Shown here: positions 1 through 49,498 of the stretch, piece after piece
Layout of the letters: each line of letters opens with the position of its first letter
Numbering within the stretch: the stretch's first letter is position 1
Translations under genes and position numbers: made by a program
The notes under the pieces: model-generated
What the model saw: only the letters and a program-made list of their open reading frames with translations
What the model was told of the DNA's origin: nothing
Database searches by the model: none
Assembly: GCF_019599295.1 (NCBI RefSeq)
Contig: NZ_JAIEWN010000001.1
Location: forward strand, 93,312-142,809
Direction: 5' to 3'
Length of the DNA stretch: 49,498 bases
From: Oscillochloris sp. ZM17-4
GTDB lineage: Bacteria; Chloroflexota; Chloroflexia; Chloroflexales; Chloroflexaceae

Positions 1-27
1 TGCAACACGCAGATTCATCCGGTGCGC

Positions 28-149
28 ATGCTTCGGCCCTACTACACGAAACCCGTTAACTCCATGCACATAGGGCGAAGCGCCCCCATCGGGGGCTCGG
101 GGGCTGGCCCCCGAGTCTGGGAGAGGCCAGGGCGCGGGGCGCTGCGTCC
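28..149. repeat. Intergenic repeat-rich leader with hairpins
   Basis: This stretch precedes the CobW stop codon and holds no gene. Bases 28-42 are a copy of the ATGCTTCGGCCCTAC repeat found again at 2279-2343 and 9065-9123. Two GC-rich hairpins follow: 82-87 pairs with 91-96, and 96-104 pairs with 107-115. They may act as a terminator for the minus-strand gene ending at 150. Bases 139-151 share GCGCTGCGTCCCT with the palindrome at 42081-42118. Confidence 0.5.
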
Positions 150-1100
150 CTACAGCGCGCTGTGGCGCGCCTCCCACGCGGCGGCCCGCGCCGCATCCTC
201 CGCGCAGCCGTCCAGCAGCGCCGCGATCTCCGCCCGCGCCCCCTCGGCCCCCGCGCCGATCAGCGCCAGCCGGTTCAGCGGGCGGGTCTGCTCGCGCGGG
301 CGGAACGGTGTCAGCTCCAGACGCCCGCCCACGTAGTGCAGCTCGTCTGGCCAGGGCGCGTCCCCGCAGTGGACGACCCCCTTGGCCCGGTAGATCTGCG
401 GCGGGAGGCTTGACATAACCTCTGTCAGCGCCGCCCGGCGCAGCGGCGTGTCGCCCTGCCACACAAAGCTGCCGAATCCGTCCAGCCCCAGGTGTCCCGG
501 CGCGGCCGGCGGGTCATCGCCGGCCAGGCGCGGCCCGAAGAGCAGTTGTGGGTCGATGTTCCCGCCGGCGGCGCGGATGATCGGCGCGCGCGGGTTCAGC
601 TCGCGCAGCCGCGCCTCGGCCCCGGCGATCTGCGCGGGGCTGGCCAGATCGACCTTGCTCAGCACCAGGATGTCGGCGGCGCGCAGCTGCCACTCGGCCA
701 CCGGCGAGGCCGCCAGGGCGGCGTCCAGCCCGTCGGCGGCGGCCACCGCCACCGCCGCGTCCAGCGGCAGCCCGGCGGCGCGGGCCTGGCGGATCATGCC
801 GCCCGGCTCGGCCAGCCCCGTCGTCTCCACCACGATCTGCTCCGGGTCGGCCATGTCGATCAGCTCCTCCACGGCCACCAGGAAGTCGCTCCCCGCCGCA
901 CAGCAGATGCAGCCGCCGGTCAGCTCGACCATGGGCGGGCCGCCGGCGCGGCCCAGGGCCGGCCCGTCGAAGCCGGCCTGGCCGATCTCGTTCACCACCA
1001 GGGCGATCCGCCGGCCCGCGCCGCGCTCCAGCATCGCCCGCAGCAGCGTCGTCTTCCCGCTGCCCAGGAAGCCCGTCACAATCGTGATCCGTGGGGTCAT
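150..1100 (-). CDS. CobW/G3E-family P-loop GTPase (metallochaperone-like)
   Basis: A 316-residue G3E GTPase of the CobW/YjiA/ZNG class, a family that couples GTP hydrolysis to delivery of zinc, cobalt or other metals to target proteins. Visible motifs are the Walker A loop GFLGSGKTT (residues 10-18), the metal-binding CICC motif (64-67) in GGCICC, ETTG (92-95) and the base-recognition SKVD near 148. The C-terminal third matches the usual small CobW C-terminal domain, although it is short. The ATG overlaps the stop of the upstream lipoprotein gene by four bases (ATGA), so the two are probably one transcript with coupled translation. Which metal or client it serves cannot be read from the sequence; a link to the lipoprotein is only inferred from the overlap. 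Confidence 0.9.
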   Translation of the reverse strand: MTPRITIVTGFLGSGKTTLLRAMLERGAGRRIALVVNEIGQAGFDGPALGRAGGPPMVELTGGCICCAAGSDFLVAVEELIDMADPEQIVVETTGLAEPGGMIRQARAAGLPLDAAVAVAAADGLDAALAASPVAEWQLRAADILVLSKVDLASPAQIAGAEARLRELNPRAPIIRAAGGNIDPQLLFGPRLAGDDPPAAPGHLGLDGFGSFVWQGDTPLRRAALTEVMSSLPPQIYRAKGVVHCGDAPWPDELHYVGGRLELTPFRPREQTRPLNRLALIGAGAEGARAEIAALLDGCAEDAARAAAWEARHSAL

Positions 1101-2269
1101 GGCCCGCCCTCCGCGTAGCCGGTCAGCTCGACGTAGCCGCTGCCGCCGAGCGGCGCGCCGGCGCGGGTGCCCGTCACCTGCACCGCGCCCTCCCAGTAGA
1201 CCACGCTCACTTGAAGCTCCTGGTCGGCCAGGTAAGGGATAATCTCCAGGTCGATCTGCTCGGCGGGGACGCGCAGCCTCCAGCGGGCCGGGTAGCTGGC
1301 CCCGCCGCGCGGGCTGCGCCAGCTGTCGAGGACATCGACCTGCACATCCTCGCGGCTCAGGCGAACCTGCGCCCCGTCGGCCGCCACCAGGCTGCCGGCG
1401 GTGTAGGGCGAGACCGCGCCGCCGGGCTGGCGCAGGCGGTAGAACATCAGGCTGGAGCCGTCATCCAGCTGGAGCGCGAACCAGTCCCAGCCGCTCACAT
1501 CGCCCTCCAGACTGCTGGTGCTCCACTCGCGGTCCATCCAGCTCAGCCCGCTCACCCGGTAGCGCGTCTCGCCCACGCGCACCTCTCCCTCCGTCGCCAT
1601 GCGCGGCAGTGAGTAGTAGTACGATGCGTTGCCCGGCGTCGGCCCCTTCTGGCTCAGCCCGGCGTCGCCCTGGAGCACCGGCGGCGCGCTGTTGACCGCC
1701 CGCAGGTCGATCGCCACGTCGCCCTGCGCCGCCCGCAGGCGCATATCCATGCCCTCGGGGCCGGCCCCCTCGACCGACCAGTTTTCTAGGAAGACCCGGA
1801 AGGGATCGCCGCTGGCCCCAGCGAGGCCGTCCGCGCCCCGGCTGAAGCGCTCATAGGCGTAGAACTGGTCGCCGGCTACATCGGCCAGGGCCAGGTGGCC
1901 CATGTAGATATCGCGGGTGGCCCAGGCCGAGTCCCGCGCGGGGGCCGTGGGGACAAGGGCGCGGCGGAAGAGCGTCAGCTGGTAGCCGAAGTGGCGGCCG
2001 GCGTCGTCGTCGAGATTGCCGGTGAAGTACCACCACTCGGTGAGGAACGCCGGGTGCGGGCCGTGGTCCTGCGGGAACGTGAAGGGTCGCGGCGCGAGGG
2101 CGCGCTCGTAGCCGGCGGTGGCGTCGGTACTCAGCGCCTCGATCGCCCCCAGCCGGGCGCGCACCTCCGGCTGGGCCGGGGCCGCGCATGCGGCCAGCAG
2201 CGCGAGGCAGATTATCAGCAGGCCGAGCAGAACCTTCGGGCCGCGCGGGCGGTATATGATCATGTGCAT
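1097..2269 (-). CDS. Lipoprotein with CrtC/AttH-type lipocalin-like domains
   Basis: A roughly 390-residue lipoprotein. An N-terminal basic stretch and hydrophobic helix end in a lipobox (LLAAC), so the mature protein should be lipid-anchored outside the membrane. The mature part carries the FPxDHGPHP and EWWYFTGNL motifs of the AttH/CrtC family (lipocalin-like double barrel, predicted hydrolase group that also includes carotenoid 1,2-hydratase), and later a WMDREWS motif. I place the start at ATG 2269 (2263 is also possible). A longer reading frame would begin inside the repeat at 2279-2343, which I regard as non-coding. It is four-base coupled to the CobW GTPase. A carotenoid-hydratase role is possible in a phototroph, but the lipobox argues for an extracytoplasmic job on an unknown lipid-like substrate. 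Confidence 0.85.
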   Translation of the reverse strand: MHMIIYRPRGPKVLLGLLIICLALLAACAAPAQPEVRARLGAIEALSTDATAGYERALAPRPFTFPQDHGPHPAFLTEWWYFTGNLDDDAGRHFGYQLTLFRRALVPTAPARDSAWATRDIYMGHLALADVAGDQFYAYERFSRGADGLAGASGDPFRVFLENWSVEGAGPEGMDMRLRAAQGDVAIDLRAVNSAPPVLQGDAGLSQKGPTPGNASYYYSLPRMATEGEVRVGETRYRVSGLSWMDREWSTSSLEGDVSGWDWFALQLDDGSSLMFYRLRQPGGAVSPYTAGSLVAADGAQVRLSREDVQVDVLDSWRSPRGGASYPARWRLRVPAEQIDLEIIPYLADQELQVSVVYWEGAVQVTGTRAGAPLGGSGYVELTGYAEGGP

Positions 2270-2278
2270 ACATGTATT

Positions 2279-2343
2279 GTAGGGCCGAAGCATTGGCCCT
2301 GCAATGCTTCGGCCCTACTTGCGCCGCCAATGCTTCGGCCTTA
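2279..2343. repeat. Dispersed AATGCTTCGGCCCTAC repeat, inverted pair plus third copy
   Basis: Bases 2279-2294 and 2303-2318 are perfect 16-base inverted copies separated by 8 bases. A third, slightly diverged copy lies at 2329-2343. The element sits between the divergent lipoprotein gene and the gene at 2360, and the same unit recurs at 28-42 and 9065-9123. Confidence 0.85.
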
Positions 2344-2359
2344 CTATAGGAAGATCGGT

Positions 2360-2845
2360 ATGAGCGACTACCAAGACATTGAGGACGAGGCGCGGGTGCT
2401 GGTCGCGGTGGTGAGCCGCGTGCGCGACCTGGAGCTGGCCCGCGCCGAGGGCTGGTACCGCGTGCCCCTGGCCCGTCTGCCGGCCCGCTTCGCCGCCGAC
2501 TTCCTGGCCTTCTACCAGACATCCGTGTTCGGCGCGGAGCGCTGGGCGGTGCGCTACTACGCGCCCGTGCTGCGCTACCGGATTGTCCTCCGCCGCGAGC
2601 TGCTGCCCGCCGAGCCCGATCACCCCCGCGCCGACGAGCGCTACTACCGGGTCGAGCTCGGCCCCCTGGAGGCGCTGCCCCTGCCGGTGCCCGCCGAGCG
2701 CCTGCGCCGGGTCAGCTTCATCAGCACCACCTTCGGCCAGCTGCGGCGCGCCCGCGATGTGTGCGAGCTGTTCCATCCCGACGAGGACGCCGCGCCCCCC
2801 GACGATATCTGGGGCGCCGGGATGGCCGGGAAAAGCCTGACGTAA
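2360..2845 (+). CDS. Hypothetical protein, 161 aa
   Basis: A 161-residue soluble protein beginning MSDYQDIEDEARVL with an AGGA ribosome-binding site just upstream (ATAGGAAGATCGGT). The longer open frame upstream reads back through a repeat and the divergent lipoprotein gene, so it is rejected. The N-terminal half is rich in charged and aromatic residues (EGWYRVPLARLP, FYQTSVFG, RWAVRYYAPV) and the C-terminal half has PVPAERLRRVSFISTT, which looks like a compact alpha/beta domain with no signal peptide or membrane segment. I do not recognise the family. Its stop is three bases from a heptamer palindrome, and thiamine pyrophosphokinase follows 82 bases later on the same strand, so they may be cotranscribed. 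Confidence 0.75.
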   Translation: MSDYQDIEDEARVLVAVVSRVRDLELARAEGWYRVPLARLPARFAADFLAFYQTSVFGAERWAVRYYAPVLRYRIVLRRELLPAEPDHPRADERYYRVELGPLEALPLPVPAERLRRVSFISTTFGQLRRARDVCELFHPDEDAAPPDDIWGAGMAGKSLT

Positions 2846-2847
2846 TT

Positions 2848-2923
2848 AATGTTGAATGCTGAATGTTGAATGTTGAATGTCCGGCATTCAACATTCAACA
2901 TTCAGCATTCAACATTCAACATT
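2848..2923. repeat. Mirrored heptamer array (GAATGTT) forming a 32-bp perfect hairpin
   Basis: Bases 2848-2879 consist of tandem TTGAATG-type heptamers. They are the exact reverse complement of 2885-2916, with a 5-base loop TCCGG. The one variant unit on the left (GCTGAAT) is matched by its complement at the mirrored place on the right (ATTCAGC). One extra heptamer, CAACATT, follows at 2917-2923. The thiN start codon is five bases further on. Confidence 0.95.
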
Positions 2924-2927
2924 ACCT

Positions 2928-3575
2928 ATGCACGCGATCATCGTCGCCAACGCGCCCGACTTCGACGCCGCGCCCTTCGCCGGGCTGCTGGCCTCCGCCG
3001 ACCTGATCGTCGCCGCTGACGGCGGGGGCAACGCCCTGCGCGCCGCCGGGCTCACCCCCCACGTGGTGATCGGTGACCTCGACTCGCTTGAGCCGCAGGC
3101 CGAGGCGGCCTTCCGCGCCGCCGGCGTCGAGGTTATCCGCCTGCCCGCCGAGAAGGACGAGACCGACCTGGAGCTGGCCCTGCTGCTCGCCGTCGGCCGC
3201 GGCGCCGGTCAGATCGACATCCTCGGCGCCCTCGGTGGCCGCTGGGATCAGGGCCTGGCCAACGTGGCCATGCTCGCCCTGCCCGAGCTGGCCGGCCTGC
3301 GCGTGCGCCTGCTCGACGTCGCCCAGGAGGCCTTCCTGGTGCGCGGCGCATCCGACATCCCCGGCGCGGCGGGCGACACCGTCTCGCTGCTGCCCCTCGG
3401 CGGCCCGGCCTACGGCATCACCACCCGCGGCCTCTTCTACCCGCTGGACGGCGCGACCCTGCGCTTCGAGCGCTCGCGCGGCGTCAGCAATCTGATCACC
3501 GCCCCCCCCGCCCACGTCTCGGTGGGCGAGGGCATGCTGCTGGTGGTGCATCACACGGTACAGGCCGGCAGATAG
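2928..3575 (+). CDS. thiN: Thiamine diphosphokinase
   Basis: A 215-residue thiamine pyrophosphokinase, which transfers pyrophosphate from ATP to thiamine to give thiamine diphosphate in the cytoplasm. Family hallmarks are DLIVAADGGGNALRAAG (substrate/ATP site), VVIGDLDSL (catalytic acidic residues), EKDETDLELAL and LGALGGRWDQ. The C-terminal beta-rich domain contains VSLLPLGGPAYGITTRGLFYPL and SRGVSN. The length is typical. The start MHAIIVAN is chosen because the frame upstream is translated heptamer repeat. No clear Shine-Dalgarno is visible; the repeat hairpin occupies the place where one would lie, which could affect initiation. Confidence 0.93.
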   Translation: MHAIIVANAPDFDAAPFAGLLASADLIVAADGGGNALRAAGLTPHVVIGDLDSLEPQAEAAFRAAGVEVIRLPAEKDETDLELALLLAVGRGAGQIDILGALGGRWDQGLANVAMLALPELAGLRVRLLDVAQEAFLVRGASDIPGAAGDTVSLLPLGGPAYGITTRGLFYPLDGATLRFERSRGVSNLITAPPAHVSVGEGMLLVVHHTVQAGR

Positions 3576-3675
3576 CGTGATGATACGCGCTAGCAGGTTG
3601 TATATCTCTCAGGCATGCGCTACAACGAGTCTGTCGATGGTATCCGCCCTGTATGTGTGGGTCGGATCATCTCAC

Positions 3676-3689
3676 GGAGGACTCCTTTG
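3676..3689 (+). promoter_or_regulatory. Strong Shine-Dalgarno deciding a TTG start
   Basis: GGAGGA at 3676-3681 lies five bases before TTG at 3687-3689. No ATG or GTG in this frame has comparable spacing. The TTG places a textbook signal peptide exactly at the N-terminus of the protease. Confidence 0.75.
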
Positions 3690-4565
3690 CGCACATTCAA
3701 CATCGCCCTGTCGCTACTGGCGCTATCGCTGCTCATCGGCGTGGGGGCTGTGGCCCGCGCCGACACCACCCCCCGCCCCCAGATCGTCGGCGGCGCAGAC
3801 GTGCCCGACCCCAACCCCTACACCTACCAGGTCTCGATCGGCACCGTTGACTCCTACTTCTGCGGCGGCTCGATCATCGCGGCTGACTGGGTGCTCTCGG
3901 CGGCCCACTGCTTTGTCGACGAGAATACCGGCGCTGTCACCGACGCCACGACCCTCGTGGTGCGGACAGGCATACGCAGTATTCAGGCTGGATTTGACGA
4001 TACGACGGGGAACCGGGCTGTCGCGCAGCTGACCGTCCATCCTGCCTATGATCGGGGAACCTCCGCCAACGACATCGCCCTGCTCAAGCTCGCGGCGCCC
4101 GTCGACGCGGCCTGGATCGTCCCGCTGGCCGACGCGGCGAACGACCCGGCCCTGACCGTGCCGGGCACCAACGCTATCGCCACCGGCTGGGGCGGCACCA
4201 TCGGCTATGGGCCGAATGACCCGACCCCGACCCAGCCCACCATCGACATCCTGCGGTTCGTAGAGATGCCGATCGCCAGCAACACGACCTGCGGGATCAC
4301 GGCGACCCAGCTCTGCGCCGGCCTGCCCGGTGGCGGTGTCGACACCTGTCAGGGCGACAGCGGCGGCCCGCTCGTGGTGAGCGACGGTGCGGCCTGGTAC
4401 ATCCAGGTTGGCGTGGTGAGCAACGGCGCGGGCTGCGCGGCGCCGGGCTTCTATGGCACCTACACGCGGGTGGGCTCCTACCGCAGCTGGATCGACTCGA
4501 CGATGAACCCGGTGGACCCGAGCACGATCATTCCGCGGGCCTACCTGCCGCTGATCGTGCGGTAG
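3687..4565 (+). CDS. Secreted trypsin-like serine protease (S1 family)
   Basis: A 292-residue chymotrypsin-fold protease counted from the TTG start. Residues 1-25 are a signal peptide (basic start, hydrophobic core, ARA cleavage region). IVGG at 33-36 marks the mature N-terminus of S1 enzymes. The catalytic triad is His74 (SAAHC), Asp129 (ANDIALLKL) and Ser225 (GDSGGP). Asp219 sits at the S1-pocket position, which predicts cleavage after Arg or Lys. The residue before IVGG is Gln, so autocatalytic activation by tryptic cleavage is not obvious. The C-terminus is a short linker ending RAYLPLIVR, nearly the same as the end of the giant protein at 20038 (RIYMPLVVR). It faces the acyl-CoA-dehydrogenase-like gene tail to tail across a hairpin. 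Confidence 0.93.
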   Translation: MRTFNIALSLLALSLLIGVGAVARADTTPRPQIVGGADVPDPNPYTYQVSIGTVDSYFCGGSIIAADWVLSAAHCFVDENTGAVTDATTLVVRTGIRSIQAGFDDTTGNRAVAQLTVHPAYDRGTSANDIALLKLAAPVDAAWIVPLADAANDPALTVPGTNAIATGWGGTIGYGPNDPTPTQPTIDILRFVEMPIASNTTCGITATQLCAGLPGGGVDTCQGDSGGPLVVSDGAAWYIQVGVVSNGAGCAAPGFYGTYTRVGSYRSWIDSTMNPVDPSTIIPRAYLPLIVR

Positions 4566-4579
4566 CCGACACCATACAC

Positions 4580-4620
4580 CGTAGGGGCGCAGCGTGCTGT
4601 GCCCGCATGTAGCCCCTACG
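4580..4620. terminator. Bidirectional hairpin between convergent genes
   Basis: CGTAGGGGC (4580-4588) pairs with GCCCCTACG (4612-4620) around a partly self-complementary middle. It fills the 55-base gap between the protease stop and the stop of the opposing gene, so it could terminate both. There is no T-run. Confidence 0.5.
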
Positions 4621-5802
4621 TCACATCCCCATGGCGGCCCGGCCGACCAGCTCCAGCGCGGCGTCGTCGCCGGGCGGGTGGGTCAGGCCGGCGCGGGCGT
4701 CGCGGAAGTAGCGCTCCAGGGGCAGCTGGCGGGTCAGGCCGAAGCCGCCGGCCACGCGCAGGGCCTGATCGCTGGCGCTGACGGCGGCGTTGGTGCAGAG
4801 GTACTTGGCGGCGGCGATCATTGGGGAGAGCGCCTCGCGGCCCTCGGGCGCGGCGTCCCAGCTGCGGGCCGTCTCGTGGAGCAGGGCGCGGGCGGCGCTG
4901 AGCTGCACCTGCATCTCGCCGACCCGGCGCTGGATCTGGGACAGGCTGGCGATCGGCCGGCCGAGGGCCGTGGGCGCGCGCTCGCGCGCGTAGGCCCCCG
5001 CGGCGTCACAGGCGGCCTGTCCCACCCCCAGGTAGGTGGCGGCCATCGTCAGGGCGAACCAGGCGTTCATGACGGCGGTCTTCTGGGCCGGGGCGACCCC
5101 GGCGGGCCGGCGGTCGACCAGCCAGGCGTCGGGCACGGGCACATCCTCCAGCCAGAGGTCGTTGCTGCCGCTGGCCCGCAGGCTGAGCGCGTCGCCCCAG
5201 GTCTCCTCCAGGCGCAGGCCGGGGCTGCCGGCGCGGATGATCGCGTTGCCGGTGCCGCCCTCGGGCATGCCGGGGCCGGGGGGCAGGGCCACGCTCACCA
5301 CGAAGAAGCGCAGGGCCGGGGCCATGCTCACAAACTGCTTATGCCCGCTGACCCGCCAGCCGTCGCCCTGCGGGGTGGCCCGCGTGGCGGGCATGCCCCC
5401 GCGCGATGGGCTGCCCAGCTCGGGCTCGCTGGCCGCCGCGTTGATCAGCGCGCCCTCCCCGGCGATCTCGCGGCAGACCTGGGCGAAGATCGGGTCGGGC
5501 CAGCTGCGCGCCTCGGCCAGCCGGCCGATCAGGTGGACGGTCATATCCACCGCCATGGCCGTGGAGCCGTCGCCGCGGGCGAGGTGCTCCTGGGCCAGGG
5601 CCATCTCGAACAGGCCGGCCCCCTGGCCGCCATACTCGGCGGGAACCACCAGCCGCAGGTAGCCCGACTCGCGCAGGTCGGCGTAGTTCTCGTGGGGGAA
5701 GCTGCCGGCGGCGTCGTGCTGCGGGGCGCGGGCGGCGAAGCGGGCGGCCAGATCGTCGGCCAGGGCGACGATCTCGTGCTGGCGCGGGGTTAACATGCTC
5801 AT
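4621..5802 (-). CDS. Acyl-CoA dehydrogenase-fold flavoprotein
   Basis: A 393-residue protein of the acyl-CoA dehydrogenase superfamily, FAD-dependent enzymes that usually oxidise acyl-CoA thioesters. The N-terminal helical domain (YLRLVVPAEYGGQG), middle beta domain (INAAASEPELGSPSRGG, GWRVSGHKQF) and C-terminal helical domain (QIQRRVGEMQ, RVAGGFGLT, LERYFRDARAG) are all present. The usual end motif with the catalytic Glu (xEGTxEI) is replaced by LTHPPGDDAALEL. That resembles relatives acting as flavin monooxygenases or other non-beta-oxidation enzymes, so the substrate is open. The start MSMLTPR at 5802 is preferred because the longer frame reads through a perfect hairpin. Its order relative to rpoD (same strand, rpoD upstream) leaves a 78-base gap filled by that hairpin. 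Confidence 0.85.
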   Translation of the reverse strand: MSMLTPRQHEIVALADDLAARFAARAPQHDAAGSFPHENYADLRESGYLRLVVPAEYGGQGAGLFEMALAQEHLARGDGSTAMAVDMTVHLIGRLAEARSWPDPIFAQVCREIAGEGALINAAASEPELGSPSRGGMPATRATPQGDGWRVSGHKQFVSMAPALRFFVVSVALPPGPGMPEGGTGNAIIRAGSPGLRLEETWGDALSLRASGSNDLWLEDVPVPDAWLVDRRPAGVAPAQKTAVMNAWFALTMAATYLGVGQAACDAAGAYARERAPTALGRPIASLSQIQRRVGEMQVQLSAARALLHETARSWDAAPEGREALSPMIAAAKYLCTNAAVSASDQALRVAGGFGLTRQLPLERYFRDARAGLTHPPGDDAALELVGRAAMGM

Positions 5803-5817
5803 CGGTGGGGGTTCTTT

Positions 5818-5860
5818 TTTGTGGGGGACTGGGCGGCGCAGCCGCCCAGTCCCCCACAAA
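5818..5860. terminator. Perfect 20-bp inverted repeat, 3-nt loop
   Basis: Bases 5818-5837 are the exact reverse complement of 5841-5860 with loop GCA. The arms end in A/T runs (TTTTTT on one strand), so it resembles an intrinsic terminator for the minus-strand sigma factor gene ending at 5881. Confidence 0.8.
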
Positions 5861-5880
5861 AGCGGGTTTAGGGCGCAGCC

Positions 5881-7098
5881 CTAGATCTGATCCAGGTAGT
5901 CCTTCAGCAGCTTGCCGAGGCGCGGGTGCCGCAGCTTGCGCAGCGCCTTCACCTCGATCTGGCGGACGCGCTCGCGGGTGACGCCGAAGGCCTTGCCGAC
6001 CTCCTCCAGGGTGCGCGGCTGGCCGTCGGAGAGGCCGTAGCGCAGCTCCAGCACGCGCCGCTCGCGCTCGGTGAGCTGGTCGAGGGCGGTGGCGATCTGC
6101 TGGCGCAGCATGCCGCTGGCGGCGGCGTCGTCGGCGTCGAGGGCGTGCGGGTCGGGGATGAAGTCGGCCAGGGTGCTGTCGGCCTCCTCGCCCACCGGCG
6201 TCGCCAGCGAGACCGGGTCCTGGGCGGTGCGGCGCAGCTCGCGCAGCTTCTCCTCGCTCATGCTGAGGAAGTGGGCCAGCTCGCTGTCGTTAGGCTCGCG
6301 GCCGAGGCTCTGGGTGAGCTGGCGGCGGGCGGCCTGGATGCGGTTGAGCGTCTCGCCGAGGTGGACGGGCAGGCGCACCAGGCGGCTCTGGTCGGCCAGG
6401 GCCCGCGAGAGCGCCTGCTTGATCCACCAGGTGGCGTAGGTGCTAAACTTAAAGCCCTTATCGTGGTCGAACTTCTCGATCGCCCGCAGCAGGCCGAGGC
6501 TGCCCTCCTGGATGAGGTCGAGCAGGGGCAGGCCGCGGTCGCGGTAGCGCTTGGCGATGCTGACCACCAGGCGCAGGTTCGCGGCGGCCATCTGCTGGCG
6601 CGCGTCGTTGCCCTGCTCAATCTGGCGGCGCAGCTGCTGGGCCTCGTTGCTATCGGTGCGCAGCTTGTCCTTCTTCATGTTCTCGAACTTTTCGGTGGCT
6701 TCCTGCCCGCGCTCGATCGCCTGGGCCAGGCGCTTCTCCTCGGCGGCGGTGAGCAGGGGCACCTGGCCGATCTCGCGCAGGTAGAGCCGGACGCTATCGC
6801 CGAGCAGTGCGTCGGAGAGCCCCTCGTCCAGGTCGTTCACCACGCCGCTCGTCGGCTCCTCTTCAGGCCCCGGATCGTCGGCGCTGTCGCGGACGGAGAT
6901 GCTGGCCTCAGACAGGGCCGCGTAGATCGAGTCCATGACCGAGTCTACGACCTCGACGGCCTCCTCCGCGTTGGGCACGAGAGCCTGGATCTCTTCGAAC
7001 GTGACAAAGCCGCGCTGTCGCCCAAGGGTCAGTAGGCCCTGCATGTCGGTCGGGTGGGGAGAGGAGCCACGCGCAGTGTCGGGTTGGGTCTGAGCCAT
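5881..7098 (-). CDS. rpoD: Primary RNA polymerase sigma factor (RpoD/SigA)
   Basis: A 405-residue group 1/2 sigma-70 factor. Region 1.2 is DSVRLYLREIGQVPLL, which follows an acidic N-terminal region with an HMPREF-type 1.1-like stretch (GLLTLGRQRGFVTFEEI). Region 2 carries NLRLVVSIAKRY, LIQEGSLGLLRAIEKFD and the -10-reading FSTYATWWIKQA. Region 3 follows (RLPVHLGETLNRI). Region 4 has LTERERRVLELRYGL and the helix-turn-helix LEEVGKAFGVTRERVRQIE, ending LRKLRHP. All regions needed for promoter -10 and -35 recognition are intact, so it is likely a housekeeping factor, though Chloroflexales often carry several paralogues. It has its own 5' untranslated region of about 175 bases with an extended -10 candidate. 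Confidence 0.96.
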   Translation of the reverse strand: MAQTQPDTARGSSPHPTDMQGLLTLGRQRGFVTFEEIQALVPNAEEAVEVVDSVMDSIYAALSEASISVRDSADDPGPEEEPTSGVVNDLDEGLSDALLGDSVRLYLREIGQVPLLTAAEEKRLAQAIERGQEATEKFENMKKDKLRTDSNEAQQLRRQIEQGNDARQQMAAANLRLVVSIAKRYRDRGLPLLDLIQEGSLGLLRAIEKFDHDKGFKFSTYATWWIKQALSRALADQSRLVRLPVHLGETLNRIQAARRQLTQSLGREPNDSELAHFLSMSEEKLRELRRTAQDPVSLATPVGEEADSTLADFIPDPHALDADDAAASGMLRQQIATALDQLTERERRVLELRYGLSDGQPRTLEEVGKAFGVTRERVRQIEVKALRKLRHPRLGKLLKDYLDQI

Positions 7099-7278
7099 AG
7101 CGTTATCCTTGACCGGGCGAATCGGCGTCGTGCCTGCCTACCGTACCGGAAGATCAGCATACGCTTGCAATGCCGTTGATACGGGTGCCGGGGTCGCCAG
7201 AGAGTGGAAGCAACTGGCTGTCGGGAAAAAGAACGGGGGACTGTGCCGATATTGCGCCTGTGGTTACATGTGGGGCGT

Positions 7279-7287
7279 ATTGTAGCA
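7279..7287 (-). promoter_or_regulatory. Extended -10 promoter candidate for rpoD
   Basis: On the minus strand this reads TGCTACAAT: a TG dinucleotide one base before TACAAT, the extended -10 form. No good -35 hexamer lies at 16-19 bases. Transcription would begin near 7272, giving a long leader. I see nothing else in the 246-base gap 7099-7344. Confidence 0.4.
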
Positions 7288-7344
7288 TACCTGCTGTCGG
7301 AGTGCAGATTACCTGCCTCCAACGGCAAGATCACATAGTACAAG

Positions 7345-9048
7345 CTACGAGAGGAGATCGCGCACCTCTGCGGCGCTGGCGCAGGCCAGGGCGCGGTCGG
7401 CCAGCTCCGTCGCCGCCGCGCCCTCGGCGGCGCGGATGGCCGCGCGCACCAGCGGCAGGCTATTCGGCCCACAGCTGAGCTCGTCCACGCCAAGGCCGAT
7501 CAGCAGCGCGGTGGCCGCCGGGTCGCCCCCGAGCTCGCCGCAGACGGCCACGTGCCTCCCGTGGCGGTGGGCCGCCTCACAGGTCATGCGGATCAGGCGC
7601 AGCACCGCCGGGTCGAGCGGCTGGTAGAGCTCGTTGATCCGGCTGTTGCCGCGATCGCAGGCCAGGGTGTACTGGGTCAGGTCGTTGGTGCCGATGCTGA
7701 AGAAGTCGGCCTCGCGGGCCAGGGCCTCGGCGTTCAGCGCGGCCGCCGGCACCTCGATCATCACCCCAAGCTGCGGGCTGGCGGCCTGCTCCAGTCCCTC
7801 CTCCGCCAGCTGCTCCCTGGCCCGATCAAGCAGGGCGCGCGCCCGGCGTAGCTCGTCCACCGTGCTGACCATCGGCAGCATGATCCGGATGTCGGCCGCC
7901 GCCCCGGCGCGCAGCAGGGCGCGCAGCTGCGGCAGCAGGATCTCGGGCTGGCTCAGGCCGATGCGCAGGCCGCGCCAGCCCAGGAAGGGGTTGTCCTCGT
8001 GGGGCAGCGGGAAGGCCGGCAGGTGCTTGTCGCCACCCACGTCGAGCGTGCGCACGGTGATCGGCGCGCCGGGCAGCTCGGCGGCCACCGCCGTATAGAG
8101 CGCCAGCTGCTCCTCCTCGCCGGGCAGGTCGGGCCGCTCCAGGAAGAGCAGCTCGGTGCGCAGCAGGCCCACCCCGGCGGCCCCCCACGCGCGGGCGGCC
8201 AGCGCCTCGGCGGGCGTCGACGCGTTGGCCACCAGGGCCACCGCCCGGCCGTCGCGGGTGACGGCGGGCAGGCCGACATCGGCGCGCATAGCGTCCATGC
8301 GGGCGTCGATGTCGGCCCGGGCGCCCCGCAGCCGGGCCAGCGCCTCGGCGGGCGGGTCGATGTGCAGGCTGCCCGCCGCGCCGTCGAGGGCCAGGGCGAC
8401 GCCCTCGGGCAGATCGAGCAGATCCTCGCCGAGGCCGACGACGGCCGGGATGCCGAGGGCGCGGGCCAGGATGGTGCTGTGGGCGGTGAGCCCGCCGGCG
8501 GCCAGGGCGAAGCCGAGCAGCCGCTCGCGGGGGGCGCTGATCAGGTCGGAGGGGCCGAGGTCGCGGGCGACCACCACCGCCGGGGCCTCCAGTCGCTCGG
8601 CGAGCCCCTTGGCCCCGGTGAGCCGGCGCTGCACCTGGCCGACCACATCGCGCACATCGGCGGCGCGGGCGCTCAGGTACTCGTCGCCGATCGCGATCAG
8701 CTCGGCGGCCTGCTCCTCGCCGGCCGCGCCGATCGCCTGGGCCGCGCCCATGCCGCCCTCGACGATCAGGGCCGCCGCACGCTCGCGCAGGCTCGGGTCT
8801 CCCAGGAGCATGCGGTGTGCGCCGAAGATCTCGGCCTCCTCGGCCTGCTCCTCGGCGCGCAGCTGCTCCTCAAGCGCGGCGATGGCGATATCGACCTCGG
8901 CGATCGCCGCGTCGAGGCGGGCCATCGCATCCTCGGGGCTCTCGGCCGCGGCCGCGCCCGCCGCCGACACGGGGTTGAACACTAGGGCCGGTCCGATCAC
9001 GATCCCCGGCGCGGCGGCCAGCCCGCGCATGATCTGGGCTGTGGGCAT
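7345..9048 (-). CDS. ptsI: Phosphoenolpyruvate-protein phosphotransferase (PTS enzyme I)
   Basis: A 567-residue enzyme I, which takes phosphate from phosphoenolpyruvate onto a His and passes it to HPr. The N-terminal HPr-binding helical insert is followed by the swivelling domain with the phosphorylated His190 (GGLTAHSTILARALGIPAVVG). The C-terminal TIM barrel has GVGLLRTELLFLER, VRTLDVGGDKHLP, FLGWRGLRIGL, IMLPMVS, GVMIEVPAAAL, FFSIGTNDLTQY and the active-site Cys in VAVCGELGGDP. Length is normal. The start MPTAQIMRGLAAAPG at 9048 is preferred over an upstream start that would lie in the hairpin at 9065-9123. HPr and enzyme II genes are not in the window, so whether it feeds sugar uptake, dihydroxyacetone phosphorylation or regulation is unknown. 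Confidence 0.95.
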   Translation of the reverse strand: MPTAQIMRGLAAAPGIVIGPALVFNPVSAAGAAAAESPEDAMARLDAAIAEVDIAIAALEEQLRAEEQAEEAEIFGAHRMLLGDPSLRERAAALIVEGGMGAAQAIGAAGEEQAAELIAIGDEYLSARAADVRDVVGQVQRRLTGAKGLAERLEAPAVVVARDLGPSDLISAPRERLLGFALAAGGLTAHSTILARALGIPAVVGLGEDLLDLPEGVALALDGAAGSLHIDPPAEALARLRGARADIDARMDAMRADVGLPAVTRDGRAVALVANASTPAEALAARAWGAAGVGLLRTELLFLERPDLPGEEEQLALYTAVAAELPGAPITVRTLDVGGDKHLPAFPLPHEDNPFLGWRGLRIGLSQPEILLPQLRALLRAGAAADIRIMLPMVSTVDELRRARALLDRAREQLAEEGLEQAASPQLGVMIEVPAAALNAEALAREADFFSIGTNDLTQYTLACDRGNSRINELYQPLDPAVLRLIRMTCEAAHRHGRHVAVCGELGGDPAATALLIGLGVDELSCGPNSLPLVRAAIRAAEGAAATELADRALACASAAEVRDLLS

Positions 9049-9064
9049 ATGTGTCATGTATCCC

Positions 9065-9123
9065 GTAGGGCCGAAGCATTTGGCTGGCTCGCAAAGCGAG
9101 CCAGCCAAATGCTTCGGCCCTAC
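9065..9123. repeat. Perfect 28-bp inverted repeat with AAA loop, dispersed family
   Basis: Bases 9065-9092 are the exact reverse complement of 9096-9123 with a 3-base loop. The outer 16 bases of each arm are the GTAGGGCCGAAGCATT unit also seen at 28-42 and 2279-2343; the inner part is unrelated. It fills the gap between the dehydrogenase stop (9127) and the ptsI start and may terminate the former. Confidence 0.9.
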
Positions 9124-9126
9124 CCT

Positions 9127-10272
9127 TTACCGTATCCCCAAGACACTATGGGCGATCACGCCGCGCAGAATCTCCGAGGTGCCCTCGCCGATCGTCAGCA
9201 GGCGCGTGTCGCGGTACATCCGCTCGACGGGGAACTCCTGGCTGTAGCCGTAGCCGCCGAGGACCTGGATGGCGTCCCGGCAGACTTTCTCGGCGGCCTC
9301 GGAGGCGTAGAGCTTGGCGGCGGCGGCCTCCCGGCTGTAGGGCCGGCCCTGATCCTTCAGCCAGGCCGCCCGGTAGACGAGCAGGCGCGCCGCGCCGATG
9401 GCCACCTCCATATCGGCGATCATATTTGCCACCGACTGGTGCGCGCCGATCGGCTTGCCGAAGGCCTCGCGCTCGCGGGCGTAGCTCACGGCGGCCTCGT
9501 AGGCGCCCTGGGCCAGGCCCAGCGCCATCGCGCCGATGCCGACCCGCCCGCCGTCGAGCACCTGGAGGAACTGGATGAACCCCTTGCCGCGCTCGCCGAG
9601 CAGGTTCTCTCGCGGCACGCGCACATCATCCAGCTGGATCGCCGTCGTCACCGACCCGCGCAGGCCCATCTTGTGCTCGGGCTGGCCGAAGCTCATCCCC
9701 GGCGTGCCGCCCGGGATGATGATCGCGCTGATCCCGCGCTTGCCGCGCTCCCGGTCGGTCACGGCGGTGACGATGATATGGCCGGCGACGGGCGCGTTGG
9801 TGATCCACATCTTGCTGCCGTTGATCACCCACTCATCGCCTTTGAGCGCGGCGGTGGTGCGGGTTGCCCCTGCGTCGGAGCCGGCGTGGGGCTCGGTGAG
9901 GCCGAAGGCGGCCATGTATGTGCCCTCGGCGGCGGGCCTCAGGAAGCGCCGCTGCTGCTCGGGCGTGCCGAACATGGCGATCGGCGCGCTGCCCAGCCCG
10001 AGGTGGGCCGAGTAGGCGATCGCCGTCGACCCGCAGCAGCGGGCCACCTCCTCGATCGCAATCGCCGTGCTGACGCTGTCCACGCCCGCGCCGCCCAGCT
10101 CCTCGGGGAAGGGCAGCCCCATCAGCCCGAGCGCCGCCATCTTGCGGAATGTCTCGGCGGGGAACTCTCCGCTCTCATCGACGTGGCGGGCCTGGGGCGC
10201 GATCTCGCCCTCGGCGAACTCGCGCACCGTGCGCCGGATCATCGCCTGCTCGTCGGTCAGGTCAAAGTGCAT
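9127..10272 (-). CDS. Acyl-CoA dehydrogenase
   Basis: A 381-residue canonical acyl-CoA dehydrogenase that catalyses alpha,beta-oxidation of acyl-CoA using FAD and electron-transfer flavoprotein. Signatures are MHFDLTDEQAMIRRTVREFAEGEIAP, the substrate/FAD motif AFGLTEPHAGSDAGAT, GDEWVINGSKMWITNA, QVLGGYGYSQEFPVERMYRDTR and the catalytic-base motif IGEGTSEIL. Length and order match short-chain or butyryl/isovaleryl-type enzymes. The start at 10272 follows GGAGG at five bases spacing; a start at 10284 would overlap this Shine-Dalgarno and is rejected. No beta-oxidation partners lie beside it, so chain-length or branched-chain specificity cannot be assigned. Compare 4621-5802, which lacks the catalytic motif. 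Confidence 0.94.
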   Translation of the reverse strand: MHFDLTDEQAMIRRTVREFAEGEIAPQARHVDESGEFPAETFRKMAALGLMGLPFPEELGGAGVDSVSTAIAIEEVARCCGSTAIAYSAHLGLGSAPIAMFGTPEQQRRFLRPAAEGTYMAAFGLTEPHAGSDAGATRTTAALKGDEWVINGSKMWITNAPVAGHIIVTAVTDRERGKRGISAIIIPGGTPGMSFGQPEHKMGLRGSVTTAIQLDDVRVPRENLLGERGKGFIQFLQVLDGGRVGIGAMALGLAQGAYEAAVSYAREREAFGKPIGAHQSVANMIADMEVAIGAARLLVYRAAWLKDQGRPYSREAAAAKLYASEAAEKVCRDAIQVLGGYGYSQEFPVERMYRDTRLLTIGEGTSEILRGVIAHSVLGIR

Positions 10273-10330
10273 CGTTGCCTCCACAACATGGCTGTGTCAT
10301 CGATCTCTAGCGTAGCTACAGACAGATCGA

Positions 10331-11473
10331 TTATACAACCATCAGCTCCACGCCCTCCATCGTCTCGGCGATCAGGTTGTCCACCACCGCCTTCAGGTCG
10401 CCGCCGCTCTCCTCAAACACCCGCAGCTGGCGGTCGGCGCTGGAGCCGTGCTCGGCGATGTGCAGCAGGTACTCGACCTCCTTGCGCGAGCCGAGCATGT
10501 CGACGACATCGTCCACCAGCTCGACCATCTCGTGGATGAGGGCCTTCGTCTCCACCTCGCTGCGCTTGCCGAAGTCGATCATCTTGCCGCCGAGGCCGTA
10601 GCGCTGCGCCCGCCACTTGTTCTCGTTGATCAGCGCCCGCCGGTAGACCCGGAAGGTCGTGTTGTGCTCAAACATCGTGTAGAACTTGACGATAACCGCC
10701 TGCATCATGGCCGCCAGGGCCAGGCACTCCTCGACCCTGGTGGCGATATCGCAGACGCGGAACTCCAGCGTGCCGAAGATCGGGTGCGGGCGCAGGTCCC
10801 ACCAGATCTTCTTGCCGTTGTCGATGCAGCCGGTGCTGATCAGCAGCTCGATATAGCGCTCGAACTCGCCGGCCGAGGCGAAGGTCGGCGGGGTGCCGGT
10901 GCGCGGGAAGCCGCTGAAGATTAGGCTGCGGTAGGAGTGGAATCCGGTCTTGCGGCCCATCCAGAAGGGCGACGAGGTGCTGAGGGCCAGCAGGTGTGGG
11001 CAGATATAGCGGGCCACGTTCATCAGCTCGATCGCCACGTGGTTGCTGGGCATACCGATGTGGGTGTGCATCCCGAAGATCAGCAGCTGGAGCGCGGCGT
11101 CCTGCATCTCCCCAACCACCGCGTCGTAGCGCTCGTGGGGCGTGATCTCCTGGGTCATCCACGAGGAGAAGGGGTGGGTGCCGGCGGCGACGATCTTCAG
11201 GCCGTGGCGGGCGGCCAGCCCGGCGATCGTGCCGCGCAGGTGGAGGATCTCCGCCCTGGCCTCCGAGATCGTCCGGCAGGGCCGCGTGCCCACCTCCACA
11301 ATGCTCTGGTGCATCTCGGGCTTGATCTGCTCGCGCAGGATCATCTGGCCCGGCTCGAGGATCTGCGTGATGTAGGAGCGCAGCTCGCGCGTCTCCGGGT
11401 CGACGATCTGGTACTCCTCCTCGATCCCCAGGGTAAACGCGAAGTCCGGGTCCATCGGGTTGTACACGCTCAC
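10331..11473 (-). CDS. Carboxylate-amine ligase, GCS2/YbdK family
   Basis: A 380-residue protein of the glutamate-cysteine ligase type 2 family (YbdK-like). Members form an amide bond between Glu and an amine using ATP, and some make gamma-glutamylcysteine. Visible motifs are FTLGIEEEYQIVDPETREL, EQIKPEMHQSIVEVGT, ILHLRGTI, GMHTHIGMPS (metal/ATP site), SPFWMGRKTGFHSYR and GTLEFRVCDIATRVEE. I choose GTG at 11473 because AGGAG lies six bases upstream. The open frame continues to 11680 only because the heptamer array there is translatable, giving a meaningless PCSLFPV repeat. The true substrate in this organism is unknown. Confidence 0.92.
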   Translation of the reverse strand: MSVYNPMDPDFAFTLGIEEEYQIVDPETRELRSYITQILEPGQMILREQIKPEMHQSIVEVGTRPCRTISEARAEILHLRGTIAGLAARHGLKIVAAGTHPFSSWMTQEITPHERYDAVVGEMQDAALQLLIFGMHTHIGMPSNHVAIELMNVARYICPHLLALSTSSPFWMGRKTGFHSYRSLIFSGFPRTGTPPTFASAGEFERYIELLISTGCIDNGKKIWWDLRPHPIFGTLEFRVCDIATRVEECLALAAMMQAVIVKFYTMFEHNTTFRVYRRALINENKWRAQRYGLGGKMIDFGKRSEVETKALIHEMVELVDDVVDMLGSRKEVEYLLHIAEHGSSADRQLRVFEESGGDLKAVVDNLIAETMEGVELMVV

Positions 11474-11503
11474 GGCGCTCTCCTCGGTTCTGTGATCGGT
11501 TAG

Positions 11504-11603
11504 GAGACAGGGGATAGGGGATAGGGAACAGGGAACAGGGAACAGGGAACAGGGAACAGGGAACAGGGAACAGGGAACAGGGAACAGGGAACAGGGAACA
11601 GGG
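11504..11603. repeat. Tandem heptamer array (GGGAACA x11 and variants)
   Basis: Seven-base periodicity runs from 11504: GAGACAG, GGGATAG twice, then GGGAACA in 11 tandem copies at 11524-11600. It lies between the GTG of the ligase gene and its best -10 box, so the ligase mRNA leader would contain the array as CCTGTTC units. Confidence 0.95.
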
Positions 11604-11621
11604 TCTGGTTGGGATGTAGAT

Positions 11622-11627
11622 ATTATA
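11622..11627 (-). promoter_or_regulatory. -10 candidate TATAAT for the carboxylate-amine ligase
   Basis: The minus strand reads TATAAT, a perfect consensus -10, with no convincing -35. Transcription from here would cross the heptamer array before reaching the GTG at 11473. Confidence 0.35.
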
Positions 11628-11657
11628 CACGGAGATGCTTTTGGGTGTCGCTTGCCC

Positions 11658-11720
11658 GGACATACGGATGCTGGTAGCATACGTATGTCCCCTGTCCCCT
11701 GTCCCCTGTCCCCTGTCCCC
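11658..11720. repeat. Hairpin plus tandem heptamers TGTCCCC x5
   Basis: GGACATACG (11658-11666) pairs with CGTATGTCC (11682-11690), and ATGCT/AGCAT pair inside it. TGTCCCC is repeated five times at 11686-11720. These units are close to the reverse complement of the GGGAACA/GGGATAG units at 11504-11603, so the two arrays face each other across the intergenic region. Confidence 0.85.
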
Positions 11721-11734
11721 TAGTGCGAGGTGCT

Positions 11735-12796
11735 ATGGATGTCGAACGCTTTCGCCCGGCCGCCGAGCGCTGCCTGGCCGGCGCGCGGATGGGCGGGCTC
11801 GTGCTGGCGGCGGCCGCCGGCGACGATGCGCCCCAGTCGCTCGCCCTCGGCGCCGACGCCGCCGGGGCCGCCCTCGCCGCCAACACCCTGTTCATCACGG
11901 CCTCGATCACCAAGCTTGCCACCGCCCTGGCCGTCCTGCGCCTGGCCGACCTCGGCGCCCTCGGCCTCGACGCCGCCCTGGCCGCGCACCTTCCCGACGC
12001 CGCCGCGGCCCAGCCCGGCGTGACCCTGCGGCGCATCCTGAGCCACAGCGCCGGGCTGCCGGTGGACGTGCGCGCCGAGCGGGCGCCCTACCGCATCGGG
12101 CTAGGCTGGCCCCAGCTGGCCGCGGCCTGCCTCGCCGAGCCGCCGGTGGCCGCGCCGGGCAGCGTGGTTCAGTACGGGAACGTGGGCTACGGGCTGGCCG
12201 CCGTGATCGTCGAGCGGCTCTCCGGCATGCCCTTTGCCGCCGCCCTTCAGGATCTGGTGCTCGGCCCGCTCGGCGTCGAGGGCTACCTGGGCGACGAGCC
12301 GCCGCGCGCCCCGGCCCTGCTGGCCGATATTCGCGGCAGCAATCCGCCGGAGCTTGCGCCGTTCAACTCGGCCTTCTACCGCTCGCTGGCCCTGCCCTGG
12401 GCCTGCCTGGTGACGACGGCCGAGGGCGCGCTGGCCCTGGTGCGGGCCTTCGCTGGCCGGCCGGCCGGCTTCCTCTCGCCCGCGACCCTGGCCGACGCGC
12501 GGCGCAGCCAGACCGACGGCCTGCCGGGCGGGGCGGCCCCGCCGCTCTGGTACGCCGCGTGCCCCTGGGGCGTCGGCCCCGACATCCGCGGCGCCAAGCA
12601 GCCCCACTGGGCGCCGCCAAACGCCGCGCCCGAATCCTTCGGCCACGCCGGCGCCTCGGGCTGCATCGCCTGGCACGACCCGGCCAGTGACACCAGCTAC
12701 GCGATTATGGGCACGAGGACGGCCACCAACGGCTGGCTGCTGCGCCACGCCACCACGCTGGGCGACGCGCTGATCGAGGGGCGCGCCCGCACCTAA
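11735..12796 (+). CDS. Serine hydrolase, beta-lactamase/penicillin-binding fold
   Basis: A 353-residue class C beta-lactamase-like protein (beta-lactamase-related serine hydrolase, AmpC/EstB superfamily). The SxxK nucleophile motif is SITK (in TASITKLATALAVLRL), the YxN motif is YGNVGYG, and the RRILSHSAGLP signature follows the first helix. The C-terminal HxG-like triad element is not certain; GHAGASGCIAW is the best candidate. There is no signal peptide, so it is probably a cytoplasmic esterase or peptidase rather than a resistance enzyme. The start at 11735 has GAGG upstream; a GTG at 11723 is also possible. It is divergent from the carboxylate-amine ligase and followed by a perfect hairpin. 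Confidence 0.88.
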   Translation: MDVERFRPAAERCLAGARMGGLVLAAAAGDDAPQSLALGADAAGAALAANTLFITASITKLATALAVLRLADLGALGLDAALAAHLPDAAAAQPGVTLRRILSHSAGLPVDVRAERAPYRIGLGWPQLAAACLAEPPVAAPGSVVQYGNVGYGLAAVIVERLSGMPFAAALQDLVLGPLGVEGYLGDEPPRAPALLADIRGSNPPELAPFNSAFYRSLALPWACLVTTAEGALALVRAFAGRPAGFLSPATLADARRSQTDGLPGGAAPPLWYAACPWGVGPDIRGAKQPHWAPPNAAPESFGHAGASGCIAWHDPASDTSYAIMGTRTATNGWLLRHATTLGDALIEGRART

Positions 12797-12800
12797 AATC

Positions 12801-12849
12801 TTGTACTGCCGAAATGTGCCAGCGAAGCTGGCACATTTCGGCAGTACAA
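12801..12849. terminator. Perfect 23-bp inverted repeat with GAA loop between convergent genes
   Basis: Bases 12801-12823 are the exact reverse complement of 12827-12849. The element lies between the hydrolase stop (12796) and the opposing regulator stop (12879), a natural place for a bidirectional terminator. Its outer ends carry short A/T stretches. Confidence 0.8.
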
Positions 12850-12878
12850 AGCGGGGCATAGGCTGGCAGCATCGCGCG

Positions 12879-13580
12879 CTACGCGCCGCCCTCCTGGCGG
12901 ATCACCTCGATCGTGCGGGCGAGCCGCCGGTCGAGGGGGTAGGCCTGCCCGCCGATACGGATAGTGATCGGGCCGTCGAAGGGCGCGCTCTCGACGACCC
13001 GCACGCAGCTGCCGGGGGTGAGGCCGAGCCCCGCGAGGTAGCGCAGCCGGTCGGCGCTCTGGTCGCGCACGCGCGCGATGCGGGCGCACTCGCCCACCGC
13101 CAGGTCGGCCAGGCGGATGTCGTCGCTCGGCGGCAGCCGGCCCTCCAGCGTCGGGATCGGGTCGCCGTGCGGGTCGACATTCGGGTTGCCGAGGTGTGCG
13201 GCGATGCGGGCCTCCAGCTTCTCGCTGATATGGTGCTCCAGCCGCTCCGCCTCCTCGTGGACCTCGTCCCAGCTATAGCCGAGCGCCTCCACCAGGTACA
13301 GCTCAAGCAGGCGGTGGTGGCGGATCACCTCAAGGGCGATCCGCTCGCCGCCGGAGGTGAGCTGGACGCCCTGGTAGGGCGTGTGCTGGACCAGGCTCAT
13401 CTCGGCGAGCTTCTTGATCATGCCGGTGACGGACCCCGGCTTAAAGCCGCGCTGCTCGCCGAGCATGGAGGTGGTGACCACGCCGCCCTGCTGCTGGAGC
13501 GTGTAGATCGCCTTGAGGTAGTCCTCGATCGCCGGCGTGACACGGCTGCTCTGGTGGATCTGCTCGTCGGGTGCCGTCAT
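12879..13580 (-). CDS. Metal-dependent transcriptional regulator, DtxR/MntR family
   Basis: A 233-residue regulator that represses metal-uptake genes when loaded with Fe2+ or Mn2+. The N-terminal winged helix-turn-helix (TPAIEDYLKAIYTLQ, VTTSMLGEQRGFKPGSVTGMIKKLAE) is followed by the dimerisation/metal domain with His88/89, Glu93, His108, Glu112, Glu115 and His116 (WDEVHEEAERLEHHIS), and a C-terminal FeoA/SH3-like domain (LADLAVGECARIARV). Position 112 is Glu, where DtxR has the redox-sensitive Cys102; that matches MntR and suggests manganese, but this is inference. The start at 13580 is preferred because GGAGG lies eight bases upstream. No metal transporter gene is adjacent. Confidence 0.93.
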   Translation of the reverse strand: MTAPDEQIHQSSRVTPAIEDYLKAIYTLQQQGGVVTTSMLGEQRGFKPGSVTGMIKKLAEMSLVQHTPYQGVQLTSGGERIALEVIRHHRLLELYLVEALGYSWDEVHEEAERLEHHISEKLEARIAAHLGNPNVDPHGDPIPTLEGRLPPSDDIRLADLAVGECARIARVRDQSADRLRYLAGLGLTPGSCVRVVESAPFDGPITIRIGGQAYPLDRRLARTIEVIRQEGGA

Positions 13581-13751
13581 CGACTGCGCCTCCTTCCCGA
13601 GGAGTGTCTGCGCCACTGCGTTCGCTTCTGGCAACTGTACCATAATCTCGCCTGGTTTGCATGCTGGCGCGCTGCGTGCTATCCTACGTCGTCAGAGCGG
13701 CAGCTACGCCGATCATCCCATTCGCCCCGGCTGAGATAGAGGTGCTCGACG

Positions 13752-14171
13752 ATGACCATCACCGATCGTATGCTCACGGGCGCAATCGCCAATAACCCCG
13801 CCAACTATGATGGCGACGGCGAGTGGCGCTACTCCATCCCCCACAAGTCACTGTACTTCACCCGCGCATCCGCCGCCGACGCGCGCGATAGCGAGCCCTG
13901 GTTCCCGCTGCCCTCGCTCAACCCCGACGGCTCACGCCGCATGGAGCTGGCCTTCCAGCAGTTCATCCAGCGCCGCTGGCCGCCGAGCCGGCGGGCCGAG
14001 CTTGAGCGCTTCGCCGAGCGGCGCGGCTGGAACCTGGCCATGGAGCTGAAGTACGGCGGCGGCGCCCTGGAGGATAAGGAGGCCGAGGAGTGGCAGTACG
14101 TGGTCAACCGCGAGCTCCAGCGCCTCGCCCAGCAGGTGCGCCAGAAGATCGCTGAGATCGGGCAGGGCTGA
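13752..14171 (+). CDS. Hypothetical protein, 139 aa
   Basis: A 139-residue protein starting MTITDRMLTGAIANNP with AGAGG upstream. It has no signal peptide or membrane segment. The C-terminal half is highly charged and helical (RRAELERFAERRGWNLAMELKYGGG, then EDKEAEEWQYVVNRELQRLAQQ), suggesting a helical bundle or short coiled coil. I do not recognise a family. It is divergent from the DtxR-type regulator with a 171-base gap, so it could share a control region with it, but I see no clear operator palindrome. A bulged GC hairpin follows its stop. Confidence 0.7.
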   Translation: MTITDRMLTGAIANNPANYDGDGEWRYSIPHKSLYFTRASAADARDSEPWFPLPSLNPDGSRRMELAFQQFIQRRWPPSRRAELERFAERRGWNLAMELKYGGGALEDKEAEEWQYVVNRELQRLAQQVRQKIAEIGQG

Positions 14172-14223
14172 CAAACAACCAAGCGGCCTCAGACAGGCCG
14201 ATTCAGCGGCCTTCGCAGACTGA

Positions 14224-14246
14224 GCCCGCCCGTTTACGGGCCGGGC
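14224..14246. terminator. GC-rich hairpin between convergent genes
   Basis: GCCCG-CCCG (14224-14232) pairs with CGGG-CGGGC (14237-14246, one bulged C) around a TTTA loop, followed by GCTTTCT. It lies between the stops of the 139-residue gene and the opposing 118-residue gene. Confidence 0.55.
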
Positions 14247-14256
14247 GCTTTCTGCG

Positions 14257-14613
14257 CTACAGCCCCCCAGTGAATCGGTACTCCCTGGTCCTCACCACGC
14301 CGAGGATGCGGTAGGTTGCCGTGGCGCAGATCGCGTGCGGCCCGGCGGCCGCGCCGCCAACCGGCACCTCGGCCTCGGTCGCCTCGCCGTCGGTGGTGAT
14401 GCTGCCGGACGCGCCGGCGCCCAGGCTCAGGTCGAAGATGATGCTCTGGGGCCGGGCACCCGCGCCATAGCCCCAGCTGAACCTGGCGTAGGCCGGCCCA
14501 TCGCCGCTGACCCCGTTCAGGCGCAGGTTGCGCACGCTCGCCGGCAGGAGCGCCCCCCGCCACACCACTGCGGTCAGCACGCCCCAGAAAGCGATCCAGA
14601 ACCCTCTTCGCAT
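14257..14613 (-). CDS. Small exported or membrane-anchored hypothetical protein, 118 aa
   Basis: A 118-residue protein with an N-terminal signal-anchor (MRRGFWIAFWGVLTAVVW) followed by a beta-rich, Gly/Ala/Thr-rich domain (GASGSITTDGEATEAEVPVGG) and a Cys in HAICATATYRI. It reads like a small extracytoplasmic immunoglobulin-like domain. No family is recognised. Its stop is close to a hairpin shared with the opposing gene, and yhbY lies 9 bases upstream on the same strand, so it probably follows yhbY in one transcript. Confidence 0.65.
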   Translation of the reverse strand: MRRGFWIAFWGVLTAVVWRGALLPASVRNLRLNGVSGDGPAYARFSWGYGAGARPQSIIFDLSLGAGASGSITTDGEATEAEVPVGGAAAGPHAICATATYRILGVVRTREYRFTGGL

Positions 14614-14622
14614 CAGTGCCCC

Positions 14623-14973
14623 CTACTCGTCGTCGTCGTCATCCTCGCCCGCATCGTCGGCCTGCGCGTCGCCGTGGGGCAGCCTGATCTGGCGCCGCTC
14701 CGGGTCGGCCTGCTGGCGGTAGAGCGTGGCCACGTGGCCGATCAGGATCACCAGGGAGCTGCCCGTCTCCTCCAGGATCGTCGCGGTGAGCTGCTTGCGC
14801 TCATCCTTATGCTCCAGGAAGCGCACCTTGATCAGCTCGTGGGCGTCGAGCTCGCGGTTGACCTTATCGACGATCTGTTCGGTGAGCCCCTGCTTGCCCA
14901 GCATCACCGTGGGCTTGAGCGGGTTGGCGAGCTTGCGCAGGAAGTTGCGCTGGCGTTTTGTGATCTCTTGCAT
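14623..14973 (-). CDS. yhbY: YhbY-family RNA-binding protein (CRM domain)
   Basis: A 116-residue protein with a single CRM/YhbY RNA-binding domain, a family linked to assembly of the large ribosomal subunit. The family signature is KRQRNFLRKLANPLKPTVMLGKQGLT, with the GxxG-like turn in LGKQGL, then ELDAHELIKVRFLEH and LVILIGHVATLYRQ. The tail after residue 95 is strongly acidic (AGEDDDDDE), beyond the usual domain end, which is common in bacterial YhbY variants. It precedes the small 118-residue gene and is followed upstream by the tandem repeats at 14989. Confidence 0.92.
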   Translation of the reverse strand: MQEITKRQRNFLRKLANPLKPTVMLGKQGLTEQIVDKVNRELDAHELIKVRFLEHKDERKQLTATILEETGSSLVILIGHVATLYRQQADPERRQIRLPHGDAQADDAGEDDDDDE

Positions 14974-14988
14974 GTCGCTCCTAGTGCA

Positions 14989-15030
14989 ATTGCAGATTGC
15001 AGATTGCAGATTGCAGATTGCAGATTGCAG
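14989..15030. repeat. Tandem heptamer ATTGCAG x6
   Basis: Six exact tandem copies of ATTGCAG. The array lies immediately upstream of the yhbY start (14973, minus strand). No mirrored partner array is nearby. Confidence 0.95.
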
Positions 15031-15053
15031 ATGGGTGTGGAGCGGCGAAGCCG

Positions 15054-15181
15054 CCTCATCACCTCATCACCTCATCACCTCATCACCTCATCACCTCATC
15101 ACCTCATCACCTCATCACCTCATCACCTCATCACCTCATCACCTCATCATCTCAGTGTCTCAGCGCCTCAGCGCCTCAGTG
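15054..15181. repeat. Tandem octamer CCTCATCA x12 plus four diverged units
   Basis: Twelve exact copies of CCTCATCA (15054-15149) are followed in the same phase by TCTCAGTG, TCTCAGCG, CCTCAGCG and CCTCAGTG. The last units overlap the stop codon of the glycosyltransferase gene (15176-15178). Confidence 0.95.
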
Positions 15182-15925
15182 ATACCGCCCGCGCATATCG
15201 TTCAGGCGGACGGTGAGCACATCGCGCAGATTGCGCAGCGAGTCGCGCAGGGGGCTCACCTTCGTCTCGGTGCCGTAGTGCCAGGGCACCGGGACCTCGG
15301 CGATGCGGTAGCCGCAGCGGATCGCCAGGAAGAGCAACTCGACATCGTAGGCGGTCACGGCGGCGCCGCGCAGCACCGGCGCATCATCGCCGTAGATCCG
15401 CACGCGCCGGAAGAGATCCTGGGCGGCGGCGCGGGTCATGGCCTTGAACCCACACTGGGTGTCGTTAATGCCTCGGATCGCCACGCTGCGGATGATCAGG
15501 TTGAACACGCGCCCCATCACGTGGCGGTACCATGGCTCGCCCTGGCGCGTGGCGCCAAGCCCCTCGCGCGAGCCGATCACCACCTCGTTGCCGGCGACTA
15601 GTCGGGCGTACATCGTCCCCCACTCGCTGATCGGCACGGCCAGGTCGGCGTCGCAGAGCAGCACGTAGGCGCCGCGGGCGGCAAGCGCCCCCGCCCGCAC
15701 GGCGAAGCCCTTGCCGCGATGGTCGCGGCGCAGCACCCGCACGCCCGGGTGCGCCTCGGCGATGTCCGCTGTCCTATCGCTGCTGCCATCGTCCACCACC
15801 AGCACCTCGCTGGCGTAGCTCTGGCGCGCCAGGTAGCTCATCACGCTTGCAAGGGTTGCCGGCAGGCGACCCTCCTCATTGTAGGCCGGGATGACCACGG
15901 AGAGCAATGGTGCTTCGAGGGACAC
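15176..15925 (-). CDS. GT2-family glycosyltransferase, dolichyl-phosphate glucosyltransferase-like
   Basis: A 249-residue GT-A fold glycosyltransferase resembling polyprenyl-phosphate beta-glucosyltransferases, which load a lipid carrier with a sugar for surface polysaccharide or protein glycosylation. Motifs are SVVIPAYNEEGRLP, VLVVDDGSSDRT, the metal-binding DAD (VLLCDADLAVP), GSREG, DTQCGFKAMTR and EVPVPWHY. There are no C-terminal membrane helices, so it is the soluble catalytic type. The start is GTG at 15925. Its stop codon falls inside the octamer repeat at 15054-15181. It ends a minus-strand run after the second glycosyltransferase and the RmlD-like gene. Confidence 0.9.
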   Translation of the reverse strand: MSLEAPLLSVVIPAYNEEGRLPATLASVMSYLARQSYASEVLVVDDGSSDRTADIAEAHPGVRVLRRDHRGKGFAVRAGALAARGAYVLLCDADLAVPISEWGTMYARLVAGNEVVIGSREGLGATRQGEPWYRHVMGRVFNLIIRSVAIRGINDTQCGFKAMTRAAAQDLFRRVRIYGDDAPVLRGAAVTAYDVELLFLAIRCGYRIAEVPVPWHYGTETKVSPLRDSLRNLRDVLTVRLNDMRGRYH

Positions 15926-15931
15926 AGGATC

Positions 15932-16903
15932 TCACTTTGGCCGCCGGTCACCGGCGGGTGACCAGCGCACAATCGCGTCGGCGAGGGGGGAGTCAGTCTG
16001 TGCGGCGGCTATCTTCCGCCGCTTGGCGAGGAAGCGCGGCATGTGGCGCAGGGCGGCCAGGTGGCCGCGCAGGCGGGCGCGGGCGGCCGGCTCGCGCAGG
16101 TGGCGCACGCTCTGGAGCATAAAGCCGAGCTGCGAGCGCAGCAGATCGGGCCAGTGCCGGCGGGCCAGGCCGCCGGGCATATTCTTCACCCAGACCAGCG
16201 CGAAGTTCCGGCCGCAGTAGTAGCTGGCCAGGGACCCGCCGCCGGTGGCGCTCAGCTTATGGTAGATCACGGCCGTCGGCACAAAGATCGTCCTGAGCCC
16301 AGCCCGCCGCGCCCGCAGGTTCAGATCTACATCCTCGCAGTACATCACCAGGTCCTCATCGAAGATATGGCCGTCCTCCGCGAGCGACTCAAGGGCGCCG
16401 CGCCGGTATGCCGCCGCTCCCGCGCACGGGCCGAACACCTCGCTCACCATATCGTACTGGCCGGTGTCGCGCTCCCAGACCCCGCGCGACCCGGGCTCGC
16501 CGAAGACCTGGTAGTAGTCTCCCGCAGAGTGTATGTGGTCGCGCCGGTCGAAGAGCATAAGCTTGCTCGCGGCGAAGGCGTACTGCGGCCGGCGCTCCAG
16601 TGCGCCCACGAGCTGGTCGAGCCAGCGTGGGTCTGCCTCAGTGTCGTTGTTGAGCAGCACCACATACGGCGCGGCGGTGGCGGCGATCCCGGCGTTCACG
16701 GCGATCGCCAGGCCCTGGTTGCGCGGTCGGGCCAGGACGCGGACTTCAGGGTATCGCTCGGCGAGCAGCGCCAGCGAATCATCGCGGCTGCCGTCGTCGA
16801 CCACCGTCACCGTGAAGTCCTGGCGGCTCTGGGCGCGCAGGGCGTCGAGGCAGGTGGGCAGCAGCGAGGCACCGTTATAGTTGGGGATGATGACGTCGAT
16901 CAT
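15932..16903 (-). CDS. GT2-family glycosyltransferase, rhamnosyltransferase-like
   Basis: A 323-residue GT2 enzyme of the WcaA/rhamnosyltransferase type. It carries VIIPNYNGASLLP, TVVDDGSRDDS, NQGLAIAVNAGI, the NNDTEAD metal-binding motif (VLLNNDTEADPRW) and EDVDLNLRARRAGL, a typical acceptor-side signature. The C-terminal 70 residues are basic and lack membrane helices. Its ATG overlaps the stop of the RmlD-like gene by four bases, indicating coupled translation, and the next glycosyltransferase starts six bases after it. Together with RmlD it suggests assembly of a rhamnose-containing surface glycan, an inference from context. Confidence 0.91.
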   Translation of the reverse strand: MIDVIIPNYNGASLLPTCLDALRAQSRQDFTVTVVDDGSRDDSLALLAERYPEVRVLARPRNQGLAIAVNAGIAATAAPYVVLLNNDTEADPRWLDQLVGALERRPQYAFAASKLMLFDRRDHIHSAGDYYQVFGEPGSRGVWERDTGQYDMVSEVFGPCAGAAAYRRGALESLAEDGHIFDEDLVMYCEDVDLNLRARRAGLRTIFVPTAVIYHKLSATGGGSLASYYCGRNFALVWVKNMPGGLARRHWPDLLRSQLGFMLQSVRHLREPAARARLRGHLAALRHMPRFLAKRRKIAAAQTDSPLADAIVRWSPAGDRRPK

Positions 16904-17739
16904 GCCAGCGTTGCGAGGTAGGCCGCGAGGGCCTCCTGCCAGGGGCGGAGGGCGACGCCGAGATTGGCGCCGGCGATATTGGCCAGGGGCGTGTAGGGCG
17001 GCGGGGCGCTATCGCGCCGATAGTCGGCCAGCCTGATGGGCGCGATCGGCACATCGGTGCGGCCGGCCATCTGAAGGATCGTGCTGGCGAAGGCGTGGCG
17101 CGAGCAGGCCCCCTCATTCACCAGATGGTAGGTGCCGTAGCATCCGGTGTCGATCAAGCGCGCGACCCCCTTGGCCACATCGGCGCAGTAGGTCGGGCTG
17201 CCCACCTCATCATCCACCATGCGCAGGCCGCCCTCGGGCGGGCTGGCGGCCAGGCGCAGCACCGTGCGCACAAAGTTGCGTTCGCCGCCATAGAGCCAGG
17301 CCACCCGCACAATATAGAAGTCGCGCAGCAGCTCGCGCACGGCGAGCTCGCCGGCCCACTTCGAGCGGCCATAGGCGTTGATCGGCGCGGCCTGATCATA
17401 CTCCAGGTAGGGCCGGCCGGCGTCGCCGGCGAAGACCTCGTTCGTGCTGATATAGAGCAGCGGGGCGCCGAGGCGGCGGCATGCCAGGGCGACATACTTT
17501 GTCCCCAGCGCATTCACCCGATAGGCGCGCTCAGGGTCACGGGCGCAGCCGTCCACATTCGTGTAGGCCGCCGGGTGGATCACCAGGTCTGCGCCGGTCG
17601 CGGCGATCTGTTCAATCGCCTGTGGGCTGCCAAGCTCAAGCTGCTCGTGCCCGAGCAAGGCCAGCTCGTTCCCGTCGGCCAGCTCGGCTACGAGCGCGTG
17701 GCCAAGCTGGCCTCGCGCGCCGGTGATCGCAATACGCAC
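16900..17739 (-). CDS. rfbD: dTDP-4-dehydrorhamnose reductase-like (RmlD/RfbD) SDR
   Basis: A 279-residue extended short-chain dehydrogenase of the RmlD family, which reduces dTDP-4-keto-L-rhamnose to dTDP-L-rhamnose with NAD(P)H. Evidence is the GxxGxxG nucleotide motif (ITGARGQLGHAL), VIHPAAYTNVDGCARDPERAYRVN, LLYISTNEVFAG, the catalytic Tyr-Lys pair in INAYGRSKWAGE, and WLYGGERNFV and GTYHLVNEG near the substrate site. In place of STDYVFDG the protein has STNEVFAG, a minor deviation seen in related reductases. The start is GTG with GGAGGAG upstream. rmlA, B and C are not in the window, so the identity is good for the family and less certain for the exact sugar. Confidence 0.88.
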   Translation of the reverse strand: MRIAITGARGQLGHALVAELADGNELALLGHEQLELGSPQAIEQIAATGADLVIHPAAYTNVDGCARDPERAYRVNALGTKYVALACRRLGAPLLYISTNEVFAGDAGRPYLEYDQAAPINAYGRSKWAGELAVRELLRDFYIVRVAWLYGGERNFVRTVLRLAASPPEGGLRMVDDEVGSPTYCADVAKGVARLIDTGCYGTYHLVNEGACSRHAFASTILQMAGRTDVPIAPIRLADYRRDSAPPPYTPLANIAGANLGVALRPWQEALAAYLATLA

Positions 17740-17804
17740 GTGTCTCCTCCTCTGCCCCTCATCATCAGGCAGACAGAGTAGCAGATCGTGAGAAGAGCGT
17801 CAAA

Positions 17805-19265
17805 CTACTGGCTTGCCAGCGGGAGTGTGATCTCGACCACCACGCCGGGGCCGTCGCCGCGGTTGGCGATCGCGCAGCGGCCGCCCGCCGCATAGACGAT
17901 GCGGGCCACCAGGGCCAGCCCGAGCCCCATGCCCTCAACCTGGCCGGTGAAGCTGCGCTCTCCCTGATAGTAGGGCCGCCATGCCGAGGCGATCTGCTCT
18001 GGCGAGAGGCTCGTCCCATCATCGGCGATCCGCAGCGTGATCTGGCCCTCTGTGGCGGGCGTGATCGTCACATGCACCAGCGGGTCGTGGTCGGGGTGAA
18101 ATTTTCGCGCGTTCTTAAGAAGCTCTCGCAGGGTCACATCCAGGCTATGGCGGGCGACGGTGATCCTGCGGTGGTCGTCGGTGCTGTCGCGGATCGTCTC
18201 GACATGCGCGATCTGGAGGTCGCTGGCGATCTCGGCAACCATCGCGTCGATATCATCGAGGGTGATCTGGTCGCTTCCATAGAGGTCGGCCGGGGGGCGC
18301 AGGTAGTTGAGGATGTCATCGATCTCGCCCTGGAGCCGGCGGGCGCCGGCGATCGCCACCCCGGCGATGCGCGCCATACCGGCGCGATCCATCGAGGTGT
18401 TGCTGTCGCTGATCAGGTTCAGCCCGCCGAGGATGCTCGCCAGGGGCGTGCGCATCTTGTGGGCGACCATCGCGTGGAAGGTCCACATATCGCGCTGCGA
18501 GGTGATCTGTGCGGTCACATCGCGGAGCCGCACCACATGTCGGTCGTCGCCGCTCGGGGGATGGGTGGCCAGGTCCACCTGGAGCCAGAACTCGGCGGCA
18601 GTGGCTGTCTCGGGGCGCACCAACATGCGCGGCGCGCCGGCGGGGAGCGGCTGCGGCCAGCTGGCCCACGCCTGCTGCGGGGCGAGGCTGTACTGGCGGG
18701 CGACGTGGCCGAGAAAGGTCCCCGGCTCGTCGTCGATGATGCTCAGCAGCTCGCGCGCCCGCTGGTTGCTGTACTGGATGCGGTCGTCTTCGGTGATGAT
18801 CAGGTAGCCGTCATCGGACTGCTCGACCACCCAGGCGAATCGCGCCTTCTCAACGGCGGTGCGCTCCTGCTCCTCAAGCAGCAGCCGGTAGCGGTTGAGC
18901 CGGAGCACGGTGGAGACGCGGGCGCGCAGCTCGACATAATCGAACGGCTTGCCAATGAAGTCATCAGCACCGACCTCGAACCCGCGCAGGCGCGAGGCGC
19001 GATCATCCAGCGCGGTGATCATAATCACCGGCACCTTCGCGAGCCGGGGGTCGGCGCGCAGCGCCTGGCAGACGCTGAACCCGTCCATGCCCGGCATCAT
19101 CACATCGAGCAACACCAGATCTGGCTGGTTGGCGGCGGCGAGCTCAAGCGCCTCGCTACCATTGATTGCGCAGAAGATGCGATAGTCAAGTGGGCGCAGA
19201 AGGTCGGAGAGGATCGCCAGGATCTGCGGGTTATCATCGACCAGGAGGATCGTGCTGCGATCCAT
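17805..19265 (-). CDS. Response regulator-PAS-histidine kinase hybrid
   Basis: A 486-residue cytoplasmic signalling protein. An N-terminal receiver domain has phospho-acceptor Asp54 (LVLLDVMMPGMDG) and Lys106 (FIGKPFD). A short coiled linker (about 120-145) leads to a PAS-like domain (AFxWVVEQSDDGYLIIxED). The histidine kinase core has His269 in AHKMRTPLASILGG (usual sequence SHELRTPL), the N box with Asn385 (LRELLKNARKFHP), the G1 box DDG (415-417) and the G2 box GMGLGL (445-450). There is no transmembrane segment and no DNA-binding output, so it probably receives phosphate from another kinase and relays it. No partner gene adjoins it. The start codon has no strong Shine-Dalgarno, but the receiver begins correctly at MDRSTILLVDD. 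Confidence 0.92.
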   Translation of the reverse strand: MDRSTILLVDDNPQILAILSDLLRPLDYRIFCAINGSEALELAAANQPDLVLLDVMMPGMDGFSVCQALRADPRLAKVPVIMITALDDRASRLRGFEVGADDFIGKPFDYVELRARVSTVLRLNRYRLLLEEQERTAVEKARFAWVVEQSDDGYLIITEDDRIQYSNQRARELLSIIDDEPGTFLGHVARQYSLAPQQAWASWPQPLPAGAPRMLVRPETATAAEFWLQVDLATHPPSGDDRHVVRLRDVTAQITSQRDMWTFHAMVAHKMRTPLASILGGLNLISDSNTSMDRAGMARIAGVAIAGARRLQGEIDDILNYLRPPADLYGSDQITLDDIDAMVAEIASDLQIAHVETIRDSTDDHRRITVARHSLDVTLRELLKNARKFHPDHDPLVHVTITPATEGQITLRIADDGTSLSPEQIASAWRPYYQGERSFTGQVEGMGLGLALVARIVYAAGGRCAIANRGDGPGVVVEITLPLASQ

Positions 19266-19384
19266 ATGCTCTCTGTGGTTACGCTACGTGATACTCTAGC
19301 CCGGCTACGCCGCGATCATTGCGTGGAAGAATAGCTCCAGTATACGCGATGTCGCGCCGCACCCCAGTCGTTTCATCGGCCTGC

Positions 19385-19810
19385 CTAGATCGGCCCGACT
19401 CGTCCGCGGGCGGCCTGGACGATGCGCAGCAGCTCCTCATCATTCGGCCCGCCGCCGTGCTCCTCCCACCAGATCCGATACCAGCGCAGGTTCTCGGTGA
19501 AGGCCCAGATCACCTCCTCATTGCTGAGGGGCGGCACGCGATGCCGTAGATCAACCATCACTTCCTGGCGATCACTGTCGCTCAGCTCTTCGATAGACTC
19601 GAGGATGCGCTCAGCGCGCAGCAAGAAGATCTCACGCTCGATCGTGGGGAATTGATCGCCGATCTGGCGGATGTTACCGAGGTAACAGATGGTGCGCTGT
19701 CGTGGCGCGCCTTTCTGATCACGGTAGCTCTCGACAAGGTATGCGTCGAAGAAGCTTGTGTCGGCGATGTTGGCGTTCTTATGCCGCCGGACGATCCAGC
19801 GCACGTACAT
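19385..19810 (-). CDS. Hypothetical protein, 141 aa
   Basis: A 141-residue basic-then-acidic protein beginning MYVRWIVRRHKNANIADTSFFDAYLVESYRD and GAPRQRTICYLGNIRQI. This opening resembles the N-terminal segment of IS1634-type transposases and of stand-alone proteins of that kind common in Chloroflexota and cyanobacteria. The rest (SNEEVIWAFTENLRWYRIWWEEHGGG) has no DDE residues, so it is not a complete transposase. Either it is a domesticated or truncated remnant, or an independent small protein. No inverted repeats or target duplications are visible beside it. The assignment is a recollection of sequence style and should be treated as weak. Confidence 0.6.
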   Translation of the reverse strand: MYVRWIVRRHKNANIADTSFFDAYLVESYRDQKGAPRQRTICYLGNIRQIGDQFPTIEREIFLLRAERILESIEELSDSDRQEVMVDLRHRVPPLSNEEVIWAFTENLRWYRIWWEEHGGGPNDEELLRIVQAARGRVGPI

Positions 19811-19974
19811 ATCCAGGCTCCGTAGGTCGGAAAATTTTGCTTATTATAGCATGGATTTCACTGGAGTTGAATAATATGACAATGCCGTCCATGCCTTTCT
19901 GACCAATGGCGCGCGGGTGTCACAGATATCATACAAAAAAATGGTAGGGGTGGCAACGCCATCCCCAAAGAGGC

Positions 19975-20017
19975 TTTGTGGAGGTTGTGGCGACTGCGCC
20001 GCCACAACCTCCACAAA
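19975..20017. terminator. 18-bp perfect hairpin downstream of the giant gene
   Basis: Bases 19975-19992 are the reverse complement of 20000-20017 with a 7-base loop. The arms carry a TTTG/CAAA end. It lies just after the stop of the minus-strand giant protein gene (20038), a likely terminator. Confidence 0.7.
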
Positions 20018-20037
20018 ACCGAGCCTGGGGCTGCGCC

Positions 20038-23000
20038 CTAGCGTACGACAAGTGGCATGTAGATCCGATACTCCTGCTGGAGGGCCGGCTGGTTCAGCTC
20101 ATACTCGTGGCGCGCCCCGCCGATCTCCACCTCCACCAACCAGTAGCTGTACCCCACCTGCGGGTCGGCGCTGCTGTCGAGCCAGCTGTAGCGCGCCCCG
20201 CCGCCACCTACGCCGCTGGACAGAATCAGCGGCCCGCTCACCTGCTCCGCGTCGGCGCGGCTGCCCGTGGCGCTGCGGTAGATCTCGAAGCCTGCGCTAT
20301 TGATCTCCGCCCCCGTCTCCCAGCGCAGCAGGTTGCCGCTGCGCTGCCGCTCCAGGGTGAAGCTCTGGAGCGTGATCGCCGTCGGCGGGCGCGACATCCC
20401 GGCCCACCAGGTCAGATCCTGCACGCCGATGCCCAGCGTGAAGACCTTCGTCTTCCCGCTGTTTGGGTTGGCGTCACTGTCGATGCTGTTGTCGCCGCCC
20501 TGATCCTGCGGGCTGATCAGCCAGCCTGAGGGCGGGTAGAACTGGATGTAGTAGTCGCCCGGCTCCAGGTCGATGAAGATGAACGCCCCGGTGCTGTCGG
20601 TGACGGCGCTGGCGACGAGGCTTCCGTCGCTGCGGTAGAGCTCGACGGTGACGCCGGGGATTCCGGCCTCGCCCGCCCCAAAGATGCCGTCGTGGTTGCT
20701 GTCCTCCCAGACGTGGTTGCCCACGCTGGCGAGCTGGTAGATCCCGCCGTCGAGGCTGTCGTTGACCTCTCCGGGCGTCAGGCTGACCACGCCGCTCTGC
20801 ATACTGGCCCGGTCGATGTCGCTGTCGGTGGCCGTGTCGCCGCCCTGGAGCTGCGGGCTGATCTGCCGGCCCGTCGGGCGCACGACCTCGATCTGGTAGT
20901 CGCCCGCGCCCAGCTCGCGGAAGTGGTAGCTGCCGTCGCTCGCCGTGGTGGTTGTGCTGATCACGGCGCCGCCCTGGATGAGCCGCATGGTCACGCTGGA
21001 CACGCCCAGTTCGCCGCTGTCCTGCACGCCGTTCGCGTTCGCGTCGTCCCAGATGAAGTCGCCCAGGCTGGCCGGCAGGTAGATCCCGGCGTCCCAGCTC
21101 AGGTCGTTGGCCCCGCTGGCTAGGGCGAATGTCGCGCTCTGCCCGATGGCCCGGTCGGCGTCGCTATCGACGCTATCGTCCGTCCCTCGATCCGCCGGGC
21201 TGAAGATGTAGCCCGCCGGCAGGTTGCTGAAGACGACGTAGTAGTCGCCCGGCGTCAGGCCGCTGAAGCTGTAGATCCCGTCCTCGGCCCCGACCGTCGC
21301 CGTGGTGCTGCTGCTCACCAAGGTGCCATCGGCCTGGTAGAGCGTCACGGTGACGTCATTCACGCCGACCTCGCCCGCGTCCTGCACTCCGTTGGCGTCC
21401 AGGTCGTTCCAGACCCGGTCGCCCATGCTGGCAGTCGTGTAGATGCCCGCGTCCCAGGTCGGGTCGTCCTGGCTGCTCAGCAGGTCGATGTCGGATGTTC
21501 GCCCGCTGGCCGGGTCGGCGTCGCTGTCCTTGCTGCTGTTACCACCCTGGCTCTGCAAGGTGAAGGAGTAGCCCGCCGGCAGGCCGCTGAAGACCAGGTA
21601 GTAGCGGTCGGGGGGCAGGCCGATGAACTGGTAGAAGCCGTCGGCGTCGGTGATCTGCGGCGTCCCTACCTGCCCAGTGGCCGTGTTGTAGAGCGTGACG
21701 GTGACGCCGGGTACGCCGGGCTCGCCCGCGTCCTGCACGCCGTTGTGGTTCATGTCCTCCCAGACAGTATCGCCCAGGCTTGCAAGCTGGTTGATCCCGG
21801 CGTCCCAGCTGTCATCGCTCTCGCCGCTGGTCAGAGTGGTGGCGATCGTCTCGCCACTGGTGCGGTCGGCGTCGCTGTCAATCGCATCGTCGCCGCCCGC
21901 GTCGCGGCGGGTGAAGAGGTAGCCAGTGGGCTTGTCGAAGACCAGGTAGTAGCTGGCCGGCGGCAGGTCGCTGAACCCGTAGATCCCGCTGCCGTCTGTC
22001 GGCGTGCTGTCCACCAGGAGGTCGTCGCCGCCGCCGGGTATTCCGTCGGCGCCTGCGTCGTAGAGGGTGACGATGACGCCGCTCACCCCCAGCTCGCCCG
22101 TGTCCTGCAGGCCGTTGCCGTCCGCATCCTCCCAGACCCGGTCGCCGATGCTGGCCGGCTTGAACAGGCCGAAGTCGACCGTCTGGTTGCCGTTGGTGTC
22201 GTCGCCGTCGTCGGCGACATCCGGCTCGCCCAGGGCGCTGAGGCTGACCGGCGCGCTCTGGATGCTGCCGCCGATCAGGCTGCCGTTGTCGTCGTTGTTC
22301 TTGTCGTTGGCTGCCGGGGCGCCGGTCGGGTCGTCCGGGTCAGGCGCGGGCTCGCTCGGCCCCGCCGTTAGGCTGTGCGCGCCGGTGCTGCTGCGGTAGC
22401 CGCTCAGCACGCCGCTGAAGTTGCTGGCCGGCAGAACCACGATGTAGTCGCCCTGGGCCAGCCCGCTGAACTGGTAGAGCCCGCCGCCGGCAGTCGTGGT
22501 GGTGCCTACCAGGCTGTTGTCGCTGGCCCGGCGCAGCTCGACCGTCACGCCGTTGATGCCGCTCTCGGTCGCGCTGTCGAACTGGCCGTCATTGTTCAGA
22601 TCGTCCCAGACCAGGTTGCCCAGGCTGAGCGTGTGGTAGATCCCGGCGTCCCAGTCCAGGTCGGTCTGCCCGGCACTCAGGGTGATCGTCGCCGTGCCGC
22701 CGTCGGCCGGGCTGGCGTCGCTGTCGGTCGCGGACGTGCCCTGGCCGGTCGGGCTGAAGACGTAGCTCGGCGGCAGGCCGCTGAAGACCACGCGGTAGTC
22801 GCCTGCGGCCAGGTTATCGAAGCTGTAGAGCCCGCCTCCGGCGGTGGTCGTTGTCGCCACCTGGCTATTGCTCGCGTCGTAGAGCGTCACGGTGACGCCG
22901 TTCACCCCCGACTCGCCCGCGTCCTGCACGCCATTGCCGTTCAGGTCGTCCCAGACGAAGTTGCCCAGGCGGGCCGGCTTGAAGAAGCCAAAGTCGACCG

Positions 23001-26000
23001 TCTGGTTGCCGTTCTTGTCATCGCCGTCCACACCGCTGTCTGGCTCGCTGTCTAGGTCCAGGGTGATGGGCATGCTGACCACGTCGCCGCCAGTGAGGCT
23101 GCCGTCGTCGTGGTTGTCCTGGTCGGCGTCAGGGTCGGGCGCCGGCTCGTAGGCACCGGTGAGGCTGCCATTGGTGCCGCTGCTGCTGATGTAGGCCGGC
23201 ATAGCGCCGCTGGCGGACAAGGCACCACCCGTGGCGAAGTTGCTCGCCGGGATGACGACGATGTAGTCGCCAGGGATGAGCTTGGTGAAGCCGTAGACCC
23301 CGCCGAGCTTGGTGGTGTCGCTGATGACGAAGGTGTCGCCCGCGCCATAGCTGCCGTCGCCGTTGTCCAGGTAGAGATCGACGGTTACGCCGTTGATGCC
23401 GCTCTCGGTCCCGCTGTCGAACTGGCCGTCGTTGTTCAGGTCGTCCCAGACCAGGTTGCCCAGGCTGAGCGGGCGGAACACGCCGAAGTCGAGGGTCAGG
23501 TTGCCGTTGGTGTCGTCGGTGTCAACGCCGATGTCCGGCTCGCTCTGGGAGGTCAGGGTGACGGGCAGGCTGGCCACGTTGCCGCTGCCGTCGGTATTGC
23601 CGCTATCGTCGCTGTCGATGTCTCCGTCGGGGTCGGCCAGGGCCGTGCCCTCGTAGTCGCCGGTCGCGCTGCCGTTGGTGCCGGTGCTGCTGACGTAGGC
23701 CGGCATGGTGGCGGTGGCGGCCAGGGCGCCTGCCCCCGTGAAGTTGCTCGCCGGCAGGGCCACGACATACTCGCCGGGGATGAGGCTGTCGAAGCTATAG
23801 GTTCCGCTGATGTTGGTGGTCGTGGTCAGGGTGACGGTGTCGCCCAGGCCGTTGGTGCCGCTCAGCTCAACGGTCACGCCGCTGATGCCGCTCTCGGTCA
23901 AGCTGTCGAATGTGCCATCATTATTGAGGTCGTCCCAGACCTGGTTGCCCAGGCGCACCAGGCTGTAGAAGCCGGCGTCCCAGGTCGGGTCGATCTCGCC
24001 GCTGGCGAGATCGGTCGCGGCGGTGCGCAGGGTGGTCGGGTCGGCGTCGCTGTCGTCGGTTGTGTCCGTACCCTTGCCCGTCGGGCTGGCCTTATCGAAG
24101 CCGGCGGGCAGGCTGAACTGCACCCGGTAGAAGCCGGGGATGAGGCCGGTGAAGCTGTAGGCACCGCCGCCGGCTGTGGTGGTGGTGGCGGCGCTCAGGT
24201 TGTCGTCGGCGGTGCCAAAGGCACCGTCGGGGCCGGCGTACTGGAGGGTGACGGTCACGCCGTCGATGCCGGGCTCGCCCGCGTCCTGCACGCCGTTGGC
24301 GTTCTGGTCGTGCCAGACGAAGTCGCCCAGGCTGGCCGGCTGGTGGAAGCCGAAGTCGAGCGTCAGGTTGGAGTTGTGATCCGGGGCACCGTCCGGCTCC
24401 TCGCCCGAGCTCAGGGTGATCAGGTTGCTGCTTGCGGTCGCGCCGACGCCGATGCCGTTGTCATCGTCGTTGGTGTTGCTATTCGGGTTCGGCGTGTCGG
24501 TCAGGTCGTCGGATGAGCTGTAGCCGGCGGGCGGGGTGACGCGCACGATGTAGCCGCCGGGCTTGAGGTTGGTGAAGAGGTAGAGCCCGTCCGCAGCGGT
24601 GGTCTGAGTGGCGGTGGCGATAGTCTCGTCTACGCCGCCGCTGCCGCTGTTATCCTCAAGCGTGCCATTGCCGTTGGCGTCGAAGAAGAGATCAACGCTC
24701 GCCCCGGCCAGCGGGCTGTCGGTGCCGTCGAAGGTGCCGTTGTTGTCGCGGTCGATGAAGACCAGGTCGCCCAGGCTGAGCGGCTGGTAGAAGCCGAAGT
24801 CGAGGCTCGGGTTGGAGTTGGGATCGCTGTCCCCGTCGTTGATCTCCTGGCCCGAGCTGAGCGTGATCGGGTTGCTGCTGACCGGCGTGGTGACGCTGTC
24901 GCCAATGCCGTTGTCGTCGTTGTTGCTGTTGTTATTCGGGCTGGCGCTGCTGGCGATATCGTCGGACGAGCGGTAGCCGGCGGGCGGGGTGACGCGCACC
25001 ACGTAGTCGCCAGCGGGCAGGTTGCTGAACAGGTAGAGTCCATTGGCCGGGGTCGTGATTGTAGCGACCGGGGTGCCGTCGCTCGCGCGGGCCTGGGTCG
25101 TCCCGTCGGCGAGGAACAAGTCCACCGCCGCACCCTGAAGCGGGCTGTCGCTGCCGTCGAAGGTGCCGTTGTTGTCGCGGTCGATGAAGACCAGGTCGCC
25201 CAGGCTGACCGGCTGGTAGAGGCCGAAGTCGACGGTCAGGTTGCTGTTGTCGTCGGCGGTCGCGTCGCCGCCCACCGTGTCGGTCTCGCCGGTCGGCTCG
25301 CCGCCGACGCTCAGGGTGACGGTGGCGCTGCGGATGACCGCGCCGCTGGCGGTGCCGTTGTCGTCGCTGTCGGCATCGTCGTCACTGGTTCCGACCGTAC
25401 CGTCGAGTCCGGTGTCCGGGTCGGGGGCGGGCTCGTAGGGCCACGGCAGGGTGGTGCCGGTGCTCGACCGGTAGCTGGCTGCCGGGGCGATCTCGACGAT
25501 GTAGCCGCCGGCGCTCAGGTTCGTGAAGCGGTAGTAGCCGCCGCCGGCGGTGGTGGTGCTGGCGATCGCGTCGGTCGTATCCACGCCGCCGCCGTTCACG
25601 TCGTCGGGCTGGCCGTCGCCGTCGTTGTCGCGGTAGAGCCGCACGTCTACGCCGTCGATGCCAGGGCTCGCGCCGTCATCGATAATCCCGTTGTTGTTAC
25701 GATCCTCCCAGACCCGGTTGCCCAGGCTGAGCGCGGTGTAGAAGCCGAAGTCTACCGTGTAGTTGGCGTTGGCGTCATCGGCCGTCTCCGTGAAGCCGAG
25801 GGTGGCCGGCTCGCCGGTGGGCTCCGCACCGAGGCTCAGGGTGACGGGCGCGCTGCGCACGACCGCGCCGCTGGTGGTGCCGTTGTCGTCGCTGTCGGGC
25901 GCGAGCGCCCCGCCGGTGTCGGGGTCGGGGGCGGGCTCGTAGGGCGTTGGCAGGCTCTGGCCGGTGCTGCTGCGCATGCCGGCCGGGGTGTCCACCTCGA

Positions 26001-26259
26001 CGATGTAGGTGTCGGCGCCCAGGTCGGTGAAGAGGTAGTAGCCGCCGCTGGCCGTGGTGACGGTCAGGATGGCGTCGGCGGTGGTCACGCCGGCGGTGCC
26101 GTCCACATCGTCGGGGGTGCCGTCGTCGTTGCTGTCGCGGTAGAGCCGCACGGTCAGGCCGTCGATGCCGCTCTCACCCGCGTCGATGAGGCCGTCGTTG
26201 TTCAGGTCGTCCCAGACCCGGTTGCCCAGGCTGAGCGGCTGGTAGAAGCCGAAGTCCAC
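20038..26259 (-). CDS. C-terminal part of giant SdrD-B repeat protein (frame-shifted)
   Basis: The last 2,073 residues of the giant secreted protein. The apparent start is a GTG inside a repeat (VDFGFYQP), with no ribosome-binding site and no signal peptide, so it is not an independent gene. It contains about 14 SdrD-B-like repeats. The last one ends near 20395, then a C-terminal fibronectin-like domain follows (AITLQSFTLERQRSGNLLRWETGAE, AGFEIYRS, YSWLDSS) and the terminal motif RIYMPLVVR. The repeat consensus is LGNxVWDDLNxDGxxDxGExGIxGVTVxLY, then xPGDYxVxF and DSDxD. If the frame is truly broken, this part is untranslated. If the break is an assembly or sequencing error, it is the C-terminal third of one protein. 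Confidence 0.85.
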   Translation of the reverse strand: MDFGFYQPLSLGNRVWDDLNNDGLIDAGESGIDGLTVRLYRDSNDDGTPDDVDGTAGVTTADAILTVTTASGGYYLFTDLGADTYIVEVDTPAGMRSSTGQSLPTPYEPAPDPDTGGALAPDSDDNGTTSGAVVRSAPVTLSLGAEPTGEPATLGFTETADDANANYTVDFGFYTALSLGNRVWEDRNNNGIIDDGASPGIDGVDVRLYRDNDGDGQPDDVNGGGVDTTDAIASTTTAGGGYYRFTNLSAGGYIVEIAPAASYRSSTGTTLPWPYEPAPDPDTGLDGTVGTSDDDADSDDNGTASGAVIRSATVTLSVGGEPTGETDTVGGDATADDNSNLTVDFGLYQPVSLGDLVFIDRDNNGTFDGSDSPLQGAAVDLFLADGTTQARASDGTPVATITTPANGLYLFSNLPAGDYVVRVTPPAGYRSSDDIASSASPNNNSNNDDNGIGDSVTTPVSSNPITLSSGQEINDGDSDPNSNPSLDFGFYQPLSLGDLVFIDRDNNGTFDGTDSPLAGASVDLFFDANGNGTLEDNSGSGGVDETIATATQTTAADGLYLFTNLKPGGYIVRVTPPAGYSSSDDLTDTPNPNSNTNDDDNGIGVGATASSNLITLSSGEEPDGAPDHNSNLTLDFGFHQPASLGDFVWHDQNANGVQDAGEPGIDGVTVTLQYAGPDGAFGTADDNLSAATTTTAGGGAYSFTGLIPGFYRVQFSLPAGFDKASPTGKGTDTTDDSDADPTTLRTAATDLASGEIDPTWDAGFYSLVRLGNQVWDDLNNDGTFDSLTESGISGVTVELSGTNGLGDTVTLTTTTNISGTYSFDSLIPGEYVVALPASNFTGAGALAATATMPAYVSSTGTNGSATGDYEGTALADPDGDIDSDDSGNTDGSGNVASLPVTLTSQSEPDIGVDTDDTNGNLTLDFGVFRPLSLGNLVWDDLNNDGQFDSGTESGINGVTVDLYLDNGDGSYGAGDTFVISDTTKLGGVYGFTKLIPGDYIVVIPASNFATGGALSASGAMPAYISSSGTNGSLTGAYEPAPDPDADQDNHDDGSLTGGDVVSMPITLDLDSEPDSGVDGDDKNGNQTVDFGFFKPARLGNFVWDDLNGNGVQDAGESGVNGVTVTLYDASNSQVATTTTAGGGLYSFDNLAAGDYRVVFSGLPPSYVFSPTGQGTSATDSDASPADGGTATITLSAGQTDLDWDAGIYHTLSLGNLVWDDLNNDGQFDSATESGINGVTVELRRASDNSLVGTTTTAGGGLYQFSGLAQGDYIVVLPASNFSGVLSGYRSSTGAHSLTAGPSEPAPDPDDPTGAPAANDKNNDDNGSLIGGSIQSAPVSLSALGEPDVADDGDDTNGNQTVDFGLFKPASIGDRVWEDADGNGLQDTGELGVSGVIVTLYDAGADGIPGGGDDLLVDSTPTDGSGIYGFSDLPPASYYLVFDKPTGYLFTRRDAGGDDAIDSDADRTSGETIATTLTSGESDDSWDAGINQLASLGDTVWEDMNHNGVQDAGEPGVPGVTVTLYNTATGQVGTPQITDADGFYQFIGLPPDRYYLVFSGLPAGYSFTLQSQGGNSSKDSDADPASGRTSDIDLLSSQDDPTWDAGIYTTASMGDRVWNDLDANGVQDAGEVGVNDVTVTLYQADGTLVSSSTTATVGAEDGIYSFSGLTPGDYYVVFSNLPAGYIFSPADRGTDDSVDSDADRAIGQSATFALASGANDLSWDAGIYLPASLGDFIWDDANANGVQDSGELGVSSVTMRLIQGGAVISTTTTASDGSYHFRELGAGDYQIEVVRPTGRQISPQLQGGDTATDSDIDRASMQSGVVSLTPGEVNDSLDGGIYQLASVGNHVWEDSNHDGIFGAGEAGIPGVTVELYRSDGSLVASAVTDSTGAFIFIDLEPGDYYIQFYPPSGWLISPQDQGGDNSIDSDANPNSGKTKVFTLGIGVQDLTWWAGMSRPPTAITLQSFTLERQRSGNLLRWETGAEINSAGFEIYRSATGSRADAEQVSGPLILSSGVGGGGARYSWLDSSADPQVGYSYWLVEVEIGGARHEYELNQPALQQEYRIYMPLVVR

Positions 26260-29200
26260 CGTGTAGTTGGCGTTATTGTCGCGGGCGCTATCGCTGAGCG
26301 TCGTCGGTCGCGACCGTGTCGGGGTCGGGGGCGGGCTCGTAGGCGCTGAAGTTGCCGGTCGAGCTGCGGTAGCCGGCCGGGGGCACCACCTCGACGATGT
26401 AGTCGCCGGCGAACAGGTCGGTGAAGAGGTAGTAGCCGTCGGCGGTTGTGGTCTGGTCGGCCACCGTGGCGCCGGTGGCGTCGGTGGCGGGGTTGCCCGC
26501 GCTGTCCAGCAGGCGCACGGCCACGCCGGCGATGCCGGGGCTGGCCCCGTCGGCGGCGTTGATCGTGCCGCTGTTGTCGAGGTCGTTCCAGACCCGGTTG
26601 CCCAGCGAGAAGCTCGGGTAGAAGCCGAAGTCGACTGTGCGGTTGGACTGGGCGTCGGGGGCTTCGCCCGTAGTCACCGCCGGGCCGCCGCCGATCTCGC
26701 TGGTCGGCTCGGCGGTGCCGGTGCCCTCGCCAAGGGTGACGGCGGCGCTGCGCACCACCGCACCGCTGACGGTGCCGTTGTCGTCCTCGTCGGTGGCGTC
26801 GCTGTCCGGGTCGGGGGCGGGCTCGTAGGGCAGGGGGGAACCCGAGCTAGTACTGCTGCGGTAGCCGGCCAGCGCGTTTGCGCCGGTGAAGTTGCTCGCG
26901 ATCACCTCGACGATGTAGTCGCCGGCGGGCAGCAGGTCGAAGCGGTAGAACCCGCTGGCGTCGCTGGTCTGGACGGGCGCGTTGCTGCCGTCGATGCGCA
27001 CCGCTGGGTTGACGCCGTCGCTCTGGAGCAAGCGCACGGTCACGCCGCTGATACCGTTTTCGCCTGCGTTCTGGGTGCCGTTGTTGTTGCGGTCGTCCCA
27101 GACGCGGTTGCCGAGCGAGTAGTAGCGCACGATGCCGAAGTCAATCGTCGGGTCGTCGCTGCTGCCGGTGGCGTTGTTCACCGTGGGCTCGGCGCCGGGG
27201 ACGAGCGTGAAGACGTTGCTGGTCGCCGTCGTGGCGGTCTGGTCGCTGCCGACGCCGTTGTCGTCGTTATCGGTGTTGGCGCTCGGGTTGGCGCTGTCGG
27301 CGGTGTCGCGGGTGCTGACGTAGCCGGCCGGCACGTCGATCTGCACCTGGTAGCTGCCCTCGGGCAGGCGACTGAAGGCGTAGTTGCCGCTGCTGTTGGT
27401 GGTCATACCGCCGAGGGCGTCATCGGCGGTGCCGAGCCGCCCGTCGGGGCCAATCGGAATCTCGTTGCCATTGGACGAGTAGAGGCGCACGGTGACGTTG
27501 GCGATGCCGAGCTCGCCCGCTACCCACGCGCCGTCGTTGTTCAGATCATCCCAGACCAGGTTGCCCAGGCTGGCGGTGTAGAAGCCGAAGTCGACGGTCT
27601 GGTTGTCGTTGGCGTCGGGCCGCACCGCCGGGTTGGGGTCGACGTCGGGGTTCTCGCCCACCGGCTCAGTGCCGGGGCTGAGGGTGACGGGCAGGGCCAG
27701 CACGCCGCCGCTGTAGAAGCCGCTGGCCTGGAGCGCGCCGTTGTCGTCGCCGTCGGGCGCCGTAGCGCCCCCGGTGTCGGGGTCAGCCGGCGCGATCTCG
27801 CTGGTCGTGCCGTCAGCGCCCATAGTGGTGCCGCTGCTGAAGAGGCCGCGCAGCGCGCCCGTGGTCGGGTCGAGCTCGCTGGCCGGGATGCCGACCACGT
27901 AGGTGCCGGGGTTGAGCAGGCGCTGGGGCGATAGCCCAGTGCCGCTGGCGTTGGTGCGCTCGGTGAAGAGGTAGGTGCCGGCAGCCGTAGTGGTCGTGGT
28001 CACGGCCACGGCCTGGGTCTCATCCACGCCGCCGCTGCCACTGTTATCCTCGATCGTGCCGTTGTCGTTTGCATCGAAGAACAGCTCGACGCGCACGCCG
28101 TTGATCCCGACCTCGCCTGGGTCGACGTTGCGGTTGTTGTTGGTGTCGTACCAGACCTGGTTGCCGACGCTGACCGGCTTGTAGAGGCCGGCGTCCCAGG
28201 TCATGTCGCTCTCGCCGGCGATCAGGGTGGTGCTGATCATCACCCCGCTGGAGTCGGCGTCGCTGTCGGCCGTGTCATCGGCGCCCTGGTCCTGCGCCGT
28301 GAAGACGTAGCCGGCGGGCGCGGTGACGGTGACAGAGTAGTCGTTCGGGATGAGGTCGGTGAACTGGTAGAACCCGGAGGGTAGCGTGGTGGTTGTGCTG
28401 ATCGGGGTCGCGCCCTGGTAGAGCGTCACGGTGACGCCGTCGATCCCCGGCTCGCCCGCGTCCTGCACGCCATTGCCGTTGCTGTCCTCCCAGACGAAGT
28501 CGCCAATGCTGGCCGGCCGGAACAGGCCGAAGTCGAGGGTCTGGTTGCCGTTGGTGCCGTCGCCGTCCACGCCGCTGGCCGGCTCCGTCCCGCTGGCCAG
28601 GGTGATCGCGCGGGTCGCGATGTCGCCGGAGCCGAGGAGCGAGCCGTTGTCGTCGCTGTTGGCATCGTCGTCGCCGCCACCGACCGCGCCGTCGAGCCCG
28701 GTGTCCGGGTCGGGGGCCGGCTCGTAGTCGCCGCCGGCGCTGCCGTTGGTGCCGGTGCTGCTGGTGTAGGCCGACAGGCCGCCGCTGGCGGCCAGGGCAC
28801 CAGCCCCCGTGAAGTTGCTCGCCGGGATGACGGCGATGTAGTCGCCGGGGATGAGGTTGGTGAAGCTGTAGATCCCGCCGAGCTTGGTGGTGTCGCTGAC
28901 GACGAAGGTGTCGCCCGCGCCATAGCTACCGTCGCCGTTGTCCAGGTAGAGATCGACGGTCACGCCGTTGATGCCATTCTCGCCAACATCGAACAGGCCG
29001 TTGTTATTGACATCATCCCAGACCAAGTTGCCCAGGCTGAGGTGCTGGAAGAAGCCCAGGTCGAGGGTCAGGTTGGTATTGGGGTCGGTGTCGCCGTCGT
29101 TGATCGGCTCGTAGCTCGGGTTGAGGCTGATCGCCTTCGTGACGGCGTAGCCGGCCGGGTCGTCGGTGCCGTTGTCGTCGTTGTCGGCATCGTCGTCGCC

Positions 29201-32200
29201 GCCACCGATTACGCCGTCGAGACCGGTGTCTGGGTCGGGCGCTGGCTCGTAAGCGTGGGTGGCCGCACCATTAGAGCCCGTGCTGCTGCGGTAGAGGTAG
29301 AGCGGCTTCCCGCTGGCGAAGTTGCTCGCCGGGATGACCACGAGGTAGTCGCCCTGCTGTAGGTCGGTGAAGAGGTAGTTGCCACTGGTGTCGGTGGTCG
29401 TGGTCAACACCAGCGTGTCGGTGAGAACGTCGTAGCTGCCGCTGTTGTCCGTGTCGCGGTAGAGCTCGACGGTCACGCCGTCGAACCCAGGCTCGCCCGC
29501 GTCGACCGTCCCGCTGTCGTTCAGGTCGTCCCAGATCAGGTTGCCCAGGCTGAGCAGCGGGTAGATGCCCATGTCCCAGCTGGTGTCGTTATCGCCGGCG
29601 GCCAGCGTGAAGGTCGCCGTCGTGCCGGTGGCTTCGTCGGCGTCGCTATCCTTTGCGTCATCAGCGCCGCTGTTCTGCGGGCTGATTCCATAGTGCGCCG
29701 GGATGGTGCTCAGGTCGAAGGTGACAGAGTAGGTTCCCGTGTTCAGGTAGCTGAACCCGTAGAAGCCTGAGGCCAGGGTGGTCGTGGTGCTGATCAGGGT
29801 CGCGCCCTGGTAGAGCTTCACGGTGACGCCGCCGACCCCATTTGTCTCGCCCCCGTCCTGCACGCCGTTACCATTCGTGTCGATCCAGACCCAGTCGCCC
29901 ATACGGGCGTGGTTGAACAGGCCGAAGTCGACGCTCAGGTTGGTGCTTTCGTCCGTCGCCCGGTTGGTCGCGCCGCTCGGCATGCCCGTGTCAGTCTCGC
30001 CGGTCGGCTGGTTGCCCAAGGTCACGCTGAAGATGGTGCTCGTCACCGTGTTGCCCGCCACCTGGGTGCCGTTGTCGTCATTGTCGATATCGCTGGCGTT
30101 GCCGGTCACGGTCGTGCCCGGCTCGTAGGTGCCGGTCGGCATACCGTTGGCCCCGCCGGTGCTGGAGACCCAGTCTGGGCCGCCGGTGCCCACGCGGATC
30201 TGGTAGTGCCCGCCGTCGCGCAGGCCGCCGAAGAAGTAGTGCCCGCCGTTGCTGGTCGTGATCGTGGTGGCGGCTGCTGCCTCGGCGGGTTCGATAGTCC
30301 CGCTGTCGTCGGCGTCATAGTAGAGGCTGACGGTCAAGTCGTCGAGCCCAACTTCAGCGGTATCTTTCAGGCCGTCGTTATTCGCGTCGCTCCAGACGAG
30401 GTTGCCCAGGCCCAGGCTGTAGAAGCCGAAGTCGACGCTTAGGTTGCTGTTACTGTTGGTATCACCGTCGTTGATCGGCTCATCGTCCAGTTTGAGCGTC
30501 ACCGCGCCGCTGCTCACCGAGCCGGTGGCCACGCCAGCGCTCGGGCCGACGCCGTTGTCGTCATCGTTGACGTTATCGTCCGGGTCGTTCGCGCTATCGG
30601 GCAGGACTCCGCCGTCGCTGCTGCGGAAGTAGCGCAGCGCCCCCGTCCCCGTGAAGTTGCTCGCCGGGATGACCACCACATAGTCGCCGGGGATGAGCTT
30701 GTCGAACAGGTAGAGCCCGCCGAGCTTGGTGGTGTCGCTGACGACGAAGGTGTCGGTGCCAGCGGTGTAGGCGTTATTGCCGTCGGTGTCGCGGTAGAGC
30801 TCGACGGTCACGCCGTCGATGCCGACTTCGCCATTATTGAACAGGCCGTCGTTATCGGTGTCGTTCCAGACCAGGTCGCCCAGGCTGAGCGGGCGGAAGA
30901 CGCCGAAGTCAACGGTCAGGTTGCCGTTGGTGTCGTCGGTGTCAGCCGCCAGGGCCGGCTCGTCCTGCGAGCGCAGCGTGATTGGCAGGCTGGCCACGTT
31001 GCCGCTGCCGTCGGTGGTGCCGCTGTCGTTGTTGTCGATGTTATTGTCGGGGTCGGCGAGAGCCGCGCCCTCGTAGGGGCCGGTCGCGCTGCCGACGGTG
31101 CCGGTGCTGCTGACGTAGGCCGGCAGGTTGCCGCTGGCGGCCAGCTTGCCCGCGCCGCTGAAGTTGCTCGCCGGCAGGGTCACGACATAGGTGCCGGGGA
31201 TGAGGTTGTCGAACAGGTAGGTGCCGCTGATCGCGGTGGTGGTGGTCAGGGTAACGGTGTCGCCCAGGCCGTTGGTGCCGCGCAGCTCAACGGTCACGCC
31301 GACGATGCCGCTCTCGGTGCCGCTGTCGAATTCGCCGTCATTATTGAGGTCATCCCAGACCTGATTGCCCAGGCGCACCCTCTGGTAGAGGCCGGTATCC
31401 CAGGTCTGGTCGCTCTGGCCTGCGGTCAGGGTGAGGGCGGCCGTCTTGCCGGTGGCCGGGTCGGCGTCGCTGTCGGTCGTAGCGGTGCCCTTGCCGATCG
31501 GGCTGAACTCATAGCCCGTGGGCAGGTCGAATCCGACCCGGTAGGTGCCGGAGATGATATTGGTAAAGGCGTAGATACCGCTGGCGTTGGTCGTCGTGGT
31601 GATAGCCTGGGTGCCAATGGTGATGGGGTCGCCATCGACCTGGGCACCGCTACCATCGAGCAGGGTCACGGTCACGCTGATGATGCCGGTCTCGTCGCCG
31701 CCATTCTGCACGCCGTTGGCGTCGCGGTCGAACCAGACGAAGTTGCCGAGCTGGGCCGGCTTGAACAGGCCGAAGTCGAGGGTCAGGTCGCTGTTCTCGT
31801 CGCGGGCCGGGTTGGTCGTCGCCGTGGGCATGGTCGTGTCGGCCTCGGCCAGCGGCGTCGCGTTGGGCAGCAGATCGAGCACCGCCGAGCGGATGACCGC
31901 GCCGCTGGTCGTGCCGTTGTCGTCGCTGTCGACGGCGGACGGGCTGGCAGGCTCGTAGGGGCCGCTGGCGCTGCCGTTGATGCCGGTGCTGCTGATATAG
32001 CCCGCCGGGGCGACGATCTCGACCAGGTACTTGCCCTGGGTCAGGCCGCTGAACAGGTAGGCCCCGCCATTGCTGGTGGTCGTGGTCGCCACCGCCGTGC
32101 TCTCGGCCCCGGCGTCGATCGTGCCGTTGCCGTTGCTGTCGCGGTAGAGCCGGACGGTCACGCCGTCGATGCCGGCCTCGCCGTTATTCAGCAGGCCGTC

Positions 32201-35200
32201 ATTGTTCAGGTCGTCCCAGACCCGGTTGCCCAGGCTGAGCAGTTGGTAGAGGCCGGCGTCCCAGGTGCGGTCGTCCTCGTTGCTGACCAGCGCGGTGGCG
32301 ATCGTTGTCCTCGTCGCGGCGGTGCCGGTGGCCACGTCGCTGTCGGTGCTGTCGAGGGTGTTGCCGCTCACATCGCCCTGAGTGAAGGCGTAGCCGCTCG
32401 GTCGGTCGAACGTGACCTTGTAAGTGCCGGGGATGCGGCCGGTGAACAGGTAGTTGCCGCTGGCGTCGGTCGTCGTCGTGGCCGCCGTCAGGTTATCGTC
32501 GGCGGTGCCGAAGGTGCCGTCGGGGCCGGCGTACTGCAGGGTGACGGTCACGCTCGGGAAGGTCGGGCTGCCCGCTTCCTGCACGCCGTCGCCGTTGATA
32601 TCCTCCCAGACCCGGTCGCCGATGGTGGCCGGCCGGTAGAGCCCGGCGTCCCAGGTCGGGTCGTCCTCGCCGCTCACCAGGGTGGTGTCGATCGTCGCCC
32701 CAGTGGTGCGGTCGGCGTCGCTGTCGATCTCGTCGGCGGTCGCCCCGCTGGCCAGATCCTTAAGTGTGATCTCGTAGCCCGCCGGAGGGGTGAAGGTGAC
32801 GTGGTAGCTGCCGGGGGTAAGGCCGGTGAAGCTATAGGCTCCGTTGCTGTCGGTGGTCGTGGTCAGGCTGACGACGTTGCCGGCGCCGTCGGTGCCGTCG
32901 AGGGCGACGCCCACGCCGTTGATGCCGGGCTCGCCGCTGTCCTGCACGCCGTTGCCGTTCATGTCCTCCCAGACGAGGTCGCCCAGGCTGGCAAACTGGT
33001 AGAAGCCGGCGTCCCAGGTCGGGTCGTTCTCGCCGCTGGTCAGCTCGGTCACGGTGGTGCGCAGGGTGGTCGGGTCGGCGTCGCTGTCGACCGTGTCGTC
33101 CGCGCCCTGGTTGGCCGCGCTGGCCTTGTCGAATCCGGCGGGCAGGGCGAACTGCACCCGGTAGAAGCCAGGGGTGAGGCCGGTGAAGCTGTAGGCTCCG
33201 CCGCCGGCGGTGGTGGTCGTGGCGGCGCTCAGGTTGTCGTCGGCGGTGCCAAAGACGCCGTCGGGGCCGGCGTACTGCAGCGTGACCGTCGCGCCATCGA
33301 TGCCGGGCTCGCCCGCGTCCTGCACGCCGTTGGCGTTCTGGTCGTGCCAGACATAGTCGCCCAGGCTGGCCGGCTTGTACAGGCCCATGTCGCGAGTCAT
33401 GTCGCTGGCCGAGATGGTGAAGTCGGTGATGGTGAAGCTGGCGTCGGCGTCGCTGTCTTTGGCGTCATCGCCGCCCTGATCCTGCGGGCTGCGCAGGTAG
33501 CCGGCCGGGATGTTGCTGAAGACAATACGGTAGGTGCCCGGGAAGAGATCCTCGAAGAGGTAGTTGCCGTCCAGGTCGGTGTAGGTGTAGTCCACCAGAC
33601 TTGCGCCCTGGTAGAGCTCGACCTTCACGCCGGGCACGCCGTTGAGCTCGCCCGGATCCTGAACGCTATTATTGTTCGCGTCGATCCAGTCCTCATTTGG
33701 ATCCTGGATGCCGTTGGCGTTCAGGTCGATCCAGACCCGGTCGCCCAGGTCGATCTTCGGGAAGATGCCGGCGTCCCAGGTCTTATCGGTCTGCCCCGAG
33801 GCCAGGCCGATCAGGCCAGTCACTCCGCTGATCGGGTTGGCATCGCTGTCGAGCGTATCGTCGCTGCCCTGGTTCTGCTGGGTGAAGGAGTGATCCGCCG
33901 GCAGGTCGCTGAAGATCAGGTAGTAGTTGCCCGGGGTCAGGTTGGTGAAGGTGTAGATGCCGGTTGCATCAGTGGTCGTGCTCGTCACCGTGATGCCGGC
34001 GCTGCTGTAGAGCGTCACGGTCACGCCGTTTACACCGGTCGCGCCGTCGTCCTGGATGCCGTTCACATTCGTGTCGAGCCAGACCCGGTCGCCCAGGGCG
34101 GCCAGGTTGTAGACGCCCATGTCCCAGCTCAGGTCGCTGGTGCTGGAGGGGAGGCTGATCAGCGGCGTCCGCATGGTCGCCGAAACGACGTCGCTGTCGT
34201 TGTCGCTGTCGGCCGCCGCGCTGTTCTTCGGCGAGACTTTAGTGTAGCCAGTGGGCATGGCGAACTCAACGATGTAGTCGCCGGGGGCCAGGTCGCTGAA
34301 CAGGTAGGTGCCGCTGATCGTGGTGGTGGTGGTGATCGCCTGGATGCCGGTGGTGAGTGGATCACCGTCCACCGGGTTGCCGGCGCTGTCGAGCAGAGCG
34401 ACGGCCACGCCGCTGACACCCAGCTCGCCCGGGTCCTGCACGCCGTTGGCGTTCAGATCGTGCCAGACCCGGTCGCCCAGCTTCGAGGGCTGGTAGACGC
34501 CGACGTCCCAGCTCATGTCGATCTCGCCGATGTCAAGGGTCGTCTGAATGGTGCGCAGCGTGCCCGGGGCGACGTCGCTGTCCTTGGCGTCGTCACCGCC
34601 CTGATCCTGCGGGCTGAGCAGGTAGGTATCCGGCAGAACGAAGGAGAGCCAGTAGTCGCCGGGCGCCAGGCCGCTGAAGCTGTAGTTGCCGCTGGTGTTG
34701 GTGACGGTGCTGTCGATCTCGCTGCCGCTGGCGTTGTGCAGGATCACCTGGACGCCGGCCACGCCGTTGCTCTCGCCGACATCCTGGATGCCGTTGGCGT
34801 TGAGGTCGAGCCATGCCTTATCGCCGATGCTGGCCGTCGGGTAGATGCCGAAGTCCCAGCTGGTGTCATTCTCGCCGATGATGAGCGGGGTCGGGATGGT
34901 CTGGTAGGTGCTCAGGTCTGGGTCGGAGTCGATCAGGTCGGATGCCGGTGTGTTCCCTCCGGCGTCGCGCACGGTGGTGCTGTAGCCGGCGGGCATGCTG
35001 AACTCAAGGTAGTAGTTGAGGTCGGGAACCAGGTTCGTAAAGTGGTAGTAGCCGCTGCTGTCGGTGGTCGTGCTCGCCACCGGCGTGCTCTCGCCTTGCC
35101 GGTAGAGCCGCACCGCCACGCCCGAGACGCCGGGCTCGCCCACATCCTGCACGCCATCGCGGTTCTTGTCGTTCCAGACGAAGTCGCCGATGCTGGCGTA

Positions 35201-37150
35201 GCCGAAGAGGCCGATGTCCCAGCTCGGGTCATTCTCGCCCGGGTCGAGGGTGGTGGTCGCGGTGCGCCGGGTGGCGGTGTCGGCGTCGCTGTCCTTGGTG
35301 TCGTCGGTGCCGATGTTCTGTGGGCTGACGGTGTAGCCGCTCGGGATGGTGCTGAAGACCACGTAGTAGTCGCCGGGGGGCAGGCCGCTGAAGCCATAGA
35401 TGCCGTCGATGCCAAGGACATTGGCCGTGGTGGTGGTGCCCACCAGGGTGCCGTCGGCCCGGTAGAGCTTCGCGGTCACGCCATTGATGCCGGGCTCGAG
35501 GGCGTCCTGCACGCCGTCGCGGTTCTGGTCGTCCCAGGCCCGGTCGCCGATGCTGGCCAGGGTGGCCACCAGGCCGGCGTCCCAGCTCAGGTCGGCGTCG
35601 CCGTCGGCCAGGGTGATCAGGGTCGTCTCGCCAATCGTCGGGCCGGGGGTCGGGTCGGCGTCGGAGTCGAGCTGCGCGTTGCCGCCGAGGTTGCGACCAG
35701 TGAAGCTGTTGCCGGCCGGCAGGTTGCTGAAGCGCACCCGGTAGTCACCGGCGCTCAGCTCGGAGAAGCCGTAGCGGCCGGTCGAGTCGGTGGTGGTCGT
35801 CTTCAGGACAGCGCCGCCCGCGTCGAGCAGTTCGACTGTCACGCCGGGCACTGCGGGCTCGCCGCTGTCCTGGATGCCGTCGCCGTTCGTGTCGAACCAG
35901 ACGAAGTTGCCCAGCGAGGCTCCGCCGATCATGCCGAAGTCGAGGGTCTGGTTGCCGTTGCTGCCGTCGCCGTCGATCAGCGCGCTCGGCTCGCCGCCGG
36001 CGCTCAGGGTGATCGCCTGGCTGACGATCTGGCCGCTGGACGCGTCTCCATTATCGTCATTATCGATATTGCTGTCCGGGTCGGGCGTTGGCTCATTGCC
36101 GGTGCTGGTGCGCAGGCCGTAGAGCGCGCCGCCGGGGGCGAAGTTGCTCGCGTCGATCGTGACGATATAGTCGCCCGCCACCAGATTGCTGAACTGGTAC
36201 CAGCCCGGCTCGCCCAGGTGGGTGCTGGTGGTGGTGCTGCGCAGGTTCGTGCCGGCGCTGGTGGAGAGGGTCAGGCGCACCCCGTCGATGCCATACTCGC
36301 CGTCGGCCGGGTCGTAGCGCCCGTTGTTGTTCAGGTCGCGCCAGACCAGGTTGCCCAGGGTGAGGGTGTCAGACGGCAGGGTCAGGCCAGCGTCGCGGGT
36401 CGGGTCGTACTGGTTCGCAAGAAGGGTGAAGGTCGATGTCTTGCCGGTGGCCGGGTTAGCGTCGCTGTCCTGCGGGTTGGTGCCGCTTCCCTGCGTGGTG
36501 AACCCGGTGAAGCCGGCTGGCTTAATGAACTCGACATAATAGTCGCCGGGCGTCAGCTTGTCGAAGAGGTAGTAGCCGGGCAGGCCGAAGGGGTCGTTGG
36601 CAGTGAAGGTTGTGGCGACGAAGGTGTCGCCCGCGGTATACAGGTTCACCGTCACGCCATTCACGCCATCATCGGCGGACTCATCCTGGATGCCGTTCGC
36701 ATTGCGGTCGATCCAGACATAGTTGCCCACGGCGGTGCTGGTGGTCAGGCCGGCGTCCCAGGTGGTATCGATCTCGCCGTCGATAAGGTTTGTGACGGGG
36801 GTGTAGCCGGTGGCCGGGTCGATGTCAGAGTCGATAGCGTCATCGCCGCCGACATCCTTCGTGGTGACACCGTAGCCGAGGGGCGGCGTGATGCGGGCGT
36901 AGTAGTCGCCGGGGGGCATGATGCTGGCGTAGCGCGGGTCGGCGCTCGGGTACGAGGAGAAGAGGTAGTAGCCGGGGTTGCCGGCGTCGTCCGGCCCGCT
37001 GATGGTCGTATCCACTAGCGTATCGCCAGCGCTCTGGCCGGGGGTGCCGTCATTGTCGTGGAAGAGCTCGATCCTGGCGCCGTTCACGCCGGTTTCGCCC
37101 GCCGTCTGGAGGCCGTCCTTATTCTGGTCGAGCCAGACATAGTTACCATA
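20395..37150 (-). repeat. Array of about 40 SdrD-B-like domain repeats
   Basis: Tandem in-frame units of roughly 105-150 residues, each opening LGNxVWxD or IGDxVWxD with a DxNxDG calcium-loop motif. By my count there are 26 before the frameshift (the last partial) and 14 after. Two kinds occur. Short units end WDAG(I/L)Y. Long units contain YEPAPDPDT and DDNGT and end DFGFY. The nucleotide sequence is diverged between units but several neighbours are nearly identical, a setting prone to recombination and misassembly. Confidence 0.9.
26250..26310 (-). other. Frameshift or deletion splitting the giant gene
   Basis: On the minus strand the upstream frame runs YEPAPDPDT VATDDAQR then a stop (26288). 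The downstream frame reads TLSDSARDNNANYTVDFGFY one base out of register. In the other long repeats about 45-50 residues separate PDPDT from NANYTVDFG, while here only about 17 remain. So sequence is missing and the length change is not a multiple of three. Confidence 0.85.
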
Positions 37151-39703
37151 GGCCGGCGGCTTCGGCTGCTCACGCTCGATGCCGACGCGGGGCGGCTCGG
37201 GGGCCAGCAGGAACTCGGCCGCGCCGACGGCGCGGGCGCGGTAGCCGAAGGAGTTCCAGGCGATCTTCCCGGCAGTGACGGTCTCGGTATAGGGCGCTCG
37301 CATATGCACCGTGACCGTGACCGAGTCATCGGGCTGGAGCACCAGGCCACCGAAGTTGATCTTAAAGGATTGCACCGTGGTGATGTCGGTCGGCGGCGCA
37401 CTACTCCATATCGGCGCATCGCAGCCGGGGGACTCGTTGTCTGGGTCAATCCCGAGGTCGGGCACGCGGCAGGGGTTGTTCTGGGTGCTGTAGAAGACGC
37501 TCGCGCCCGAGGGCACCGTGATCGGCTCGACCAGGAAGGGCCGCCACTCGGTGCCGCGCGGGGTGGTGGACTGCTTCACGCCCACGTCGCCGACCCAGGG
37601 CAGGATGTCGAGCAGGGTCAGCTCGCTGATCGGGATCGTCCCGGTGTTGGTGATCGTCAGCTGGTAGTCGGCGCTGCCGCCGGGCACCGTGTAGCCGTGA
37701 TCAGGATCGTGCGTCCAGACGGTGTCGAGCTGGCCGAGCACCTCTTTAAGCGAGCCGCTGTTGGCCGCCGCCGCCAGGGTGACGCTAGAGATCGTCGAGC
37801 TACAGATCTGCTCCTGAGTGTTGCCGTCATTGTCATAGTCGAGCAGGTCGGCGCTGCTGCTTGAGCAGCTGTCCATCAGGATGTCGCTCGGCTGGTTGTC
37901 CCACCCGGAGAGATAGCCCGTGTTGCTCAGCGAGCCAGAGGCGGTATAGGGCGCGATGCGGGCCTGAAACTGAATCGTGATCGTCTCGCCGGGGGCTAGG
38001 TTGTAGGCGCTCGTGTCGATCCATCGCCAGCGCAGCAGCGGCTTGCCGCCGCTGTAGTTCGGCACGATGTCGAAGACCGGGTCGGGCGCGCCGGGCGGCT
38101 TTGCCGTGATCTGCTGGCTGCCATCCACATAGAGCAGGTCGCTCATCAGCAGATCCACGATCTGCGGGTTCACCAGAGGTGTGGTCAGGCTCTGGAAGCT
38201 ATTATTTTTGAGGGTGAGGGTATAGGTGACGGTGTCGCCGGCGTTGACGATGCCTGGGTTAACCGCCTTGGCCACGCTCGGCCGTGCGCCAGGCGTGTAG
38301 ACCACCACACGGGTGCGGGCGGTGCTCTGCCTGAGGATCTTGTGCCCGTTGAAGCTGAACTCAGCGTCGGCGGTGTTGACGATGATCTGGTTGACGGGCG
38401 CGCTGATCACCTTGGCCATAAAGCCGTTGCCGCTCACGGCGAAGCCGTAGGGCAGCTGGTCGAGGTAGGTGTAGCGCAGGGCGGTGATCCGTCCACCGGG
38501 GTCGAAGGAGGTGCAGCCGCCGCCGGTGTTCGGGGCGATATTCACGCAGCCGGCACCGGTGAAGGGCGAGCCGGGGATGCTTGTCCAGGTCGCGTTCAGG
38601 TTGGTCTGATACTCGATCCGGAGGTTCAGCGTGTTGGTCAGGTTATGGGCCGCCGCGATGATCCGCGTTACCTCAAGCTCGACCGGGATGGTATCGGTGA
38701 AGACATGCGAGTCAAGCGGGCTGGTGCCACTGTTGCTTGAGCTAAAGCTGTAGGTGACGGTGTCGCCGACCTCGGCGTTGGCTGGCCCGCTCTTGCCAAA
38801 GCCGGGGTTCGGCGTGGGCGGCTGGATGAGGCGCACGTCGAAGCCGCTCAGGCTCATGGTCGCCCCGCCCAGGAAGGTCACATCGGCGGCGAGGTCGTTG
38901 CGGATCTCGTCGCCGATATTGAAGGCGCCGGTCGGGAACTGGACGGTGACAGTGTGGGTCAGGCAGGACTGGCCGGCGCTGACCAGGATGCTGGCGGCGG
39001 GCCAGGTGACCGTCCCGGCGTTGTGGGTGCCGCCGTCGGTGGCGCTGACGAAGGTCGATCCGAGCGGCAGGGTGTCGGTCATCACCACGCTGGTGATGTC
39101 GACGGCGCCGATCGAGGAGGGCACGCAGACCTGAACCTGGTAGACGGTGGGCAGGTCGAGCACGCCGCCAGAGACAAAGCGCTTGGTGGCGCGGGCGCTG
39201 GGCTGAGCGACGGCGGTGATCGGCAGCGGCTTCGAGATGACGGGCGGCGCGCTTGATCCGCTCATCTCGGCGCGTAGGATGGCGATCGCCCCGTCGGGCG
39301 TGCTGCCCTTGGCGAAGCGCACCATCAGCGTAAAGGTGCCGGCGTCGCCGGGGGCGATGTCTGCGTTGAAGGTCCATGTTGCCGTTGATGTCGCCTCATC
39401 GTAGGCAGTAGTTGTCTTGTTGCTGGGGTCGAGCGCCTGGACATCGCCGATGGCGCGGGCCAGTTCGGGCGGGATGACGCTGGAGATCACCGCATCGCTG
39501 CAGGCCACATTGAAGACCGCCGAGCAGCTGTAGTCCACCTTGATCACCGCCCATTCGCCGCTGTTGACGATCGGCGTCGTGGTGCTCAGGCGCACCTCAT
39601 AGCTGCTGCTGGCGGCGAGGACTGGCATCGCCTGCATGAGGCTGATAAGGACGAGGATGAGTAGCGTGCCGAGCCTTAGTGCGTTGTTGATGCGGCGGTG
39701 CAT
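26288..39703 (-). CDS. Giant secreted SdrD-B/DUF11 repeat protein, N-terminal part
   Basis: A 4,471-residue piece starting at ATG 39703, chosen because AAGGA lies eight bases upstream and a signal peptide follows at once (MHRRINNALRLGTLLILVLI, cut after VLAA). About 850 residues of non-repeat region contain DUF11-like beta domains (NAGDTVTYTLTLKN, EVGDTVTYSFSSSN). From about 37150 it continues into roughly 26 SdrD-B-like repeats. Such repeats form Ca-stabilised rods in surface adhesins of Gram-positive bacteria, so this is inferred to be a surface or sheath fibre. No LPXTG sorting motif is visible. The frame ends at 26288 in a long repeat where homologous units continue, and the rest lies at 20038-26259. 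Its promoter was not found. Confidence 0.88.
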   Translation of the reverse strand: MHRRINNALRLGTLLILVLISLMQAMPVLAASSSYEVRLSTTTPIVNSGEWAVIKVDYSCSAVFNVACSDAVISSVIPPELARAIGDVQALDPSNKTTTAYDEATSTATWTFNADIAPGDAGTFTLMVRFAKGSTPDGAIAILRAEMSGSSAPPVISKPLPITAVAQPSARATKRFVSGGVLDLPTVYQVQVCVPSSIGAVDITSVVMTDTLPLGSTFVSATDGGTHNAGTVTWPAASILVSAGQSCLTHTVTVQFPTGAFNIGDEIRNDLAADVTFLGGATMSLSGFDVRLIQPPTPNPGFGKSGPANAEVGDTVTYSFSSSNSGTSPLDSHVFTDTIPVELEVTRIIAAAHNLTNTLNLRIEYQTNLNATWTSIPGSPFTGAGCVNIAPNTGGGCTSFDPGGRITALRYTYLDQLPYGFAVSGNGFMAKVISAPVNQIIVNTADAEFSFNGHKILRQSTARTRVVVYTPGARPSVAKAVNPGIVNAGDTVTYTLTLKNNSFQSLTTPLVNPQIVDLLMSDLLYVDGSQQITAKPPGAPDPVFDIVPNYSGGKPLLRWRWIDTSAYNLAPGETITIQFQARIAPYTASGSLSNTGYLSGWDNQPSDILMDSCSSSSADLLDYDNDGNTQEQICSSTISSVTLAAAANSGSLKEVLGQLDTVWTHDPDHGYTVPGGSADYQLTITNTGTIPISELTLLDILPWVGDVGVKQSTTPRGTEWRPFLVEPITVPSGASVFYSTQNNPCRVPDLGIDPDNESPGCDAPIWSSAPPTDITTVQSFKINFGGLVLQPDDSVTVTVHMRAPYTETVTAGKIAWNSFGYRARAVGAAEFLLAPEPPRVGIEREQPKPPAYGNYVWLDQNKDGLQTAGETGVNGARIELFHDNDGTPGQSAGDTLVDTTISGPDDAGNPGYYLFSSYPSADPRYASIMPPGDYYARITPPLGYGVTTKDVGGDDAIDSDIDPATGYTPVTNLIDGEIDTTWDAGLTTSTAVGNYVWIDRNANGIQDESADDGVNGVTVNLYTAGDTFVATTFTANDPFGLPGYYLFDKLTPGDYYVEFIKPAGFTGFTTQGSGTNPQDSDANPATGKTSTFTLLANQYDPTRDAGLTLPSDTLTLGNLVWRDLNNNGRYDPADGEYGIDGVRLTLSTSAGTNLRSTTTSTHLGEPGWYQFSNLVAGDYIVTIDASNFAPGGALYGLRTSTGNEPTPDPDSNIDNDDNGDASSGQIVSQAITLSAGGEPSALIDGDGSNGNQTLDFGMIGGASLGNFVWFDTNGDGIQDSGEPAVPGVTVELLDAGGAVLKTTTTDSTGRYGFSELSAGDYRVRFSNLPAGNSFTGRNLGGNAQLDSDADPTPGPTIGETTLITLADGDADLSWDAGLVATLASIGDRAWDDQNRDGVQDALEPGINGVTAKLYRADGTLVGTTTTANVLGIDGIYGFSGLPPGDYYVVFSTIPSGYTVSPQNIGTDDTKDSDADTATRRTATTTLDPGENDPSWDIGLFGYASIGDFVWNDKNRDGVQDVGEPGVSGVAVRLYRQGESTPVASTTTDSSGYYHFTNLVPDLNYYLEFSMPAGYSTTVRDAGGNTPASDLIDSDPDLSTYQTIPTPLIIGENDTSWDFGIYPTASIGDKAWLDLNANGIQDVGESNGVAGVQVILHNASGSEIDSTVTNTSGNYSFSGLAPGDYWLSFVLPDTYLLSPQDQGGDDAKDSDVAPGTLRTIQTTLDIGEIDMSWDVGVYQPSKLGDRVWHDLNANGVQDPGELGVSGVAVALLDSAGNPVDGDPLTTGIQAITTTTTISGTYLFSDLAPGDYIVEFAMPTGYTKVSPKNSAAADSDNDSDVVSATMRTPLISLPSSTSDLSWDMGVYNLAALGDRVWLDTNVNGIQDDGATGVNGVTVTLYSSAGITVTSTTTDATGIYTFTNLTPGNYYLIFSDLPADHSFTQQNQGSDDTLDSDANPISGVTGLIGLASGQTDKTWDAGIFPKIDLGDRVWIDLNANGIQDPNEDWIDANNNSVQDPGELNGVPGVKVELYQGASLVDYTYTDLDGNYLFEDLFPGTYRIVFSNIPAGYLRSPQDQGGDDAKDSDADASFTITDFTISASDMTRDMGLYKPASLGDYVWHDQNANGVQDAGEPGIDGATVTLQYAGPDGVFGTADDNLSAATTTTAGGGAYSFTGLTPGFYRVQFALPAGFDKASAANQGADDTVDSDADPTTLRTTVTELTSGENDPTWDAGFYQFASLGDLVWEDMNGNGVQDSGEPGINGVGVALDGTDGAGNVVSLTTTTDSNGAYSFTGLTPGSYHVTFTPPAGYEITLKDLASGATADEIDSDADRTTGATIDTTLVSGEDDPTWDAGLYRPATIGDRVWEDINGDGVQEAGSPTFPSVTVTLQYAGPDGTFGTADDNLTAATTTTDASGNYLFTGRIPGTYKVTFDRPSGYAFTQGDVSGNTLDSTDSDVATGTAATRTTIATALVSNEDDRTWDAGLYQLLSLGNRVWDDLNNDGLLNNGEAGIDGVTVRLYRDSNGNGTIDAGAESTAVATTTTSNGGAYLFSGLTQGKYLVEIVAPAGYISSTGINGSASGPYEPASPSAVDSDDNGTTSGAVIRSAVLDLLPNATPLAEADTTMPTATTNPARDENSDLTLDFGLFKPAQLGNFVWFDRDANGVQNGGDETGIISVTVTLLDGSGAQVDGDPITIGTQAITTTTNASGIYAFTNIISGTYRVGFDLPTGYEFSPIGKGTATTDSDADPATGKTAALTLTAGQSDQTWDTGLYQRVRLGNQVWDDLNNDGEFDSGTESGIVGVTVELRGTNGLGDTVTLTTTTAISGTYLFDNLIPGTYVVTLPASNFSGAGKLAASGNLPAYVSSTGTVGSATGPYEGAALADPDNNIDNNDSGTTDGSGNVASLPITLRSQDEPALAADTDDTNGNLTVDFGVFRPLSLGDLVWNDTDNDGLFNNGEVGIDGVTVELYRDTDGNNAYTAGTDTFVVSDTTKLGGLYLFDKLIPGDYVVVIPASNFTGTGALRYFRSSDGGVLPDSANDPDDNVNDDDNGVGPSAGVATGSVSSGAVTLKLDDEPINDGDTNSNSNLSVDFGFYSLGLGNLVWSDANNDGLKDTAEVGLDDLTVSLYYDADDSGTIEPAEAAAATTITTSNGGHYFFGGLRDGGHYQIRVGTGGPDWVSSTGGANGMPTGTYEPGTTVTGNASDIDNDDNGTQVAGNTVTSTIFSVTLGNQPTGETDTGMPSGATNRATDESTNLSVDFGLFNHARMGDWVWIDTNGNGVQDGGETNGVGGVTVKLYQGATLISTTTTLASGFYGFSYLNTGTYSVTFDLSTIPAHYGISPQNSGADDAKDSDADEATGTTATFTLAAGDNDTSWDMGIYPLLSLGNLIWDDLNDSGTVDAGEPGFDGVTVELYRDTDNSGSYDVLTDTLVLTTTTDTSGNYLFTDLQQGDYLVVIPASNFASGKPLYLYRSSTGSNGAATHAYEPAPDPDTGLDGVIGGGDDDADNDDNGTDDPAGYAVTKAISLNPSYEPINDGDTDPNTNLTLDLGFFQHLSLGNLVWDDVNNNGLFDVGENGINGVTVDLYLDNGDGSYGAGDTFVVSDTTKLGGIYSFTNLIPGDYIAVIPASNFTGAGALAASGGLSAYTSSTGTNGSAGGDYEPAPDPDTGLDGAVGGGDDDANSDDNGSLLGSGDIATRAITLASGTEPASGVDGDGTNGNQTLDFGLFRPASIGDFVWEDSNGNGVQDAGEPGIDGVTVTLYQGATPISTTTTLPSGFYQFTDLIPNDYSVTVTAPAGYVFTAQDQGADDTADSDADSSGVMISTTLIAGESDMTWDAGLYKPVSVGNQVWYDTNNNRNVDPGEVGINGVRVELFFDANDNGTIEDNSGSGGVDETQAVAVTTTTTAAGTYLFTERTNASGTGLSPQRLLNPGTYVVGIPASELDPTTGALRGLFSSGTTMGADGTTSEIAPADPDTGGATAPDGDDNGALQASGFYSGGVLALPVTLSPGTEPVGENPDVDPNPAVRPDANDNQTVDFGFYTASLGNLVWDDLNNDGAWVAGELGIANVTVRLYSSNGNEIPIGPDGRLGTADDALGGMTTNSSGNYAFSRLPEGSYQVQIDVPAGYVSTRDTADSANPSANTDNDDNGVGSDQTATTATSNVFTLVPGAEPTVNNATGSSDDPTIDFGIVRYYSLGNRVWDDRNNNGTQNAGENGISGVTVRLLQSDGVNPAVRIDGSNAPVQTSDASGFYRFDLLPAGDYIVEVIASNFTGANALAGYRSSTSSGSPLPYEPAPDPDSDATDEDDNGTVSGAVVRSAAVTLGEGTGTAEPTSEIGGGPAVTTGEAPDAQSNRTVDFGFYPSFSLGNRVWNDLDNSGTINAADGASPGIAGVAVRLLDSAGNPATDATGATVADQTTTADGYYLFTDLFAGDYIVEVVPPAGYRSSTGNFSAYEPAPDPDTVATDDAQR

Positions 39704-39909
39704 GACGTGATTCCTTGGTGTATGGCGGGTTTGAAGACGTGGGCACTGGTATGCCATTCAAGCCATAGAGATAATCAATGCATATGGATGACCGACTTGC
39801 GCCTACCTGTCTTGCGAGAAGTTAGCACAATAAGACGTGATGATGTCGCAATTAGTCACAGGGTTGCTCATCCCAAGTGAGCTGCTACCAACAAGGGAGG
39901 CAGAAACTT

Positions 39910-40005
39910 TTAATCATCCCAGAACCCGCGTGATGCGTGATCCGTGATGCGTGATCCGTAGCTCGGTCACGCATCACGGATCACGCATTACAATCGGATG
40001 ATTAA
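39910..40005. repeat. Composite hairpin: 21-bp heptamer stem inside a 10-bp outer stem
   Basis: Three heptamers (TGCGTGA, TCCGTGA, TGCGTGA) at 39934-39954 are exactly mirrored at 39967-39987. Outside them TTAATCATCC (39910-39919) pairs with GGATGATTAA (39996-40005), forming a nested stem. Confidence 0.93.
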
Positions 40006-40289
40006 TAAAGATCCGCTTCCCCAAGCGGCTGGTTCTGTCTCCCTAGTGTCGATTCAAGCAGCCTGTTTGGGGTGGCGGCAACACAAGGCTGGATTGCAGC
40101 GCCCAACCCCCGACTCCCAACTCCTAACCCCCGCGCTGAAAGCGCACTAGGGCAGACCGTGCTGTGATTGCATGGTAGGTTGTGCTGATTACGGTCATGT
40201 ATCGCGAAGCTTGCTGGATGTCGCAAGGGGGAGGCAACTTTGGTGCAACGCTCCTCGGCTGGCAGTGGTCGGTTGATCGCATGCATGTA

Positions 40290-40481
40290 TTAGCTTCCGC
40301 TGTCGAAATAATTGCTTTTATAGCGAAAATAATATTGTGATTTCTTGGACAATTTACGGATAGTGTCATAGAGAAGATAGATAATGGGATTGGCCCATTG
40401 AAAAAAATGACATATCATGCCGATGCCTCTGACGCCAAGCACTTGCACGGCTTTTGTAAATATTGAAGCTTCTTTTACCAT
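40290..40481 (-). CDS. Possible small membrane-associated protein, 63 aa
   Basis: A 63-residue open frame in the AT-rich part of the intergenic region, beginning MVKEASIFTKAVQVLGVRGI. A hydrophobic stretch (GMICHFFQWANPIIYLLYDT) precedes a basic, Tyr-rich tail (KLSKKSQYYFRYKSNYF). GGGAG lies eight bases before the ATG, and TATAAA on the same strand (40507-40512) would place a transcript start just upstream. Its base composition differs sharply from neighbouring genes, so it may be acquired DNA or only regulatory sequence. I do not recognise it. Its 5' end overlaps the promoter of the photosynthesis operon, so if expressed the two would interfere. Confidence 0.3.
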   Translation of the reverse strand: MVKEASIFTKAVQVLGVRGIGMICHFFQWANPIIYLLYDTIRKLSKKSQYYFRYKSNYFDSGS

Positions 40482-40491
40482 ATGCTATACT
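40463..40491 (+). promoter_or_regulatory. Sigma-70-type promoter candidate for the bch operon
   Basis: TTGAAG (40463-40468) is followed after exactly 17 bases by TATACT (40486-40491), both close to consensus. The transcript would start near 40498 and reach the PucC-like gene at 40718 through a leader of about 220 bases. Confidence 0.6.
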
Positions 40492-40717
40492 CCCAGCCAT
40501 CAAGCCTTTATATTGCATCTGCCCTGACGTAGCGCTCTAGCGACTGCGCACCCCTTCCAGTGGGGGGCACAGGCGTGATCGCACTGGCTTTGTGTACCCA
40601 TCGACGATGACTGTGCTGCCTGGAGATGTCGAGCTTTCGTGGTGCGCGCAGCCTGCATCTCCTCTCCACAACCCCTGTGGTGTCGCCTCCGTGCTCTGTA
40701 GAAATGAGGGTGTCCTG

Positions 40718-42070
40718 ATGGCTTTCGTGCGGTTTGTCGTCAAGACGATCCGGCTCTCGATCATGCGTATCGGTGCCGGTTGGATGTTCGCGCTGCTCAC
40801 CTTTAACTTCAACCGTGTCTCGATCTCAGATCTCGGGGCGATCGCGGTGATCGTCACGTCGCTGATCGGCCTGCACCACTTTATCTCGTTCTTTCAGGTC
40901 TACTGGGGGCGCTTCTCCGACCGTACGCCCATCCTCGGCTACCGGCGCACGCCCTACATCATGCTCAGCAGCCTCGTGGCGAGCCTGGTCTTCCTCGCCC
41001 TTCCCTCGGTGGCGATCGGCCTGGGCGCGCGCTCGATAACGGCGACACTAGAGGCCTTCGTCCTGATCGTGATCTTCGGTGCCAGCATGGCGATGAACGG
41101 CAGCGCCTCGAACGCGATGGTCGCCGAGGTGACGACGCAGAAGGAGCGCGGCGCGGTGATCGCGGTGGTCTGGGCGACCATTATTATCAGCGGCATTATC
41201 TCGGCGGCGGTGGCCGGCAGCATTATGCCGAGCTACGACCCGGCGAAGATGCAGCAGCTCTATAACCTGACCCCAATCGTGGTGCTTGTCACGGCGCTGA
41301 TTGGGGTGGTTGGGATGGAGCGGCGCATGAGCACGGCCGAGGTGGCGGAGCTGCGGGCCGAGTCGCCGGGGGCGATCGAGAGCCCGCTGACCTCCTTTCG
41401 CGTGGCGGCGGGCCTGGTACGCGACAATGTGCAGGTGCGAGCATTCTTCCTCTTTGTGCTGCTGGCGATCATGGGTATCTTCTTGCAGGACGCTATCTTG
41501 GAGCCCTTCGGCGCCGAGGTGTTCGGCATGAACCAGGCCACCACCGCCCACTTCCAGCAGGCCTGGGGCGGCGGCGCGCTGCTGGGTATGATCGGCATCG
41601 GCGTGCTCAGCAGCCTGCTGCCGATCTCGAAGAAGCTGATCGCCACCATCGGCGGCCTTGGCGTCGCTGGCGGCCTCGTGATGATCGTCGCCTCGTCGCT
41701 TATCTCGCGGCAGTCGCTGATCGAGCCCGGCCTGATGCTGATGGGTCTGGGGATCGGCCTGTTCGATGTGGGCGCTCTCGCGATGATGATGGAGATGACG
41801 GTCGATGGGCAGACCGGCCTGTACATGGGGCTGTGGGGCATGGCCCAAGGGCTGGGCAACGGCTTCGCCAATATCGCGAGCGGCGCACTGCACACCGGCC
41901 TGATCGAGACGGGCCTGCTCAGCCCAACAATGGCCTACGCCACGATCTTTGGCTTTGAGGCGCTGGTGATGGTAGCTGCGGTGGGTATCCTGCGCGGCAT
42001 CAGCGTCCAGGAGTTTAAGGGCCTCACCAGCAAGGATATCGGCACGGTTCTGGCGATGGATGCGGCCTGA
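40718..42070 (+). CDS. PucC/BCD-family major facilitator (bacteriochlorophyll carrier type)
   Basis: A 450-residue membrane protein of the BCD/PucC branch of the major facilitator superfamily, implicated in delivering (bacterio)chlorophyll to light-harvesting complexes. Signs are the N-terminal TIRLSIMRIGAGWMFALLTFNFNRVSI, the VYWGRFSDRTPILGYRRTPYIM loop and GLGIGLFDVGALAMMMEMT, with about 12 hydrophobic helices. ATG 40718 follows GAGGG; the frame upstream to 40592 lacks protein-like sequence. It heads the photosynthesis operon. Which pigment or complex it serves cannot be told; Chloroflexales have several paralogues. A 38-base palindrome separates it from bchF. Confidence 0.93.
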   Translation: MAFVRFVVKTIRLSIMRIGAGWMFALLTFNFNRVSISDLGAIAVIVTSLIGLHHFISFFQVYWGRFSDRTPILGYRRTPYIMLSSLVASLVFLALPSVAIGLGARSITATLEAFVLIVIFGASMAMNGSASNAMVAEVTTQKERGAVIAVVWATIIISGIISAAVAGSIMPSYDPAKMQQLYNLTPIVVLVTALIGVVGMERRMSTAEVAELRAESPGAIESPLTSFRVAAGLVRDNVQVRAFFLFVLLAIMGIFLQDAILEPFGAEVFGMNQATTAHFQQAWGGGALLGMIGIGVLSSLLPISKKLIATIGGLGVAGGLVMIVASSLISRQSLIEPGLMLMGLGIGLFDVGALAMMMEMTVDGQTGLYMGLWGMAQGLGNGFANIASGALHTGLIETGLLSPTMAYATIFGFEALVMVAAVGILRGISVQEFKGLTSKDIGTVLAMDAA

Positions 42071-42080
42071 TAGGGCGTTG

Positions 42081-42118
42081 CGCAGGGAGGGACGCAGCGC
42101 GCTGCGTCCCTCCCTGCG
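42081..42118. repeat. Perfect 38-bp palindrome between pucC-like gene and bchF
   Basis: The whole 38-base stretch CGCAGGG...CCCTGCG equals its own reverse complement. In RNA it would fold to a strong hairpin between two operon genes, and it shares a 13-base core with 139-151. Confidence 0.95.
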
Positions 42119-42133
42119 ACGCGGGATCATCGT

Positions 42134-42613
42134 ATGTACACACCTGATCAGCTTGCCCGTCGTGAGCGCTCGAAGTGGACGCGTGTGCAGATCATTCTGG
42201 CGCCTATCCAGTTTGTTGCCTTCCTGATCAGCTTCGGGCTCGTTATCCACTACCTTGTCACCGGCCAGGGCTACCTCGCGGCGACGATCAGCATCTGGGT
42301 CAAGATCGCACTGATCTGGGCGCTGACGATCACCGGGATGCTCTGGGAGTACGACATGTACGACCACTACTTTATGGCGAAGGAGTTCTTCTGGGAGGAT
42401 CTGGGCAATCTGATCGCCATCCTGACCCATAACGCCTACTTTGTGGCCAAGTGGGTCGGCGCTGATGAGCGCACGGTGATGTGGGTGATGGTGTTCGCCT
42501 ATATCACCTACCTGTTCAATGCTGCGCAGTTTATTGTTCGCGGCATCCGCTCGGCTCGCCAGCGCCGCGCCCTCCAGAGCGCCGGCACACAGGCTACGAC
42601 TGTCCGTAGCTAA
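42134..42613 (+). CDS. bchF: 3-vinyl bacteriochlorophyllide hydratase BchF
   Basis: A 159-residue integral membrane enzyme that adds water to the C3 vinyl group of (bacterio)chlorophyllide a, giving the hydroxyethyl group later oxidised by BchC. The N-terminus MYTPDQLARRERSKWTRVQIILAPIQF and the core IWVKIALIWALTITGMLWEYDMYDHYF, FFWEDLGNLIAILTHNAYFVA match BchF as I know it from purple bacteria, with about four transmembrane helices. Length is normal. The related BchV acts on BChl c precursors in chlorosome-bearing phototrophs, and bchF versus bchV cannot be separated with certainty by eye. It sits directly before bchC, as expected for consecutive pathway steps. The Shine-Dalgarno is weak (GGGA). 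Confidence 0.92.
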   Translation: MYTPDQLARRERSKWTRVQIILAPIQFVAFLISFGLVIHYLVTGQGYLAATISIWVKIALIWALTITGMLWEYDMYDHYFMAKEFFWEDLGNLIAILTHNAYFVAKWVGADERTVMWVMVFAYITYLFNAAQFIVRGIRSARQRRALQSAGTQATTVRS

Positions 42614-42619
42614 TCGTCC

Positions 42620-42639
42620 GTCGGCCATCGATGGCCGAC
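42620..42639. repeat. Perfect 20-bp palindrome between bchF and bchC
   Basis: GTCGGCCATCGATGGCCGAC is self-complementary over its whole length. It is the second intercistronic palindrome of the operon. Confidence 0.9.
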
Positions 42640-42667
42640 AGGGATATTCTAGAAAGCAACCGCCGCC

Positions 42668-43654
42668 ATGTCGATTAAGTCTCGAGCTGTTGTTATTCCG
42701 CGTCGCAATGTGGTGGAGATCCGCACGGTTCAGGTCACTGAGCCGCGGGCCGGCGATGTCCTGATCCGCACGGCATACACCTCGATCAGCGCCGGAACCG
42801 AGCGCATGCTGCTCGATGGGCGCCTCCCCCAGCCCCAGCTGCTCTTCCCGGTGGTCCCCGGCTATGAGACGGTCGGCCAGGTGGTACAGACGGGCAAGAA
42901 GGCGCCGAAGGATCTACTCGGGCAGTGGGTCTATGTCGGCGGCGCCCGCTGCTTCCAGGGGGTCAACCCAGCCTGGGGCGGCCAGAGCGAGTTTATTAGC
43001 GCCGAGGCCGATCGAGTGGTGCCGCTGAAGACGATCGACCCGGCCACCGGCGTGATCCTGGCCCTCGCCGCCACCGCCCTCCACGGGATCAATGTCGCGC
43101 ATATCCGCCCATCAGACCGGGTGCTCGTCCTCGGCCAGGGGATTGTCGGCCAGGTCGCCGCCCGCCTGGCGAAGCTCGCCGGCGCATCCTATGTGGCGGT
43201 GGCCGACCGGGTCGCTGTGCGCCTGGAGAAGTCGAAGGCCGACCAGGTGGTCGATATCAACCGCGAGTCGCTCGATGAGGCGATCAGCGACGCGAACATC
43301 AATGTGATCGTCGAGGCCACCGGCTCGATGACTGCCCTGGCCGGCGCCCTGCCGCTGCTGGCGAACCACGGGCGTGTTCTGCTGCTCGGCTACTACGACA
43401 CGATTAATGTCCCCTACGCCCCGCTGTTTATGCGCGAGGCCCAGCTGCTGATCGCCCGCGAGTGGCAGTTCGGCCCCGATGGCGACCTGCCTCGCGCGCG
43501 CGACCTGATCGCCTCCGGCGAGCTTGATGTGAGCGGGCTGCTGACGCACCATGTGCCTCTGGATCGCATTCAGGCCGCGTATCGCCTGGCCTTCGAAGAC
43601 CCGGCGTGCCTCAAGGTGGTGGTGGAGTGGCCGAAGGATGATGTTGAATGTTGA
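42668..43654 (+). CDS. bchC: 3-hydroxyethyl bacteriochlorophyllide a dehydrogenase BchC
   Basis: A 328-residue zinc-less medium-chain dehydrogenase that oxidises the C3 hydroxyethyl group to acetyl in bacteriochlorophyll a synthesis. Support comes from TSISAGTERMLLDGRLP, LFPVVPGYETVGQVV, the Rossmann motif VLVLGQGIVGQVAARLAKLAGA (glycine-rich loop), NVIVEATGSM and VLLLGYY, all typical of BchC. It follows bchF and precedes bchX, matching pathway order. The last residues (DDVEC) and the stop at 43652-43654 are encoded by the start of the GAATGTT heptamer array, so the repeat has set the end of this gene. No strong Shine-Dalgarno is seen before the ATG. Confidence 0.94.
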   Translation: MSIKSRAVVIPRRNVVEIRTVQVTEPRAGDVLIRTAYTSISAGTERMLLDGRLPQPQLLFPVVPGYETVGQVVQTGKKAPKDLLGQWVYVGGARCFQGVNPAWGGQSEFISAEADRVVPLKTIDPATGVILALAATALHGINVAHIRPSDRVLVLGQGIVGQVAARLAKLAGASYVAVADRVAVRLEKSKADQVVDINRESLDEAISDANINVIVEATGSMTALAGALPLLANHGRVLLLGYYDTINVPYAPLFMREAQLLIAREWQFGPDGDLPRARDLIASGELDVSGLLTHHVPLDRIQAAYRLAFEDPACLKVVVEWPKDDVEC

Positions 43655-43701
43655 ATGTTGAATGTTGAATGTTATTCAACATTCAACATTCAGCATTCAG
43701 C
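43646..43701. repeat. Heptamer hairpin between bchC and bchX (GAATGTT x4, mirrored x4)
   Basis: Four GAATGTT units (43646-43673) face ATTCAAC twice and ATTCAGC twice (43674-43701). Bases 43653-43670 pair perfectly with 43674-43691, and the outer units keep pairing in RNA through G-U wobble. The heptamer is the same as in the element at 2848-2923. It contains the bchC stop and lies just before the bchX Shine-Dalgarno. Confidence 0.93.
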
Positions 43702-43722
43702 ATTCGCTCCGAAGGAGCGCAT

Positions 43723-44922
43723 ATGCCTGCGAACCCGAAGCAGTCCGCCACAAGTACGGCCCGTATGCTCGCTGTCTATGGCAAGGGCGGGATGGGGAAG
43801 TCGTTCTTTACCACCAATCTGGTGAGTAAGCTGGCCCTGCTTGATAATCGGGTGATGCAGCTTGGCTGCGACCCGAAGCACGATAGCTGCAACGCCCTGT
43901 TCGGTGGGGCGAGCCTGCCCACCCTCGGCGATGTCTGGCGCGAGTATAAGGAGTCCGGCCGCGAGGACGCGCTCCAGGCCCAGCACGTGATCTTTAAGAC
44001 CCAGATCATGGAGGGCGCGGCCACAGTCTACGGCTGTGAGATCGGCGGCCCCGAGGTTGGCCGCGGCTGCGGCGGGCGCGGGATCACCTTCGGCTTCGAT
44101 ACGCTTGAGAAGTTTGGCATGAGCCAGTGGGCCCTCGACTATGTGGTGATGGACTTCCTGGGCGATGTGGTCTGCGGCGGCTTCGCCACGCCGCTCTCGC
44201 GCTCGCTGGCCGAGGAGGTGATCATCCTCTGCGGCAACGACCGCCAGAGCCTCTACGCAGCCAATAATATCGCTAGCGCGGCCAAGTACTTCGCCAGCAT
44301 GGGCGGGAAGACCCGCCTGATCGGCCTGATCGTCAACCGCGATGACGGCAGCGGTGTGGCCGACCGCTTCGCGGAGCAGATCAACCTGCCGGTGCTGGCC
44401 CGCATCCCGCTCGACCGCAAGATTCGTGAGCTGGCCGACGCCTGCCAACTGGCTCTGGTGGACCCCGGCTTCGATGCGATCTTCGACGGCCTCGCCCGCC
44501 AGATCATCACCCGTACCACCCCCCACGTCGATATGGCCGACGTACACCCACTGGAGTACAAGGAGTTCCTGAACGTCTTTGGCGCCGAGGAGCCCGATAT
44601 TGTGCCCAATGGGGCCACGGCCGATGAGCTCTTCGGCGGCAAGAAGGTCAAGCAGATCCCGACCTTCGAGCTCGGGCTGATGCAGCAGGCCGTCGGTGAG
44701 AAGCCCAACATGGACTCACCCACGAAGCTTGTGGTAACTCGCCTGCTCAAGGATCTGGGCATGTATGTGACTGAGGCGAACCAGGATCCGAAGAAGGGCA
44801 TGACCCTGACGGTCGATGGGCACACGACGATCTGTTTCGGCGATGATCATGAGCTTGATAGTAAGATGGCCATCCTCGCGGCCCTTCAGAAGTCCGGCGA
44901 GCCCTATCGCTACGTCGAGTGA
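43723..44922 (+). CDS. bchX: Chlorophyllide reductase iron protein subunit BchX, with C-terminal extension
   Basis: A 399-residue nitrogenase-like Fe protein that passes electrons with ATP hydrolysis to BchY-BchZ for reduction of the chlorin C7=C8 bond. The P-loop is YGKGGMGKS (19-27). The [4Fe-4S] ligands are Cys116 (GRGCGGRG) and Cys151 (LGDVVCGGF), and GGPEVGRGCGG together with GNDRQSLYAANN identify BchX rather than BchL. AAGGAG lies five bases before the ATG. The usual ending (ADELFGGKKVKQIPTFEL) is reached near residue 318, after which about 80 residues continue (KLVVTRLLKDLGMYVTEANQ, TLTVDGHTTICFGDDHELDS). bchY and bchZ are not in the window. Confidence 0.94.
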   Translation: MPANPKQSATSTARMLAVYGKGGMGKSFFTTNLVSKLALLDNRVMQLGCDPKHDSCNALFGGASLPTLGDVWREYKESGREDALQAQHVIFKTQIMEGAATVYGCEIGGPEVGRGCGGRGITFGFDTLEKFGMSQWALDYVVMDFLGDVVCGGFATPLSRSLAEEVIILCGNDRQSLYAANNIASAAKYFASMGGKTRLIGLIVNRDDGSGVADRFAEQINLPVLARIPLDRKIRELADACQLALVDPGFDAIFDGLARQIITRTTPHVDMADVHPLEYKEFLNVFGAEEPDIVPNGATADELFGGKKVKQIPTFELGLMQQAVGEKPNMDSPTKLVVTRLLKDLGMYVTEANQDPKKGMTLTVDGHTTICFGDDHELDSKMAILAALQKSGEPYRYVE

Positions 44923-44925
44923 GCG

Positions 44926-45099
44926 ATGGCGCTCCAGACACGACCGAAGATAGCAGAGATAGAGTATGTATGCGCCCCTTGGCACCTACGCCTGCGCTGG
45001 TGGTTTGCCGCCCGGCTCTGGTCGTTTGGCTATAGCTTTGCGGAGGCCGCCGGGGGTGAGGCGCCGGATCTGGCGAATCCCCTGTGGCGGCGCTCGTAG
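44926..45099 (+). CDS. Small Trp/Arg-rich protein, 57 aa, in the bch operon
   Basis: A 57-residue frame starting three bases after the bchX stop (GAGTGAGCGATGG), so it would be translated by coupling or from the weak GAGTGA. It begins MALQTRPKIAEIEYVCAPWH, continues RLRWWFAARLWSFGYSFAEA and ends NPLWRRS, with five Trp and seven Arg. The core could be an amphipathic or membrane-associating helix. No family is recognised. Codon use is acceptable and no other frame in this 276-base gap looks coding. It may bind pigment or an enzyme complex, but that is speculation from context. A chance ORF is possible. Confidence 0.5.
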   Translation: MALQTRPKIAEIEYVCAPWHLRLRWWFAARLWSFGYSFAEAAGGEAPDLANPLWRRS

Positions 45100-45198
45100 G
45101 GGTGTCGCAGTGCAGGGTGGCTGCGCTTTTCTGACCCTGATCTCCACAAGCGGGCAGGGGAGAACCTCCCTTGCCTCGCAGCAAAAAATACGGTATTT

Positions 45199-45942
45199 AT
45201 GGAATCACTGCCCGATCTGACCTACCTCAACCATCTGCTGGTGGAGAAGATGCGGGTGAAGCGTCGGCCAGTGGCGGTGACCTACTGCTCCGATGGCCCG
45301 CCGCCTGGCTACGAGCCGGTTGATATTGTGGCCTGTGGGATAGTGCGGGCCGCCGAGCAGGGCCGCCGGATCTACGTTGATCGCCATCACCACGACTGCT
45401 GGGTCGGCCAGTACCACCTTGGCTGGAACGCGCAGCCGGGCGAGTATATCACCGAGGGTGGCTACCTGACGGATGCGCAAGGGTTCTACACGCCCGAGGC
45501 GGCCCGCTGTAATAAGCAGCAGAGCCACTCGCTGCCCGAGGGGATGATCACGGCGTTGGCCGCCGCCCCGCTCGATGAGGTGCCCGATGGCGTGCCGGTC
45601 GATCTGCTGATCTGTGTGGTGGACCCGCAGCGGGCGATGCAGATCGCGGGGGCGGCCAGCGTGCGGATCGGCCAGTTCCCGCTCGGTGAGCTTGGCGCGA
45701 GCGCCTGCTCCTCGATTTTTGCTGCGCCATACATCACAAAGAACTCTGTTTTTGCTATCGGCGATGGTGGCGGCCGGATGCACAACCGCCTTGATGCGGG
45801 CGAGATGTTCGTCTCGATCCCGCGCGATCACCTCCGATATGTGGTAGAATTGGTCGAGAACTTTCATATAGATCCACAAAAAATGCGTGAAGTGATAATG
45901 CCTTCCTACGCAACTAAAGCGAAGGATGGCCGCCAGGAGTAA
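45199..45942 (+). CDS. DUF169-family protein in the bch operon
   Basis: A 247-residue protein of the DUF169 (COG2043-like) family, whose function is unknown to me. Visible family features are the N-terminal KRRPVAVTYC, a metal-binding-looking HHHDCW (63-68) followed by GQYHLGW, ARCNKQQSHSLPEG, VDLLICVVDPQRAMQIAGA and SACSSIFAAPYI. Cysteines are at 30, 46, 67, 104, 139 and 170. There is no signal or membrane segment. Placement between bchX and bchI suggests a role in BChl synthesis or its metal or Fe-S supply, an inference. The ATG lacks a clear Shine-Dalgarno; an in-frame ATG at residue 18 is possible. The next gene starts four bases after its stop. Confidence 0.88.
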   Translation: MESLPDLTYLNHLLVEKMRVKRRPVAVTYCSDGPPPGYEPVDIVACGIVRAAEQGRRIYVDRHHHDCWVGQYHLGWNAQPGEYITEGGYLTDAQGFYTPEAARCNKQQSHSLPEGMITALAAAPLDEVPDGVPVDLLICVVDPQRAMQIAGAASVRIGQFPLGELGASACSSIFAAPYITKNSVFAIGDGGGRMHNRLDAGEMFVSIPRDHLRYVVELVENFHIDPQKMREVIMPSYATKAKDGRQE

Positions 45943-45945
45943 GCT

Positions 45946-46146
45946 ATGCCAAGCGGTCTCGGCGAAGCAACACAGATGATCGGTCCGTTCGCCCCGGCGC
46001 TACTGTGCTGGGCCTGCCTGATCCTGACAGTGCTAGGCCTTGCTCTCACCTTCCTCTGGACAAATGTTACGGCATTTGCTCGACGCACCAAGGCGAACGA
46101 GAATAAGCCCGCTGCAGGCTCGATGATGGATCGGTCGCGTAGGTAA
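45946..46146 (+). CDS. Small single-span membrane protein, 66 aa, in the bch operon
   Basis: A 66-residue protein with one predicted transmembrane helix (about 15-40, ALLCWACLILTVLGLALTFLW) and a basic C-terminal tail (ARRTKANENK, DRSRR) that would face the cytoplasm. AGGAG overlapping the DUF169 stop lies six bases before its ATG, so it is coupled to that gene. No family is recognised. It has no His in the helix, so it does not look like a light-harvesting polypeptide of the LH1/LH2 type, where a buried His binds BChl. A scaffold or anchor for a partner enzyme is possible. Confidence 0.75.
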   Translation: MPSGLGEATQMIGPFAPALLCWACLILTVLGLALTFLWTNVTAFARRTKANENKPAAGSMMDRSRR

Positions 46147-46244
46147 CGTCTCTTGCCCCGCACCTTCGTTACGATGCGTGGGGTCGAACCCACGCCCGAT
46201 GCAAGGGCTCTGGATGGGCGTTTGCCTCCGGGGCCCTTGTTCGT

Positions 46245-46270
46245 GCGATACGGCCACGCTGCCGTATCGC
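46245..46270 (+). promoter_or_regulatory. 10-bp hairpin upstream of bchI
   Basis: GCGATACGGC (46245-46254) pairs with GCCGTATCGC (46261-46270) around CACGCT. It sits 15 bases before the bchI ATG and might affect translation or mRNA processing. A second pair, CAAGGGC/GCCCTTG (46202-46208 with 46233-46239), lies upstream. Confidence 0.5.
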
Positions 46271-46285
46271 TATGAGTGATTTTCT

Positions 46286-47389
46286 ATGTCGAAAGAGATC
46301 CTTGAGACGCCGCCCCAGGCGTCGCAGAATGGCACCGCACCCACCCCGAACGCCGCCGTCCCCCCGTACCCGTTTACCGCGATCGTCGGCCAGGCCGAGC
46401 TGAAGCTGGCGCTGATGCTCTGCGTCGTGAGCCCGACGATCGGCGGCGTGATGGTCATGGGCCATCGCGGCACCGCCAAGAGCACCGCCGTGCGCGCCCT
46501 CGCCGCCATGCTCCCGCCGATCAAGGCGGTGGCTGGCTGCTCCTACTCGTGCTCCCCTGATCGCACGGCCGGCCTATGTGACCGCTGTATGAATCACGGC
46601 GATGGCAAGCGGGTCGCCCATAAGCCCTCCGCCGTCACCATCCCGGTGCCAGTGGTGGACTTGCCGCTCGGCGCCACCGAGGATCGGGTCTGCGGCACCC
46701 TCGACATCGAGCGCGCCCTGACCCAGGGCGTCCAGGCCTTCGCCCCGGGCCTGCTGGCCCGCGCCAACCGCGGCTTCCTCTACATCGATGAGGTGAACCT
46801 GCTGGAAGACCACCTGGTGGACGTGCTGCTCGATGTGGCGGCCAGCGGCACCAACGTGGTCGAGCGCGAGGGTATCAGCATCCGCCACCCAGCCCGCTTC
46901 GTGCTGGTGGGCAGCGGCAACCCCGAGGAGGGCGACCTGCGCCCGCAGCTGCTCGATCGCTTCGGCCTCCACGCCCGCATCATCACGATCACCGATGTGG
47001 AGGAGCGTGTGGAGATCGTGCGCCGCCGCCGCGCCTACGACGCCGACCCCTTCGCCTTCGCTGCGGCCTGGGAGAAGGAGACGGCCAAGCTCCAGCGGAA
47101 GATCAAGGGCGCCCAGAAGCGCCTGCCCGATGTGGTGCTGCCCGACCCGATCCTCTACAAGATCGCCGAGCTCTGCGTGAAGCTTGAGATCGATGGCCAC
47201 CGCGGCGAGCTGACCCTCAGCCGGACCGCCACCTCGCTGGCCGCCCTGGAGGGCCACTCCGAGGTGAAGCTTGAGGACGTGCGCCGGATCGCCATCCTCT
47301 CCCTGCGCCATCGCCTGCGGAAGGATCCGCTGGAGACTCAGGACGACGCGGTGCGGATCGAGCGGGTTGTGGATGAGGTTCTGGCATAG
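46286..47389 (+). CDS. bchI: Magnesium chelatase ATPase subunit I
   Basis: A 367-residue AAA+ ATPase subunit that drives Mg2+ insertion into protoporphyrin IX together with BchD and BchH, the first step of BChl synthesis. Walker A is GHRGTAKS (59-66), Walker B is FLYIDEVNLL (about 164-172), sensor 1 is LVGSGNPEEGDLRPQLLDRFGL, and the insertion TEDRVCGTLDIE is typical. Between residues 85 and 101 four Cys (85, 89, 98, 101; CSYSC...LCDRC) form a possible zinc knot, which I recall in some Chloroflexota BchI but not in purple bacterial BchI. The start MSKEILET has only a weak Shine-Dalgarno. bchD follows after 80 bases. Confidence 0.96.
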   Translation: MSKEILETPPQASQNGTAPTPNAAVPPYPFTAIVGQAELKLALMLCVVSPTIGGVMVMGHRGTAKSTAVRALAAMLPPIKAVAGCSYSCSPDRTAGLCDRCMNHGDGKRVAHKPSAVTIPVPVVDLPLGATEDRVCGTLDIERALTQGVQAFAPGLLARANRGFLYIDEVNLLEDHLVDVLLDVAASGTNVVEREGISIRHPARFVLVGSGNPEEGDLRPQLLDRFGLHARIITITDVEERVEIVRRRRAYDADPFAFAAAWEKETAKLQRKIKGAQKRLPDVVLPDPILYKIAELCVKLEIDGHRGELTLSRTATSLAALEGHSEVKLEDVRRIAILSLRHRLRKDPLETQDDAVRIERVVDEVLA

Positions 47390-47424
47390 CGCATCCGCGC
47401 TATACCAGAGCCTCCGGCGGGGGC

Positions 47425-47447
47425 TGGGGGTGGCGTAGCCACCCCCA
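47425..47447 (+). promoter_or_regulatory. 10-bp hairpin between bchI and bchD
   Basis: TGGGGGTGGC (47425-47434) pairs perfectly with GCCACCCCCA (47438-47447) with loop GTA, 22 bases before the bchD ATG. It is another intercistronic hairpin in the operon. Confidence 0.6.
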
Positions 47448-47469
47448 AACATCAACAAAAGCTGGTTAT

Positions 47470-49422
47470 ATGACCACACTTCCCTTCTCCGCCCTGGTGG
47501 GTCTCGATACGGCCCGCCAGGCTCTTCTGCTTCTGGCGGTAGACCCCGGGCTCGGCGGCACGGTGATCGCCGCCGGCGTGGGCACTGGCAAGAGCACCCT
47601 GGCCCGCAGCTTCGCCCGGCTCGCGGGGGCAGCGACCCTCGACACCCCGCCGCCCTTCGTTGAGCTTCCGGTTGGCGTCACTGAGGATCGCCTGCTGGGC
47701 GGCCTGGATCTGGAGGCGACCCTCTCGCGCGGCGAGCGCGTCCACCGCAGCGGGCTGCTGGCCCGCGCCAATGGTGGCATCCTCTACGCCGATGGGGTGA
47801 ATCTGCTGGACGACAGCACGATCAACCACCTGCTCTCATCCCTCGACAGCGGCGTCGTGCGCGTCGAGCGCGAGGGGCTGAGCATGGTCGAGCTGTCGCG
47901 CTTCGCCCTGATCGCCACCTATGACCCGGCCGAGGGGCCGCCGCGCCGCCACCTGCTCGACCGGGTCGGCCTGATCGTGGCGCCGATCGGCCAGTCGCCG
48001 GCCCGCGCCCGCGCCGAGGTGGTGCGGCGCAACCTGGACGCCGACGCTATCGCGCGCATGCGGGTGCGCGCCCGGGCGGCCGCCGAGGCTGATAATCCCT
48101 ACGACGATGAGGAGGCCCTGCTGGCGGCCACGGTGCTGGCGGCCCGCGAGGCCTTGCCGACGGTGCAGATCAGCGACGCCCAGGTGCTCCAGATCAGCCA
48201 GTCGGCGCTGGCCCTGGGGGTCGAGGGCCACCGGGCCGATATCTTCGCCGTGCGCGCGGCTCTGGCCTCGGCGGCCCTGGCCGGGCGCGACGAGGTGGGC
48301 GACGAGGATATGGAGCGGGCGGTGCGCTTCGTGCTTGTGCCGCGGGCCACCCGCGCGCCCGAGTTCGAGGACGAGGCCCAGCCCGAGCAGCCGCAGCAGC
48401 CCCCGCCGCAGCAGGAGGAGCAGCCCCCGCCCCCGCGCGACGAGGAGCAGCAGGACGATGAGGAGCAGGAGGAGCAGCCCCCGCCGCCTCCCGAGGAGGA
48501 TCTGAGCGTCGAGGATCTGGTGCTGTCAGCTCTGGACGCGGAGGTGCCGCCTGATGTGCTTACCACGCCCTTCAGCATCAGGCGCGGCGGGCGCAGCGGC
48601 TCGCGCGGCAACACCTCGGGCAATCGGGGCCGCCACATCCGCTCGATACCCGGCCTGCCTGGCCAGGGCCGCCTCGATGTCGTGGCCACGCTGCGCGCCG
48701 CCGCCCCCTGGCAGAGCTCCCGCAAGGCTGAGGACGTCCGACGCGTGGAGTCGGGGCGCCGCGCGCTCAGCCACGCCAGGGCCAGCATCCGCCTGCGCGC
48801 CGACGATCTGCACATTAAGAAGTTCCGCAGCAAGGCCGGCACGCTCTTCTGCTTTGTGGTCGACGCCAGCGGCTCGATGGCCCTGCACCGTATGCGTCAG
48901 GCCAAGGGCGCGGTGAACGCCCTGCTCCAGCAGGCCTACGTCCACCGTGACCACGTGGCCCTCCTGGCCTTCCGCGGCGACCGCGCCGACCTGCTGCTGC
49001 CGCCCTCGCAGAGCGTGGAGCTGGCGAAGCGGGCGCTCGATGTGCTGCCCACCGGCGGCGGCACGCCGCTGGCCGCCGCGCTCCTGTCGGCCTACCAGGT
49101 GGCTGAGCAGGCCCGCGCCCGCGGCATCCACCGCACCACCCTCGTGCTGATCACCGACGGCCGCCCGAACGTGCCGCTCCAGCCCGAGCCCGGCCAGAGC
49201 AAGGATGAGCGCATGGCGCAGGCTCGCACGGAGGTGCAGACCCTCTGCGGCCGCCTGAAGGCCGCCGGGATCGGCGCGGTGGTGATCGACACCCAGCGCA
49301 GCTATGTCTCGCGGGGCGAGGCCCAGCAGCTCGCAGCCTGGATCGGCGGGCGCTACGTCTACCTGCCCCAGGGCCGCGCCGACCAGATCGCGGGCGCGGT
49401 GATCGAGGCGAGCGAGGGCTGA
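47470..49422 (+). CDS. bchD: Magnesium chelatase subunit D
   Basis: A 650-residue subunit that forms the two-ring AAA+ motor with BchI for Mg chelation. The N-terminal AAA+ domain has Walker A GVGTGKST (36-43), which looks intact, while the Walker B region is ILYADGVNLL with Gly where BchI has the catalytic Glu (YIDE), so ATP hydrolysis may be impaired though binding possible. A Pro/Gln/Glu-rich acidic linker (about 299-344) leads to the von Willebrand A domain with MIDAS residues DASGS (465-469), Thr532 (GGGTPL) and Asp563 (ITDGRPN). The start MTTLPFSAL lies near the end of a hairpin. The bchH partner is not in the window. Confidence 0.95.
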   Translation: MTTLPFSALVGLDTARQALLLLAVDPGLGGTVIAAGVGTGKSTLARSFARLAGAATLDTPPPFVELPVGVTEDRLLGGLDLEATLSRGERVHRSGLLARANGGILYADGVNLLDDSTINHLLSSLDSGVVRVEREGLSMVELSRFALIATYDPAEGPPRRHLLDRVGLIVAPIGQSPARARAEVVRRNLDADAIARMRVRARAAAEADNPYDDEEALLAATVLAAREALPTVQISDAQVLQISQSALALGVEGHRADIFAVRAALASAALAGRDEVGDEDMERAVRFVLVPRATRAPEFEDEAQPEQPQQPPPQQEEQPPPPRDEEQQDDEEQEEQPPPPPEEDLSVEDLVLSALDAEVPPDVLTTPFSIRRGGRSGSRGNTSGNRGRHIRSIPGLPGQGRLDVVATLRAAAPWQSSRKAEDVRRVESGRRALSHARASIRLRADDLHIKKFRSKAGTLFCFVVDASGSMALHRMRQAKGAVNALLQQAYVHRDHVALLAFRGDRADLLLPPSQSVELAKRALDVLPTGGGTPLAAALLSAYQVAEQARARGIHRTTLVLITDGRPNVPLQPEPGQSKDERMAQARTEVQTLCGRLKAAGIGAVVIDTQRSYVSRGEAQQLAAWIGGRYVYLPQGRADQIAGAVIEASEG

Positions 49423-49440
49423 GCCCTACCCGGAACAAGA

Positions 49441-49493
49441 ATGGCTATTGTGGGACATGCGCGGCTCTGCCGCGCATGTCCCACAATAGCCAT
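49441..49493 (+). terminator. Perfect 25-bp inverted repeat after bchD
   Basis: Bases 49441-49465 are the exact reverse complement of 49469-49493 with loop TCT. It follows the bchD stop by 18 bases and is a likely terminator or processing hairpin for the operon. Confidence 0.8.
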
Positions 49494-49498
49494 AACAT

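Follow-up and report, generated by a model that had tools for sequence, protein, structure and literature searches.

A DUF169 gene and a homologue of a small reaction-centre subunit between bchX and bchI in the photosynthesis operon of Oscillochloris sp. ZM17-4

The window analysed here, the whole stretch of 49,498 nucleotides taken from the genome of Oscillochloris sp. ZM17-4, carries three small or little-studied genes between bchX and bchI, all on the plus strand. Upstream of them lie a gene for a PucC/LhaA-type transporter-like protein (40592-42070; PF03209, 226 bits), bchF (42134-42613; TIGR02020, 154 bits, plus PF07284), bchC (42668-43654; TIGR01202, 289.3 bits, slightly below the cut-off of 291.25), and bchX, encoding the iron protein of chlorophyllide a oxidoreductase (43723-44922; TIGR02016, 456.9 bits against a cut-off of 331.2). 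Downstream are the Mg-chelatase genes bchI (46286-47389; TIGR02030, 600.9 bits) and bchD (47470-49422; TIGR02031, 741.6 bits); bchF, bchX, bchI, and bchD all scored above the Pfam/NCBIfam cut-offs. The bchX ORF was listed from 43669, with 43723 as the likely true start, preceded by a good Shine-Dalgarno sequence. The three intervening genes are orf57, for a 57-AA Trp/Arg-rich protein (44926-45099), a gene for a 247-AA DUF169 protein (45199-45942; PF02596/COG2043), and a gene for a 66-AA protein with a single transmembrane helix (45946-46146), whose Shine-Dalgarno sequence AGGAG (45935-45939) lies within the last DUF169 codons. Their placement between the bchX stop at 44922 and the bchI start at 46286 was confirmed, and the preliminary description was also right that four bases or fewer separate orf57 from bchX and the 66-AA gene from DUF169, both gaps being 3 bp. 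These are two of the four junctions; the remaining gaps are 99 bp (orf57 to DUF169) and 139 bp (66-AA gene to bchI), and the reading of the three genes as members of the operon holds.

For comparison, bchX regions of relatives were fetched from the same family, the Chloroflexaceae, of which 41 genomes were counted. Orthologues of the ORFs were found by tblastn at the same place in these relatives, so that a check for homologues at bch loci returned presence rather than absence. Measured against the two nearest relatives, dN/dS was approximately 0.15-0.26 for orf57 and 0.16-0.28 for the 66-AA membrane protein, and the median pN/pS of DUF169 was 0.17. Since orthologues occupy the same position and synonymous change exceeds non-synonymous change in frame, the ORFs are not due to chance, and by these alignments all three genes evolve as coding sequence. 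They do not, however, form the single undescribed three-gene system that had been proposed, as their distributions differ: the 66-AA family profile had a match in 40/41 Chloroflexaceae genomes, orf57 was present in 25/41, and DUF169 in 12/41.

The 66-AA protein was matched over residues 1-63 by chain N of PDB entry 8ydm (phmmer, 8.3e-28), a reaction-centre structure of Chloroflexus aurantiacus in which this chain is labelled a hypothetical protein. The orthologue in the genome taken as C. aurantiacus J-10-fl is letter-identical to 8ydm chain N where aligned, and when the L subunit of the Oscillochloris genome was compared with the PDB, its best match was the reaction-centre L chain in the same entry. 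The window protein and chain N come from different species and share approximately 73% identity, gene position, and a single transmembrane helix (hydropathy 2.52 over 19 residues at position 19 in the 66-AA protein). An orthologue stands in the same place in most relatives compared, and outside the Chloroflexaceae the profile had next to no matches. By its homology to the solved chain, the 66-AA protein is a structural component of the reaction-centre complex with one helix, an added member of an already known kind of subunit. The match to 8ydm chain N excludes the suggestion that this protein anchors an enzyme. Of the roles proposed for the genes, one in bacteriochlorophyll synthesis does look apt for DUF169, which appears tied to bch genes as set out below.

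Outside the Chloroflexaceae, a small one-helix protein also comes after DUF169. In Roseiflexus the protein in this slot is chain Z of PDB entry 8hju (E 2.5e-38), annotated as 'reaction center small polypeptide', and cryo-EM of Roseiflexus castenholzii places protein Z between LH-alpha11 and RC-M (eLife 2023, PMC10516601). A JBC 2023 paper describes a Roseiflexus protein h (PMC10432797); because a chain sequence is common to both groups' entries, we infer that protein Z and protein h are the same protein. Like the 66-AA protein, protein Z/h is a small one-helix subunit encoded directly behind DUF169 and downstream of bchX, but the two share only about 23% identity over 31 residues and differ at the N-terminus. 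Comparison of the 66-AA family with the Roseiflexus set by hhalign gave E 2.8e-4 and a probability of 41%, with the helix aligned. The 66-AA profile retrieved the syntenic protein of genome G078 at 7.9e-4, yet also a non-syntenic match at 1.1e-3. When this profile was searched against the PDB, 8hju chain Z was absent from the matches listed, as was any direct link to Roseiflexus chains, so that the relationship rests on hhalign and synteny. With this moderate profile support, the 66-AA protein and protein Z are probably homologous, and synteny makes homology likelier than the score alone would. That the small subunits which cryo-EM revealed in Chloroflexus and in Roseiflexus occupy the same slot of a pigment operon points to one ancestral subunit, and the shared slot would also be a direct link between the supply of pigment and that of reaction centres.

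The orf57 product had no match among Pfam, NCBIfam, or PDB sequences, and was rejected as a chain of 8ydm or of any other solved structure on the same grounds. Where present in the Chloroflexaceae, its gene mostly lies right after bchX, and none was found in the order's other families. The proteins share a conserved core, APWHLRLRWW, and end in NPLWRR. Judged by these comparisons orf57 is a new, small, Chloroflexaceae-specific family; that it acts as a small helper at the membrane edge is a guess.

The DUF169 gene is the sole member of its family in this genome and scored 124.5 bits in Pfam against a curated cut-off of 27. In all 12 Chloroflexaceae genomes that carry it, DUF169 comes after bchX, separated from it by orf57 alone, and at the other Chloroflexota loci of the scan it stood directly behind bchX in 16/16. 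The scan of named genomes found DUF169 in Chloroflexus, Oscillochloris, Roseiflexus, Kouleothrix, and other Chloroflexota. In the Roseiflexaceae the gene is inside the BchXYZ operon, in a distant Chloroflexota genome (G337) it is downstream of bchH-C-X-Y-Z, and at the non-Chloroflexaceae loci of the scan long enough to reveal them bchY and bchZ follow downstream of it. Among 41 genomes from the order's other families, 17 had both DUF169 and bchF, two had bchF only, five DUF169 only, and 17 neither (Fisher p 2.5e-5, uncorrected for kinship). Both bchF-only genomes have a contig that stops before the relevant site, and of the five DUF169-only genomes two or more seem, from coordinates, to be fragmented MAGs (those behind L105 and L106) with contigs that show bchX beside DUF169. 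In one Roseiflexus-type MAG (G065; L177:5557-6287, also L121) DUF169 is broken into two frames, possibly by a frameshift or assembly error.

The phototroph DUF169 proteins form one clade (support 0.86), separate from the rest of PF02596 and with its own conserved R22, Y38, E53, N105, K106, and GDGGGR motif. Three proteobacterial MAGs carry DUF169 beside bchH (two) or pucC; in two of the three bchX was not detected. The proteobacterial copies branch from within Roseiflexaceae-type sequences, a placement that suggests acquisition by transfer. Basal to the clade is the DUF169 of G335, a genome from another group in the class taken as Ca. Chlorohelix allophototropha, where the gene adjoins what read as histidine-synthesis genes and not bchX or a bch operon. 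A sister clade (L155-L170) comes from proteobacterial genomes, many of 1.1-1.6 Mb, with UbiD or short-chain dehydrogenase neighbours in some of those examined, and the neighbours of non-phototroph DUF169 genes showed no shared theme. The phototroph branch was found almost only in the company of bacteriochlorophyll genes. The limited literature searched reported a function for no member of PF02596 and held no paper that links DUF169 to bacteriochlorophyll; within it, the linkage of the phototroph clade to the chlorophyllide oxidoreductase (COR) genes is undescribed.

For DUF169 an AlphaFold model with pLDDT 93 was used, an earlier one built from seven close sequences being poor and set aside. 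DUF169 had no significant relative among solved proteins by sequence or fold; its best structural match, at Z 4.3 to thiolases, may reflect merely a common arrangement, and kinship to any solved protein was rejected. The window protein shares the conserved cysteines of its family: C46, C67, and C170 are each present in 27/27 sequences of the phototroph clade and in 10/13, 11/13, and 13/13 of other DUF169s, and since non-phototroph members have them too they say nothing specific on chlorophyll. Pigment operons are known to hold small non-enzymatic genes, such as those for BchJ, PufQ, and other bch/puf accessory proteins, and the genes described here resemble these by description, with no family match to them in Pfam or NCBIfam.

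DUF169 is missing from 29/41 Chloroflexaceae, nearly all of which retain BchX. The DUF169-less genomes that were aligned still carry its last codons ahead of the 66-AA gene, as a remnant of 36-47 residues detectable by profile in five of them and as a shorter alignable stretch in others. The AGGAG that serves the 66-AA gene as ribosome-binding site is retained throughout the aligned genomes, including those without DUF169. Because these leftover 3' codons persist with their ribosome-binding site, the alignments mark DUF169 as ancestral and later lost, probably more than once, while the reaction-centre subunit stayed. With 29 of 41 genomes having lost it and nearly all of these keeping BchX, DUF169 is not essential to the pathway in general; it would be helpful, not indispensable. 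The position of the ribosome-binding site in the DUF169 3' end further implies that synthesis of pigment and of the reaction-centre subunit is likely to be coupled in translation.

We propose that the interval is a remnant of an old Chloroflexota phototrophy block, bchF-bchC-bchX-DUF169-[small reaction-centre subunit]-bchY-bchZ, which in the Chloroflexaceae version has bchI-bchD in place of bchYZ downstream and a short Trp-rich gene after bchX. DUF169 would most likely assist bacteriochlorophyll a synthesis as a soluble, cysteine-based accessory protein that works alongside chlorophyllide oxidoreductase (BchXYZ); it might, for instance, bind or shield the metal cluster of that enzyme or pass on a pigment intermediate. 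The 3' end of its gene, in carrying the ribosome-binding site of the subunit gene, would likely couple pigment and subunit synthesis in translation. Gene position makes the BchXYZ step the best guess for such a thiol- or metal-based protein. Against it, the proteobacterial copies adjoin bchH or pucC and two of those MAGs lack a detected bchX, and DUF169 may therefore have its partner at a different step; the Chlorohelix copy lies outside any bch operon; that BchX went undetected in a C. aurantiacus proteome (PMC9316378) also weighs against the account. On balance we lean towards the account as a whole. Its most specific form, in which phototroph DUF169 is an undescribed component of the bacteriochlorophyll a pathway, a cysteine-based partner of COR that binds metal or a tetrapyrrole, goes back to the common ancestor of the type-I and type-II phototrophs among the Chloroflexota, and has a gene that also sets translation of the reaction-centre subunit, is put forward tentatively.

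The tight coupling of DUF169 to the subunit gene, in the window and in relatives, would suit a factor that assembles the type-II reaction centre, or delivers pigment to it, in partnership with the adjacent small subunit. We think this unlikely, as 28/29 Chloroflexaceae without DUF169 keep the subunit and the gene is retained in the genome taken as Ca. Chlorohelix allophototropha, a phototroph that lacks pufLM and uses a type I reaction centre (PMC10972752); its presence there speaks for a role of DUF169 in making pigment and not in the type-II reaction centre. Alternatively, DUF169 might act at another step, at Mg chelatase or earlier, or in redox or oxygen control of the whole pathway, and stand beside bchX just for co-regulation. 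Its place next to bchH in two proteobacterial MAGs would fit, as would the occurrence of the aerobic cyclase AcsF in 12/12 Chloroflexaceae with DUF169 and 15/29 without (p 0.003, uncorrected), but we doubt this reading too: DUF169 adjoins bchX in all Chloroflexales loci read, and a Roseiflexaceae genus (g34) has DUF169 without AcsF, which breaks the correlation and led us to reject DUF169 as a partner of AcsF. That the three genes are passengers, independent of phototrophy and landed in the operon by chance, could draw on the dispensability of orf57 and DUF169 across the family but is very improbable given the gene order conserved between families, the co-occurrence with bch genes, and purifying selection; 8ydm contradicts it in the case of the 66-AA protein.

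To our knowledge, the bacteriochlorophyll a pathway is usually regarded as complete. A DUF169 clade that tracks bacteriochlorophyll a across the Chloroflexota, in the midst of the oxidoreductase genes, is a concrete and testable gap in it.

The window also holds features of other kinds. Between bchC and bchX (43642-43704), heptads of TTGAATG form a near-perfect 31-pair hairpin (-52 kcal/mol, z -9.4); the palindromic heptad array recurs at 2851-2920, and similar heptads occur ahead of bchX in a relative (G034, L060) and, in the Oscillochloris genome itself, close to the puf genes (L082). Directly after the hairpin, at 43705-43723, a GCTCC-GAA-GGAGC stem-loop contains the likely bchX Shine-Dalgarno sequence and could regulate bchX translation. 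On the minus strand, beside the photosynthesis operon (20038-39757), two giant genes encode proteins of 4489 and 2073 AA with 24 and 14 SdrD B-like repeats, respectively, which are probably cell-surface proteins.
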